Made by a program: the position numbers and the translations under genes. This document shows, piece after piece, positions 1-64,000 of a DNA stretch of 64,000 bases; within the stretch, counting starts at the first letter, position 1, and every line of letters starts with the position of its first letter. Under the pieces are notes generated by a model. That model did no database searches, was not told where the DNA came from, and saw only the letters and a program-made list of their open reading frames with translations. This stretch comes from Diogma glabrata (lineage: Eukaryota; Arthropoda; Insecta; Diptera; Cylindrotomidae): the NCBI GenBank assembly GCA_963693315.1, contig OY856186.1, positions 305,303,879 to 305,367,878 on the forward strand. The letters are read 5' to 3'.

Positions 1-189
1 GACATGATAAAAATGATAGAGTAGGTTTTATTTTGAACAAGGGACTCCCAAGTCATATTCATCGTGAAGGATGATTCCATAACCCGGTATAGTTATAATT
101 TCATTTGAAAAATTTGTAGGCAGGTCCAATATTATAACACCTATTTGGTTCTTCTTTTGAAAACCAATTTAGGTTTTTAGGTGTTTTAG

Positions 190-678
190 GTGGAATTGGT
201 TTTTTATATATATAAATATTTTGGATATTTAGTTTTTAAAATGTACACAATTAAGAACCAAGGGTTAAACGTTAGTGTAGTGCAAGTAGTGCAAGAAGCG
301 GTTGAAGTAGTTCAAGAAGCGGTTGAAGTAATTCAAGAAGCGGTTGAAGTGGCGGAAGAAGGGGTTGAGGAAGACGAGGTAGTTGTAGAGGTGAGAGAAA
401 TTGTGGAGGAACTACTGGAACTGGGGTTCCAAGTGCCGAAGAGACGTCGGCAGACAAGGTTGGAAAGAGATAGGAGAAGGTGGAGAGAGAAGAAGGGAAG
501 GAGGAAGAAACAGAAGGCAGAGTGGTTGGCCGAGGAGGTGGAGTTCTCTTCGGTTATGCACGCATACGCGGAGAGATTAGCCGAAGAGAACGCCATCTTC
601 GAGGCTAACCACAGAAGAGAGAACCCTCGACGTTGGCTAGGACCGCAGGAGGCCGCTGTTGATTGTGTGTACTTATAA
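190..678 (+). CDS. Hypothetical charged, repeat-containing ORF
   Basis: An open frame of 162 residues that I do not recognise. Near the N-terminus an acidic seven-residue motif (VVQEAVE, VIQEAVE) is repeated three times, matching a near-exact 21-nt tandem repeat at about 283-350. A Glu/Val-rich stretch and a strongly basic Arg/Lys block around residues 84-107 follow. The C-terminus is mixed and ends in a run of small residues. A second Met at position 241 is an equally good start. It lies about 730 bases before a polypurine tract and LTR, so it may be the last reading frame of an LTR element's internal region, but no Gag, Pol or Env motif is visible. It could also be chance coding over a repeat. 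Confidence 0.3.
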   Translation: MELVFYIYKYFGYLVFKMYTIKNQGLNVSVVQVVQEAVEVVQEAVEVIQEAVEVAEEGVEEDEVVVEVREIVEELLELGFQVPKRRRQTRLERDRRRWREKKGRRKKQKAEWLAEEVEFSSVMHAYAERLAEENAIFEANHRRENPRRWLGPQEAAVDCVYL

Positions 679-1399
679 TAATTTTGTTTTTTTTGAAAAA
701 AAAAACCGATTTGGGTCCACAATTTTTTATGAACTTTTTTTTTGGTCTAGCGTTTTTAAAGGGCGTTACAATTGGAGTTGGCGCAACCACACAAGGATAT
801 ACAGAATCTCCAAGAATGTAATAGCCGTTTGGTGGATAACAAGAACGCATTGTTATGCTCACAATTTGGTACTGCTACATGTATCGTTTGTAGATTCTAA
901 TTCAGAACAATTTGGTTCTGTATAAGGTGTATTGAGTGGAATTTAAGGCTTGACAGTTTAAACAACTAAACCGGTTGCGCTAACAGCAAAGATTAGATTC
1001 TCGTTAATTCATCCGATAATGTCCATCCTTGAACTAACAACCTGCATGTTTTGCATTATCGTAATTTTTCATTTAACAGATCACCATACAAAGAACCTAT
1101 TGATCACCCCTTCAAACATATGGTTTTCTGAATTCATTATTGTTATGTATTCATCATCCATAACTAGATAATATTATTGTTTTCCTTTGTTTTAATATTG
1201 TCAGTGGTAAATTGATTAAGTGTGTTTTATGGTTCAATTGATCATTTTGATTAAGATCCATACGAACATATTACTAGTTTATTAAGTTGTATCATATTAG
1301 GTTATTTTCTACTAATCTTAGTCTAAGAAATATTTGGAATTGTATTAATTTAACTAAGAAAAATTTCTTCAATTGAATTATTGTTAAAGTCAGACTTTA
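679..1399. other. No gene seen; presumed 3' internal region of an LTR element
   Basis: AT-rich sequence with stops in all frames. Nothing is recognisable before the polypurine tract at its right end. The short frames here give no family motif. Confidence 0.4.
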
Positions 1400-1400
1400 A

Positions 1401-1411
1401 CGGGGGGAATG
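1401..1411 (+). promoter_or_regulatory. Polypurine tract before LTR
   Basis: The run cGGGGGGAATG directly precedes a TGTTGACG sequence that starts two related LTR-like repeats elsewhere in the window. A purine run touching the TG of a 3' LTR is where plus-strand DNA synthesis starts in retrotransposons. Function is inferred from position. Confidence 0.6.
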
Positions 1412-2871
1412 TGTTGACGCTGGACAAGGCTAATCTATAAAGATAAAAACAAAAAATGTTTGTTATTCACAAAGGTTATACTTACCAGTAATTGCCTTTT
1501 CCATCGTCAATATATCTCCTATAATAGACAAACGTTGATAGTCGTTTTTTAAAAAGTAACTAAAAAGATAAAAACTAATTATAGTCAATCATTGTAAAAT
1601 ATTTGATATTCACTTACTTACTTACACTTAATTGAAGTTGATTTAATGTTTTAACTGAGTTTTCACATAATTTTAAAACCGCCGCAATATTTTCTACAGT
1701 TGACCTTTAGTTATAGCAGTGTTATTTGTTATATAAAATATATATACATATATAAATAATGTCAACTTACTTAATTTGTTTACCATTTTCAATCTGACAT
1801 TTCATTTTTTATTAATCATCAGGCTAGTCAACATCATAATAATGAAAACTGCCCAGTATATTTTCATCAGAAATATTATAAAAAAACCAGTATTAATGTC
1901 ATCGGAACTGTACTCAACCGAAAGTTTGTAGTTCAGGTTTAAAATATCATGTCTCTGCTAACGCTTTAGAGAATATTGTGTAGACATATATATGTCATAG
2001 TTTTAAGTAAAAAGGTTCTTTTCTATTCTATTCTGTATCTTCTATTTTTCGGCATCGTCTGGTGCAGTTGGTTTGTTCATGTGTTTTTTAAAAGTTTCTA
2101 AAATGTATTAAATTAAAATTAATAAAGTGTCTAATATGGTAACTAATTGTTTATTTCTTTTGTGAATGTTTTGTGTCCAATGATAAATGACCAATTTACA
2201 AAATATTATCATCGAGAATATTATTTAATGTTGTGAGGCAACATAAATTTTATGTAGATTTTTGTCATCGATAACGGCAGTTAGCCTCATAGTTTTGTCA
2301 TCATTACTTACAAAATATTATCATCGAGAAGATTATTTATTTTTGAGGCAACATAATTTATGCAGTTTGTCATCAATAACGTCAGCCTCATCATTTCGTC
2401 TTTATTATTTACAAAATATCATCATCGAGAATATCATTTATTTTGTGAGGCAACATAAATCTATGCAGTTTTGTCATCAATAACGTATCATCGTATCGTC
2501 ATTATCAATTACAACAACTATCATCTTCGAGAATGTTATTTACCTGTTCAAGCATTGTGATTTTGTGAGGCAACATCATTTATGCAGCTATATCATTGAT
2601 AACGTCAGTCAGCCTCACCATTGTCATCACTATCATCTACAATAATTATTATCATCAAGAACATTGTTTTAATTAGTCAACCAATGTAATTTTATGAGGA
2701 CATATAATTGTGTAGTTTTTTTTTGATCATCAATAAAAGCAGTCATTTTCAACACTTGAGTCATCATTGTCTACAAATTTATTATTAATCAAAAGTTCAG
2801 TCATCAACTTGTCAAATCCTTTGATTCATCTCCATCAACTTCAAGAAAACCAAAAATACAGTCCACTGCCA
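1412..2871 (+). repeat. Long LTR (copy 1), about 1.46 kb
   Basis: The repeat starts TGTTGACGC and probably ends CACTGCCA. Its first 700 or so bases align, with many differences, to the LTR starting at 38155. Its last segment, with TACAGTCCACT at 2857-2867, aligns to the ends of the LTRs finishing at 37202 and 42853. A polypurine tract sits on its left and a primer-binding-like site on its right. It therefore looks like an LTR flanked on both sides by internal sequence, not a solo LTR. The right half is a degenerate minisatellite. No target duplication is visible. Confidence 0.65.
2195..2760 (+). repeat. Degenerate minisatellite inside LTR copy 1
   Basis: About five units of 100-130 bp. Each carries a block like ATCATCGAGAATATTATTT, then GTGAGGCAACATAA, then TGCAGTTTTGTCATC, AATAACGTCAGCCTCA and TTACAAA. 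Units differ by indels and substitutions, so the array is old. Confidence 0.8.
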
Positions 2872-2873
2872 AT

Positions 2874-2888
2874 TGGGGGACGCGACAG
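2874..2888 (+). other. Primer-binding-like site
   Basis: TGGGGGACGCGACAG begins two bases after the LTR end. By my count it matches 11 of 15 bases of the complement of an insect tRNA-Arg 3' end, and it starts with the diagnostic TGG. Assignment to a particular tRNA is tentative. Confidence 0.4.
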
Positions 2889-3110
2889 TCGGCATGTCTT
2901 TAAACAAAAACAAAAGAGATGTGAATATGAAAACTGAAAACTCTAAATATCAATAATAATCATCGGCACACCTGACTTTTTTTTATAACATCAAGGTTAT
3001 AATAATGTTTAAATAAGAAAAAAATGAAACAAAAGAATTGCTACGTTTAAATGTCTCTTCTTTCATTTTATTATAATGGAACAAAATAAAAGAAATGAAA
3101 TAAAAAAAGA

Positions 3111-3150
3111 ACTGGATATGTTCATGTATTGAAACATGAACATATCCAGT
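3111..3150. repeat. Perfect hairpin, 17-bp stem
   Basis: ACTGGATATGTTCATGT pairs with its exact reverse complement at 3134-3150 across a 6-nt loop. An A run before and a T run after extend the pairing imperfectly. It could be a tiny foldback element or a transcript hairpin. Confidence 0.85.
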
Positions 3151-4074
3151 TTTTTTTGCTGGTATTTTTAAATAATGAAAAGGGTGTTCATAAATTCTGT
3201 GCGCGTTTTGCGTGTTAAAAAAACCAACAAGAAGATGTTTGTATGGTAGAAGGATTAACCTGTGGATTTGTAACACGCAAACAATATTTGTCTTTAAATG
3301 ATTAAATTGAAATCATTTTTCCCACTCATTTATGTCGTTTCGTTATTTTCATTAAAATTCATTCATGCTTTTTTCTCTCATTATTTAAATTTAAATTGTT
3401 TCAATTAACGTTAGATTTTTTCTTTATGTTAAAACAAAAATTTGATCATTGGATTGTATTAAAACAGCTGATTTTTTTTTATTATTGATTAAAAATATAT
3501 TTAAACGATTCTTTTTTGCTGTTAATTTAGTTAAACGATTTTTGTTATTAGTTGAAGTAAACGATTTTCTTTGGTTAAGCTTAGAATTAAGTTAAGATTA
3601 AGACCGCAATTTTCACAATTTAAAAAAAAAACTATGAAGTATACCTAAAGAATAATAGAAAACTTGTAACGTCGGTGAGATTCTCATATTAAATACTAAA
3701 ACCAATTTCGATCCTCTTCGCCGTTTATTTAAAATGTATTTTAATCATCCTAAATCATCTTATTTCATTTTTCTCAATCAAGAAAAAGGAAAATTTAAAG
3801 ATTTAAATTATAACGAATAAACCTAATTTCAAAAAAATAACGAATAAAAGAATTAAAAATACAGAAGTCATTAATCTGAACGAAGAATATATTTGTTTTC
3901 TCAAAGTTGTTACATCTTCGTTTTGTTATACAATGTCAAACAAACACATTGTTTGAGATTATTCCGTGTTCAATTTGCAATAAAAACACAAGTCAGTTCC
4001 TAGTTTAATTTTGTAATAAAAAGTTTCATCCAAAAATTGAATAAAATCAAATTAATAATAATTAATAGTAGATT

Positions 4075-4192
4075 CTTGTATGAGCTTAGAATGAAGGCAA
4101 TTCTTCATGAGGATGAAGTTTCCCGAAACGAGCGTAGCGAGTGGAGGGAATCATCCGAGTGAAGAATTGCCATCATCCTAAGCGAATACAAG
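4075..4192. repeat. Small inverted-repeat element with CpG-rich core
   Basis: Two 33-bp arms, 29 of 33 positions complementary (both contain GGCAATTCTTCA or its complement), enclose a 50-bp core with CGAAACGAGCGTAGCGAGTG. The core is CG-rich against very AT-rich surroundings. It resembles other palindromic elements at 31.9-32.3 and 34.7 kb. Confidence 0.75.
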
Positions 4193-4591
4193 ATGCTATT
4201 TTATCCACGACTGTAAAATATTTCGTTTAATTTCCAGTTTTCATGCAAACATTTGTATCGCCATATTGAAATAAAAACATCAAAGATAGCGAAATACAAA
4301 ACAAGTTTGTTGTTTAATTTGTTTGGCGAATATTTAATATACTATAGAACTGTTAAAGAATTTTTCTCAAATTCACTAGTTGTGGAATGAATACAATTAC
4401 AATGGAAGACATACGCATGGAAAGCATATATTCTTTAGTAGTCGTGGATAAAAGTTGTTCCAAATGAGGTTTACTATGTTTACTCATAATTGTTTTGATT
4501 ATAATAAACATGGAAGTGTTAAAACATAAAATCTGGAAATTCCATGTTGGCATTCCAAGCAAAATAAAAATATTGTAAAAATTTGTGTTTA

Positions 4592-4847
4592 CACTCAAAA
4601 AAATAGAAGTCACTTTTACAATTATTTTATAAATATTAAATATACAACACACAAAGTTTTTTGATAAAACTACAAAATTTTTCCTTCAAATCCAAAAATA
4701 ATTTGTAAATCAAACAAATTTTTGGTTTTTTCTAATAAATTTTTTTGTAATCTACAATATTTTTGGTAAACTTACAAAAAAATTTGTGAAATGTATATGT
4801 ATATGTATAAAAAAATTTGTAAAATTTACTTAGTTTTTTTTTGAGTG
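4592..4847. mobile_element. Tc1/mariner-like MITE
   Basis: The ends are CACTCAAAAAAA and its complement, flanked on each side by TA (4590-4591 and 4848-4849), the signature of Tc1/mariner insertion. The interior is non-coding and rich in AAATTTGT and complement motifs, giving self-complementarity. Length is 256 bp. Confidence 0.75.
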
Positions 4848-5109
4848 TAACTTTTAACCAAAGAAATAAAATTTAAACAAAAACAAAATTAACTTAAAAT
4901 TAAATTCGGGTTTATTACTTTGAAATAACACATTAACATTCTAAGTTTTGATATAAAGATAAAAGACGATATAAAAAAGGGTGTGTTGTTTAATTGTTAT
5001 CATTTTCTTCCATGTATAATTCAAGGAAAATAAATATAATTTTATGAATAAAAAATGGCTGAAGTTCTGTTTTATATTCATCTTATTGGGGAATAGAATT
5101 TAGTCAGCA

Positions 5110-5285
5110 GAATTAATTTGGAGCAGATATTTATGTTGAAAGAATCGATAGATTTGTAATTTGGGAATTTGAAGCAGAGATTTATGTCGAAAGAATCAAT
5201 AAATTTGTAATTTGGGAATTTGGAGCAGATATTTTTTTGTTGGAAGAATTAATAAGCTGGTAATTTGGAGCAGATACTTTGTTTG
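5110..5285 (+). repeat. Short tandem repeat, unit about 60 bp
   Basis: Three to four imperfect units containing TTTGGAGCAGATATTTATG, GAAAGAATCAATA and AATTTGTAATTTGGGAA. Confidence 0.75.
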
Positions 5286-5573
5286 AATAGTTGGAAAAGG
5301 GATGAATACAAGGATCTAGCAGCAACCATCACAAGATTAAGCAGGTTTTAATTTTTTTTATATTATTGTTTTTATTTTTACATTCTTCTCTCGATGTTAG
5401 GTTAGATACATAAAAATAAGAGATTTTCAAGTCGAGTATTCGTGGGGGGAAGATAAAGGTATCCCGTGATTTCGTGTAAATATATTTTTTTGGTATTGAA
5501 AAGTCCAAGCCATAATAAGGTGGCAGAACAAACTTATCAGCAATTTGATAACTTTTATGCAGTTTAAGCAACT

Positions 5574-7152
5574 AAGGATTCTGGAAGTTACAATCGAAAA
5601 AAGTTGAAAAAATACGAAAAAATCACATTTTTTTCAAATTTTTCCATTTTCAACACCATAAATTTTGAACAAATAAAGACACTAATTTTTTTTAATTTCT
5701 TGGAGCCTATAGTAACTTCAATTTTCTTTAAGCTAAAAGATACGAATATTGCTGCAGTTTGCACCAAGTTATTCAAGTTTTCCCAAAGAAAGTCAAAAGT
5801 CAAAATTTGGAATAAAAATTTAACTTTAAGAATAATTTGAATTCTGCAACATAATTGATTTATTTATAAGTTGTTTTCGTAGTAGATCTAGCTCCTCCTA
5901 CCTCGGGCTTATTTAAGGAGTTGGAAAATATCAGTTAGTTGATTATGAAATGTCTTTTTTTGACAAAAGTTGTATTTTGTTTGTATATGATTTTTCTCGA
6001 AATTGAGATTTTTTTTGTGAAGTTTTTGGACATGATCTAGCTCCTCCCAGCTCGGATTTATTTTAGGAGTTGGAAAATATCAGTTAGTAATGAAGATAGG
6101 TAGTTCTTATATATGGGGTGATTCTTTTAGCAGCATGTATTATGTAACTTCCACAAATAAAACAAAATGAATTTGGGATATTTTTACACTTGAAACTTCT
6201 TGACGACACCATTTAAATAAACTTGATTTTACACTTTACTAACAATTTATTTTGCTTTAAAAGGCAGCTATCACTATTGATTTATTGATTTTTAAAAACA
6301 ATACACTATTTAAAATTTATATTTGTAATATTTTTTCCTTTTTAATTATTATTTTCACTTGAATGTTTGGAATTAAATTTATCCTCAGAGAGATTATATT
6401 TACAACTAATCATACGACGATTATCTACTTAAAAAGAAACCTCTTTAAACTAATTAAACAAAAGTTGGGAAAACCGAAAAACTATTAAAACAGGAAAAGT
6501 AATTGCTTTCTTAAATTAAACTTAAAATGATCATAAACGTAAGGAGTAACACAGGGTGGGCGGTGATAGAAAAAAAATTACATTATCAAAAAACAAAAAA
6601 AAAGAGAAAAAAGAAAAGAAACAAACCTTACAGGTATTAATAGACATAAATAGGGGCTTAACTTTATGGTGCTTGAACTAACTTAAATAGTTCTGATGTT
6701 ATGATGTTTTGCCTCTCCTCACAATTCATTATCTTTTGTTTATATTTTTCTATATACGTCTCACATCGATCCAATTCCCAACTTCGAAAACAAAAATGGA
6801 AATTATACTTTACTATTTTAAAATAATTCTTTACTGATGTTTGAGAACGACTAAACTTATAAAATTATTATTTATGGCACAATAAATTAAGTAAAAAATT
6901 ATTTTTTCCAAATTTTGAGTTTTGACTTTCTTTGGGAAAACTTGAATAATTTGATGCAAACTGCACCAATATTCTTGTCTTTTAGCTTAAAAGAAAGAAA
7001 ATTGAAGCTAATATAGCTCAAAGAAATTAAAAAAAATTAGTGTCTTTCTTTGTTCAAAATTTTTTGACGTTGAAAATGTCAAAATTTAAAAAAAACTTGA
7101 ACTTTTCGTACTTTTTCAGCTTTTTTCGACTGTAACTTCCAGAATCCTTAAT
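5574..7152. mobile_element. Element with about 265-bp terminal inverted repeats
   Basis: The sequence from 5574 (AAGGATTCTGGAAGTTAC) to about 5840 is present as a diverged reverse complement from about 6890 to 7152. Arms include complementary copies of AGTTATTCAAGTTTTCCCAA. The interior (5840-6890) holds no gene but includes a direct repeat with GATCTAGCTCCTCC and GGAGTTGGAAAATATCAG at 5886-5945 and 6033-6095. The arms create mirror-image ORFs (5588-5803 minus, 5604-5840 plus) that are not genes. A non-autonomous DNA transposon or foldback element is likely. No clear target duplication. Confidence 0.7.
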
Positions 7153-10100
7153 GGATTTTTACAAAATATAGCTCAAAATGTTTGTTGATATATTTACTAT
7201 GCACTTGTTTCATTAATATTTTTAATTTGTTGGTTTTGTAAAATATGAGACCCAAAAACCGAAACAACATTTTTGATCCCCAAAAAAATGGTTTTTCGTG
7301 AATATCTCAAAAACAAGAGCTAACCAAAAAAAATGAATATGATATTCGTGTTCAGGAGGTCCAAATCTATAAGAAAAGTTGGGTTTTATTTCGGGAGATT
7401 TTTCTTGTAAACTAGTGTTTTGGATATTAAAGTAAAGTTAATAATAATTGTGGTTTTTGATAAAAAAAAATTTTTGTTGATGAAGTTTTTTTGATTTTTA
7501 TAATAAATTGTGAACTTTTAAATTAATTTTTGTTCTCTATTCATTTAATATGTGTTTAGTGTTTGTTTTGTTTTTGTGTAGATTCTGAAGTTGAGAGAGT
7601 TATTTGGATGAAACATTTCAATTGAAGGCTCGTCCCACAACAAAAAAAATAACCTAGCACTGCGTGAGAAAGGTATCGTTATAGATTCGTAATATAAATG
7701 TATTGTGTATAACAAATGAAAGAAACGTATTACAATCAACATCTTCTCTTTCTTTTAATTTTAGAAAAAATCCTATTTATGGTTACATTTTTGAAAAATA
7801 AAATGAGTCCGTGTTTCATATTTACGAAAAAATAATATTTAAAATCAAACGATTTTTATATAAAACTTATGCAGACAGCGCTTGATACTTAAGTCAAGTC
7901 AAGAAATTTTGCTTTTCAACAAAAATAATTTTAGCATTGTGACTTCATCCAGAAGTTGTTAAAATTAATCTTAAAAGTTAAGCCAATAGAAATATTATAA
8001 CCAATTGGAAAGTTTTTCAGCAGCTTCAAAGTAGATACCCATACTATCAAACATAAAAGACACGACAAATATCTTGGTATGACCCTAAACCAAATTTCTG
8101 TCTAGAAAACGAACCACTTGTTACTTACTCCTTAGAAACAGATCGACTTTGTTGAAACTTGTTTTTATCTTTTTTCTTTCGCATTAGCTTAAAATAAGAA
8201 AAAAGGTGAGAAAAAATAATGGAGATTCTGGAGAGGGAGAGGAGTCGTTACATCCATATCAATCAAACGAGTGTATTATAAATTAACACGTAGATGAAAT
8301 TTTTACGGGTAAGAAGATCTGGGCTACGCGCTGTGTTCTACTTTAACATTTTCTATGTTTTTTTTTTTTTTCTTTTTTTTCTTACTAATTAATTATTCCA
8401 AATTTTACAGATTAAATAATATAAACAAAAATAACATTATTAATTTTTAAAGTTGTAGGTTTAAGTTAAGGTAGTTGTGGTTGTGGCATGCTGTGATGCA
8501 AAAACATTTCTACCATCTACTAAATTAAACCTTTTTAGCCTGACTTTGGATACTTTGTAATACCTTTCGCCTCATCGCATTTCCGCCTGAATTTAATTAT
8601 GCCACACAGTTCCATAATCAATATATTTGAATTAATTTACAGGTTCCAATACCATTTCATGTTTTTCCATACGTTTAATGTTTTTCCATTTTTAAAGTAT
8701 AGAAAATCTTATTTTATTTCAAGGACAACAATATTGAGTCGATTTGTTCATATTACTGGAAATATAATCTTAATTTTTATTAAATTTCTTTTGTTATCGG
8801 CTTTCTGTTTATAATTTGCGCTCTCCTTTCCTAGTTGTTGTTAACCAAATTAAATAAGCTTGAATTCTATCATTTCTCTCGATAACTGTTATATTACATT
8901 ATCATTGTTGAGATGACATCAATTCTGGATAACGATCAGCAGCAACTATTAACTTAAATTTTTTCAAATAATTTTATGCTGCTTTCTATAGTTTCACATC
9001 TATTATTACCAGATAAATTGTCTGCCGACTGTTATTACAGATAAAATAACTTTTACTAAACCTCAATGGTAGATATGTTGATTTGCAGAAATTGTAATCC
9101 CATCATTTTAATATTCTTGATGCATATGAGTTTCTACATCTTAAATAATGCAATTGTTGTTGAATCCAATACCACCAACTACCCGATATTCAGCATCATT
9201 AATTCTTGTATTAAAAATATAAAAAATAATTGAAAAATAAAATATTAATTAATATTTTTACATAAATCTTGTGTTAATAATTTTATATGTTTTGTTTTTT
9301 TTTAAAGCAATGTTTCCAATATATAACTTTTGTAAATTTTTTTTCTTGCATCTATATTTTAATTTTTAACAATCTATATTCTATATTTTAATTTTTCATA
9401 ATAATTAAATAAATAACTATACATATGTATCATTTTTTTATTATTTTAATTTTTTTTAATTTGTTCTAATTTTTTTAATTTTTTTTAATTTTTTTTATTG
9501 TTTTTTTTTCGTTTCTTCGTTCTTTTAATTTATTTTTTATAATTTTGTATTTTTTTTTTCTTTCTTTTAATTTTTTTTTTTTTTCTTTGTATATATTTTT
9601 TTTTAATTTTTTTTTTAGTTTTTGTTTTTGGTTTTTTTTTCAATTAATTTATTTTTTCTATTCTTTTAAGAGTAAAATAACATATGCATTTTAAAGTTAA
9701 TACTATAATTCAAATTAATAAATTCACAAAAATAAAAAACTATAAAATAGAAAGATCTTACAATCTAATACAAACCATATTTATACTTTTACGGTTTACC
9801 TTTGTCGATTCATTTGCGTAAAAAGAAGAAAAATAATTACATGCCCAGTCAGTTTAACTTAACTTAATATTAGGCGAATCTTCAAGTATATGAAAATGGT
9901 TTGTTTTAGAATTGGAAAACATTGCTCATAGCATAGGTAAATAAAAAGTAGGAAACAACGTTGTATTTAAATCATGCCGCCCATTATTCCCATACGCATA
10001 TCTAATCGAAATCAACGGCCATTGAATGAAAAAGGATAGGAATGCAGAACAGCTCCACTCTTACTCCAAAAATGTTAACTTGTGCACGATTTAACAAATC

Positions 10101-10986
10101 TCATTGCAAGCGATCTGCGATAACAACCCTAACATTAAACTAAAGTGGTCAACTAAAGTTGACTAAACGGTCAACTCAATTAAATAAAAGATATCTAAAA
10201 AAAGAGGAGAACCTCCTAAATGGCTACGAACGAGTAACGAAAAGAAAAATGGTCGCATTATTGAGTTACAACAGTTAGTTTAAGGGTTGGTCAAGGGGCT
10301 ATTAAAATATTAAAGGATTGAATTATTGAGTTGTGTATTGAGAATCAAAATAGAATATTGAATATTGAGAATCGCATATTGAAAAGAAATTATATGATAA
10401 GGATTGTGTATTGCAAGGACCGGTTTGGAATTGTATATTGAAGTTAGAAGATTGGTATATTGAACGGACCTACATTAGGAAGTTACTGTTTGATAGCAAG
10501 GGGACATAAGGAAGGAATAGAATCGAAGAGGATTTAAACAGATGACTGTGAGTTATTTGTCAAACTCAAAAATTGTCCTTTTTTAGAGACAAATAATTTT
10601 ATGACACATTTCATAGTTTTTATACCTATTCTTTATCAATAATTTAATAATAATTTAGTAACGTGGTTCATTTCGCTATAAAATTCGAAATGTCAAACTC
10701 AAAAGCTGCTTAATAAGTTTTTGCTGGGTTCGTTGGTTAGTGTTTTGGCAATTTTTTACTGGTTAATGACAAAAGTCGAATTTACATAGCCCTGCCAAAA
10801 TGTCATTTTGTATTTACAATTTTGGCTAGTTTAACGTTCCGATTATATTATTTTATGTCATTTCTATTATTATTTAATAAAACATAGCTAACATTATTAT
10901 GTAATAAAATATTAATAGTTTAATTTATAAAGTAAAGTAAGTATATTGCAATATAATAATTACACAATTCTTTAAAGTTTACTTTA
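7153..10986. other. AT-rich, no gene
   Basis: No supportable coding region. It holds poly-T and TTTTTTAATT-rich tracts (8350-8380, 9420-9660) and a stretch with repeated TATTGA motifs (10320-10460). Short frames such as 7545-7742 minus and 8599-8814 plus lack family features. Confidence 0.6.
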
Positions 10987-11133
10987 GGAAATCTAGACGT
11001 CGATATAGAAAATATAACTTTAAAAATTTATGGACAGTTTTCTGTATCAGCGCAAAGGCGTGAAACGTTAAAAGACATGCATCAATTTACAGAGATCGAA
11101 TTTAAGGAAATTCTACGTCATATACCTACTTAG
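10987..11133 (+). pseudogene. hAT/ZBED-like transposase, fragment 1 of 4
   Basis: A coding piece preceded by a splice-acceptor-like TTTACTTTAG. It contains LKIYGQFSVSAQRRETLK and ends with FKEILRHIPT, matching the central part of hAT transposases of the ZBED-like insect type just before their PTRW motif. The frame is cut by the DNA transposon starting at 11134 and resumes at 19955. Later parts are at 25723 and 30589. The N-terminal zinc finger half was not found upstream. This is the oldest layer of the 11-31 kb nest and is not functional. Confidence 0.75.
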
Positions 11134-11199
11134 CCCGACAAACATTTTTGGTTTTTTGACCCGAAAAATTACTTAGGAAATACCAATGACCGTGTCGGG

Positions 11200-12060
11200 C
11201 AATTACCGACATAATCCCTATAAAAGAACGTAATTTGAGGCTCTTTGGGCAGGCCGATTTTACCGATTCGGTAATTTTTGGGTCCCAATTTACTGTAACA
11301 TATTCGTGTTTGTTACTGAAGGTTTACATGTCAATTTTAGATAACCGGATCGGTATTTTTGCGGTTTTAGTTACCGTAATATATCAGCATTTATTGTGAA
11401 ACTCGTACGTTAACATTCTTAGCATTTTTACTGGAATATTTTACTTTACCTATTCGGTAATTTGAGGTACGAGGATTCTGTAAAATGTGAGTATTTGATA
11501 CTTAAGGTTGCCGTATCATTTTTGCATTAACGGATCGGTATTTTTACGGTTTTATTTACTGTAATATGTCAGTGTTTATTGTGGAATTCATACGTTAACA
11601 TTTTTAGTATTTTTACAGGAATATTTTACTTTACTGAATCAGTAATTTTGTCGTACGAGGTTACTGTAAAATGTGAGTGTTTATTACTGAAGGTTTACCT
11701 GTCAATTTTGTATTAACGGATTGGTATTTTTACTATCTTATTTACTGTAATATGTTAGCCTTTATTGTGGAATTAATACGTTAACATTTCTAGCATTTTT
11801 ACAGGAATATTTTACTTCACCGAATTTTGTGGTACTAGGTCACTTTAAAATATGAGTATTTTCTACTGAAATGTTTACATGTTCGTCTTATATTACGGTG
11901 ATCGGAATTTTTCGGTTTTAATTACAGTAATATGTCAGCCTTTATTGTGAAATTTTTAATTATGTTAACTTTTTTTGGATTTTTACTTTATTGGTTTATT
12001 TTACTGAATTGTTAATTTTGCGGTTCGAGATTACTACAAATGTGTGTTTATTTCATCAAT
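11200..12060 (+). repeat. Left subterminal array, unit about 185 bp
   Basis: Four to five diverged units beginning near 11346, 11533, 11719 and 11900. Each has GATCGGTATTTTT, GTAATATGTCAGC, TTTATTGTG, ATACGTTAACATT and TTACTTTAC, with TTACCG or TTACTG motifs. These are candidate transposase binding sites, by analogy with CACTA subterminal repeats. Confidence 0.8.
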
Positions 12061-13082
<1,022 letters not shown>

Positions 13083-14671
13083 TTAGCATTCAAAACATAA
13101 AAATCGTAAGATTAAAACAGGTCTTTCAAAAGTTTGTGATTTCATAAATTTTTCACCATACATATAATACAAAATATATTTACTTTTTTGTAGGCCAGCT
13201 TGCCCCGTCCATGAGTACTGGCATACAACTTTATAATCCATTAAGTATTCCATAATTAGTTTGACCGATGTATTTAGTTTATCTGTAACATGCATCAACA
13301 ATCTTAAAACCTGAAAAATTTTATATTAGTTACAAAGTGGAAATATTTATCATCGAGTTAGTTATTACCATTTGGTCCATATAATTTTGATTGATTAGTT
13401 TAGAGTTAAATTGAACCACCGATCCTACATCCGTCATTGGCAGTTCCGGCAGAATAAAACTGGGGTCCTTCTCGATTTTTAATGCCTTTTTGTCTAATGT
13501 TTTTTTTACCAACGCGGTCAATGATTGCAGCATCTCAAATATGGTATCCGTTTTTTGGTCCAACTTCATTTGCATATCTTCAATATTTTTCAACTGTTTT
13601 TTAGTTTTTTTTTTTAAACTTTTCGAATTCTTCTGAATTAATAACTTCATTTCTGTTCTCAGCTATATTATATTATAAAAATAAGTATATTGTATTATAA
13701 ACATAACTAAAACAGGTAGTACTATTGAATTCCTTTATTAAAACGAAATTTAGTTTAGTTCTACCACTTTGCATTAAAAGACAACCCAAACTATGGGCCT
13801 TGGAATTTATAAAAACTTATTGAAAATGAAACGAATCGGAACCGAACGAAACCAATGTGCTCTGATAGCTTCATACGCCTTTTATTTGACCTAATTATGC
13901 AATGTAGTAGAACGATTTTAATTAAGGGATTGATACTTTACCGAGAATGAGATATAATCACGTCGATTATAGAACCCGAATGGTTCTATAATAGACGTGA
14001 ATAAATTTTTTGTGTAAAATAAAGTTAATTTAGCTGAATAAAAATTTAGTTACTTTCATTTGGATGTAATTCGGCATTACATCGATAAACTGGTGTTCCT
14101 TCTTCAAATGTCGTCAAATTTCCTAAAAACACAGACTAATGTTATAAATTTTTACATATAATACACTATATTTTATTGTTAATTTACCTGTTAAAATACT
14201 AATTTCGCTCAACGGCTCAAATTGTTGATCCTCTATTATTATTTTTTTGGTAAGGGTGGTTGCGTTGTTGGGAGGAGCCACGTTCTCTTGGTCATTCGCC
14301 ATTAACTTATTAAAATCGAAATTATTAGGTTTAGTTTTATTTACTGCAGTTTTCTCCGATTCGGAATTCGTATACTGCATGTATACTTCTTCAGCCTTAA
14401 TTGCTTCATGTGTAGTTTCTGAATTATAATTATACAAAATAAGGATATGATATATATCTGTACTAGACACAACACTTACGAATGTTATTTTTTAGCATTT
14501 TATAGCTATATGCTGCCCAATCCGGAGCAACTTCGTCGTTGTTTTTAAATGATTTAGTATAATTTTTTGGCCACATTAAATAATTATTTACTAGCCATTT
14601 TGTGCACACTGCAACACATTCTGATATACCGTTAGGCTTTGTTGTTTCCACAATGCAGTACATTATTCTAC
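13083..14671 (-). CDS. DUF4806-like protein gene of the CACTA-like transposon, five exons
   Basis: A spliced minus-strand gene. Exons read as about 14671-14480, 14418-14188, 14122-14054, 13662-13369 and 13310-13083, with GTAAG or GTAA donors and TAG or CAG acceptors. Exon 1 starts MYCIVETTKPNG and contains TKWLVNNYLMWP and a later APDWAAYSYK, like the Trp-containing head found before DUF4806 domains. Exon 4 has a Lys-rich coiled coil and then FILPELPMTDV. Exon 5 holds the DUF4806-type ending with YSWTGQAG. It lies just downstream of the transposase, same strand, as in the second copy at 57.5-58.7 kb. Cellular role unknown; an accessory DNA-binding or regulatory protein is a guess. The exon 3 boundary is uncertain, since that exon could end in a stop. 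Confidence 0.7.
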
Positions 14672-14938
14672 CTAAATAAAAAAGAGATTATATAAAACTG
14701 GAAAAATAGATTAATATAAAATAAGTAGTATTTCATTTGATAAGGAATTGGCAAATGAAATGCAAATTTGGCAAATGAAATACTACAGTATAGGTTAATT
14801 TAAAATTGGAAAAATATCCTAAGTAATGATTAGTAAAAAATTAAGTAAGCAAATAATAGACAAAGAGAAGAAGAGATAGTTCTAACTAATTGGTACTGCA
14901 TACAATTAAATAGGAAAAAATACTAAGAAATAAATGGC

Positions 14939-16881
14939 TTACATGTCTTTGCTATGTAGTAACGGAAAAAAAACTCTATATCCGTTATCTTCATAGCACT
15001 CCATACAAAATACTTTTTGTGTGATATCACTAAGTTTCCAATAAGTCGGTCTATTTTCAGTCATGCTGGTTTTGAAAATTTTGAAATTGCTTGATGCTAC
15101 TGGTATGTCATAAAAGTTTTCCTTTCCTATTGTTTCCGAACCATACACGTAGAATTCATTGTCAATTTTTTCTAAATATTGAAACGCAATAATATTTTCG
15201 TTGTTGGTCAAGAGCCATTTATTTTTTTTATCATCTTTGATTTTGAAGTTTTCCATAATGACCGTTGAGTAGACTGTTTTTTTCTCTTCCTGTTCACCTA
15301 TTAGTTTTTGTTTCATTAATATTGGAAAGGAAACAACATCTTCTTTTAATTTTAGACAATTTATATTGTTGATTTCAGAAATTCGGTTGGTTAACTGAGC
15401 GAGTGGTTGGTTGTGTTTCCGCAGAAGTCGCTTTATAACTGTCATATAACTTTCGAATGGAAATGCGCTGTAGTTGTCTAAAGTTCCATATATTTTTACA
15501 TCATCTGGTAAATGTATCAATGAATGTACATTATATACAATATGATCGTTTCCATAAATCATACCAAACCCATCTACAAATGCTTTTAGCATTGATTTAG
15601 CCACATCATTTTTTGTTTTAGAAAGAGTCTTATCACATAGTATTAATATAGACGTATGCAATAGGAGAAAGTTTGAATATTTCTCAGGTGACAAAATATT
15701 TTTCAATACAAACGGTCCTGAATATAATAAAAATGTTCTAAATTCAGTCCCCTTATAAAAATGCAAGTCAGAAAGATCTCTTATTTTCCTTTGAAATTCA
15801 CACGGTTGGAATGATGAAATTTGAAGAAGCTTTGTGGAAATCTGCTTTATGTCTCGGTTGGGTAAAACATTTGGAGGCCTACCACTAACCCACATTTTTA
15901 ATAATTTTTTCATGACACCGAGACAAACCACATGAAGGTAATCAAGGGGAAACTGTTTAACCATGTCTATATCCAGCTCCTCTAAAATTGATGTTGTGAT
16001 GTGATGATCCTCATCGATTTTATTCCGGAATGACTCATTTGTGCGCAATAGTGCATTATTTTCTGGAAAAGTCATTCTGTAGTTTAAATGATCTCCCTCT
16101 TGCGAACATTTTCCGCATCCAAAGTAACCGCAATGTGATTTTATGCCCAATACACTGGATTTTGCAGGAGCATCGCATATAAATGAAATTATTTTAATGG
16201 GAGTATCATAAATATTTGTTGAACGTTTAATATCCTCTACAAGAGGGCGCATAAAATCATTAAAATTAGATGGTTTGCTGTTTCCATAATAGATACCAAC
16301 AACAAAAACACTGCTACGTGGAATATTATTTATTTTCCCTAAAATCATCCAAAAACTGCTTCGCTACTTTTCGATATTGGTACACCATCTATATTGAAAC
16401 TAATTTCAATCACATCTGGTATATGTTGAATGGTATTTAATATGACTTCAATGTTGCTTTTTAAGCCAATGTGAGTGTATCTCCCTGGTGGTATGTCTAG
16501 AACTTCTCTTGATTTTGGGGTTCGGAGAAGAGTTCGGCTATCTTTCGGAATGCCGGGATAAGCGGTTTTCTTTAAATATGCTAGAAGCTCGTTCAATGCA
16601 TTCATTTTAATATTGAACTTAATGGCCCACTTAATAATGAAATCCGTAAAAGTTTCATTTATACTTAACTCATCTTCTTCATCATACTTATCGCCATCAT
16701 CCATTCTTTCTTCTTCTATTACACCTGCAGTACTCGGAGCTGGGTCTTCTTCTGCTTCTACTCGGTTCACATTTTGAAGGTCTTTTGCGGTAGCTGCTGA
16801 CACTCTAACACTTGTATTTGCCTTATATCGCCGCTTTAAAGCTTGTTTTGACAAGTTCAAAATATTCTTATACTTTGGCAT
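14939..16881 (-). pseudogene. TNP2/Transposase_21-like transposase, one frameshift
   Basis: Two minus-strand frames that make one protein. The N-terminal part (to 16345, best start MPKYKNILNLS at 16881) has an acidic Glu/Asp stretch, FIIKWAIKFNIKMNALNELL, then PKDSRTLLRTPKS and NIDGVPISKSS. The second part (16348-14939, 469 codons) has VFVVGIYYGNSKP, CDAPAKSSVLGIKSHCGYFG with paired Cys (a likely zinc-binding turn), FPLDYLHVVCLGVMKKLL, FRTFLLYSGPFVLK and HSLIHLPDDVKIYG. These are hallmarks of animal TNP2-like transposases, which act in the nucleus by cut-and-paste. The frames overlap by 4 nt at 16345-16348 in a T run. A single-base loss there explains the break, so the element may be nearly intact or misread. 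The last codon is followed by TAA within a GTAAGC donor-like site. Confidence 0.85.
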
Positions 16882-16959
16882 TTTCTTGAATGTACCCGTA
16901 TATTGCGTAGTAATAAAATAAAAATTAAATAAAACCTTTAATTGAAATACGAAAGATAA

Positions 16960-18720
16960 AATATTCTTTACCAAACATAATCCAAGCTATTATCGAACAA
17001 TTATGACAAAAACACATAAAATTACAACTAAAAAAAGTCCATAAAATTATCGCGAAACCGCAAAAAAAATTGTAATAATTTCCAATTGAAATACAAACGA
17101 AAAACTATTCTTTACCGAGCATGATTCAAAATATTATCGAACAATTATTGTTACAAAAACACTTCGCTCAATTTTAAAATAACCAATAGGAAAAACTACG
17201 AATTACCGAACAAAGCCCATAAAATTACCGCGAAATCGTAAAAAAAATTGTAATAATTTTCAATTGAAATACAAACGAAAAACTATTCTTTACCGAGCAT
17301 GATTCAAAATATTATCGAACAATTATTGTTACACAAACACTTCGCTCAATTTTAAAATAACCAATAGGAAAATCTACGAATTACCGAACAAAGCCCATAA
17401 AATTACCGCGAAATCGTAAAAAAAATTGTAATAATTTTCAATTGAAATACAAACGAAAAACTATTCTTTACCGAGCATGATTCAAAATATTATCGAACAA
17501 TTATTGTTACAAAAACACTTCGCTCAATTTTAAAATAACCAATAGGAAAAACTACGAATTACCGAACAAAGCCCATAAAATTACCGCGAAATCGTAAAAA
17601 AATTTTTAATAATTTTCAATTGAAATACAAACGAAAAACTATTCTTTACCGAGCATGATTCAAAATATTATCGAACAATTATTGTAACAAAAACACTTCG
17701 CTCAATTTTGAAATAACCAATAGGAAAATCTACGAATTACCGAACAAAGCCCATAAAATTACCACGAAATCGTAAAAAAAATTGTAATAATTTTCAATTG
17801 AGATACAAACGAAAAACTATTCTTTACCGAGCATGATTCAAAATATTATCGAACAATTATTGTTACAAAAACACTTCGCTCAATTTTAAAATAACCAATA
17901 GGAAAAACTACGAATTACCGAACAAAGCCCATAAAATTACCGCGAAATCGTAAAAAAATTTTTAATAATTTTTAATTGAAATACAAACGAAAAACTATTC
18001 TTTACCGAGCATGATTCAAAATATTATCGAACAATTATTGTTACAAAAACACTTCGCTCAATTTTAAAATAACCAATAGGAAAAACTACGAATTACCGAA
18101 CAAAGCCCATAAAATTACCGCGAAATCGTAAAAAAATTTTTAATAATTTTTAATTGAAATACAAACGAAAAACTATTCTTTACCGAGCATGATTCAAAAT
18201 ATTATCGAACAATTATTGTTACAAAAACACTTCGCTCAATTTTAAAATAACCAATAGGAAAAACTACGAATTACCGAACAAAGCCCATAAAATTACCGCG
18301 AAATCGTAAAAAAAATTGTAATAATTTTCAATTGAAATACAAACGAAAAACTATTCTCTACCGAGCATGATTCAAAATATTATCGAACAATTATTGTTAC
18401 AAAAACACTTCGCTCAATTTTAAAATAACCAATAGGAAAAACTACGAATTACCGAACAAAGCCCATAAAATTACCGCGAAATCGTAAAAAAAATTGTAAT
18501 AATTTTCAATTGAAATACAAACGAAAAACTATTCTCTACCGAGCATGATCCAACTTTAATCTAACAATAATTGTTACAAAAACACTTCGCTCAATTTTAA
18601 AATTACCAATAGGAAAAAATACGAATCAAAACAAGTCCATAAAATTATTGCCAAATTGTAAAAAAAAATTGTAATAATTTATAATTGAAATAAAAAAAAT
18701 TGTAATAATTTATAAATGAA
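16960..18720 (-). repeat. 178-bp satellite array in the transposon's 5' region
   Basis: Nearly ten head-to-tail units. GAATTACCGAAC recurs at 17200, 17378, 17556, 17734, 17912, 18090, 18268 and 18446, exactly 178 bp apart. Each unit also has TTTACCGAGCATGATTC and ATTATCGAACAATTATTG. Inner units are almost identical; the outermost are diverged. TTACCGA motifs occur at least twice per unit. The array lies between a splice-donor-like site at 18757 and the transposase start, so it probably sits in the first intron or 5' leader. Confidence 0.95.
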
Positions 18721-18749
18721 ATAAAAAATAAATCAAAATTAATAAAATT

Positions 18750-18900
18750 CACTTACCCTTTTCTATATACCGTAATACAAATTTTACTCTGTTAATTTTT
18801 TAAAAAATGTGGTAATTTAATTTTTTTTCTATTATTATTATTAACTGTCGTCTTCACTTAACACTTATAACTCTCTACTGACGTATATAAAACAATAAAA
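18750..18900 (-). promoter_or_regulatory. Candidate promoter and non-coding first exon of the transposase
   Basis: On the minus strand TTTTATATACG (about 18880) is followed by TCAGT, an insect initiator-like motif. Further downstream CGGTATATAGAAAAGG leads into a strong donor GTAAGTGAAT at about 18757. Read together this is a TATA region, a short leader exon and an intron containing the 178-bp array. Inferred from sequence order only. Confidence 0.4.
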
Positions 18901-19029
18901 AGGGAATATGTATCCCCACTCCCAACTATTTTACTATTAGGTCAGTGAGACAAAAAAATGGAATGTGAGAGCTTGTTGTTTCTCTTTCGATAAATATAAA
19001 ACAAAAAATTTAAACTGTAAATTTTTTGA

Positions 19030-19954
19030 GAATTATTAAAAAAATGTATGACGATTTTGCGGTAATTTTATGGACTTTGTTCGGTAATTCGTAGTTTTTC
19101 CTACTTTTATTTTCAAAATTATTTCAAAGGTTTTTGTAACAATTACTCGGTAATATTTTGGATCATTCTCGGCAAAGAATATTTGGTTTTTTTAATTATA
19201 ATTTCGTATTTCCTTTAGTGGCTGTAAATATTTGTAAATAATAATAATATTTAATTTCAATTTCTCGGTAAATTGGTGGGACTGGTTCGGTAATTTAGTA
19301 GTCGTAGTTTTTTATCAGCGATTTATATTTGTGCTAATCAATATATAAGACGTTTATGCCATAAATATAATTAAATTTTGAAGATTTGGTTAATAATTTA
19401 AAATATTTTGTTCAGATTTTTCACTTTGGTCATTGATAATGTGAAATTTTAATTTCTTGGTAAATTGGTGGGACTGGTTCGGTAATTTCGTAGTCGTTAT
19501 TTTTTATCAGCGATTTATGATTGTGCCAATCAATACATATTTAATATACATGTTTGTTATTCTTTGTAATTTTAGAGTATTTTGTCAGAAATTCTTAACT
19601 TTTTATTTTAATTTATTATAATTTCAACTTATGTATAGTTCTCTTTCTTTACTGTACTTTTACCGTCCTTGTTCAGTAATTCAGTATTCGTTCTTTAATC
19701 CATATTTTTGATTAAGTGCAAACGAAATAAAATAAATAAAATATTCCGAATTTTAAATGAATGTATATAAATTACAACAAGAAAAATAATAAATAATCAT
19801 TATTTGTCTCTTTCACTCTAATATTTCAGTAGTTTATTTATTTTTGTTATTCTCTTTTGGTAATACGTTTTGAGTTGTTGTTTTTGTAATTGTTACCGAC
19901 ACACGGTATTTTTGAGCCCGCTATGTAGCTCTCGGTATTAAAATGTTTGTCGGG
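19030..19954. repeat. Right subterminal repeats of the CACTA-like element
   Basis: A reverse-oriented copy of the satellite motif (GACTTTGTTCGGTAATTCG) at about 19070. It is followed by a roughly 185-bp block with GGTGGGACTGGTTCGGTAAT present twice (about 19270 and 19455), further CGGTAAT motifs, and a terminal segment with CGGTATT before the right end. Together with the left array it places similar motifs in opposite orientations at the two ends. Confidence 0.75.
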
Positions 19955-20075
19955 TAGGGTACACTGTCTTTGCAGCCGTATATAGATATAATTTTACTTT
20001 CTTGGAAGGCCTTGAGTAGTTATTTTTAAAGCAAGCAGAGATTGTCCTAAACAAATTTTCAAAATTCTATGTATT
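19955..20075 (+). pseudogene. hAT/ZBED-like transposase, fragment 2 of 4
   Basis: Continues the frame broken at 11133. GTLSLQPYIDIILLSWKAL corresponds to the segment just after the PTRW motif of hAT transposases. It is followed by a cysteine-containing DCPKQIFKIL segment that runs in frame across the TATT duplication of the gypsy element into fragment 3. Confidence 0.75.
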
Positions 20076-20450
20076 TGTAGGGACACCCTGTACCACCATG
20101 AGAATAAATCATTCCTTATATATCTGCAGTGCACTTTATTGTATGTATTGGTTGTTGAATTACAACCGGTTGCTTGCAGATATATAGGGAATGATTTAAA
20201 AGCAACATATAATTTTGTTAATAGTTAGTTGTTATTTGTTACTTAAGAAGACAACACTAAAATAGCTATATTGTTAAAACAAATATATTTCCTAAATTGT
20301 GCTTATATTGTTAAAACAAATAAATTCATGAATTATTCATTTCTATTCATTTAAATAAATTCATAAATTGAATGTGCACTATTTAAGTCTTTCTATTTAT
20401 TGGTGTAATAATCAATGTGGAACAGAAGATCAGTAATCAGGTTTATTACA
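20076..20450 (+). repeat. 5' LTR of the gypsy element
   Basis: Begins TGTAGGGACACC and ends GTTTATTACA. It contains a 22-bp inverted repeat (arms near 20107-20130 and 20175-20198, both with TATATCTGCA or its complement). It should hold the element's promoter and polyadenylation signals. Confidence 0.95.
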
Positions 20451-20451
20451 G

Positions 20452-20467
20452 TGGTGACCCCGAACGG
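20452..20467 (+). other. Primer binding site, tRNA-Trp
   Basis: TGGTGACCCCGAAC starts one base after the LTR. Its first 13 bases match the complement of the 3' end of insect tRNA-Trp with CCA added. Confidence 0.8.
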
Positions 20468-21370
20468 TAAAAACAATCAGTGATTCCGTTGTGATAAATA
20501 AGTTTTAAAATAAAAATATAAATATTAAAGTAAAAACCTGTGATCTAAAACATTACAAACAAACAATTTAAAAACATTACAATTAAAAATAAAAAACGTT
20601 TGTTTTTTTCTCTTCAATATAAATATTAAAGAAAATCTGTGATCGAAAACATTACAAACAAACAATCATTGTCAGTGTTTTCTATATAAAAATAACCTTA
20701 AACACTTAATTTGGGAATATTAATCTAAACATTAAAGACAAATCATCAGTTCTACATTCTACAAAATATTCAATTGGTGGACAAAAAGTTTCAAGAATAA
20801 AATCTGGAAATTCTGTTATAAGAAAAATCAACAAACAAAAACCAACATTTTTATATCAACAAATTTTGGGTGCAATTCAAACCGGAAAATATGAAGAACG
20901 CATTACAGTTACAGCGAAGGACATTTGCAAGAAAATCAATCAAATAATATCTACGGTATTTATGAAACATACAAAACTAACTAGTTCTTAAAAGTTTTTT
21001 TTCCTTTTCCTAGTACATATATAGAATTTAAGAAATAAATTAATAAACTTAATTAAAATTATTTTGGTTTACAGATATTGATTCATTTTTCATTTACAGT
21101 AATAATTTTTACTTACATTTTGAAATTAAAATAGTAATAATTAAAATCAATTTAAACAATTTATTGATTTCAATATTTAGAGTTAGGTAATTTGATTATT
21201 TTTACCTCTGTTTATTATTAAAATCATAAGTGGTGTTCGCAGGTTGTTCCTAATATATTTTTATATAAAATTTAAATTAACACACAAACATATACATACT
21301 TTTATATACTGACTAAAATTGGTCACTGTTGCTCTTTGATTTTGTGTGTCGGATTGATAGTAAAATTAAC
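20468..21370 (+). other. Gypsy 5' leader, no gene
   Basis: AT-rich untranslated leader between primer site and Gag. It has a repeated segment with AATATTAAAG, CTGTGATC and AACATTACAAACAAACAAT at about 20520-20565 and 20620-20665. Confidence 0.65.
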
Positions 21371-22216
21371 ATGGAGAATCCTGATCAAAAAAAATAGTAA
21401 AATACACAGTGAGGTTAGTACCTTTATCAGATTACCTCCTTATTTTCCAAATTCGTTAAACTCGTGGTGCATACAGGTTGAATCACAATTCAATCTACCT
21501 AGGCAAAATAAAAACAGATATAACTAAATACAATTATTTGATTTCGGCATTGCCACAAGACGTTTGCGAAAATCTATTGGACGTATTAGAGAACCCGCCT
21601 GAAAATAATTTATACGATAATTTGAAGAAAACTATAATCAGTCGACATTCACTAAGTATGGAGCGACGAATCAAGAAGATAATATCAGACGCGGAGATCG
21701 GTGATAGCAAACCTAGTGAATTTTATCGGCGTTTAAAGGTGCTGGCAGGAAATTCAGGTACTGTAGGTGACGAGTTAATAAAAAGTCTTTGGATTTCTCG
21801 CCTACCAAACCTTATAAATATAGCTTTGATTCCACAGTTAGACACGGAATTAGTGGAATTACAAGCTCTTAGACACCGCCGACAAAATATTTGACTCCAT
21901 GCAATATTTTTCAAACATTTCGGTAATTACCAAGTCCAACCCTGATGTAGCACACCCAAGTTGTACCGCATGCTGTTCTGGCAACGACAATATAAAAAAA
22001 ATCGAACAAGAGGTGTCCGAATTAAAAAGAATGTTCAGATCTTGTAACACAAATAGATATAGATCAAGGTCACGCTCCAAGTCACGAGACACAACAGGCA
22101 GAGCAGAGAGGGATCGCTTATGCTGGTACCACTTCAATTTTGGCTCGAATACTGAGAAATGCGTATCACCATGCAAGTTTAAAAACGCCCAATTAACTCC
22201 AGACTCAAAAAACTAA
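21371..22216 (+). pseudogene. Gag of the gypsy element, frameshifted
   Basis: Likely start MENPDQKK at 21371, then a shift in an A8 run at about 21388. TFIRLPPYFPNSLNSW and VESQFNL follow, typical of the gypsy Gag matrix/capsid start. A second shift near 21505 leads to KYNYLISALPQD, and a third near 21890 to the final frame with TADKIFDSM, a Ser/Arg-rich RSRSRSKSRD segment and LCWYHFNFG with later CVSPC. That last part is a Cys-His-Cys-Cys knuckle that binds RNA. The frame ends with TAA at 22214 on top of a slippery site. The indels break the protein; assembly error is possible for at least the A-run one. Confidence 0.85.
22207..22213 (+). promoter_or_regulatory. -1 ribosomal frameshift slippery site A AAA AAC
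   Basis: The heptamer AAAAAAC lies in the Gag frame as A AAA AAC, immediately before the Gag stop. A -1 shift enters the open protease/RT frame, which has no stop from here to 23622. This is the canonical slippery pattern for making Gag-Pol. Confidence 0.75.
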
Positions 22217-23622
22217 TTAGTTCTCCTGCTAACACGGCTACCAGAGAGATTACCAATATTAATAGCCGTTTATTTATTTTAGACAAAAACAGCAAACTGA
22301 ATTTTTTAATCGACACGGGAGCCGACTTATCTTGTATACCAGCAGCAAAATACCAATTTTCAGCCACAAAAGATTCAAATTTTTACTTATCAGCTGCAAA
22401 TGGAACTAGAATTAACACTTTCGGTAATAAATTACTAACTCTAGATCTAGGCCTTCATCGCAGTTTCAAACATGAATTTTTGTTGGCAGAGGTGAACAGA
22501 CCAATTATAGGCGCTGATTTTTTAGCAAAATTCGGACTATCGGTCGATCTTAAAAGGAAGCGTTTAGTTGACACTGTTACAAAAATTTCAATCAATGTTA
22601 TTTCAGCAACATCAGGTGATACACCAATAGCCGTAACCTTCAAATCAGATGGTAAATATGAAGAACTACTCAGGGATTTTCCAGGGATTACAGCAACACC
22701 GAATTTCGGACATATAACAAAACACTCAGTAGTCCATCATATTGTGACTAAAGGTCATTTACCTTTTGCAAAGCCTCGACGTCTTGACCCACAAAAGCAT
22801 AAAGCTGCAAAGCTGGAATTCGACCACATGCTTCAATCAGGGATCTGCCGACCTTCGTCTTCTCCAGTTTCATCTCCTTTGCACTTAGTGGCGAAGAAAG
22901 ATAGTGGGGACTGGCGTCCATGTGGAGATTACAGACGGTTAAATGTTGTCACTGAACCCGATCGATTTCCGATTCCTCACATTCAGGATTTTACCATGAA
23001 ACTAGCCGGTTGTGCCATATTTTCAAAAATCGATTTAGTTCAAGCTTATCACCAAATACCGATCGCTAGCGAAGATGTTTATAAAACTGCGATTACAACG
23101 CCATTTGGACTGTTCGAATTCCCTCGAATGGGATTTGGTCTACGAAACGCCAGTCAGACGTTCCAACGTTTTATGAACGAAGTAACTTCTGGGCTGGAGT
23201 TTTTATTTGTGTATATTGATGATATCTTAATTGTTAGTCACAATGAAAAAGAACATTTTGTTCATCTAAAATTACTGTTCAAAAGACTGGACAAATACGG
23301 TTTAACAATTAAACTAGCGAAATGCATTTTTGGTGTAACGACACTGAAATTTTTGGGATATACAATTTCAAAAGATGGAATTCTACCTTCAATAGATAAC
23401 GTAAAATCCATCACTGATTTTCCTAAACCCACATCGATAAAGCAAATGCAAAGATTTATAGGGATGGTAAATTACTATCACAGGTTTTTGCCCCATCTTG
23501 CTCAAGATTTGACTCCCATTTATAACCACCTGCCATTTTTTCAAAAGCAACCCAAATCCAAAAGATTTTTTTCATGGCCAGACGTTGGGACAAACTTGTT
23601 CATAAAATCAAAAACAATATAG
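22214..23622 (+). CDS. Gypsy Pol, protease and reverse transcriptase part
   Basis: Open in the -1 frame relative to Gag. The aspartic protease motif [11 protein letters not shown] lies near 22305-22340. Reverse transcriptase follows, with [60 protein letters not shown] and the catalytic YIDD ([11 protein letters not shown]) near 23215, then FLGYTIS and [14 protein letters not shown]. All RT catalytic Asp residues are present. It copies element RNA into DNA in the particle. Pol breaks by a one-base shift near 23598; the rest continues in the next frame. Confidence 0.95.
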
Positions 23623-25295
23623 CAAATGCAACACTACTAACTCATCCAGTTGATGATGCTGTTTTAAATATTACTGCTGACGCTTCAAACATAGCAGTAG
23701 GGGCAGTTTTGCAGCAGTTTTATAATGTATTCTGGCAGCCCTTATCGTTTTTTTCGCGGAAATTGTCTACTGCTGAAACAAAATATTCAGCATTTGACCG
23801 CGAGCTTTTAGCTATATATTTAGCAATTAAGCACTTTACGTATTTCATCGAAGGTCGAACACTCGCGGTATACACGGACCACAAACCACTCATTTACATT
23901 TTGAATTCCAAAACCGAACGTAGTCCTAGACAAACACGGCACATGGAATACATCGCTCAATTCACTAACGACATACGTCACGTAAGTGGTAAAAGCAATG
24001 TAGTAGCCGATTTTTTGTCACGTCCGATGGAAACTACTGAGGTTAACGTATTGTTGCAGTGTAACAACTTCATCAACGAACAAAAAACTGATTCTGCGAT
24101 AAATAAGTTCATGGAAAGCAAAACAAGAAAGAACAATATGATATTCGATTATATCAATGTGCCTCTAGCAGAGGAAAAACTGTTATGTGAAACGAGTACC
24201 GGTATCAACAGACCTTTTGTACCAGTTTCTCTTCGCAAAGTAGTGTTTGATAAGCTGCATAGCTTGTCTCAACCAGGAGTTAGGGCATCACGCAAACTAA
24301 TTACCGATCGATATTTTTGGCCAAATATCAACAAAGATATAGGTGTATGGACGAAAGCGTGCATTTCTTGTCAGAAATCCAAAGTATTTAGACACACACG
24401 CTCAGGTTTCCAGAAATTTGATGTAGCAAACAGTCGTTTTGAGCACATCCATCTGGATCTGGTTGGACCACTTCCATATTCGTCGGGTTCTAATTACATT
24501 TTGACAATAGTCGATAGATTTTCAAGGTGGCCTGAAGCATATCCAATAGCAGAAATATCAACCGAAACAGTTGCAAAGACATTTGTTGCACAATATCTTT
24601 CAAGGTTTGGTGTACCGTCTATCGTAACCACGGATCGAGGTGCACAATTCACCTCACGTTTGTTCTCCGCAATAACCGAGCTAATTGGTACACATCACAT
24701 TAAAACAACAGCGTACCACCCACAGTCAAATGGACTAGTGGAAAGGTTCCACAGACATTTGAAAGGATCTATAATGGCTAGATGTAACACTTCGAACTGG
24801 ACCGAAGAACTACCTATCATATTGCTAGGAATACGTGTTGCGCATAAAGAAGATCTGCAATGTTCAGCGGCGGAAATGTTGTATGGACAGACATTACGGA
24901 TTCCAGGAGAAATATTCACTAAGAGCCCTGTCTCTGATACAGATTCTTTTGCACTAGTTCAAAAGTTAGGGCAGTTCATGCAGAATTTAAAAATATCAGA
25001 ACCAAGATCTACAAAACAAACTAACATTTTCATTCCAAAAACCCTAGAAAACTGCAACCAAGTTTTCATAAGAATCGACAAAGTAAAAAAACCTCTACAA
25101 CAGCCCTACGACGGCCCATTTGCTGTAATAAGAAAATTCAGAAAGCATTTTGTTGTTTGTGTAAATGGAAAAAATGTGTCAATATCAATCGATCGGTTAA
25201 AACCAGCGTTTGGTATTTTGGGTACTGTGGAACATAAAATCAAAAAAACAGTAACATTTCAAACAGAAAACTCTAACACTATACACTCGTTATAA
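23574..25295 (+). CDS. Gypsy Pol, RNase H and integrase part
   Basis: True homology begins near 23600 after the frameshift. RNase H has [32 protein letters not shown] and [11 protein letters not shown]. The His-Cys integrase zinc finger follows ([12 protein letters not shown] with later CISCQKSK). The integrase core has [27 protein letters not shown] and [17 protein letters not shown], giving the D-D-E triad. A C-terminal segment of the gypsy type ends at 25295. It removes the RNA strand and inserts the DNA copy into the genome. Apart from the upstream shift this 573-codon frame is undamaged. Confidence 0.95.
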
Positions 25296-25334
25296 ATATT
25301 CGGGTACTCATTTTTCACAGGACGTTGTCCTGCT

Positions 25335-25344
25335 GGAAGGAGGG
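25335..25344 (+). promoter_or_regulatory. Polypurine tract of the gypsy element
   Basis: GGAAGGAGGG, three bases before the 3' LTR, the usual priming site for plus-strand synthesis. Confidence 0.8.
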
Positions 25345-25347
25345 TTA

Positions 25348-25722
25348 TGTAGGGACACCCTGTACCACCATGAGAATAAATCATTCCTTATATATCTGCA
25401 GTGCACTTTATTGTATGTATTGGTTGTTGAATTACAACCGGTTGCTTGCAGATATATAGGGAATGATTTAAAAGCAACATATAATTTTGTTAATAGTTAG
25501 TTGTTATTTGTTACTTAAGAAGACAACACTAAAATAGCTATATTGTTAAAACAAATATATTTCCTAAATTGTGCTTATATTGTTAAAACAAATAAATTCA
25601 TGAATTATTCATTTCTATTCATTTAAATAAATTCATAAATTGAATGTGCACTATTTAAGTCTTTCTATTTATTGGTGTAATAATCAATGTGGAACAGAAG
25701 ATCAGTAATCAGGTTTATTACA
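25348..25722 (+). repeat. 3' LTR of the gypsy element
   Basis: Matches the 5' LTR over all 375 bp on visual comparison, which implies very recent insertion or gene conversion. Confidence 0.95.
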
Positions 25723-25883
25723 TATTAACGATGATGCTGCAAAAATACCGAAACATATTGAAATATATTTTATATTTACTCAGCATGTCATGGAGCTTTT
25801 TAAAGTAGCAATTAAGAAATTGGAAAGCAATGAAACATCGCTGGTAAATGTTTTTAATATTATGACTAATTTAAATCAGAGGT
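25723..25883 (+). pseudogene. hAT/ZBED-like transposase, fragment 3 of 4
   Basis: In frame with fragment 2 if the gypsy element and one TATT are ignored. It contains FTQHVMELFKVAIKKLE and VNVFNIMTNLNQR, as in the middle of hAT transposases. The next codons are found only after the LINE, at 30589. Confidence 0.75.
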
Positions 25884-26346
25884 CCATAAGTCAGAAGACC
25901 ATATATATATATACATTATACAACATTCAAAGCGACAAGACGTGTTTGCATTTATTTGTGGTAATTGTAATATAAAGTTTATATTAAATTTATTTTTTCT
26001 GTGTTTCTAAATACTAACTAAGTTCTATTAAATTGTTGTTCATAACTAAGTTCAAAGTTTTTGTTACATTTTTGTTTAAGGCTAAAATAAAATAACACTA
26101 AAATCAATTTTTTAACTATAAATTTGAAAAAAAAACATATCAGGTTTTGATTAAATATATTAAAGTGATACTTTTACTGTAATTTAATCTGTTACGTAAT
26201 TTGCTGTTGTGTTATTTTCCGTATTTGTATTCACGATCAGTAAATTGGTGTTTTATATTTTCTGAATAAATTCAAAGTGTTTCACAAACATTATAATTAA
26301 GTTCAGTATCATAAATACGGTAGAGTTCAGTATAACTAATTACACT
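25884..26346 (+). other. LINE 5' untranslated region
   Basis: About 460 bp with no gene. It should contain the internal promoter, though I see no clear motif. The 61-codon frame at 25790-25975 straddles the hAT/LINE junction and is not a gene. Confidence 0.55.
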
Positions 26347-27168
26347 ATGGGTAGTGTAACTCGCTCCCCAGTCAAAACTCGCCATGGATCTTCTACTAAA
26401 GAAGAAGTGCAAGCTGATTCACTTCTGCCTAAAGAAATTAAACATTTTATGGCGGAAATTAACAATAAATTAAATGGTTTCAATGACATGACAGCTGAAA
26501 TTAAGCAGATGCACTCTACCCTAAACCAAATGAATTTTGATGTTCTACGTAATAAGGATGATATCGCTACTAACCCTAAAAACATTAAAGAGCTTATCGA
26601 TGACCAGAACGTTAATTCTGATAAATTTCTTGATTTGGAATGCAAGCTAGCTGGTCTGGTGGATAAATATACCATATCTGAGCGTTTAAAGAGATACTCT
26701 TGTATTGTTATCTCCAATCTGCCAGTTTATAATAATATATCTGACACTGAAATTGTTATCAGAGTTGGGAACATCCTGGATCTAGATCTTGTGAAGTGCA
26801 TCGTATTAGTCAGTAGATTTGCTGACAAATCTGGAAAAGGAACACCGACTTTATTGGTCCGTTTCACGGAGATTTCAATGAAGAATAAAATTTTATACAA
26901 CTATCATTCAATCAAATCTTCTTCAATAACTCTTCGTGATCTGAAGTTATCTGACCTAAACCTAAGAGTTTATCTCAATGATCACCTTAGCAAGGAAACC
27001 TATGATTTGTTCAACAAGGTTAAAGCTGAAACTAAGAAGCATCTTAATCTTTTTCGTAGTGTTACTATCCGTAATGGTAGGGTTGCTGTTAAAACCCATA
27101 ACGAAGATAAATATATCACACTGCTTTCATTCAACGATCTCCTTAAACTCATTAATGAATCTATTTAA
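26347..27168 (+). CDS. LINE ORF1 protein
   Basis: A 273-residue intact frame with a basic Ser/Thr-rich start (MGSVTRSPVKTRHGSS). A coiled-coil-like region with regular hydrophobic spacing spans roughly residues 30-110. It is followed by an RRM-like part with RYSCIVISNLPVYNNISD and TPTLLVRFTEISMKNKIL, and a C-terminal domain. This arrangement matches coiled-coil/RRM-type ORF1 proteins of CR1 and Jockey-group LINEs, which trimerise and coat element RNA. No zinc knuckle is visible. It lies 329 bases before ORF2, with a T-rich non-coding spacer between. Confidence 0.8.
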   Translation: MGSVTRSPVKTRHGSSTKEEVQADSLLPKEIKHFMAEINNKLNGFNDMTAEIKQMHSTLNQMNFDVLRNKDDIATNPKNIKELIDDQNVNSDKFLDLECKLAGLVDKYTISERLKRYSCIVISNLPVYNNISDTEIVIRVGNILDLDLVKCIVLVSRFADKSGKGTPTLLVRFTEISMKNKILYNYHSIKSSSITLRDLKLSDLNLRVYLNDHLSKETYDLFNKVKAETKKHLNLFRSVTIRNGRVAVKTHNEDKYITLLSFNDLLKLINESI

Positions 27169-27497
27169 CATTTGTTTACAACTTATCATATGTATTACCG
27201 TATTGCTTTTGTTGTTGTTCTTATTTTTAATATTATTAATTGCTTTTTTTTATGAAATTTCGTTAAATTTTTCTTTTTATTTAGGTAGTGATTTAAAATT
27301 AAATTTGTTGTTTTTTTCATATAAGTTAGGTTTATATTTCGTTTACGATAAGATTGCTTTGCTTTCAATGTATTTATTTTTTGCTATTTTACGGATTGTT
27401 TTTGTGGGGGGTTTTTCATTTTTGATTAGATCATTATTGTATTTTTTACTATTTTCCTGTTTTTCGTTTCTTTTGAGTATGCTGTACGGATCCTTTT
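27169..27497 (+). other. Spacer between LINE ORFs
   Basis: T-rich. The hydrophobic frame over it (26978-27511) is a product of base composition, not a membrane protein. Confidence 0.6.
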
Positions 27498-30353
27498 ATG
27501 AGCTCCTCTAATCATATTGTCGATGAAGCCATGCAGGAAATAATTCATCCTGTAGCAGGGATAATTAATAGAATCCTTAAATGTTCAAAATACTCTCTTT
27601 TGATGGCTCATATCAATGCTCGTAGTATCCCGGCCCATTTTGATGAATTAAGCATGTTTCTCCGTACTTCTAATCTTCATATTCTTGGTATAACTGAAAC
27701 TTGGCTAAGTCCTAAGAATACCCTTTCCTCTATTAATATTCAGGGATTCAAACTGTTGCGTAATGATAGATTAAAGATCGGAGGTGGGGTGGCATTATAC
27801 ATAAAATCCAATTTTAAATCAAAAATAATTGCGAGATCGTCCCTAGTTAAAGTCGAACACTTATTAGTTGAACTCTCTCTATCTGGGGGAAAAATATTGA
27901 TAGGTGTTTTTTATAACCCTCCACCGACATCAGTTTCTGATGTTAACGCAATTGAGGAAATACTGAATTCTGTAATACATGAGTACAAGCATATTATTTA
28001 AATGGGTGATTTTAATTTTAACCTAAATGCTTCCCCTTTATCCCACATTACGTCGAATTTTGCTGACCTACTATCGTCATTGTCCCTGTTCATTATTCCA
28101 TCAAATCCTACTCGTTTAGATTCGCTGCTAGACATATTTTTTATTCACTCCGCGGATATGGCGAGAGTTTCAAACTTCGGGCAAACCTCAACAGGAATTT
28201 CGGATCATGACATTATTTTTTTTGCCTTTAATTATCGAGTCCCCACCCCTTCTAACGTTTATATTCATGTTCGTGACATTACACAAATTAAGTTGTTGGA
28301 GTTGAACAGAGATCTTGAGTTGCTGGATTGGCATCTAATTTACGAAACAGTTGATCCAAACGACAAACTACGTATATTTAATTCCCACATCTCTGAGCTG
28401 TATAACTTGCATGTACCTGGTAAAAAAGTTCTTTTGCGAAATCCTAGTACCCCATGGATGAAACCTCATATACTTGCTGCTATTGAAATGAGAGATGCTG
28501 CGTTTAAAATCTATATTAAATCTAAATCGGCTGAGGATCGTAAAATTTTCTCTAGATTACGCAACAAGGTTACACTGTTAATTAAAACTTCTAAACGTGA
28601 TTATTATAATTCCATGCTCAAAATCGATCTACCATCCAGGAAATTTTGGCAGAACTTAAATAAATTGGGCTACTCTTCCAAAGAACGTAATGAGCAGACT
28701 GACATTCGGCCTAATGATTTTAATAAACACTTCACCGCTATCATACAAAATCCCATCGTTTTGCCACTACCTTATCGCGATTTCACATTTCAGACAACTT
28801 TCTCATTTATTCCTTTTTCACTTGATGAAATTGTGCTGGCTTTTTCTAAAATTCAATCTGATGCCGTTGGTAGCGATGAAATCCCACTAAAATTTCTTAA
28901 AATACTTCTTCCAAATATTCTTCAACATGTTCCTCATATTTTCAACCATTTTGTTTATTCTTCCCTATTTCCTGATCTTTGGAAAATGGCTATAGTTGTG
29001 CCCATCCCCAAAATATCTCAGCCAATCTTGGTCAGCGATTTTAGACCCATTAGTATCTTACCAGCACTCTCTAAGGTATTCGAAATGCTTCTAAAGGCTC
29101 AAATGTCGTTATACTTAAATCAAAATGATCTACTGGATCCTTTTCAATCAGGGTTTAGAAGTGGCCACAGCACCATAACAGCACTAACAAAAGTAGTAAA
29201 CTCGATTGCAACGCAAATTGATATAGGTAACTTTTCATTACTCACTTTACTTGATTTCAGTCATGCTTTTGAAACTATTGGGCATACGTGTCTTGTACAA
29301 AAGCTTAAACTTTTCTTTGGCTTTTCTGATCAGGCTGCCCGGCTTATATTTTCATATCTTACTGAGAGAACCCAAAAAGTTAAAAGTTCTGATTGCTTCT
29401 CCACTGCCTTACCTTTGAATTCGGGGGTTCCTCAAGGGTCTATTTTGGGCCCCTTACTTTTCTCTCTCTATCTGATAGATCTTCCAGGGCACCTTGTACA
29501 CTCTAAGTATCATCTATACGCTGACGATTTTCAAATTTATATTTTTGGATCCAAATATCACATTGAACGTACCTTTGAGCTGCTTAATCAGGATCTTTCT
29601 GCTATTTCTGACTGGGTTGTGAAAAATGGATTACAGCTTAATGTTAAGAAAACTCAGTCTTTACTTATTAGTCGTCCTTCTATTCGCTCAATTATTCCTG
29701 CTCTGTATTTAAACAACCAACGCCTTGAATTGCATGATAAGGTCCGGAACTTGGGTGTTATCTTCAAAAAGAATCTTGACTGGAATGACCATATTACTAG
29801 TGTCTGCAACAAGGTTCAGTATACACTACATAGGTTAAGAACCTTGAAATTCTACACTCCACTAGAGCTTCGCATTTTCCTAATTAAATCTCTAGTTATG
29901 CCGCATTTTTTGAATGGCGATATTTTATTTTATAATATGGGTTATGAAAATGAAAGAAAAATTAGACTGGCTTTTAACTCTTGTATTAGATACATATACG
30001 ATCTTCGATATTATGACCATGTTTCGCCGTATATTAAAACAATTTTGGGAATGGATTTGATGTTTTATTACTTTTTCCGTGTAGTCTTGTTTATTTTTAA
30101 AATAATACACTATCAGCATCCTTCATATTTGTATTCTCTAATCATTTTTGCTTCTTCGCCTCGCACCAAGAACCTGATATTGCCTATGTGTCGCACTAAC
30201 CTTATAAAAAGTACAACTTTCGTGCATGGTTTCAAACTTTGGAATAAACTACCGATAAATATTAAAACATTGGAAAGTACAGCGCACTTCAAAAGAAACT
30301 GTTTGTTTTATTTTAAAAGCTTAAGAATTACTCCCAAACAGTATAATCCGTAA
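27498..30353 (+). pseudogene. LINE ORF2: endonuclease and reverse transcriptase, one nonsense codon
   Basis: One frame of about 950 codons interrupted by TAA at 27999-28001, just before MGDFNFNL. The AP-like endonuclease has LMAHINARSIPAHFDEL, ILGITETWLS, GGGVALYIK, GDFN and GISDHDIIFF. The reverse transcriptase has DFRPISILPALSKVFE, QSGFRSGHSTITALTK, LTLLDFSHAFETIGH, GVPQGSILGPLLFSLYLIDL and the catalytic HLYADDFQIY. The C-terminal segment with FVHGFKLWNKLP is typical of CR1/Jockey elements. The enzyme nicks target DNA and primes reverse transcription there. Motif A reads DFSHAFE where DFSKAFD is usual. The stop is one base from a sense codon. Confidence 0.9.
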
Positions 30354-30579
30354 AAATTCCCACCTCATTTTAATTTAATGTCAATTCATATTTGTTTAAT
30401 TTTAATTTTTATAAGCTTTAGTATTGTTAGTTTTTAGCTCTTTGTTATTATTTTTGAATTTTGTTTTTTTTGTCTTGCCTCTATATTATTATTAAACTAG
30501 GCAATGTAAGCATTGAGAAGACTTCGTGTCTTATTTACATTGTGTAAAATAAATAAATAAATAAAATAAATAAAGTTAC
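30354..30579 (+). other. LINE 3' untranslated region and (TAAA)n tail
   Basis: T-rich 3' region with a short GC-containing segment (CATTGAGAAGACTTCGTGTC) that could form a stem-loop with flanking TTACATTG. It ends in AAATAAATAAATAAAA-type repeats. Confidence 0.7.
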
Positions 30580-30588
30580 AAATCAGGT

Positions 30589-31120
30589 ACGATGAAAATT
30601 TTTTTGGCTACCAAGTTAACCTCCATTTTAAAAACTCTCAAGAATATGCAAGGATGACAAAGGATTTTAAATTATTTTATACTTCCGCAATTGAATATTT
30701 GCAAAAAAGGTTTACTATTGAAAAAGATTCAATATATAGATTATCCAGTTTTTGTTTTTTAAATGATTTATGCCCAAAATACGAAGACTTTATTGAATTA
30801 GTCTATTATTTAGAGTTAAAAGAAAAACTAAAACTAAATATGGATGAGCTTTTCGAAGAGGTGTTGGTAATTCGTACCAATTTTGAAAAAAATAGCCAAT
30901 TCTGAATTATTTAAGGAATCTACAAGTACAAACAAAAAAAGGCATTGCATTTTAAAAGATATTCAATTTGTGAACGTTTTCAAAGTTGTGTCTTATATCT
31001 TATCTATTCCTGGGACATCTGCATATTGCGAGAGAATTTTTAGTGTTATGCACACTAAATGGCGTGACGATTGAAATCGTTGTTCAACCGACTTCAAAAA
31101 TAAAAGCATAAACTAAAAAA
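30589..31120 (+). pseudogene. hAT/ZBED-like transposase, fragment 4 of 4 (C-terminus)
   Basis: Continues from fragment 3 with ENFFGYQVNLHF, then TKDFKLFYTSAIEYLQKRF. After a frameshift near 30890 comes the hAT dimerisation domain, with SYILSIPGTSAYCERIFSVM and TKWRDD. A TGA follows where Arg is expected, so the tail is lost. Frameshifts at about 30650 and 30890 and the stop show it is dead. hAT transposases dimerise through this domain to cut element ends. Confidence 0.85.
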
Positions 31121-31361
31121 CTTCATGTCATTTTTATTTTGTTGTGATAGAAAGATCTCTTATAATGTATTTTACGCACAAACGAATCGTAAAACACATT
31201 TTACATCCTAGTTATCGTGGCTGAAAGTTGAACTTTACATCCGAAAAATAATATCCCGTTGCTATATGAAATATTATTATATTTTTCTACTTTATCACCC
31301 GTAAAATAATCAACCGTAAAATATTCATAAAATTAGAACAATAGTACATTATTTTATTAGG

Positions 31362-31437
31362 AGCTAAAGTGATACTTTTTGTGTTGAGTCTATAGTTTAA
31401 CAATTATAGACGAAACACAAAAAGTCACTTTAGCTCC
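31362..31437. repeat. Palindrome, about 30-bp arms
   Basis: GGAGCTAAAGTGATACTTTT to TATAG pairs with CTATA to AAAGTCACTTTAGCTCC, with small indels. Probably a minimal MITE. Confidence 0.8.
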
Positions 31438-31941
31438 GAATTAAATACACTATTTTTTCGGCAAACGTTTAAATTTTTTATAAATATCAAATTAATACAT
31501 CAAACTTTTTATAAATATGAATTTGTATCGTCATAATTACTTCCAAAAAAGAGAAAAAAACATTTAAATTTGTATGAATAAAATTTTTTTATCAAAGCAG
31601 CCTTTTCAAAATTTCATAATATGAGAATCAACTTATTTTTTGCTGTCATAGTTATACAATATGTTTGAAAAAATAACAAACTAACAAATAACAAATGCTA
31701 TTTTACAGCCTCCGTAATATAAAATAAAAATGGCGTTACTTTTGCTGTCGCTAGACATTACTTTTGCTGTCAGGCTAAAAAGTAAGACTTTAGCTAAGTC
31801 CCTAGCGGCAGTAAAGTTAAACTTTACAGCCGTTTGCCGAAAAACAAATTAATTATTGTATGAAGTTTATAGAGAAAATCATGGCATGTTTAGCATAATT
31901 TTCAAAATGTCCAGTGCGTAAAACGTTACGTTATACACTCA

Positions 31942-32010
31942 GGCTGAAAGGAAGATTACTTCGCGTCGGGCTTCAATATGAACCGCTGGCGTAATCTTCT
32001 ACTTTCAGCC
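31942..32010. repeat. Palindrome with CpG-rich core
   Basis: GGCTGAAAGGAAGATTAC pairs with GTAATCTTCTACTTTCAGCC around a core containing TTCGCGTCGGGC and CCGCTGGCG. Confidence 0.75.
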
Positions 32011-32128
32011 CTCGATATGTAAATAACTATTAATGCAAGGAAAGGTGAAAAATTACAAATAAATTATATCGCAATATATTTTTATTTTTTTTATGCTAAT
32101 TAGCTATTATAGTAGTTTATGTAACAAG

Positions 32129-32243
32129 TACGCAAAATATGGTTTTAGCGGACGGATCGTAATGTTACGATTCGTCCGCTAAAGGCGAGGCGCTAGCCGA
32201 GTCCGTAATATGAAGATGAGTCTGCTAAAGCCATTTGCGTACG
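32129..32243. repeat. Nested palindrome with CpG-rich core
   Basis: Outer arms GTACGCAAAATATGG and CCATTTGCGTAC. Inside is a second hairpin at 32146-32181, TAGCGGACGGATCGTAA against TTACGATTCGTCCGCTA (one mismatch, 2-nt loop). It is followed by GGCGAGGCGCTAGCCGAG. Confidence 0.8.
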
Positions 32244-33135
32244 TGTTGCATACAACGTTTTTTAGTATTAGCTCTTTGGACTTTTTTTTTTCTAATTTAT
32301 TGCCTGATTTGTATTCTTGCGTACCTAAAAATTTGATTTTTGAACAAAACTTATCAAAGCAATTGTGATTATAATTTGAAAATATGTAATTATAATAAAA
32401 AATGAAAACAAATTTTGAATCCGCTAAAGTGTTGTCATAACGACTTTAAGTACTAGGCCGCTAAAATACAATTTTGCGGACTCTAAACAGTTCTAAAAGT
32501 ATATTTATTATTTAATGATTTAAGTTTATGTTTTTGATTTGGCTTATGAAAATCTTTATACTTTGTTAATTTAATTTTAATTGCTTATTATTTTTTATTG
32601 ATTAAATAAAATAAAGTACCTAAATAAAATGGATTATAACTTAACAAATTGTGGACACAAATTTATTGATCCCAAATTGTTAATATGTATCGTTTTTTTT
32701 GTATAGAAAATTTTTAATTTTTCTAGCCTGTCCTTTTTCCAGCTTTTGGAAAGTTGGGAACCCTATACATGGGTCAGTACCTCTGGGTCTCTGGTCGTTG
32801 TGAGCCAAATTGTGTAACAGCCAGATCCATTGCCCAGGACGCTTCGAAGAACCCAACGTAACTGGGCCAAAATAAACACTTTAAAAAAATGAATGTATTT
32901 AAAGATTTGAAATGAATGTAATTAAAGTTTTGAAATAATCTATAAACTCTACTAATTAAATATACCTCTATTGTGTTTAGTGTGCATTTTTATCAGTGTC
33001 CATCCTATGAACGGATGTGACATTGATATTACAAAACAATTTGGCGTCTCGTAAAATAGCGAGGCGTCATGTAAAAAAATCTACACTTAAAATAAAATTT
33101 AAACAAGCTGTCATAAGCCAGTTATACAAATCATT

Positions 33136-33790
33136 TTGAGTGTGTTTTTTTTTCTATATCGGAGAGATCGGAGCGATAAAAGAAAATCTGTATCAGATAT
33201 ATCATATAATTCTTTCTTCCGATAGTTAACTGTCAGATATAAAATGAACCGCTGAGTAGAAAAAGGATAATATTCCAAAAAATGGAATATTTTTCTTTAT
33301 ACGCTCATTAAACGAATTCGAAATTCAACTACAAAATAGCTATCTCAGTTTATTTTTCGTATTTTTGGAAATTAGAGGGGGAAATACGAAAAATAAACTG
33401 AGATAGCTATTTTGTAGTTGAATGTCGAATTCGTTTAATGAGCGTATAAAGAATAATATTCCATTTTTTGGAATATTACCCTTTTTCTACTCAGCCGTTC
33501 AAATATATTCTCTGAGTTTTTCCGCCAAAGAAAGTAAAAAAAAATTATTAAATAAATTTAAATTTTATTAAATAATTTACTTAAATTTGTTTTTAATCGA
33601 AACTTTACCTACAGTTTTTTAAATTTATCCTTTAAATGATGACTTCCAGTCGGTAAAAAAAAATATCTGTAAATATCTGTAAAAGTTTTCAGAGAGAAAA
33701 TATATTATCTGAGATATATACGAAAATGAAAAAAAAACACGGAACAGATATATCAGATATATCTGAGAATGCAAAAAACACAAATAAATT
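33136..33790. mobile_element. Possible inverted-repeat element carrying a nested palindrome
   Basis: Loose terminal symmetry: GTGTGTTTTTTTTTCTATA and ATCTGTATCAGATATATC on the left, CAGATATATCAGATATATC and TTTTTTGCATTCTCAG-like complements on the right. The 33251-33495 palindrome lies within. Ends are uncertain. Confidence 0.4.
33251..33495. mobile_element. Foldback MITE with 114-bp arms
   Basis: Arms 33251-33364 and 33382-33495 are near-perfect complements, beginning GCTGAGTAGAAAAAGG and including GGAATATT, ACGCTCATTAAACGAATTC and AGCTATCTCAGTTTATTTTT. The spacer is only 17 bp. Such near-identity implies recent origin or gene conversion. Confidence 0.9.
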
Positions 33791-33799
33791 TTTTGACGT

Positions 33800-34236
33800 T
33801 TAAAATATCTTTAAAATATTCGAAACTTCTTGGATACAGGTTCCGAAACTACTTGTAACACTTTCCGCCTTTTAATTTTTTTGGCATCGGTGACCACGCG
33901 AGATCCCTCATCTTCGACATCGGTCACATCACAATGCTGTTCAATAAGTGTAAATTCATTACTTTTTTTGACTCGATGTTTAGGGTTATACCTTTACACT
34001 TGGCTGTCTCATGTCTCGCAAATTCGGTTATATACGCATTTTGTCCGTAGCCCGATAGTTCGTTTGTTAAATCTCCGATAAAATTTCCTGTCTAAATGTT
34101 AGATGATGCTTCTATAAAAATTATCGAGTCAGTATCACAGTACAAGAGTTTTGCTTGCACTTTTGTCAACTCATTGTACAATTTTATTCGTGCGTTAGCT
34201 GTCGTAAATACCCAATGGATAATGAAACATATTTCA
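33800..34236 (-). pseudogene. Polinton/Maverick DNA polymerase B, C-terminal palm fragment
   Basis: Read on the minus strand from 34236: FTTANARIKLYNEL, then LLYCDTDSIIFIEA, holding the polymerase motif C Asp-Thr-Asp-Ser, and NELSGYGQNAYITEF. After a frameshift come a Lys-rich segment with KKIKRRKVL and VSEPVSKKF near 33830. This is the end of the palm and the C-terminal part of protein-primed family B polymerases of Polintons. One in-frame stop follows IEASSNI. It continues the fragment at 37203-38149 once the LTR between them is ignored. Nothing is left of the usual C-terminal tail. Confidence 0.85.
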
Positions 34237-34730
34237 GAGGTTGTTAACGACCGGAACGATCATGCTAAAAATAAATAAATAACATTATTCTATAACAAAT
34301 TCCAAACCTCAAAAAATCGTTCCTCCGTTAAGTAAATTTCTTTTTTAACGACTGTCATAGAAAATAATGTTTTCTATCTATCATTTTAAAACAGAAAGTT
34401 GGCTTTTGCTGTTTAGCGTGCATTTTTTAATTTTTTCTGCTCTAATGCAGAAAGTAAGACAAAAGACATAATAGACAAAGACATAATATTAAATAATTTA
34501 TAACATATTATGAATTATTTTTTATTTAAAAATAGATAATTTATTAATTTAAATTTTTAGCTTGACGTTCGTTCGATATGTTTTTTAAACAAAAACTAAA
34601 TAATATAAATGCCTCCTTAGCAACGCATATCTTACTTAAAAAAATATTGTTTTTTAAAAATTAAAATTATGATTTAAGCTTTTTTAATAATAAACAAATA
34701 TGTCGGCAGTCGTTAAAAAAATAGTATGTA

Positions 34731-35282
34731 TACTTTGAGCAGAAAGTAACATTGCTGCTCTGACATGATTGCTGGTTTCGGCTACGCCTCAACCACACTG
34801 AAAAAAAATTGAAGATCATGACAACCTCGTATCGAAGTTGGTAGTTTATTATTCATGCAAAGAAAAATTATTTGCAAACAATTTCACTGTGATTGGGACA
34901 ACTACACGATAACATTTTCCTAACAAAAAAATGAGGTTTATTTAAAATATAAAGTGTTATATCCAATATAACAGTAGTTGAATAAAGATAATAGCTATTT
35001 CCCTGAAAAAAAATTTCTTTGGCCTTATATCATGAATTTTTCATTTTAAAGTTTAAGTATTTGAGATTAATTGAACTATATTTTATTTTCACATAAATAT
35101 TTCATGTGATTGTCTCAACTTCATCGATTAATAATTATAGAGTTGTTGAAGCAATTTCATAGTTTGATTCGCCATATGTGACCGCACGGTGAGGTTGAGA
35201 CAGTTGCATTTCGATTGGAAATAGGACATGTTTTTTTCAGTGCAGCAACTTTCATGCACGAGCAGCAATGTCGTACTTTCTG
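34731..35282. repeat. CpG-core palindrome interrupted by a MITE
   Basis: GAGCAGAAAGTAACATTGCT on the left pairs with AGCAATGTCGTACTTTCTGC on the right, although 450 bases separate the halves. Removing 34796-35242 restores a small palindrome with a GGTTTCGGCTACGCC core like the others in this window. Confidence 0.75.
34796..35242. mobile_element. CACTGAAAAAAA-ended MITE
   Basis: Begins CACTGAAAAAAAATT and ends TTTTTTTCAGTG, 447 bp, non-coding, with CA on both sides. The terminal type matches Tc1/mariner-like MITEs of flies. It sits in the middle of an older palindrome. Confidence 0.7.
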
Positions 35283-36539
35283 CTCTTAATATACAATGTA
35301 CTATTAAACAATGATGATCATCGAAAATTCCTAAAATGAAATAAATAATCCATTAGAAATTATTATACATGATATAATAGTGTAAATATGATAACTTACT
35401 TATATATAAGTACATTTTGTTAATTGTATCTTGCTAACCAAAACAAGATAATGAACTGTCATCGACAGTCTTTTGGGACTTATCATTCGATCAATCGATG
35501 ATGAGCTGAAAAGGAAATCAAAATAATTAATATTTGAATTAGAACTGTAAAATTGTAATCTAATAATTTAACTATTATACTAAACATAATATACTTAACT
35601 TTATCACAAAACAAAAACAAAGTATGTGTCACTTTGACATGTCATGACATTAAAGCAGTTTTATGTGGCTGCAGTCAGTACGTTACTCATGATTGTTTCT
35701 GTTATACCACAATTTTCATTCCAAAGGTTGGTAATTGTGTTGTAGAACAGACGGGTTTTATTTGTTTTAATCATATAAATAAGAATGTATTTCGAGAAGA
35801 TAAGGATTCCACATTTTGTTTTTGGTAAATAAAGTTGTTCTAAAATTAATATAGTGATTGTTGAAGTTCAAATGTTGTAATTGAGTCACATTGTCATTTT
35901 TTTTAAAGATAGTAAGTTTGATGAAGGAGTTATTGTTTAACCTCACTTCTAATTAGTTCTTAAAGTAAAGTTCTTTTCATTATGACGAGTGCAGTTTTAC
36001 ATTGTTGTTTTTGTAAATGAAAATACTAGTTCATGTCCAGTCTAACAGTAAAATTATTATTGTGCAAATTTCGCCAAAATGGCAGTTTTTTAGAAGATAG
36101 AGATGTTACTTTGTTTGGTCGTGTTCATTAATTGTGTAACATTGTTCAATATTACTTTACATATAGTAGTAATTCATCATAATCACTTATTCAACCGTTT
36201 TATAGCAAGTTTTGTTTCATCCCGTCAGATTGTGTGGGAGATTATTCAACGGTTTGCTACATGGCTGGTGTTATATATATTTTTATATGTGTATTAATGA
36301 TTTCTTTTGTTTTATGCAATTCATCGTACGCTTGACCTTGAGACGCCGCCATAACGTTCCTGTCTATAATACCGTTGTGCTCACCTGCCGTTTGGAAGGA
36401 AGAAATGCGTCATCAGGACCAATATTACTATATATTACAATTTCAAATATTGATGACAAAACTCCAACAATGGAATCTTGAATTCAACATTCCTGGATCA
36501 TCAACAAATGTTATTAGTTGCTGTGTACTTCAATCTGTT

Positions 36540-36880
36540 CAATCAACATTCAATATTATATTCAATCATCGAAGTTATTATATTCATTCATCGAAGTTAT
36601 TATTATTCTATGCTGCTATCTTCGAATCTGAAAGCAGACATCTACAATTTTCAACGAAGTTCGACTAACATTTTCAACGTTGATATTACATTCAATATTA
36701 TATTCAATCATCGAAGTTATTATATTCATTCATCGAAGTTATTACTATTCTATGCTGTTATCTTCGACTTTAAAGGCAGACATCTACATTTTCAACAGTA
36801 GTTCGATCAACATTTTCAACGTTGATATTACATTCAATATTATATTCAATCAACGAAGTTATTAACTGCCAGAATTCAAC
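36540..36880 (+). repeat. Minisatellite inside LTR copy 2
   Basis: About two and a half units of roughly 155 bp with ATTCAATATTATATTCAATC, ATCGAAGTTATTATATTC, CTATGCTGTTATCTTCGA, GCAGACATCTACA and TTTTCAACGTTGATATTAC. Confidence 0.85.
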
Positions 36881-37207
36881 TTATATGGAAAAATTCCGCA
36901 TTATGTTCAATCAACGAAGCTACCATTAATCGTGCTGCGGTCTTCGATCATCGAAAGCGGACTTCGACATTCCATCACCAAATATTGTTATCTGCTTCAA
37001 GTTTTGATAACAATTTTCTCACTTTGTCAATGTTCATATTTATTATTGCCGCATTGTATCACCGTTTTAAAAATACTAATAAATATTCATCACAGCTGTA
37101 TCACTCAACATTGGTACTTATTAATGTCAATACTACACGTGAAGTTGATGCATTGACCACTCAACTATACAGTCCACTATTACTTCAAGTGCATCATCAT
37201 CAGAGGT

Positions 37208-38149
37208 GATGCTGAATTGCTATCATAATGTTTCCACTTTACCCATAGTACATTTTCAACAGGTAAGACGTCGGTAATGCCAGGCGAAGAAATTAAATCA
37301 TACATGTCCGTTACCTTGCGAACTATTGTTGACATCGCCCTATCGTTTCGTTGTCCAAATTTACCTCAAAGAGCATTCAAAGCGAGTTTACTACAATTCC
37401 TTTGTGATGGATCATTTCGAATTGCCTTCGCATCTAGCTGAATACCCTCATGCTCGAAAAAATACTTAATAAAGGTTTCTTTCTCGCTTGGTGTTGAAAT
37501 ATTTTCTGGCCAGTCGCTAGCTTCTTGTTTCAGCTTCAAAAAGCAATTCATGTAATTAGTGAATACCCCACCGGTCTTTGTAGCTCGATCATATTGGGAT
37601 ATCTCATATTGCCAAACTTCAAAAATTTCTTTAATATTCTATCCATGTTTAACGGCCAATTACACTTCATCAATAACCCATGTACCAACCAGCATTTGTT
37701 CGTCTTCCTTATGTGTACAATATCTTGTGACATTTACCTGTTGTGCACACGTTCGACAAAGCGTAAACAGCAACTTGTCGTTAATATTATATCGTTTCAT
37801 TATATCATGGACCTCATTCATAAGAACTCCCTTGTCTGTATAATTTCAATTTATCGGAATTCTTATCGGCTAAACATTTTCCTACTAATATGGCAATTGG
37901 GAGACAGTAAGAATTTGAACCAGGGATTTTTATATCAATTAGAGACTTAGTCTTATATTTTAGTAAATCTCGCGATGGAATATTCGTTATGTTCCGCATT
38001 CGACCTTTACCGGATAGAATATGTACCAAAACGGTGGTCACCTGAAGAACATCGGTCAAGAGCAAATTTGAGTTCGACTGGGCGACCGACTCTAAAATTG
38101 CTGCAACTGTTTCACCTTTTAATTTACATACCTCAGAAAAACTTAAACC
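37208..38149 (-). pseudogene. Polinton/Maverick DNA polymerase B, N-terminal and palm fragments joined
   Basis: From 38149 downwards: IGLSFSEVCKLKGETVAAIL, ILESVAQSNSN, LSGKGRMRN, then a SLIDIKI...CLPIAI segment as in the start of Polinton polymerases. At about 37815 it jumps to LLFTLCRTCAQQ, GTWVIDEV, IFEVWQYE, GVFTNYMNCFLKLKQEAS, ALRGKFGQRND and VENVLWVKWKH, the palm region. The exonuclease and much of the middle are missing, so a large internal deletion is present. Two in-frame stops and a frameshift are visible. The intact enzyme copies the element from a terminal protein. No function is left. Confidence 0.9.
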
Positions 38150-40380
38150 AATTGTGTTGACACTGGACAAGGTATCCTACAAAATAGAAAACAAAATTTT
38201 GTTAGTCACAAAAATTACACTTACCAAGTGGTTGCCTTCTCCATCGTCAATTCACATCTTCCAGTATAGAGTAATATAATAACCGTTTTTAAAATATCTA
38301 AAAATAAAAAAAACTAATTATAATCATTCATAATCGATTAAAAACATTTGATATCTATATTACTTACATTAGTTGAAATTTTGATTTATCGGCTATTAGT
38401 GTCAAGCTTCCACATAGATGTTGTTAATTTTCATCCTCAGCATTCTCTGAAAAGGAAAAGCAGTATTTTGTTACACAAATTATATAAAAATATATGTATA
38501 TATACATATTTTGTTACTTACTTGATTTGTTTATGTTATTTAAATTTGGCATGTCAATCTGATTATCCATCAGATTGGGTAACATCACGAAACTAAAAAC
38601 AGTATTTATCCATTCGATAATATATTGAGCAAAAAGTAATAGTTCATGCCTTCCACTGTATGGACTCTGCTGATGTTTCAGAGAATGTTGATTTTTACTA
38701 TATGTCATAGTTTTTTAGTGATTTAAACCTACTCTTAATATTATTCTAGAAGTTTAAATAGTCGCTTTGACTTGTTTGTGTTTTATGTTCATAATTTTTA
38801 ATCTTGGTTATAGCATAAATAAAAATGTTGTATTAAAAACTAAAGTTAAAGGAAATACTTAATGTTCTAATAAATGATTAAATAAAGTGTTATGTCATAC
38901 TGATAACGTAGAGCAGTACAGTCACAGATTCATGTAGTTTCCATTTCCTTACATCTCACAATTTTACCTATCACGCATAGTTCACAACAATTTCTCGTTC
39001 ATCCGTAATCTATGGTCATATTTTCGTATAGTTTCCGTTACACAAATTCCTTTTTTAGCACAACACCATTAACAATAGTATTTTATTTTACAATCCCCTA
39101 TTATTGGGTCACACTGCGTTTTCACCAGCGTTGCTTCACCATACTGCATAAATTTGAATTCTCCGGAGCTTAACCGTAATTGCTCTAAATGTTTTCAAAC
39201 CTCCAATAGCTGTACATATTTGTCCAATCGTTTTGTTATCTAACAATTATTATCCTACAATCAGTTTAGCAATTGTCTTCAAAACATATGATATTTCTTA
39301 TATAGGTATTTTTGTCAATTTCTCTTTCCGTTATAAATCTAAATTTTACTGTAATACAGTTGTAAGCTATTATTTCATAATACGTAATCATCATAAAATC
39401 GGTTGAACATACGTTTGATCCTTTCTAGTGTCGCAATATATTGATATTTCTTCCAAATGCGTTGGAAATAATTTATTTCGTGAAATTAGCTTGCAATTTT
39501 ACGTATTACAAAATAACAACCAGTATTGGTTTTGAAACGGAAAATGTACTAACATTACTCTGTAGATTTCCCCTACAAAAAACTTTGTAGCTCAATTTTC
39601 GATATTAAATAACTATATAAGAAACAAAAATATCTCGTTTTCTCTCTCTTAGTCTATTACATTTGTTTCCTATTGGATTCATTTGCGGGTTTGACGTCTG
39701 TAAAGAAATATGCAATTTCATTTTTTTTTGTTCGTACCTGATTGTAAATTTTTAACTGTGAATTAGCTAATTATATACAAAAAATTGATAGTTTTTCAAC
39801 CAAGTGATAGGCTTGTGATATTGCCTTTAAAGAACTGTTTGTTGTGTTAGTCGTGTTGTTATGTATCTGATAGTACAATTTAGATAGTATAATTTATTAA
39901 AGGCTGAGAGTAACCGTGTGTTAATTGTAGTGTATTTTCCTGTTGCCATATATTATTGGAAAAAATCAATAAAAATTAAGGTAAATTAAATTAACAACCA
40001 AAAATTCAAAATTAAATTAATGCATAACCTTCAACTATCAAAAAAAAGAACTGTTTGTTAAATTACCGGTATCATTAAAATTGATGTTATCCCTTTCTGA
40101 GATTAAGCGGATAAAACCAAATGACACCGAGAAAGATGGTAAAAGGCTGTTAGTAGCCATATTGTACAAATTTTTTTTGATTGTCGGAATTAATTACATG
40201 TTAGTCAAATATATTCCGCTTAGTATAACATTTTTGTATGGCGTGTTCATGTTAGCTTATAAGTGATTGAATAATAGAGAACATATACCAAAAATAACAA
40301 CAAAATTAGAAATCTTAAAAAGGAGTGTATTATTTACCGATCTTGCTATAATACCTATATAAAAAATATATATAATACCA

Positions 40381-40905
40381 CGGCACAACATTTACATCGT
40401 ATTTCTACCGTTTGCATCAGCTATCGTCCTAAGTATTTGGTGACGCAACGTTCATACCGTATTGATACAATACTTCTACAGTTTTTATCAGTAGCTGCCT
40501 GAGTTATTACAGCACAGCATTTACAGCTTGGTTCTACAATTTTGGCAGTAATTGCCTGAGTTATTTCGACGCAACATTCATATAATTTCTATGCTATTTT
40601 TACAACAATCGCCTTAGTTGTTGCGGCGCAACATTTATACAGTATTTCAACGCAACATTCATATAAAATGTATACTGTCTTTACAACAATCGCCTTCGTT
40701 ATTGCGGCGCAACATTCCTACAGTATTTCAACGTAACATTCATATAAAATTTATACTGTTTTTACAACAATCGCCTTAGTTATTGCGGCGCAACATTCCT
40801 ACAGTATTTCAAAGCAACATTCATATAAAATTTATACTATTTTTACAACGTTCGCCTTGGTTATTGCGGCGCAACAGTTTTACAATTATTATACAACTAG
40901 TCATC
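40381..40905 (+). repeat. Minisatellite A inside LTR copy 3
   Basis: Units of about 95 bp, best kept on the right, with GCGGCGCAACATTC, TACAGTATTTCAACG, CATTCATATAAAATTTATAC and TTTTTACAACAATCGCCTTA. Four good units and weaker ones on the left. Confidence 0.85.
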
Positions 40906-42224
40906 TTATTTATGCAATTTTACCAATAATACTTTACCTGCTGGGATTTTTCACCGGTGATGGAGGGCTAAAACGCTAGGACTTTGAGGCCTGACGGATA
41001 TAATCATGGGGTGAGTGAATTTTGTTTATTCTATTTACTTTTTCTAACGTAGAGGTGTGAATGCGCGTGAAGGGGTGTACAAGTGAATGAATGGGGGCTT
41101 GCTTGTCGTTGCGTGTGTGTGAGAGCTGGCGGTGCGTGTAAGCGAGACACGTACAGTCTAAATTGGAGATGACTATAATTGAAATATTTTTGTTCCGAGG
41201 TAAGATTTAGTTTTCCAAATACATTTTTTTTATTTTAAATTATATTACCTAAATTTATTAATTTATATTTTACGTAATCAAAAATCAATCCCAAATAATA
41301 TGAAAACCAAACAAAAAAAAACCAAATTCTTTTCATGTTTAATCTTTATTAACCATATTACATATTAAACCAACTACAAACTACATGTATTTAATTAAAT
41401 TGGTTTCGAAATATTTAGTTAACTTACAAATAAATTATAACTTCTTTTTTGGAGCTGTAAATAACCTTTTTTTTTGGGTAATTTATGGTGATTGCGTATG
41501 GTTTTAAAAATTTTTTTTGAAAAGGTTATTGATAAAAAAAGAAAAATAAGAAAGACTTTCAATATAGCGTGTGACGTTCTCTCGTGCTCTAAGATTTTAT
41601 TCTCGGTTTACCAGTAATGGCAGTAGTTTACGAACTGTATCAGATTAATCAGATGGCAGCAATACAACTTATTTTTGATTACTACCATCTACGGTACTTG
41701 CCAGACCCACATTGAGCTTCATTGTCTTGCTTCGCTGTCTGAGTGTGTGGGTGGACGTCAGCGTGTATGCAGCGTGAGTGTGTGGGCGTATGGGAATGAT
41801 TGTGGGGGTTGGACGTGCTGATCGCGGTTCTTTCGCAAAAGGGGTCGCCAGAGTCTCAGTTTTTCATTCGTATTGGATCCATTTCTGTATATTCACGTAA
41901 TTTGCGTACATTTCTGTATTTGTGTTGAAGCAGCAGGTATTAATCTATCAAATCCACGATGACTGAGCTTTAGTCGATACGGCGTTAATAATCTCTAGGT
42001 ACGCAGCCTGCTATGCCGCTTCATTGGTTCGCCAATGGAGAAGCTCTTCATTACACAAAGATATTAGTGAATGTTTGCCATCGAAATCAAGTCTGGGTTT
42101 TTAATATCGTCGCGTTAATATCAATGCTTTTCTTGAGCAATGTACCCAAGGTTAAATTTAAAACATGTGCTTATTGAAATCTTTTATTGCAGTACATTAA
42201 GTATACCTTTCAAAATTTTTCGTC

Positions 42225-42690
42225 GTTCATCTGCCAATATTAGGTAGATACATTTATTCAACATTTCCATCGAAATTCCGCATTTCCAGGCCGATTTTTT
42301 ATATAGTACCGAACGTCTGCCAATGTTAGGCAAACACAGTTATTAAACATTTGTCATCGATTAACTGCCTGTTAAGCAGACTTATTGTATTTCATCGACC
42401 ATCTGCCAATGTTAGGCAGACACTGTTATTCAACAGTTTTCATCGATTAACTGCCACTGCTAGGCATACACAGTTATTAAACATTTTTCATCGATTAGCT
42501 GCCAATGTTAGGCAGATACATTATCAACACTTTCATCGATTAGCTGCCAATCTTAGGCAACCACTGTTATTAAACATTTCATCGATTATCTGCCACTGTT
42601 AAGCAGATACAATTTATTCAACACTTGTTATCGAGTAGCTGCTAATGTTAGGCAGACTTATTCTTACTATCACTAATCATCGATTACCAC
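42225..42690 (+). repeat. Minisatellite B inside LTR copy 3
   Basis: About eight units of roughly 60 bp: ACATTTTTCATCGATTA, then CTGCCAATGTTAGGCAG (itself nearly palindromic), then ATACAGTTATT. A weaker unit begins at 42225. The 83-codon frame at 42351 is a repeat artefact. Confidence 0.9.
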
Positions 42691-42858
42691 ATACTGGGCA
42701 GTTATATCTCTATCAAGATTCATCGTTTTTTAAATGTTTTGTCAAGCATGTATTATTGAGATAAGCGTTGTGTTGCAGCTCTGATAATAGCTTGGATCAT
42801 CAAACTTCAAAAAGATTATACAGTCCACTTCCTATATTGGATGCTGTTGAACAAATTG

Positions 42859-43170
42859 GTTTAGATGTATGTATCGGTTTCTGGTAATGTAATTTTTATA
42901 CCGATTTTAAAATGTGGTGAAGCATTGCTTGCAATAAAAGACATTTGCTCGTCAAATGCACCTTTTAAATATACCGAAAGATCAAATATACCGTTTAAAT
43001 ATACCGTTTTTGATTATATTTTTAAATTTGAAATTTGTTACTGTACTACTTATATTAAATTTATCGTTAAGTACACTTACTTGGCTAATAATATCAATAA
43101 ATTTATACCTCCCAGAAATATCTTTGAGATACTGCTGCTGGTTCACTCCTGACCTAGATTGTAAATATTC
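42859..43170 (-). pseudogene. Polinton/Maverick DNA polymerase B, extreme N-terminal fragment
   Basis: Read from 43170 downwards: YLKDISGRYKFIDIISQ, then VLNDKFNIS and, after a frameshift, GAFDEQMSFIASN and FKIGIKITLPETD, which leads across the AATTG site into PIGLSF at 38149. The pattern of a short beta-rich start followed by KIGIKI-type and QSN motifs fits the N-terminus of Polinton polymerases. A GTAAGTG donor-like site occurs at about 43078, so an intron is possible. Stops show it is a pseudogene. Confidence 0.65.
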
Positions 43171-43361
43171 TTGCTGCGGCTTAAACCCTTGTAGTTGTTG
43201 TTGTTGTTGATGTGGTTGGTTTTGGTGATGTTTTGAATGTTTATGAGGTTTAACTAAGTCGACGGGTAAATTATTTTCCGCTTCAAACTGGTTTTTTGCT
43301 GTTGTTGCTGTGGTTGTTGAGTTTGGTGTTGTGGTGTTTGTGATTGTTGTTGTTGTTGTGT

Positions 43362-43889
43362 TTAGCTCTTGTTATGTTTTGATAAATTAATAGGTTCTTG
43401 TTGTTCTGCTTGTTGGAGTGTTTGTTGTTGTAATATTGGTTGTTTCAGCTGGTGTTTCAAATTTCTCGTTAAACTAAGAGCCTTAATTGATTTAATTGGT
43501 GGTTGGTGGTTGAGTTTAGTTGAGTTTTTAGCTGTATTAGAACCCAATGTAAACTGATGATGTGGCTCTTGTTGTTGTTGTTTTGGGGTATGTGACTGTT
43601 GCTGTGGTTGTCGTTGGAACGTTGTTTCAATTTGTTGGAAACTCTCAACTGGTTGAACAGGATTAAACCAGCTTATTACTCGAATCACATCACTATTGTA
43701 AATTTGATGCGATAGTTCTTTGATGTCGATTCTTAAAATTTCGTTTTCAACATCGAAGTTAGAATCATTCAGTTTTCTTGAAATTGAAAGAAATATATCT
43801 TCCTTAGTGTTCTGATCATTTGTCACCTTACAATACTTCACCAACTCATTGATGGAGATTCCATTTACGTTGGTTGTAAGTTGACTCAT
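43362..43889 (-). CDS. Q-rich hypothetical protein upstream of the polymerase remnant
   Basis: A 175-residue frame. Residues 1-80 are mixed and mostly helical (MSQLTTNVNGISINELVKY, VISWFNPVQPVES). The rest is low-complexity Gln/Pro/His. The Q-rich coding continues after the stop towards 43200 in the same strand and frame (TQQQQQSQTPQHQ), so the protein was once longer or the stop is recent. It reads directly into the polymerase N-terminal fragment and may be its leader or a separate Polinton gene. I do not recognise it. Confidence 0.45.
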   Translation of the reverse strand: MSQLTTNVNGISINELVKYCKVTNDQNTKEDIFLSISRKLNDSNFDVENEILRIDIKELSHQIYNSDVIRVISWFNPVQPVESFQQIETTFQRQPQQQSHTPKQQQQEPHHQFTLGSNTAKNSTKLNHQPPIKSIKALSLTRNLKHQLKQPILQQQTLQQAEQQEPINLSKHNKS

Positions 43890-45250
43890 TTTTTGTGTTT
43901 AAACTTGTTTAAATATTTCACCGGTTTAACTTGTTTAATTTTTAGCTTGACTATGCAACTAATGAATTAAGTTAAATCGTTAAAGAATATTGTTTTTATA
44001 TAGAAAACGTCTTATCGTTATCTATATCTATATATCTATAAATTATCTATCTATAAATTATAAACTTTTTTTTGCTCGTAAGAATATAGTTTGTTTCGTT
44101 AGTTTCATTTACATGTAATAATAAAAATATTAATCAGCATATTTCTAAATATGGATTAATGTCGTTTGATAACTTTTGCAACTATGTAAATAATACAGTT
44201 GTAGAGTATGTAATTGATAACAGATAACCCTTTAAATAACTTTAAAAAATTGGTTTGCATTTGTATTGAGTCAGTTACCTCGGTTATCTAGAAAGTATAA
44301 ACTTTTTGACCTTAAGAAAAGAGTTTTTATTGATTTTAACAATGAAATATTAATCATTATTTTTCTTCATTTTAATTTATCTCATTTACCCTATAAATTT
44401 TTTATGAGTGTAGATAAAAGAACCGTCCAATGTAAAATTGAAGTAAGATAACCCCTCAAATAACCCTATACAGTTTGTTAGGTTCCAAGTTCTTCCAGTT
44501 CCATTTCCAAATTTTAAATTATCCAAAAACCTTCCCAACATACACAAACTCATCAAAATGCGACACAAGCATTTTTATTTCATAACAATTATTTTGAACA
44601 AAATAATTGATTTGCTTCATAACATTTTTGCAAATAATAATTTTAAATATGTTTCCAAAAATGTAAATATGTTTCAAATCAGTTTGTTGACTTTAAAATG
44701 AGTGTTATGAAAAAACGATTATCGAATGTAGGTCAGAACATTTATAAGTAATGATAAATGTTCTGACCAATAATAAAATAATATGTAAATTATTATATCA
44801 CTCCTTTTTTGTTTTGCTTTCCCTTAATTGTTATAAATTAAATAAATCCATATACTATTATACTAACACTCCCCTCTAATTGTTTAATAAATAAATTAAA
44901 TTTAATGCTAAAAATATTCAAAGAATATCAAAGGACTCCGATTTAGACCGTCAAGCTATTAATGTTAAAATAAATAAAATAGTTGATTAAAATTAAAGTG
45001 GGTTATGTGTTTATTTTAATAAAGTTTCTTAAAGTATATCAAGACGGTACGGGGTCCATAACAAGGTTATTTTCGTTTATATTGATTTTTATTAATAATA
45101 ATTTTTTATCAATAAATCGAAATATTTCCTTATTAAGCCTTATCACATTTACCCTGTTAATAAAATTTGTACAAATAGCAACACATTTCTATTGTTGAAA
45201 TCATAATTGGAAAAGTCAATCATAACCAAAGGTAAAGCAACAATATTTAG
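43890..45250. other. No gene; AT-rich with one hairpin
   Basis: CTATCTAT-type simple repeats near 44010-44060. Short frames at 44266, 44386 (minus) and 44983 have no recognisable features. Confidence 0.55.
44731..44768. repeat. Perfect 15-bp hairpin
   Basis: GGTCAGAACATTTAT pairs exactly with ATAAATGTTCTGACC across 8 nt. Confidence 0.85.
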
Positions 45251-45254
45251 AACC

Positions 45255-46378
45255 ATGGTAAGCTATTAAAAAATTGTTTTACTTTGAAAAAAAAAAATTT
45301 AATTTAATTATTTTGTTAAATTGTAGGATAACTTAATAAAAACTTTAAATAAGGCAGCAAACACCGTCTTAAATAAAGTAATCAACCCTGAGGAGCTAGG
45401 GTCAACGGAGCACGAGATAACCGGGTGGAAACTAGTACAGACAAAGTTTGGCGATCGTATTCTGTTCTTCTGAGTCTAAACTAATTAACGCTGGTGTACC
45501 TCAAGACTCAGTATTGTCCCCAACCCTATTTTTGATTTATATCAACGAATTGTTGAAAATCACCAGCAACCCAATAAATATTTTGCAGATGATAGTACTC
45601 TGCACAAGTCGTTCGAGACCCCCTTCCTTCAGAAGGTAAAATACACCTAAAAATTTCGCCGATTAGGATGACAAAAACCTGGTCAATTTCAACTCTACCA
45701 AAACACAGCTGTTGATTGTTTCCAGATTAAAGACCGAGTTCCGAGTTCTGATATCAAAACTTGATTCCCTACAACATCGTCGCACTGTTGCTGACCTCGT
45801 TGTTTTTTAGAAATATCGTGATCAACAGTGCTCAGATGAAATCAGCAGCATCATGCCCCAAACTTATTCTTACCCACGTTCCACTCGACAATCGGCTACC
45901 GCAACCAGTCAAACGGTCGAGATCCCACGCTGTCATACTGGCAGATCGCAGAAAGACTTCTTTGTCCGAACTGCATACAAATGGAATAGTTTGCCGGAAT
46001 CCTTAGTCTCAGATGACTTCAACCCGCAGAGGTTTAAAGAAAGCGTTCATCATGACCTTAGAACGCCAGATGTTGTGGGACCTAGGTCTTAAAAGGTATT
46101 TATGTGTTGTTGTGACACATATTGCAAACCCTATAACACAACACATTTTATTCAAAAAAAAAAAAAATTTCGAAGAAGATCCCAACTTGTGGATGCCGCC
46201 ATGACTGGTCAAGTTATTTGTCGAAGGACAAGTACCTCAAAATGGGATGACCAAAAAATTTATTGGTCGAGACGCTACAAAATTGAACGCACCTTTGTTT
46301 GCGTTCAATAAAAAAGAATTCAATTCCAGCGACACGGTACTCGAGCAGGATGGTCAGCCCTGGGAATGATCAAATTTA
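45255..46378 (+). pseudogene. Unidentified spliced gene fragment interrupted by a LINE piece
   Basis: ATG at 45255 is followed at once by a GTAAGC donor. A 69-nt intron ends TTGTAG at 45326. The next exon reads DNLIKTLNKAANTVLNKV, PEELGSTEHEITGWKLVQ and stops being this protein near 45445, where LINE sequence starts. After it, from about 46168, EEDPNLWMPP appears, and with a frame change TKKFIGRDATKLNAPLFAF, ending QDGQPWE and TGA at 46378. Both halves look like ordinary non-repetitive coding sequence. They may be one small host gene or a retained copy of it, broken by the insertion and a deletion. I cannot name the protein. Confidence 0.45.
45446..46100 (+). pseudogene. Degraded LINE reverse transcriptase 3' fragment
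   Basis: ESKLINAGVPQDSVLSPTLF and LIYINELLKITSNPIN are the RT motif B region (the usual GVPQG reads GVPQD). A frameshifted ADDST, the catalytic motif C, follows near 45590. After decay comes a C-terminal piece with DSLQHRRTVADL, PRCHTGRSQKDFFVRTAYKW and NSLPESLVSDDFNPQRFK, as in the ends of Jockey/I-group LINEs. Multiple stops and deletions. Confidence 0.8.
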
Positions 46379-46600
46379 AATAATTTTAATTATGTATATA
46401 TTTCTGAGAACATGCATAATGTTCAATTATATTTTTAAAATAAAACTTTAAGTTTAAACAAAATTGTTTTGGTCAGATATGGGAATGATAAAAATTTAAA
46501 TAATTTTAATTATGTATATATTTCTGAAAACAAGTATAATTTTCTATTATATTTTTAAAATAAAACTTTATTAATTTTACTAGTTTAAATAAAGTTATTT
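46364..46600 (+). repeat. Tandem duplication of a presumed 3' UTR
   Basis: A unit of about 117 bp with TGGGAATGAT, AATTATGTATATATTTCTG and AAAATAAAACTTTA occurs twice, at about 46364 and 46480. Each copy brings an AATAAA-like polyadenylation signal. Confidence 0.85.
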
Positions 46601-46805
46601 TTATGTATCCATGAGTTTTGAGTTTTATTAAACCCTAACCAATTCACAAAAATTTGATTTGTTTTGCTGTTTTAAAGTTTTCTCAACCAGATACAAATCG
46701 AGGAGTGTTTTGTTTTCTGCAACTCATGTTCGTAAAAGCGATCGGCAATTGGCTGATTGTAAATAGGTTCTTGGTAACTTATGTTTGACTTCGTTGATTT
46801 TAAAT

Positions 46806-46996
46806 ATTTCAGGTGACCTGCAGCCAAATTCTGTAACTGTGAAGTGGGGAAGTGATAAGTTTTTTATCACTTCACCGCAAAAATATCTAAGTGAGTTAAA
46901 ACTTCACTCACTTAGATATTTTTGCGGTGAAGTGATAAAAAACTTATCACTTCCCCACTTCACAGTTACAGAATTTGGCTGCAGGTCACCTGAAAT
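46806..46996. repeat. Perfect palindrome, 90-bp arms
   Basis: Arms 46806-46895 and 46907-46996 match base for base as reverse complements, from ATTTCAGGTGACCTGCAGCC to ATATCTAAGTGAG, around an 11-bp spacer. The 73-codon frame across it is an artefact. It forms the left part of the larger foldback element. Confidence 0.95.
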
Positions 46997-47906
46997 GAAA
47001 CAATAAATTTAACACTGACGTTTTGTTTGGCAATGAAATGAAATCGTTTCTTTTGTTGTTATTCACATTATGTCAAAAAACAGCAAAACGTCAATGCGAT
47101 TTGATTTTTAAAAATTGCATTTCTAAACTAAATGCAGATTAATTTTACAAATTTAATTTCTAAAATAGTTATATATGTATCTAAATTTGTAAAAATTTAC
47201 GTTCAAATTGTGTTGAAACTTAAAATGAACATTTAATTTTATGTATATTTGACGTTTGACAGTGCGCGGCTTGCTATTAGATTTTTTAACACTCTAACCG
47301 CATATAGAATCGCAAAAATGGTAAAATGATAAAAAATTAATGATAAAATCGAAATAAAGAAATTTTTAACACTTCACCACTTCACAGTTACAGAATTTGG
47401 CTGCTGCAGCCAAATTCTGTAACATGTGAAGTGTTAAAAATTTTTTCATTTCGATTTTATCATCAATTTTTTTTATCAATTTTTTATCATTTTACCATTT
47501 TTGCGATTCTCTATGCGATTTGAGTGTTAAAAAATTTAATAGCAAGCGTCGCACTGTCAAACGTTAACAGTATATAAAATTAAATATTTATTTTAACTTT
47601 TAACACAATTTAAACGTAAATTTTTACAAATTTAAATATATATAAATATTTTAGAAATTAAATTTGAAAAATTAATCTGTATTTAATTAAGAAAAGCAAT
47701 TTTAAAAAATCAAATTGCATTGACATTACGGTGTTTTTTGTTATAATGTCAATAACAACAAAAGCAACGATTTCATTTTATTGCCAAATAAAAAGTCACT
47801 GTTAACTTTATAGTTTTAAAACTTCACTCACTTAGATATTTTTGCGGTGAAGTGATAAAAAACTTATCACTTCACCGCTTCACAGTTATAGAATTTTGCT
47901 GCAGTT
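46818..47906. mobile_element. Compound foldback element
   Basis: Outer ends CTGCAGCCAAATTCTGTAAC (46818) and the complement of CTGCAGCAAAATTCTATAAC (to 47906). A central head-to-head joint lies at 47405, where TTGGCTGC meets GCAGCCAA, and imperfect arms extend about 400-500 bp on each side. The left terminus exists both in forward and inverted form (the 46806-46996 palindrome). The order is A, A-inverted, B, C, C-inverted, B-inverted, A-inverted. No coding capacity. It looks like two short foldback units fused with palindrome growth. Confidence 0.85.
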
Positions 47907-48176
47907 AGCGTTGTACGAATTTGTTTTAATTTTGAAAATTAAAATACAGCCGACAAATATTTTTTTAAAAAATAATTATTACCCTTGGTGAAATAATGGG
48001 ATCAAGACATCAAACGCAAAGTAATGGTTTTTTCCAAAGTTTAAGAATAAACTTCGAAGTTAGCACCGTGAATATGATGAAGAAATTTTTGAACCTTAAT
48101 ATTAGGCAAGGATGATTAACAAAAAAATTTTATTACTTCGATGCAGGAATTATTCCGCATAACCGTAACTTGCATA

Positions 48177-48500
48177 CACTGAAAGAAAAAACAATTCCAA
48201 ATGAGGTTGCTCTAACCAAAATTAGTTTGTTATAATAGATTGATTGTTCTGACAGACAAAATTCAAATACAGCAACTTAGAATCATTTGTTAGAAACAAA
48301 TTTGGTTTAAACAACCGAAATTTACTAATATCAACTGATTCATTCGTCTGTAGATCTCTGAAAAATTCATAATTTTTCGGTTAGTTAAGGTGACCAAAGT
48401 CTTTGCATTATAATCTGGTATATCAACTATATTTTGGTTACTTTTATTGAAAAGAAAGTTATCATTTCCAAATAAGTTTGAGTTTTTTCTTTTTGAGCTT
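48177..48500. mobile_element. Probable MITE with CACTGAAAGAAAAAAC-like ends
   Basis: CACTGAAAGAAAAAAC after TA on the left, GTTTTTTCTTTTTGAG on the right. Further inside, CCAAATGAGGTT pairs loosely with CCAAATAAGTTT-type complement. Non-coding. Confidence 0.5.
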
Positions 48501-48623
48501 ATTTTGTAAATATTGCTTTGTGCGAACTCACAAATATTTGACAGAACAAAGTTTTTGGTGAAGATGAAATTTGTAAATCTTAATATTTATGTTTGCTGTT
48601 AATAAATATGTATAATATATATT

Positions 48624-49144
48624 GGGTGACCATTTTTTTTTCTTAGTGAAATCAGTACAAAATTTTAAGAGTTAAAATATGTACTATCCTTAGTCTCACC
48701 TAACCTATGTTTCTTCTAAGTCGAAAGGTAAATGTGTAAAGCGAAGTAGAAAAATCTGGTTTTCATTTTTTTAGTAGTTTTAAGGAAATTATGTTGAGAC
48801 CAACACCAGTAGTTTGTAAAATACAACTTTCCGCCACGATTGCTTGGGAAAACACAGGGTTAGAATTTTGATATATATTTTCCGTGGGTAACTGCTACAA
48901 TTTAAAAATAAAAGTATTTTTTTCAAGTAATTTTTATTACAAGCTCATACCAAACGATAACTTATATAGTTTTATTTCCATATTTAAATTGAAGCTTAAA
49001 TGAAAATTTAGCAATTTTCTAAAAAATCAGTACTTTCAGTACATAATATTAGAAATCAGTAAAAATCAGTACCGCATATGTCTATCAGTACAGAAGCTAG
49101 AAAATCAGTAATGTTCTGATAAATTCAGTACGAATGGTCACTCT
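48624..49144. mobile_element. Inverted-repeat element with ATCAGTAC subterminal motifs
   Basis: Ends GGGTGACCATT and the complement of AGAGTGACCATTCGTAC. Near both ends, and especially at 49020-49130, the motif (A)TCAGTAC is repeated at least six times. Non-coding, 521 bp. Such repeated subterminal motifs are typical transposase binding sites in hAT- or P-like elements. The superfamily is unresolved. Confidence 0.65.
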
Positions 49145-49413
49145 AAATATATATACTAATATAAATATTACTTTGGCACATAAAAAAACTTCTGTAATAA
49201 ATTGTTGTTCCTTCTGAAATAATTTGTTATGCCTACTGTCACAATTTGATGATGCTAAAAAGCTATGCCAAATTTTGACGTTTCGTTATGGTGAATATAA
49301 ATTCCAAAAGTCAAAATTTTGACAGTTAATATTTGTCATCTGTCATTATTTCGTTAGTTCGCACACAACATATTTCGTAATTTATTGCTAAAATTTTGAA
49401 GAACAGAATCATT

Positions 49414-49564
49414 AAGCAGGCTACAGACCTTCAATCAATTTGTCAATCAATTGAAAACGAAAATAAACGAAAAAAAATTTAGGGGATTTTTACACTAAAT
49501 TTTATTTCGTTTATTTTCGTTTTCGAATTGATTGACAAATTGATTGAAGGTATGTAGCCTGCTT
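49414..49564. mobile_element. Foldback MITE, 151 bp
   Basis: Arms of about 68 bp, starting AAGCAGGCTACAGACCTTCA and ending with the complement, enclose GGGATTTTTACA. The pairing includes CAATCAATTTGTCAATCAAT with few mismatches. Confidence 0.9.
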
Positions 49565-49671
49565 TATATCAATATTAACATATACCTTCTATAACATTTT
49601 AATTGCACTTTATTGTTTTGCAAAGGAAATTTGTTTCCTCTCTTCTCTATGTTTTTTTATTTTAACATTAT

Positions 49672-51325
49672 GGGTTATACCCATGGTAAAATGAAAATAA
49701 GGTATTCTCACTAGAGTGACAGCGATGCCATTTTGATTTTGATTGACGTCATTCAGAGTTTTATATATGTAATACGTTTGTTGTTATTATGAATGAGAAA
49801 AGCTATTGTTTTTAAATTAAAAATATATTTAGTATGATTTATAAGTTAATTTTTTAGTTAATGAAATGATTGAAATTAATTCATTAACTAATTAATGAAC
49901 TTTAGTATTTGTTTTACTATTAAAACATATACAAATTTAAATGCCGAACTACGTTAAAACCTGCAAAAGTTTTCAACAAATGTGAAAAATCATACTCAAA
50001 ACATAATGTTTTTTTAATTTCCAGAAAAATAAATCAATTTGTAGTGGATAGAATCATGATGTGGAAAAAGAAAATGTTCGTATTTATTATAAGATATTTT
50101 GTTTCTTACACTTCACTGAAAATGATTGGACTTTAAGAGACAAACTTTTAAATACTCTAATGAGTAAAAGATCGTTGAAAGTGGAACCTCATCTTAGAAC
50201 ATACAAGGAAGTGGTTACTTCCAATATTTGCACATCTAAAGGAACGCACATCCAAATCGCTCGAAAAGAAACGTGCTATTGCTAGTACTTGATCAATTTG
50301 ACTTCAAGAGTTTCCATTCGGTTTAAAAACATAAGTCTGCTTATGAATCGATCGATGCGAAAAGAAAGTACTGGCAATTCTCAAATTATTTGATAATGCA
50401 AACTCAATCATTCTCTCACCATTATCATTTTTGGTGTTGATTTCATAACCTCCTCCAGTGCTATGTAGAAAATATTGACGGTCTTAGCTTCAGTAGGTGC
50501 ATGCAAAGCAATAAGAGAAATATTGTTTTATGTACCGCGTACCCCTAAGTAGCAAATCCTCTCATTGACCAGGATGAATTTCAACACGGCTTCTTGTATG
50601 CGTGCACCAACAAGGAAATCAGTACTAAATTCATTTCGACAAGAATGACCACTACTGCATAAAGAGTGACTATTCGAGTTTTGTTTTCCGATTATTGGCT
50701 GTCTAATTTCTTGCAGAGAAATGATATCCATTCTATGCCTCTCATCCTCTGTTTCTAGTCTTATTAAAGCATCATGAGCGATCAGGCTGCACACGTTTCA
50801 CGTTCCGATTCGGTAGTTTGGTTCTTTCTCACGTCCAGGTAAAACTTCTGTTGTTTTGTTAATGTCTGGTATTCTTTTTTTGGTTATCAAATTTAACAAA
50901 GCTTTTTTTTCGGAGTGATGGTATTAACCTCAGTCCCAACCCAAATTTTCGTTAATGGTTCTGTTATGATGTTAAGGTTATAAGAAGTTTTAAGGCGCCA
51001 ATTCGCCGGGATGTAGCGTAATAGACTAAGCAGTTTTTCTCTGCTTGTCTCCGATACACCGACCTAATTCTGTATGCATTACCCCTGCAGCATGGCATGG
51101 ACGTCGAATTTCCCACCCTGTAAAACGTTCTTTAGAGTTAGAAAACTAAATAAACAAATTGTTAATGAAAAAAATAAGGAAAACCATAATGTAAAAATTG
51201 TGTTTTCTCTAATTTTCAAATTAAAACATTTTTTGTTTCTTTATATTTACGCTGGATGACGTCACACAAAATTTTCGATTAGCTGTCAAGAATACCTTAT
51301 ATTCGTTATACCATGGGTTATACCC
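49672..51325. mobile_element. Inverted-repeat element enclosing an RTE-type LINE fragment
   Basis: Left end GGGTTATACCCATGG, then AATAAGGTATTCT and GACGTCAT. The right end has the complementary series (GATGACGTCA, AGAATACCTTAT, CCATGGGTTATACCC). Arms are about 75 bp and diverged. The interior is mainly a minus-strand LINE endonuclease remnant, so it is either a transposon that took up LINE sequence or one into which the LINE inserted. Confidence 0.65.
50160..50880 (-). pseudogene. RTE/CFDP2-like LINE endonuclease remnant
   Basis: On the minus strand from 50880: NYRIGT, a stop where Trp is expected, NVCSLIA, then RHRMDIISLQEIRQPI, RNEFSTDFLVGARIQEAV, NERICYLGVRG, NISLIALHAPTEAK, HKQTYVFKPNGNS, SQIDQVLAIA and DVRSFRCANIGSNHF. 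This is the ordered series of AP-endonuclease motifs of RTE-type LINEs and the host protein CFDP2 derived from them. Stops and deletions make it inactive. The reverse transcriptase part is absent. The plus-strand frame at 50061-50285 is its shadow. Confidence 0.85.
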
Positions 51326-51488
51326 AAAGGTTTTATTTTTTAATAAATTTACTACTAAACCAAAATAGAATATTTTTTTGTTATGATTTAAACAATAGTT
51401 TTTAAACAATACAAATTTTAGGTATCTATTGTGTCATAAAATAAGTGTTAATAAAACATTAAAATAACAAGGAAATTATAAATATATT

Positions 51489-51635
51489 AGTGTATTCTTT
51501 TCAACTGTACCGAACAAATTTCAGTACAGTTCCAACACCGAATTATTTTTTTTGTATGGAAATTCATTCCAAAAGAATACAAAATTCGATAATTCAGTGT
51601 TGGAACTTGTTAGGTACAATCGAAAAGAATTCACT
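51489..51635. mobile_element. Palindromic MITE
   Basis: AGTGTATTCTTTTCAACTGT and the complement of AGTGAATTCTTTTCGATTGT form the ends. TTCCAACACCGAATTAT inside pairs with its near complement. 147 bp, non-coding. Confidence 0.8.
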
Positions 51636-51739
51636 ATATGTTTATTGAAACATTTTGTTTACAGGTATAAATTATGAAATTACGAAAATAATGGAAATCT
51701 ACAAAAATATACCTATTTGAAAAAAACGGTTAACGGTTA

Positions 51740-52457
51740 AGCTGCGTTTTTTTCATTTGGGTCAGGGTCAAGGTCTAGATCAACTCTATTTTTTACATGT
51801 AAAAACAACAACAACTTAACCCAGATATTTATCTGGGTCTAGATCAATGATCTAAATATTTTGGTTACATAAAATTGCAAGAGATGGCAAAACGTAGGTT
51901 TTGATTTTATAAGGTTGGTATGGTTATTTTAAAACTTATAAATGCCAAAGAAAATTTATCCAAAATAAAAAAACTGTCAAAGATACTTAGTTAAATTTGT
52001 TTAAAATCAATTTTAATATGATTTGTTTTCAACATGATTTCAATAAATTTGCTTAAAATTAATTTTAAAGCAATATCTACGATATAAAATCCATATTTTT
52101 TAAAGAATAGATGTTTACAATTTTTTATTAATTATCAATTATTTTATTTCATTTTATTTCACGCCATTTGCAATAATCAATGAACATTGCCATATGTAAA
52201 AAAATGGATTAGTATTTCTGATTAAATTTTTTGAATTTTTTTATATGAAGTTTTATTTTTCAAGAGACGTTAAATATTTTTTGAATTTTTTTTTATATTG
52301 AGTTTTAATTTCAAAATGGCGCTACAAGTTTACAATTTTTTTTTCTGCTCAGCTCAGTGTTGCCAACAATTTAAAATATAATATTTTTTTTCTTTGCGTG
52401 ACCCAGATCGTTTTTTTTTCAAACCTTGACCCTGAACCAAATGAAAAAAACGCAGCT
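51740..52457. mobile_element. Non-autonomous DNA transposon with 33-bp inverted ends
   Basis: AGCTGCGTTTTTTTCATTTG and the next GTCAGGGTCAAGG on the left match the right end with one mismatch. 718 bp, no gene. Inside are GATCTAGATC-type motifs near the left end (GTCTAGATCA twice) and GTGACCCAGATC at the right. Confidence 0.85.
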
Positions 52458-52771
52458 ATTATTTATTTAAGAAAAATAGAAAAGAAAACGGAAGGATGGA
52501 TAATAAAATATCAAAAAATAAATTATTTCTTTCTTTGGACAAGTATAAATCAACCAAAAAAATAATACTTCTCATTTTTCTAACTCTAGGTAGTGTTCTG
52601 ATAATAAATGTTCGAAGTTATTTTGCGCATAACTTAGTTCTAATGTTGTAGTTTTGTGATAAAGTGATCGTTCTTCAATTTTCTTAAAATATTAGTAGTT
52701 TTGTGAAAAAGTGATAAGTTTCCTTAAAAAATTAGTAGTTTTGTAATAAACTAATAATTCTTGTTAAAAAT
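52458..52771. other. Putative promoter and leader of the next gene
   Basis: AT-rich, no ORF. The motif TTAGTAGTTTTGTGA recurs three times (about 52647-52745) just before the ATG. Confidence 0.35.
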
Positions 52772-54031
52772 GTCAGTATATATAAATACAATTTTCCAAA
52801 ACAAACCAGGAATAATAAAAATATCTCCTCTTTGTTCAGATGATTCTTCCAAAAATATTAAATTGAAAGATTTTATAAGATGTGGTTAGTATAGTGATTA
52901 AAATTTTAGGTAATTTTTTGTAAACATAAAATCTGTTTGGAGTGAAAAGTTATTATAACATCCAAGAAAATATTAAGTTTTTGGACAATAGCACATCAAG
53001 TATTATTCCAGATAACCAGCTTGTAGAGTATGTGGAGCAATACCGTTCATCAGCTGGCTGGATTTTAAAAGTTGAACTGAAAGAAGCCTTTGAAATAATA
53101 GGCAAAATTAATTTAGTAGTATCAGTTTATTAGCTTATATCATTTTATTTATATAACATTTGCTTGGTAAAATTATATAAATTTATATACGTGCTGTACA
53201 AGTTAAACGTATTATGTAATTACAGAGCCAATAAGCCAAATTTTAGACAGAAAAATATCTGATTCGCCACAAATCGATTTACTAAGCGTAGCGGAGTTAC
53301 CTACAGCTGAACCAACAGAAGTTCTAAGTTTTGTTGACATAACGAAACCTTCAGGTTCGACAAATTATGAATTAACCGTGCCGTACAGAACAACTTCTTG
53401 TCATGATGAGAATGATTTCATAGACCATACACGGGAAAGATTTGTTAGAGATAACTTAACTGCAGAGGTGTTTATCGAATTTATACAATTATGTATATAA
53501 CTCACATAAATTATTTCTTTCTAGAAACTAAAATCGTTGGAAGATATTGATTTCAAAATAATTTATAATCTTTACCAACGATCAACGAGTAAAGAATTAT
53601 CGAATGCGCATCAAGTAAAGCTATCAAAAATAGTAATCGAGCTTGTTTTATCGGAAGATGTGGATCTTGGGTATGATTTTATCAAATTTAATTTAAAAAT
53701 AACAAATGCTAATTTTATTTACGCTTATTTACTTTCATCATAATAGATTAAATAGATACAGTTTTATGTATTTATCGGATATTGTATGTCAAGTGTTCAA
53801 GGCAGAAAAACGAGAAATATACTGCACTGCTGCACTAAAAGGACAAAAGCCTTCAGGAAAATTGTATGATGCATACTGCAATTACCGAAAACAACTATCC
53901 ACTGCGGCTATAATTCAAAGAAGAACATACACAACTAAATTATTATCCTCTACATCTACATCAATAACAGAACCTGGTTTGTATACTTCATATAACCTAA
54001 TTTTTCTACCTTTAAAAAAGATTCAAAAATA
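52772..54031 (+). CDS. Spliced uncharacterised protein with C-terminal SGKLYDAY motif
   Basis: Exons on the plus strand: about 52772-52881 (MSVYINTIFQNKPGIIKIS, KLKDFIRCG), about 52942-53115 (YNIQENIKFLDNS, LVEYVEQYRSSAGWIL), 53226-53467 (LDRKISDSPQIDLLSVAELP, VPYRTTSCHDENDF), 53525-53669 (LKSLEDIDFKIIYNLYQRS, QVKLSKIVIELVLSEDVDLG) and 53747-54031 (LNRYSFMYLSDIVCQVFKAE, KPSGKLYDAYCNYRKQL). Introns are 60-110 nt. The ending resembles a widespread uncharacterised domain of many predicted insect and cnidarian proteins, often in repeated copies. It lies 1.7 kb before the second TNP2-like transposase, same strand, and could be a third gene of that element. No frameshift is obvious, but exon 2/3 phase is uncertain. 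Confidence 0.6.
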
Positions 54032-55758
54032 AATATTAAAATTATTTTGCAAATCATTATTTATTTTTAAGCAAATATATTAATAAATAATAACGCTCTT
54101 AATTGAAATAATAATTTGATAACATTTTAATGTATTTTAGAGAAGATCGATATTTTCATTGATTTACAATATGTAAAAACGAATACGGAAAACAAAGAAT
54201 TTTAATTACATTCAATTTCAATTTCAATTCGAATTTCAATTTCAATTACATTTACGTCATAAAACAGCTACATTTTTTTTTCCAAAAAATTGGCTAAAAA
54301 ATAAATGAAATCATTTTTTGACACACTTGACAACATTTTTTTGACTTAAACTTATAATGCCATAATTCTTAATAATAATAATAAAATTTCATTTCAAACA
54401 AACAATTTTATTTTTTCCAAAAAATTGGGTAAAAATAAAAAAAAATTTCTCTTTTGACACACTTGACAATATTTTTTTGACAAACTTATAATGCCATAAT
54501 TCTCAATAATAATAATAAAACTTCATTTCAAACAAACAATTAATTTTATTTTTTTTCCAAAAAATTAGGTAAAAAAATAAATAAAAATCTTTCTTTTGAC
54601 ACACTTGACAACATTTTTTTGACAAGCTTATAATGCAATAATCTAGTTTTTGATCTCACATACCAATCCCGACCATCAAGATTTCTCCAAATTGAATGTT
54701 CCTACTCGTAATCACTTAAAATGAACGTTTTTTGAGCCAAAAATATGAAAATTTGCTATTTTTGACACACATAACGATTTTTTTGACACACTTCCGGTAC
54801 AGTTATCGTCTCTTGAGTATACCTATTTTTAGAAAAAAAATTTTGAAATCCCTCCAGCGGTTTTCCCTGTAGCGTAGGTAATGACGGCCGGCCAGCCGGC
54901 CTACAGAGACAGATTTTTTTTTGCTTTTTAAGAATCAGGAGGTCCTAAAACGTCGAGAAATGTCAAAAAAAGTGGGGGTAAGAATTTCACTTTGAGCTCA
55001 TGAATGTAATACTTAGGTCTTTCAGACCGAAGTAATGTTTTCCGATTATAAAAATATTTATTTAAGATAGGTAGTCTGTACTTTCACGGTTATTTTACAT
55101 TACAAAATTTTAGTATTGTTTTGGGAAGTCTATCGAAAATTCAAACTGATTTTTATTCATGTTAAAATCGCATCATTTGAGGAAGTAATTTCAACTATTA
55201 GTTAGTAGTGAAAGTAGTGAAAGTGAGTGAAAAAAAATTAAAAATTTTAAAACTAAAATTTTACTAAATTAGTAATACTAATTACTACTAGTTATTTTGT
55301 AATTTATTCGGATTTTCCACAAAACGTAAGTAAAGTGTTAAATTATAAAATTATGTGCTTTGTATGGGTAAAAAAAAGTATGGATAAATCAATTATAAAT
55401 GTGCTTTGCTTAGTTTGAATTTGCTGAATTTGAAATAAGCATACATTGAATGGGGTCGGCACATAATTTTGTTTTAGAAATTTCTGGTTTTACAAAGTAT
55501 GTTGTTTGATAGCGTTTCGTCGTGTTCTGGATAACCACTGTTGAACCAACTTCCCACAAATTTATTTATTTGTTTTCTCAAATAGAGAGAATATAATCTT
55601 AAATCATTCTAACTAGAATCTGGTTATTCAGTACAAAACGGATGAAATGTATCTTTGTTGGATAATTGTATTTTATTATTTACTCCTTTTTTATATCGTT
55701 ATTGTGAACAAAATAATGATCAACATTAGCAAACACACATTCGATCAAAGCGTTAATT
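54032..55758. other. Non-coding region with tandem repeats
   Basis: Besides the array at 54260-54650, a segment at 54800-55000 contains GTAGCGTAGGTAATGACGGC and the GC-rich GGCCGGCCAGCCGGCC. Near 55210-55300 lie short AGTGAAAGTAGTGAAAG repeats. No gene seen. Confidence 0.5.
54260..54650 (+). repeat. Tandem repeat, about 125-bp unit
   Basis: Three units with TTTTTTTTCCAAAAAATT, TTTTTGACACACTTGACAA, ACTTATAATGCCATAATTC and TTTCAAACAAACAATT. Confidence 0.9.
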
Positions 55759-57480
55759 TTGGACAAAGACGCTCACGATCATGAAGTGAATGTGGAAGAG
55801 CCGAATGAAATATTTCAAGGTTTTGAAGTTGAAGTTGCCTACAATCAATCAAATGAACATCATAAGCAAATTTTAGATTTAGAAAATGATGATGATTTTG
55901 TAAATGTGACAGACGAATGTAATAATTTTAGCATTGCTGAGTTCCTCCTCAATTGGGCACCAAAATATAATATCAAAGTGAACGCTGTTAACGAACTTTT
56001 ATCGTTTTTAAAAAATTCACTAGCTTCCTAGGTTCCATTAGATAGCCGAACCCTTTTAAAAACCCTTCAAAATAGAGAAACACTAGACTGTCCGCCAGGG
56101 AAATATGTTCACGTTGATTTAAGGTCAAACTTGGATAACCTGTTAATTAAACATCAGAAAGTCTCTCTATTGGAATTAGATATTAATATTGATGGCGTTC
56201 CAATTACTAAAAGTAATAGGAGTTGTTTCGTTATTTTGGTTGTTTAAAATGTACAGTAGAAGGGAAGTTTGTAAAAAACAGAATGGTGTTTGCAATTGAG
56301 AAACACTCTGGATTGCGAACTATAACGAGTCTGTTAGGCAAAGAACACAGGCGGAACATCATAAACTCGACTCCATTTTGGAAGAACTTCCAATCGATAT
56401 AGTTCGACAATTTCCTCTAGAATATTTACATTTAGTTTGTTTAGGGGTTGTCAAAAAATTAATTCAAATGTGGTTGAGTGGTGACTCAAACTCTCTTCTA
56501 TCAAACATAGAAGTCCAAAAAATTTCTGACAATCTGAAATCAATATCTGTAAGTCAACCTTCTGATTTCCAGCGTAGTATTAGACCATTAATTGATTTTG
56601 GTTATTTTAAAGGTTCAGAATTAAGAGTATTTCTCCTATATTCGGGTCGTTTTGTTTTAAAAGATTTAATTTCCAAAGAAAAATACAACCATTTTATGCT
56701 ATTACACGTAGAAATTGTGTTATTATGCCATAACAAATATTCTAAAACTAAACTGGAAGTTGCCGATAAAATTTTAAAACAATTTATTAATGGTACTAGC
56801 TCTTTATATGGACGACATCATATAACTTATAACATGCATTTTTTAACACATTTAACCGAAGATGTAAAACATTTCGGAAATTTAGATCAATTTTCTGCCT
56901 TTGCTTTTAAAAGTTTTATGTGTGTTATTAAACGTCTTCTAAGAAAACCTAATCAACCATTGGCCTAAATCTGTAATAGAATTTTTGAAATAAATAATGC
57001 TAATATTATCAATTATAAAAAAAAATTCCGAAGAAATCTTATCCAATACTGCACAGAAAATTTTTTAAAGATAATAAAGTATTCTTCAATGAAATTTTGT
57101 ATGGAAATTTTGAGATTAAAAACGATAGCAGAAATTGTTGGATGTTGACGAAAGCTAAAACTATAGTAAAATTTGTATGCGTGGAAGCAATTAAAAATGA
57201 AATATTCATTTGGTGTAAAGAAGCAACGGATGCGACAGATTTTTATAGTTTCCCTATTCGGTCAAGTAAACTTGATATTTGTGAAGCAACGTTTTCAGAT
57301 GGACCTGAAAAACAATTCCAAACTAACGAGATTGAAACTAAAATGTTTGCATTGAGCCGGAAAGATACGTATTTTTTCCAATACTCCATTCATTTTAAAA
57401 ATGTAGGTGATATTTTCACTATTGGAAATCTTAAAAATTTATGTAATTTTCTATGTAATATAAATTTTAGATATATGTAA
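55759..57480 (+). pseudogene. Second, decayed TNP2-like transposase copy
   Basis: Homologous to the transposase at 14939-16881 but in the opposite orientation. Pieces in order: SIAEFLLNWAPKYNIKVNAV and NELLSFLK (to 56031); LDSRTLLKTL, INIDGVPITKS (to about 56220); a deletion that removes the CDAPA segment; LPIDIVRQFPLEYLHLVCLG, ELRVFLLYSGRFVLKDL, HFLTHLTEDVKHFG (56378-56968); and a C-terminal part with FEIKNDSRNCWMLT (to 57480). Stops and frameshifts occur at 56031, 56230, 56968 and 57000-57097. It is diverged at most positions, so the copies belong to different subfamilies. No terminal inverted repeats were found. Confidence 0.85.
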
Positions 57481-57526
57481 CATCTTAATTACTCGTATGT
57501 TACTAACACAATCTTATTTATTTTAG

Positions 57527-58663
57527 AAAATCAATGCTGTCCTTGAAACGATTTCCGATGACCAGGAAAAGAAAGTTTCGGTTATTTTACAAAAGTGGGT
57601 TGTTAAAAAATTTGTTTAATGGCCTTCTTAGTATAAAAGAGCCCTGACAAACCAATTAGAAATTGAACCGTCGTGGGAAAAGTACCAATGCCGTATTTTA
57701 AAACAAAATATCAACTCTTTTAGTGAGGCGAAGAGAGTTGAAAAGCATTTTGAAACTTATTCGAATTCTGAAAATGAATTTTATAATTCAAGAAAAAGGC
57801 CGAAATTCACATTTACTGACTGCAATGAGGATTTCGATACATCAAAAATCGAAAAACCTCTCCTCCGGTAAACTTGGAAACATTGCCATCTTTAGTACCA
57901 ATACAACGAGATAACTATAGTAATAATAGTACAATTTTTTTAGATAATACATCAAAGAAACTTCCTTTTGCTGGAAAACCAGATGACGTAGCGTCAAATT
58001 AAATTATGATTTTAGAGGATAATGTTACCCCAATCATAAATGAATCATTTATGATTGAACAAACATCAAATGAGTCAATCCAGATTTATATTAATGATTT
58101 TGAGGACCACATCAGATCGACTTCAGTCCAACAGATCACTGCATCTTTAGATGAAATCCCGAGTACTCCAATCTTTAGAAGTAATCGTTTCATTAAAGAA
58201 AGCGAAACAGATTTAGTAGTCCAAAAAATTGAAAAACTCGAGGAAGACGTAAGAATCATTAAAGCAAATCAACTGAAAATTCTAAAAAACCAAGAAGATA
58301 TTATTAACAATAAAATTATAACCAAAAAGTGCCTTGAGAATTTATTGGTAACAATAAGAAAATCAGAACGCAAAATAATAAAAAATAAGACGTTTGTGTT
58401 GCCTAAAATGCCAATAACCAAGGTGGAAGAGCTATCAAACTTTAATTCTCATCTAATGAACAAAGAATACATGGAGCAAATGGTAAAATTGTTAAATTCA
58501 CATATAAATATTTATTTTATTTAAATGTATATTTATATCATTTCAGATTCTATACTTCTTCAATTTTAAAGCAAACAACACAAATAAAACATTTAAAAAT
58601 ATAATGGAACATATGTTAAGTGATGAGTTGACAACAAAATATTCTTGGTCCGGACAGTCATAG
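57527..58663 (+). pseudogene. Second copy of the DUF4806-like gene
   Basis: Follows the transposase copy in the same order as at 13-17 kb. After a TTTTAG acceptor at 57526: INAVLETISDDQEKKVSV with LQKWVVKKF, matching exon 1 of the first copy. Then come an acidic or basic middle, the 58006-58524 frame with VVQKIEKLEEDVRIIKANQ (coiled coil) and KTFVLPKMPITKVEELS, an intron of about 50 nt, and the DUF4806 ending MLSDELTTKYSWSGQS, stop at 58663. Two in-frame stops near 57620 and 57905-57915. The last two exons are well kept relative to the first copy. Confidence 0.75.
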
Positions 58664-59317
58664 CTTTCGAAAGTTTTCATATATATTATTATTTATTATT
58701 TAATTAAGTTATTTTTTAGGTTTTTATTTAAAATAGTTTTTTTTGCTTATTTTGAACAAGTATTTTGAAACTTTGATAACATTTTATCACATAACTTATA
58801 ATACTACTACTAACTTATAATACTATATATAATATACATACATATATCTATACATATTGAGAAATTTTGCTCAAGAGACCATAGCTCTAAGTCGGATTTG
58901 GAGCCCCCCAAAATTTCAAAATAGATATTTTTCCATATATACATAGAACAATTTAATTAAATTCGTCATAAAATCGGATAGAATTATAGTAGATTTCTCA
59001 ATCTGGGCTTGTTTGAAAGGTATTTTCACCTTTCAGAATCTGTATTGATACCTGTAGAATAAGTCGTCAATGGCAGCATTGTTCAATTGAACAACTTTGT
59101 AGCACTGAATAATGACGTTACAAAATAATGACGTTTACCAACACTAAACGTTGCCAAGCTTGCTTTTCCTTCTTCCTTAATCGTTCATCATGCAATGCGC
59201 ACGCAGTTTGCCAAAATACTTAAATAAAAACTCGGTTATCACAATACCAATATTTTTTTTTATTTTTAAATTTAGTGTGACATAATCAAAAAGTGCAGTG
59301 ATAATATCAAAGTTATT
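58664..59317. other. No gene seen
   Basis: AT-rich sequence, simple TATACATA repeats near 58820, then a segment with GTCGGATTTGGAGCCCCCCA. From about 59200 it may be the promoter side of the next ORF. Confidence 0.5.
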
Positions 59318-60611
59318 ATGGATAATCAAGAACCATCAACATCGTCTGCGGTGTCTTCGCAAATGGAAGCAACAACATCAACAAGTTTTGACTCTAGATT
59401 GACTAACATGCCTCATCAAGATATTGTTGTTTTTGGTTTATCAAATGATTTAAATGATCTTAGTTTGCCTACTAAATGTGACATTTTAAAATATTATTTT
59501 TTTTTAAGTGATCGTGCTAAATTTGAAAACAAAATGTTCTCGTATAAAACTTTTACTCCTCACGTAACAGATAAATTGATCCAAATTTTGTGTAAATTAA
59601 ATATTGAAATCATTAATAGAAAGAGTGTTTTCAAAAAATTAACTGGTTTGCTTGATAAATACCAGAAACATGTACAACATAGAAACAAAAGAGATGAATT
59701 TAAAGCATTTGTTGATTCATAAACGAATTATTTTATATTGGCAAATGTAATTGCAAATTAAAAACAACAGAATGCTCGTGTGGATTGATTCCAGAACATC
59801 TAAAAGAATTTATGATGGACCAGCATAATGATAGAAAATTCACAATACCTGAATATACGGAAGACGTTCAAGAAGTAGCTACAACAATACCAACACTTAC
59901 AACTGGTACCGATGATCCAACATACGAACCACCTGAATTACAAATGGATGAAGATGAAAATGAAGCAACAACAGAAGTTCCAGAAGCAACTGTTCAAATG
60001 AGACGAGGTCATTATACTCAAAGATACGATGCCTTAAATTTTGCTATGATGTGTGATAGATTCGGTGTTTCAGATAGAGTCGCTTCATGTTTAGCAACAG
60101 TTTTATTCGAAAGATATAAATTTTAGAGATGTTCATGGTAATCTTGTTATTATGGATAAATCAAAAGTGGCTAGAGAAAAAGTTAAATCTAGAGATGCAG
60201 TGCTTCGTACACGACATACAAATTCTTCCATAACTGCATTATCTTTCGATGGTAGAAAAGATGACTCATTAACTACAGAGAAAACTAATGACAAATTTCA
60301 TACCACTATGGTAAAAGAACCGCATTTAGTTGTTCTGAAAGAGCCCTATAATGAGTTACTTGGATATGTAAATTTGGGTAGTCAAGAAGATGCAAAAACC
60401 AAACACAGAAAACTGAATGAATTTTTCAACAATAAAACATTAACAGTTGATCAATTAATTGGCATATGCAGTGATGGTGAGCCAGCAAATACTGGAACAG
60501 AAAATGGTGTTTTACGATTATTTGAAAAACAGTTAAATAGACCATTTCACTGGTTTATATGTCTGCTTCATTTCAATGAACTGCCATTTCGTCATTTATA
60601 TGAAGCTGTTA
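59318..60611 (+). pseudogene. RNase-H-like insect transposon gene, 5' part, broken
   Basis: Three consecutive frames: 59318-59722 (MDNQEPSTSSAVSSQM, DIVVFGLSNDLNDL), 59785-60126 (acidic, then RYDALNFAMMCDRFGVSDR) and 60152 onward. The last has NSSITALSFDGRKDD, DQLIGICSDGEPANTGTENG and NRPFHWFICLLHFNELPFRH. The DGRKD and CSDGEPANTG segments look like the first two acidic motifs of an RNase-H-like transposase core found in a group of repeated insect and cnidarian genes. The superfamily is unclear to me. The frame breaks at 59722 and 60126 by small indels, and the coding stops at about 60611, where the pentanucleotide array begins. The 3' part is not found in the window. Confidence 0.7.
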
Positions 60612-61645
60612 TTGTAGTGTAGTGTAGTGTTTTGTAGTGTTTTGTGTAGTGTTTTGTGTTTGTGTTTTGTGTAGTGTTTTGTGTTGTGTTTTGTGTTGTG
60701 TTTTGTGTTGTGTTTTGTGTTAGTGTTAGTGTTTTGTGTTGTGTTGTGTGGTTTGTGTTGTGTTGTGTTGAATATGTTGTGTTGTTTGTGTTGTGTTGTG
60801 TTATGTAATGTTGTTTTATGTTGGGTTATGTTGTGCTATGTTGGGTTATGTTGTGTTATGTTGGGTTATGTTGTATGGGTTATGTTGTGGGGCTGTATGG
60901 GCTATGTTGTGTTATGTTGGTATGCTATGTTGTGTTATGTTGTGTCGTGTCGTGTCGTGTCGTGTCGTATCGTATCGTATCGTGTCGTGTCGTGTTGTGT
61001 TGTGTTGTGTTGTATTGTATTGTATTGTATTGTGTTGTGTTGTGTTGTGTTGTGTTGTGTTGTGTTGTGTTGTGTTGTGTTGTGTTGTGTTGTGTTGTGT
61101 TGTGTTGTGTTGTGTTGTGTTGTGTTGTGTTGTGTTGTGTTGTGTTGTGTTGTGTTGTGTTGTGTTGTGTTGTGTTGTGTTGTGTTGTGTTGTGTTGTGT
61201 TGTGTTGTGTTGTGTTGTCTTGTGTTGTGTTGTGTTGTGTTGTGTTGTGTTGTGTTGTGTTGTGTTGTGTTGTGTTGTGTTGTGTTGTGTTGTGTTGTGT
61301 TGTGTTGTGTTGTGTTGTGTTGTGTTGTGTTGTGTTGTGTTGTGTTGTGTTGTGTTGTGTTGTGTTGTGTTGTGTTGTGTTGTGTTGTGTTGTGTTGTGT
61401 TGTGTTGTGTTGTGTTGTGTTGTGTTGTGTTGTGTTGTGTTGTGTTGTGTTGTGTTGTGTTGTGTTGTGTTGTGTTGTGTTGTGTTGTGTTGTGTTGTGT
61501 TGTGTTGTGTTGTGTTGTGTTGTGTTGTGTTGTGTTGTGTTGTGTTGTGTTGTGTTGTGTTGTGTTGTGTTGTGGTGTGGTGTGTTGTGTTGTGTTGTGT
61601 TGTGTTGTGTTGTGTTGTGTTGTGTTGTGTTGTGTTGTGTTGTGT
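60611..61645 (+). repeat. (GTTGT)n pentanucleotide array, left arm
   Basis: The last 600 bp are nearly pure TTGTG repeats with two point variants (61219, 61575). The outer 380 bp are degenerate: TTGGGTTATG, TGTATGGG, CGTGTCGTAT blocks. All long Cys/Val/Leu frames on plus and Thr/Gln/His/Asn frames on minus over it are artefacts. Confidence 0.95.
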
Positions 61646-61739
61646 ATTATCTTCGTTATATTGGATTGATATAAATACAAATTTAAACGAGCGCCATCAG
61701 TTAAATAAACTTAATAATATAAGTTTAAATATGGCGAGA

Positions 61740-62491
61740 GATATAATTAAGTAACTGCAACATATTGCAGATGCCTCTGATAAGCTCCAAGGTTCAAAAC
61801 ATCCAACAATTCATCTCGTCTACACTTCCATATCTTTTTTAAAAAGAATTTGCAGAATCGAGGAGAGCGATTCAGAAATAATAAAAAGTTTTAAGGACAA
61901 ATTAATTCTTTACATTGAAGCAAAATGGATTCAAAATTTATCTGTACTTCATAAAATTTCAATCTATATGTTTCCACCAACTAACAAATTGAAAATTTTT
62001 AATAATGATGAAAAAGTTGAAATTATTGCAGAAACAAAAAACATGTTGAGAGAATACTACGAAAATGACTATGCTTTCGGAGAATTCCAACTTGAACACC
62101 CTTCAGAAAGTGATCTGAATTTTTTTGGTGAGTTAATTGATACCCTAGTAAATTCAACATTCGCAATACAAGCTAATCTGAGATTAATATTTTCCAAAAT
62201 ACAAACGTTACACTACACGACAACTTCGATGTATTACTTTGGTGGGAAAAAAATAAAGAACAATATCCTATTTTATACAAATTAAGTCAAAAAGTATTTT
62301 CAATTCCTGCTAGTAGCTCTTCTTCAGAGCGGATATTTTCGTCTGCTGGAAATCTAATAACCGACAAAAGATCAAAATTAGATCCTTCACGAGTAGGAAA
62401 TATAATGTTTCTACATAAAAATTTAAAAAATTATAACCAACTACTTTTGATTTTGCAAGTTTGCTTGAAAATGAGAATGAAAATTCTTAAC
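61740..62491 (+). pseudogene. hAT transposase C-terminal fragment
   Basis: Starts around 61756 with LQHIADASDKLQGSKHPTIH and continues through FLKRICRIEES and MFPPTNKLKIFNNDEK to NMLREYYENDYAF. After a one-base shift near 62245 comes the hAT dimerisation domain: KNKEQYPILYKLSQKVF, SIPASSSSSERIFSSAGNL, RSKLDPSRVGNIMFLHKNLK. It ends at 62491. The N-terminal two thirds are absent. It is flanked by the two inverted satellite arrays, so it may be cargo of that structure. Confidence 0.85.
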
Positions 62492-62957
62492 TGAAAGTGA
62501 AAATGAACCAAAGAAACATATAAAAAAGTAAAATAATTAGAAAAAATTAATTTTTTAAAAATAAACTGTTTTTGTTAAAATAAATTTAGGTTTATAATTT
62601 ATAAAATGAATTATTAAAAATCCGTTTTTGTTATTATGTATTATTATTTAACTTAAAATAAAAAGTAGAGAGGTGTCAAGGGACACCCAGATGGAACGAA
62701 GTTCCTTTCGATTAATTAGTGAAGGAATGGTAATAAAATTTTATTATAATTATATTAAACTTCCAATTTACAACTATAGCAAAAAGTGTCGTTACAACTT
62801 TTGGTCTTAATTTTTTCCGTCAAATCGTTACTTCGTTCCAATAAGTTTTATATTTATGTATTGAATGTAATTCATTGTTTGGATTATTGAATATACTTGT
62901 AAAGACCTTTATTATGTTATACATATTGGGGCATGTTTATTGAATAAAATAAAATAA
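62492..62957. other. Non-coding tail between hAT fragment and right array
   Basis: AT-rich, with GTCAAGGGACACCC and GGAACGAAGTTCC (a short palindrome) near 62677-62710. No gene. Confidence 0.55.
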
Positions 62958-64000
62958 AACACATTTCTAAAACACAATTCTAAAACACTAACACTAACAC
63001 AACACAACACACAACACACAACACACAACACACAACACACAACACACAACACACAACACACAACACACAACACAAAACACTAACACTAACACTAACACAA
63101 CACTAACACAACACAACACAACACAACACAACACAACACAACACAACACAACACAACACAACACAACACAACACAACACAACACAACACAACACAACACA
63201 ACACAACACAACACAACACAACACACCACAACACAACACAACACAACACAACACAACACAACACAACACAACACAACACAACACAACACAACACAACACA
63301 ACACAACACAACACAACACAACACAACACAACACAACACAACACAACACAACACAACACAACACAACACAACACAACACAACACAACACAACACAACACA
63401 ACACAACACAACACAACACAACACAACACAACACAACACAACACAACACAACACAACACAACACAACACAACACAACACAACACAACACAACACAACACA
63501 ACACAACACAACACAACACAACACAACACAACACAACACAACACAACACAACACAACACAACACAACACAACACAACACAACACAACACAACACAACACA
63601 ACACAACACAACACAACACAACACAACACAACACAACACAACACAACACAACACAACACAACACAACACAACACAACACAACACAACACAACACAACACA
63701 ACACAACACAACACAACACAAAACACAACATAACACAACATAACATACCAACATAACCCAACATAACACAACATAACCCATACAACATAACCCATACAAC
63801 CTATACAACCCATACAACCCCACAACATAACCCATACAACATAACCCAACATAACACAACATAACCCAACATAAAACAACATTACATAACACAACACAAA
63901 AACAACACAACACAACACAAACAACAAAACACTCTAAAACACTAACACAACAAAACACGAAACAAAACACAAAACAAAACACAAAACATTAGAAACACAG
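62958..64000 (-). repeat. (ACAAC)n pentanucleotide array, right arm
   Basis: Reverse complement type of the left array. The core from about 63106 to 63720 is nearly pure ACACA repeats. The outer part (63721-64000) carries the degenerate AACATAACCC and CCATACAAC blocks that mirror the outer 380 bp of the left arm. The array continues beyond the window. All ORFs over it are artefacts. Confidence 0.95.

Follow-up and report, generated by a model that had tools for sequence, protein, structure and literature searches.

A two-protein animal CACTA-type transposon that pairs a TNP2-like transposase with a DUF4806-related gene

The TNP2-like transposase gene and the multi-exon gene that follows it in the window (the whole stretch of 64,000 nucleotides analysed here, C1:305303879-305367878 in a host genome of 1.33 Gb) lie within one DNA transposon, copy 1, which is a young two-protein animal CACTA-type (TRC) element. 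Dozens of related elements in the host genome keep both genes together, and for this reason the second protein probably serves the transposon as a functional component. The initial annotation had described such a pair twice in the window, on the minus strand (copy 1) and on the plus strand (copy 2), with the transposase followed by the second gene on the same strand, and this is borne out at both places; the interval it gave for copy 1, 13083..16881, is right for the genes and covers these only, the element itself extending over 11134-19954.

The element and its two genes

Table 1. Features of the copy 1 element and of copy 2, in window positions
Feature	Position	Strand	Basis
Whole TRC/CACTA-type DNA transposon, 8,821 bp	11134..19954	- (genes read on minus)	inverted ends with TAG/TAG, siblings
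Target-site duplication TAG, left	11131..11133	.	adjoins left inverted end
Target-site duplication TAG, right	19955..19957	.	adjoins right inverted end
Left terminal inverted repeat CCCGACAAACATTTT, 15 bp	11134..11148	+	exact match with right end
Right terminal inverted repeat, 15 bp, inverse of CCCGACAAACATTTT	19940..19954	-
Left subterminal tandem array, 186-bp unit x 3.6, TTACYG-rich	11290..11954	.	repeat scan
Right subterminal tandem array, 178-bp unit x 9.4, TTACCGA-rich	17034..18696	.	repeat scan
TNP2-like transposase, copy 1, one frameshift near 16.35 kb	14939..16881	-	overlapping frames, protein matches
Second gene exon 1, W-rich head, predicted	14480..14663	-	GT/AG borders
Second gene exon 2, predicted	14188..14418	-	GT/AG borders
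Second gene exon 3, predicted	14054..14122	-	GT/AG borders
Second gene exon 4, coiled coil and first half of DUF4806-like domain, predicted	13369..13652	-	acceptor 13653, set by reading frame
Second gene exon 5, remaining DUF4806-like domain, YSWTGQAG motif, stop, predicted	13083..13310	-
Copy 2 transposase remnant, internal deletion, stops	55885..57392	+	sequence comparison
Copy 2 second gene, equal architecture, stops, shared intron site	about 57533..58663	+	sequence comparison

The ends of copy 1 form the only pair in the window, in a scan of its whole length that used a simple composition filter, in which exact 15-bp inverted repeats lying 4-15 kb apart are bordered by equal 3-bp flanks. 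The 15-mer CCCGACAAACATTTT has 1,088 exact matches in the host genome (568 + 520), against 0 + 1 for a backward control. Among five siblings fetched (L029-L033), both ends are present in L029, L030 and L032 (one inverted end of L032 having 1 mismatch), with the perfect 3-bp target duplications TAT, TTT and ATA, respectively; within the stretches fetched, L031 has a single end and L033 lacks both. All four elements of the copy-1 family with both ends in hand, copy 1 (TAG) included, thus carry a 3-bp duplication. The same 15-mer also brackets the L033 copy (11,020 bp) and a related element at C1:50.53 Mb (5,698 bp; 62% transposase identity). Because the coding parts of the copies in the family are only 0 to ~3% apart, we conclude that this family moved recently. 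The tips of copy 1 are CCC, as in the TRC type; since they begin CCCGA and CACTA tips are absent, we do not class it as a plant-type CACTA element but as a member of the animal "TRC" branch of the CACTA (En/Spm) transposons, to which target-site duplications of 2-3 bp and CCC tips both conform.

One sibling of copy 1, L031 (C1:305294570-305304369), lies on the opposite strand just left of the window, with its right end at C1:305303813, and an LTR-type retroelement (RNase H, integrase; 21460-25295) and a LINE-type element (reverse transcriptase; 26266-30353) adjoin the transposon. Set against about 8 close gene-bearing copies (among the best 121 of 324 candidates), the 1,088 CCCGACAAACATTTT ends found genome-wide probably belong in many cases to non-autonomous derivatives. 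Just upstream of copy 2 and on its strand, positions 52750-53990 look like a gene of several exons, one frame of which includes ..GKLYDAYCNYRKQL..; nothing like it was seen by eye in copy 1. Further on lies a gene-like frame set at 59276-62285, which a 1-kb (TGTTG)n array (60613-61645) interrupts and behind which comes a mirrored (AACAC)n array of comparable size (62984-63988); Pfam matched none of four pieces of the set at E 0.01.

The copy-1 transposase runs from an ATG at 16881 to a stop at 14939 and is encoded by two overlapping frames, 16345-16986 and 14939-16363, which is why we regard it as broken by a single frameshift; an open frame of 682 amino acids is present in the siblings L031 and L033 (C1:305298570 and C1:15370643). 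At E <= 1e-3 its frames have 1,512 protein matches, and among the best 120 of these the closest is ~51% identical and the named hosts are arthropods and fishes. Viral and prokaryote contigs scanned for relatives of this transposase yielded none. By itself the main frame, ~50% identical to the database protein P0001, gave only DUF4218 in Pfam (22.3 bits, under the cut-off), and Transposase_21 is matched by its relatives, of which P0007 alone exceeds the cut-off of 28.6 bits (30.0 bits), P0001, L034 and L035 scoring 25.3, 22.8 and 22.0 bits. By way of these relatives the copy-1 protein may be assigned to the TNP2-type transposases (Pfam Transposase_21). Prominent in 14 aligned transposase rows are the motifs NIDG, CDAPA and SAF..E, in which the Asp of NIDG, the Asp of CDAPA and the Glu of SAF..E are invariant or nearly so, and the catalytic acidic residues of the transposase core may be among them.

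The second gene of copy 1 extends from an ATG at 14663 to a stop at 13083-13085 and would encode 331 amino acids in five predicted exons with no internal stop. The protein begins with a W..WP..W head, followed by a TNSESE motif and a coiled coil, and its C-terminal part bears YSWTGQAG; equal parts in equal order are found in copy 2 and, whole or partial, in L034, L035, L036, L037 and L040. The multi-exon structure, tryptophan-rich head, coiled coil and DUF4806-like end of the initial annotation are in this way supported by the predicted exons and by profile matches. The Pfam DUF4806 model (PF16064) matches the copy-1 protein weakly (15.5 bits, E 0.023), and given its cut-off of 25 bits we call the protein DUF4806-related and not a Pfam member. 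A profile built from seven related second proteins was tested on nine DUF4806-type proteins, three of which passed the HMMER inclusion threshold (P0122 with 37.6, P0121 with 30.8 and P0124 with 17.6 bits, against 6.0 for the best of 1000 shuffles), the other six scoring at most 10.8 bits or not being listed. Comparison of profiles by hhalign gave a probability of 97.9% over head, coil and tail, and by these comparisons the second protein appears homologous to DUF4806 over its head, coil and C-terminal domain. A single-sequence protein search with the copy-1 second protein returned nothing at E <= 1 among 1,281 candidates. Inside the DUF4806-like domain, copy 1, L034, L035 and L037 share a phase 0 intron after the ..DQM codons (..EQM in copy 2), and L020, whose genes are convergent, has an intron of the same phase after the equivalent codons.

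A BEN fold is present in a DUF4806 homologue, and Pan et al. 2023, to whom the available passages of PMC11075544 refer, treat DUF4806 as one BEN domain subtype. When the nine DUF4806-type proteins were searched against PDB sequences no BEN entry was found, only weak matches to unrelated chains. A Photinus pyralis transposase, P0100, labelled 'DUF4806 domain-containing protein' was rejected as evidence of pairing, the domain being absent from its sequence; the label is perhaps a trace of the pairing of transposase and second gene. We also considered that both genes might share one first exon by alternative splicing, as in Spm: an acceptor-like AG lies within ~10 bases before the second-gene start in copy 1, copy 2, L029, L034, L036, L037, L009 and L012, and is absent from L035, L040 and L016.

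Copy 2 is a dead relative of copy 1 with equal gene order, its transposase having stops and frameshifts and having lost the stretch that bears CDAPA. The two copies were described initially as strongly diverged and their pairing as old, and the figures agree: the transposase core is 55% identical over 233 residues, the second genes are ~30% identical (E 4e-12 over linked pieces), and in comparisons between families synonymous sites are near saturation.

End motifs and a proposed role for the second protein

The motif TTAC[CT]G reaches a density of 8.2 per kb at the left end of copy 1 and, when the 178-bp array is counted as a single unit, 7.5 per kb at the right end; the genes have 0.5 and the remaining sequence tested 0.7. 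No 7-mer with three or more occurrences at each end is enriched more strongly than TCGGTAA (~22-fold). Such crowding suggests the look expected of sites for an end-binding protein. In maize En/Spm, repeated subterminal motifs and a 3-bp duplication are present as in the copy-1 element, and TnpA sits on the subterminal repeats; the tips there are CACTA, unlike the CCC tips found here. The likeness extends to the presence of two proteins and of a TNP2-type transposase, and the products of tnpA and tnpD are essential for transposition in maize, with TNPD stabilising the binding of TNPA to DNA (as stated in the accessible part of PMC1636069).

The animal relatives of CACTA known as TRC elements, including SmTRC1 of Schistosoma and elements of Tribolium and Aedes (DeMarco et al. 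2006, PMC1636069, as far as its text was available), resemble copy 1 in their CCC tips, short target duplication, TNP2/Transposase_21 transposase and internal tandem repeat, and in having, downstream of the transposase, exons for a second protein, as found in SmTRC1. They differ in a target duplication of 2 bp, compared with 3 bp in the copy-1 family. The non-transposase proteins of SmTRC1 are given in that portion of the paper as having no detectable conservation, whereas the second protein is placed here near DUF4806/BEN. The end-binding DBD1 of bacterial Tn3 transposase has been found to resemble BEN domains (relevant passages of PMC9579193).

On the grounds of the maize TNPA/TNPD pair, the second protein of SmTRC1 and the likeness of Tn3 DBD1 to BEN, we consider it probable that the second gene is the animal counterpart of plant TnpA, its product binding the subterminal repeats and pairing the ends for the transposase. 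In such a mechanism the TnpD-like transposase would cut and join the ends of the element. The second protein, with its N-terminal W-rich domain, coiled coil and C-terminal DUF4806-like (BEN-fold) domain, would most likely bind the subterminal TTACCGA-type motifs as a dimer or oligomer and, once bound, would bring both ends together for the transposase; it may also regulate the promoter of the element, as TnpA does in maize En/Spm. A part for this protein in transposition had been suggested in the initial annotation, and that interpretation is upheld in part: the pairing is real, old and selected, and the role, that is to say DNA binding, its target and its need in transposition, is what we infer from the fold of a homologue, the end motifs and the En/Spm precedent. 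It is unlikely, in comparison, that the protein acts outside the cutting complex as a transcription regulator or anti-silencing factor working on chromatin or on the promoter of the element, because the motifs crowd both ends rather than the promoter end alone, although both roles are compatible with one another.

Linkage, selection and gene layout across the host genome

Searches of the host genome with four queries, merged by coordinates, gave 166 transposase loci and 218 second-gene loci. The transposase queries were copy 1 (best 90 of 1,549 candidates) and L020 (best 102 of 1,429), and the second-gene queries were the second protein (at least 143 places; best 121 of 324) and the head of L040 (best 150 of 264), the latter taken from a locus adjoining a transposase and finding as its best matches copies of the L040 family. 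A second gene lies within 6 kb of at least 98 of the 166 transposases, always on the 3' side, and none lies 5' within that reach; no second gene was detected at the other 68. Conversely, at least 99 of the 218 second-gene loci are near one of these transposases. As copies of one family were counted singly among the 166 loci, the 98 linked pairs are not 98 independent events. The pairs comprise 67 on the same strand (median gap 266 bp) and 31 on opposite strands and convergent (median 998 bp). At C4:80251148, unlinked in the initial coordinate match, inspection revealed a diverged second gene. A linkage of 2/36 at 38-44% transposase identity was discarded as counter-evidence, because the L040-head query raised this figure to 23/36 and the low value was therefore largely a detection limit.

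The initial annotation had held that the pairing would be refuted if most intact copies lacked the second gene, and the count goes the other way. Among the best 90 of 1,549 candidates, 38 transposases have a frame of at least 600 amino acids without a stop, after exclusion of one row that is a run of N (a frame of 2,083 amino acids at C3:265749450 proved to be such a run), and a second gene stands beside 30 of them: all 12 at 47% or greater identity to copy 1 and 18 of the 26 below this line, which was chosen after the rows were seen. A genome search with PF16064 found at least 44 places at 29.3-52.8 bits (best 150 of 304 candidates), and of the 20 fetched, with 10 kb each, 14 have a transposase beside the DUF4806 gene, 13 in convergent orientation and 1 on the same strand; L010 and L011 retain the transposase tail only and L014, L015, L018 and L019 show none.

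Purifying selection, proposed as a check on both genes, was found in each. The second gene is under purifying selection between families: in all five comparisons pS (0.70-0.78) is near saturation and pN (0.34-0.48) is restrained, with upper 95% limits of pN/pS of 0.55-0.79, pN being somewhat underestimated since amino-acid similarity guided the alignment. For the transposase the upper limits are 0.36 and 0.47 in the two comparisons made. Within families dN/dS is uninformative, as the copies differ by a few percent only.

DNA transposons do carry other accessory genes, such as TET/JBP in fungi (according to the passages available of PMC12730594), and the second gene might by analogy be a once-captured host gene travelling as a passenger with no role in the element; its position 3' of the transposase at so many loci and in two layouts, together with purifying selection despite nearly saturated synonymous divergence, renders this very improbable. 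Chance neighbourhood, for which one could invoke a transposon-rich genome and the presence of only two copies in the window, is negligible in the face of 98 linked pairs against a mean of 0.42 and a maximum of 4 in 500 trials of random placement (a null that was uniform over the three largest contigs seen, C1, C3 and C4, not regional, and that transposon clustering could raise), the absence of any 5' partner and the inclusion of both genes within the same inverted ends.

A transposase tree built from 17 database proteins and ten host-genome copies places copy 1, copy 2, L034 and L035 with P0001 and P0007 (support 0.976) and unites its five convergent loci, L009, L013, L016, L020 and L022, in one clade (support 1.000). 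The proposal that the two layouts are two clades was rejected, as the same-strand L023 falls outside both and the same-strand L040 family is absent from the tree. Because the convergent loci form a single clade and L023 lies outside both, the convergent layout seems to be a derived state that arose once, with the same-strand layout extending beyond one clade; and as the pair occurs in two layouts, it was kept while orientation changed.

The convergent layout is an addition to the TRC elements known so far, and the CCCAAGTAGCA ends of these families resemble the Tribolium end CCCTAGTAGCACC (both as judged from the accessible text of PMC1636069). Tips of the form CCCAAGTARCA or CACAAGTAGCA, which again start with CCC, stand at several convergent loci, and paired ends of this form are found at six DUF4806 loci, five of which (L010, L011, L016, L020 and L021) show a 2-bp duplication and one, L017, does not. 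Two of these, L010 and L011, are internally deleted to 4.3 and 4.6 kb, have the ends CCCAAGTAACAATT and, having kept the DUF4806 gene with no more than a transposase tail, could titrate or regulate full elements. At L018, where a DUF4806 gene was found and a transposase was not detected, two same-facing CCCAAGTARCA ends lie nearby and are perhaps a remnant element.

DUF4806 proteins as possible partners of animal transposases

Some animal lineages have expanded sets of DUF4806 genes. The passages naming DUF4806 that we consulted contained no tie to a transposon, and we found no account of a link among the openly accessible papers listed on DUF4806/BEN with transposases. We propose tentatively, with less than even confidence, that DUF4806/BEN proteins at large are the animal counterpart of TnpA and that DUF4806 spread mainly as the second gene of CACTA/TRC elements. 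If this were true, the DUF4806 genes reported to be numerous or enriched in Hydra, in a beetle and on a zebrafish sex-chromosome arm would for the most part belong to transposons or descend from them by domestication, and among host BEN-type regulators some would have begun as proteins that bound transposon ends. As a conserved partner of TNP2 transposases, so far in one genome, DUF4806 gains a testable function, and its expansions gain a possible cause. For animal CACTA relatives, a candidate identity of their second protein emerges in turn, and the pairing could give BEN-fold DNA-binding proteins a way into the regulation of host genes.
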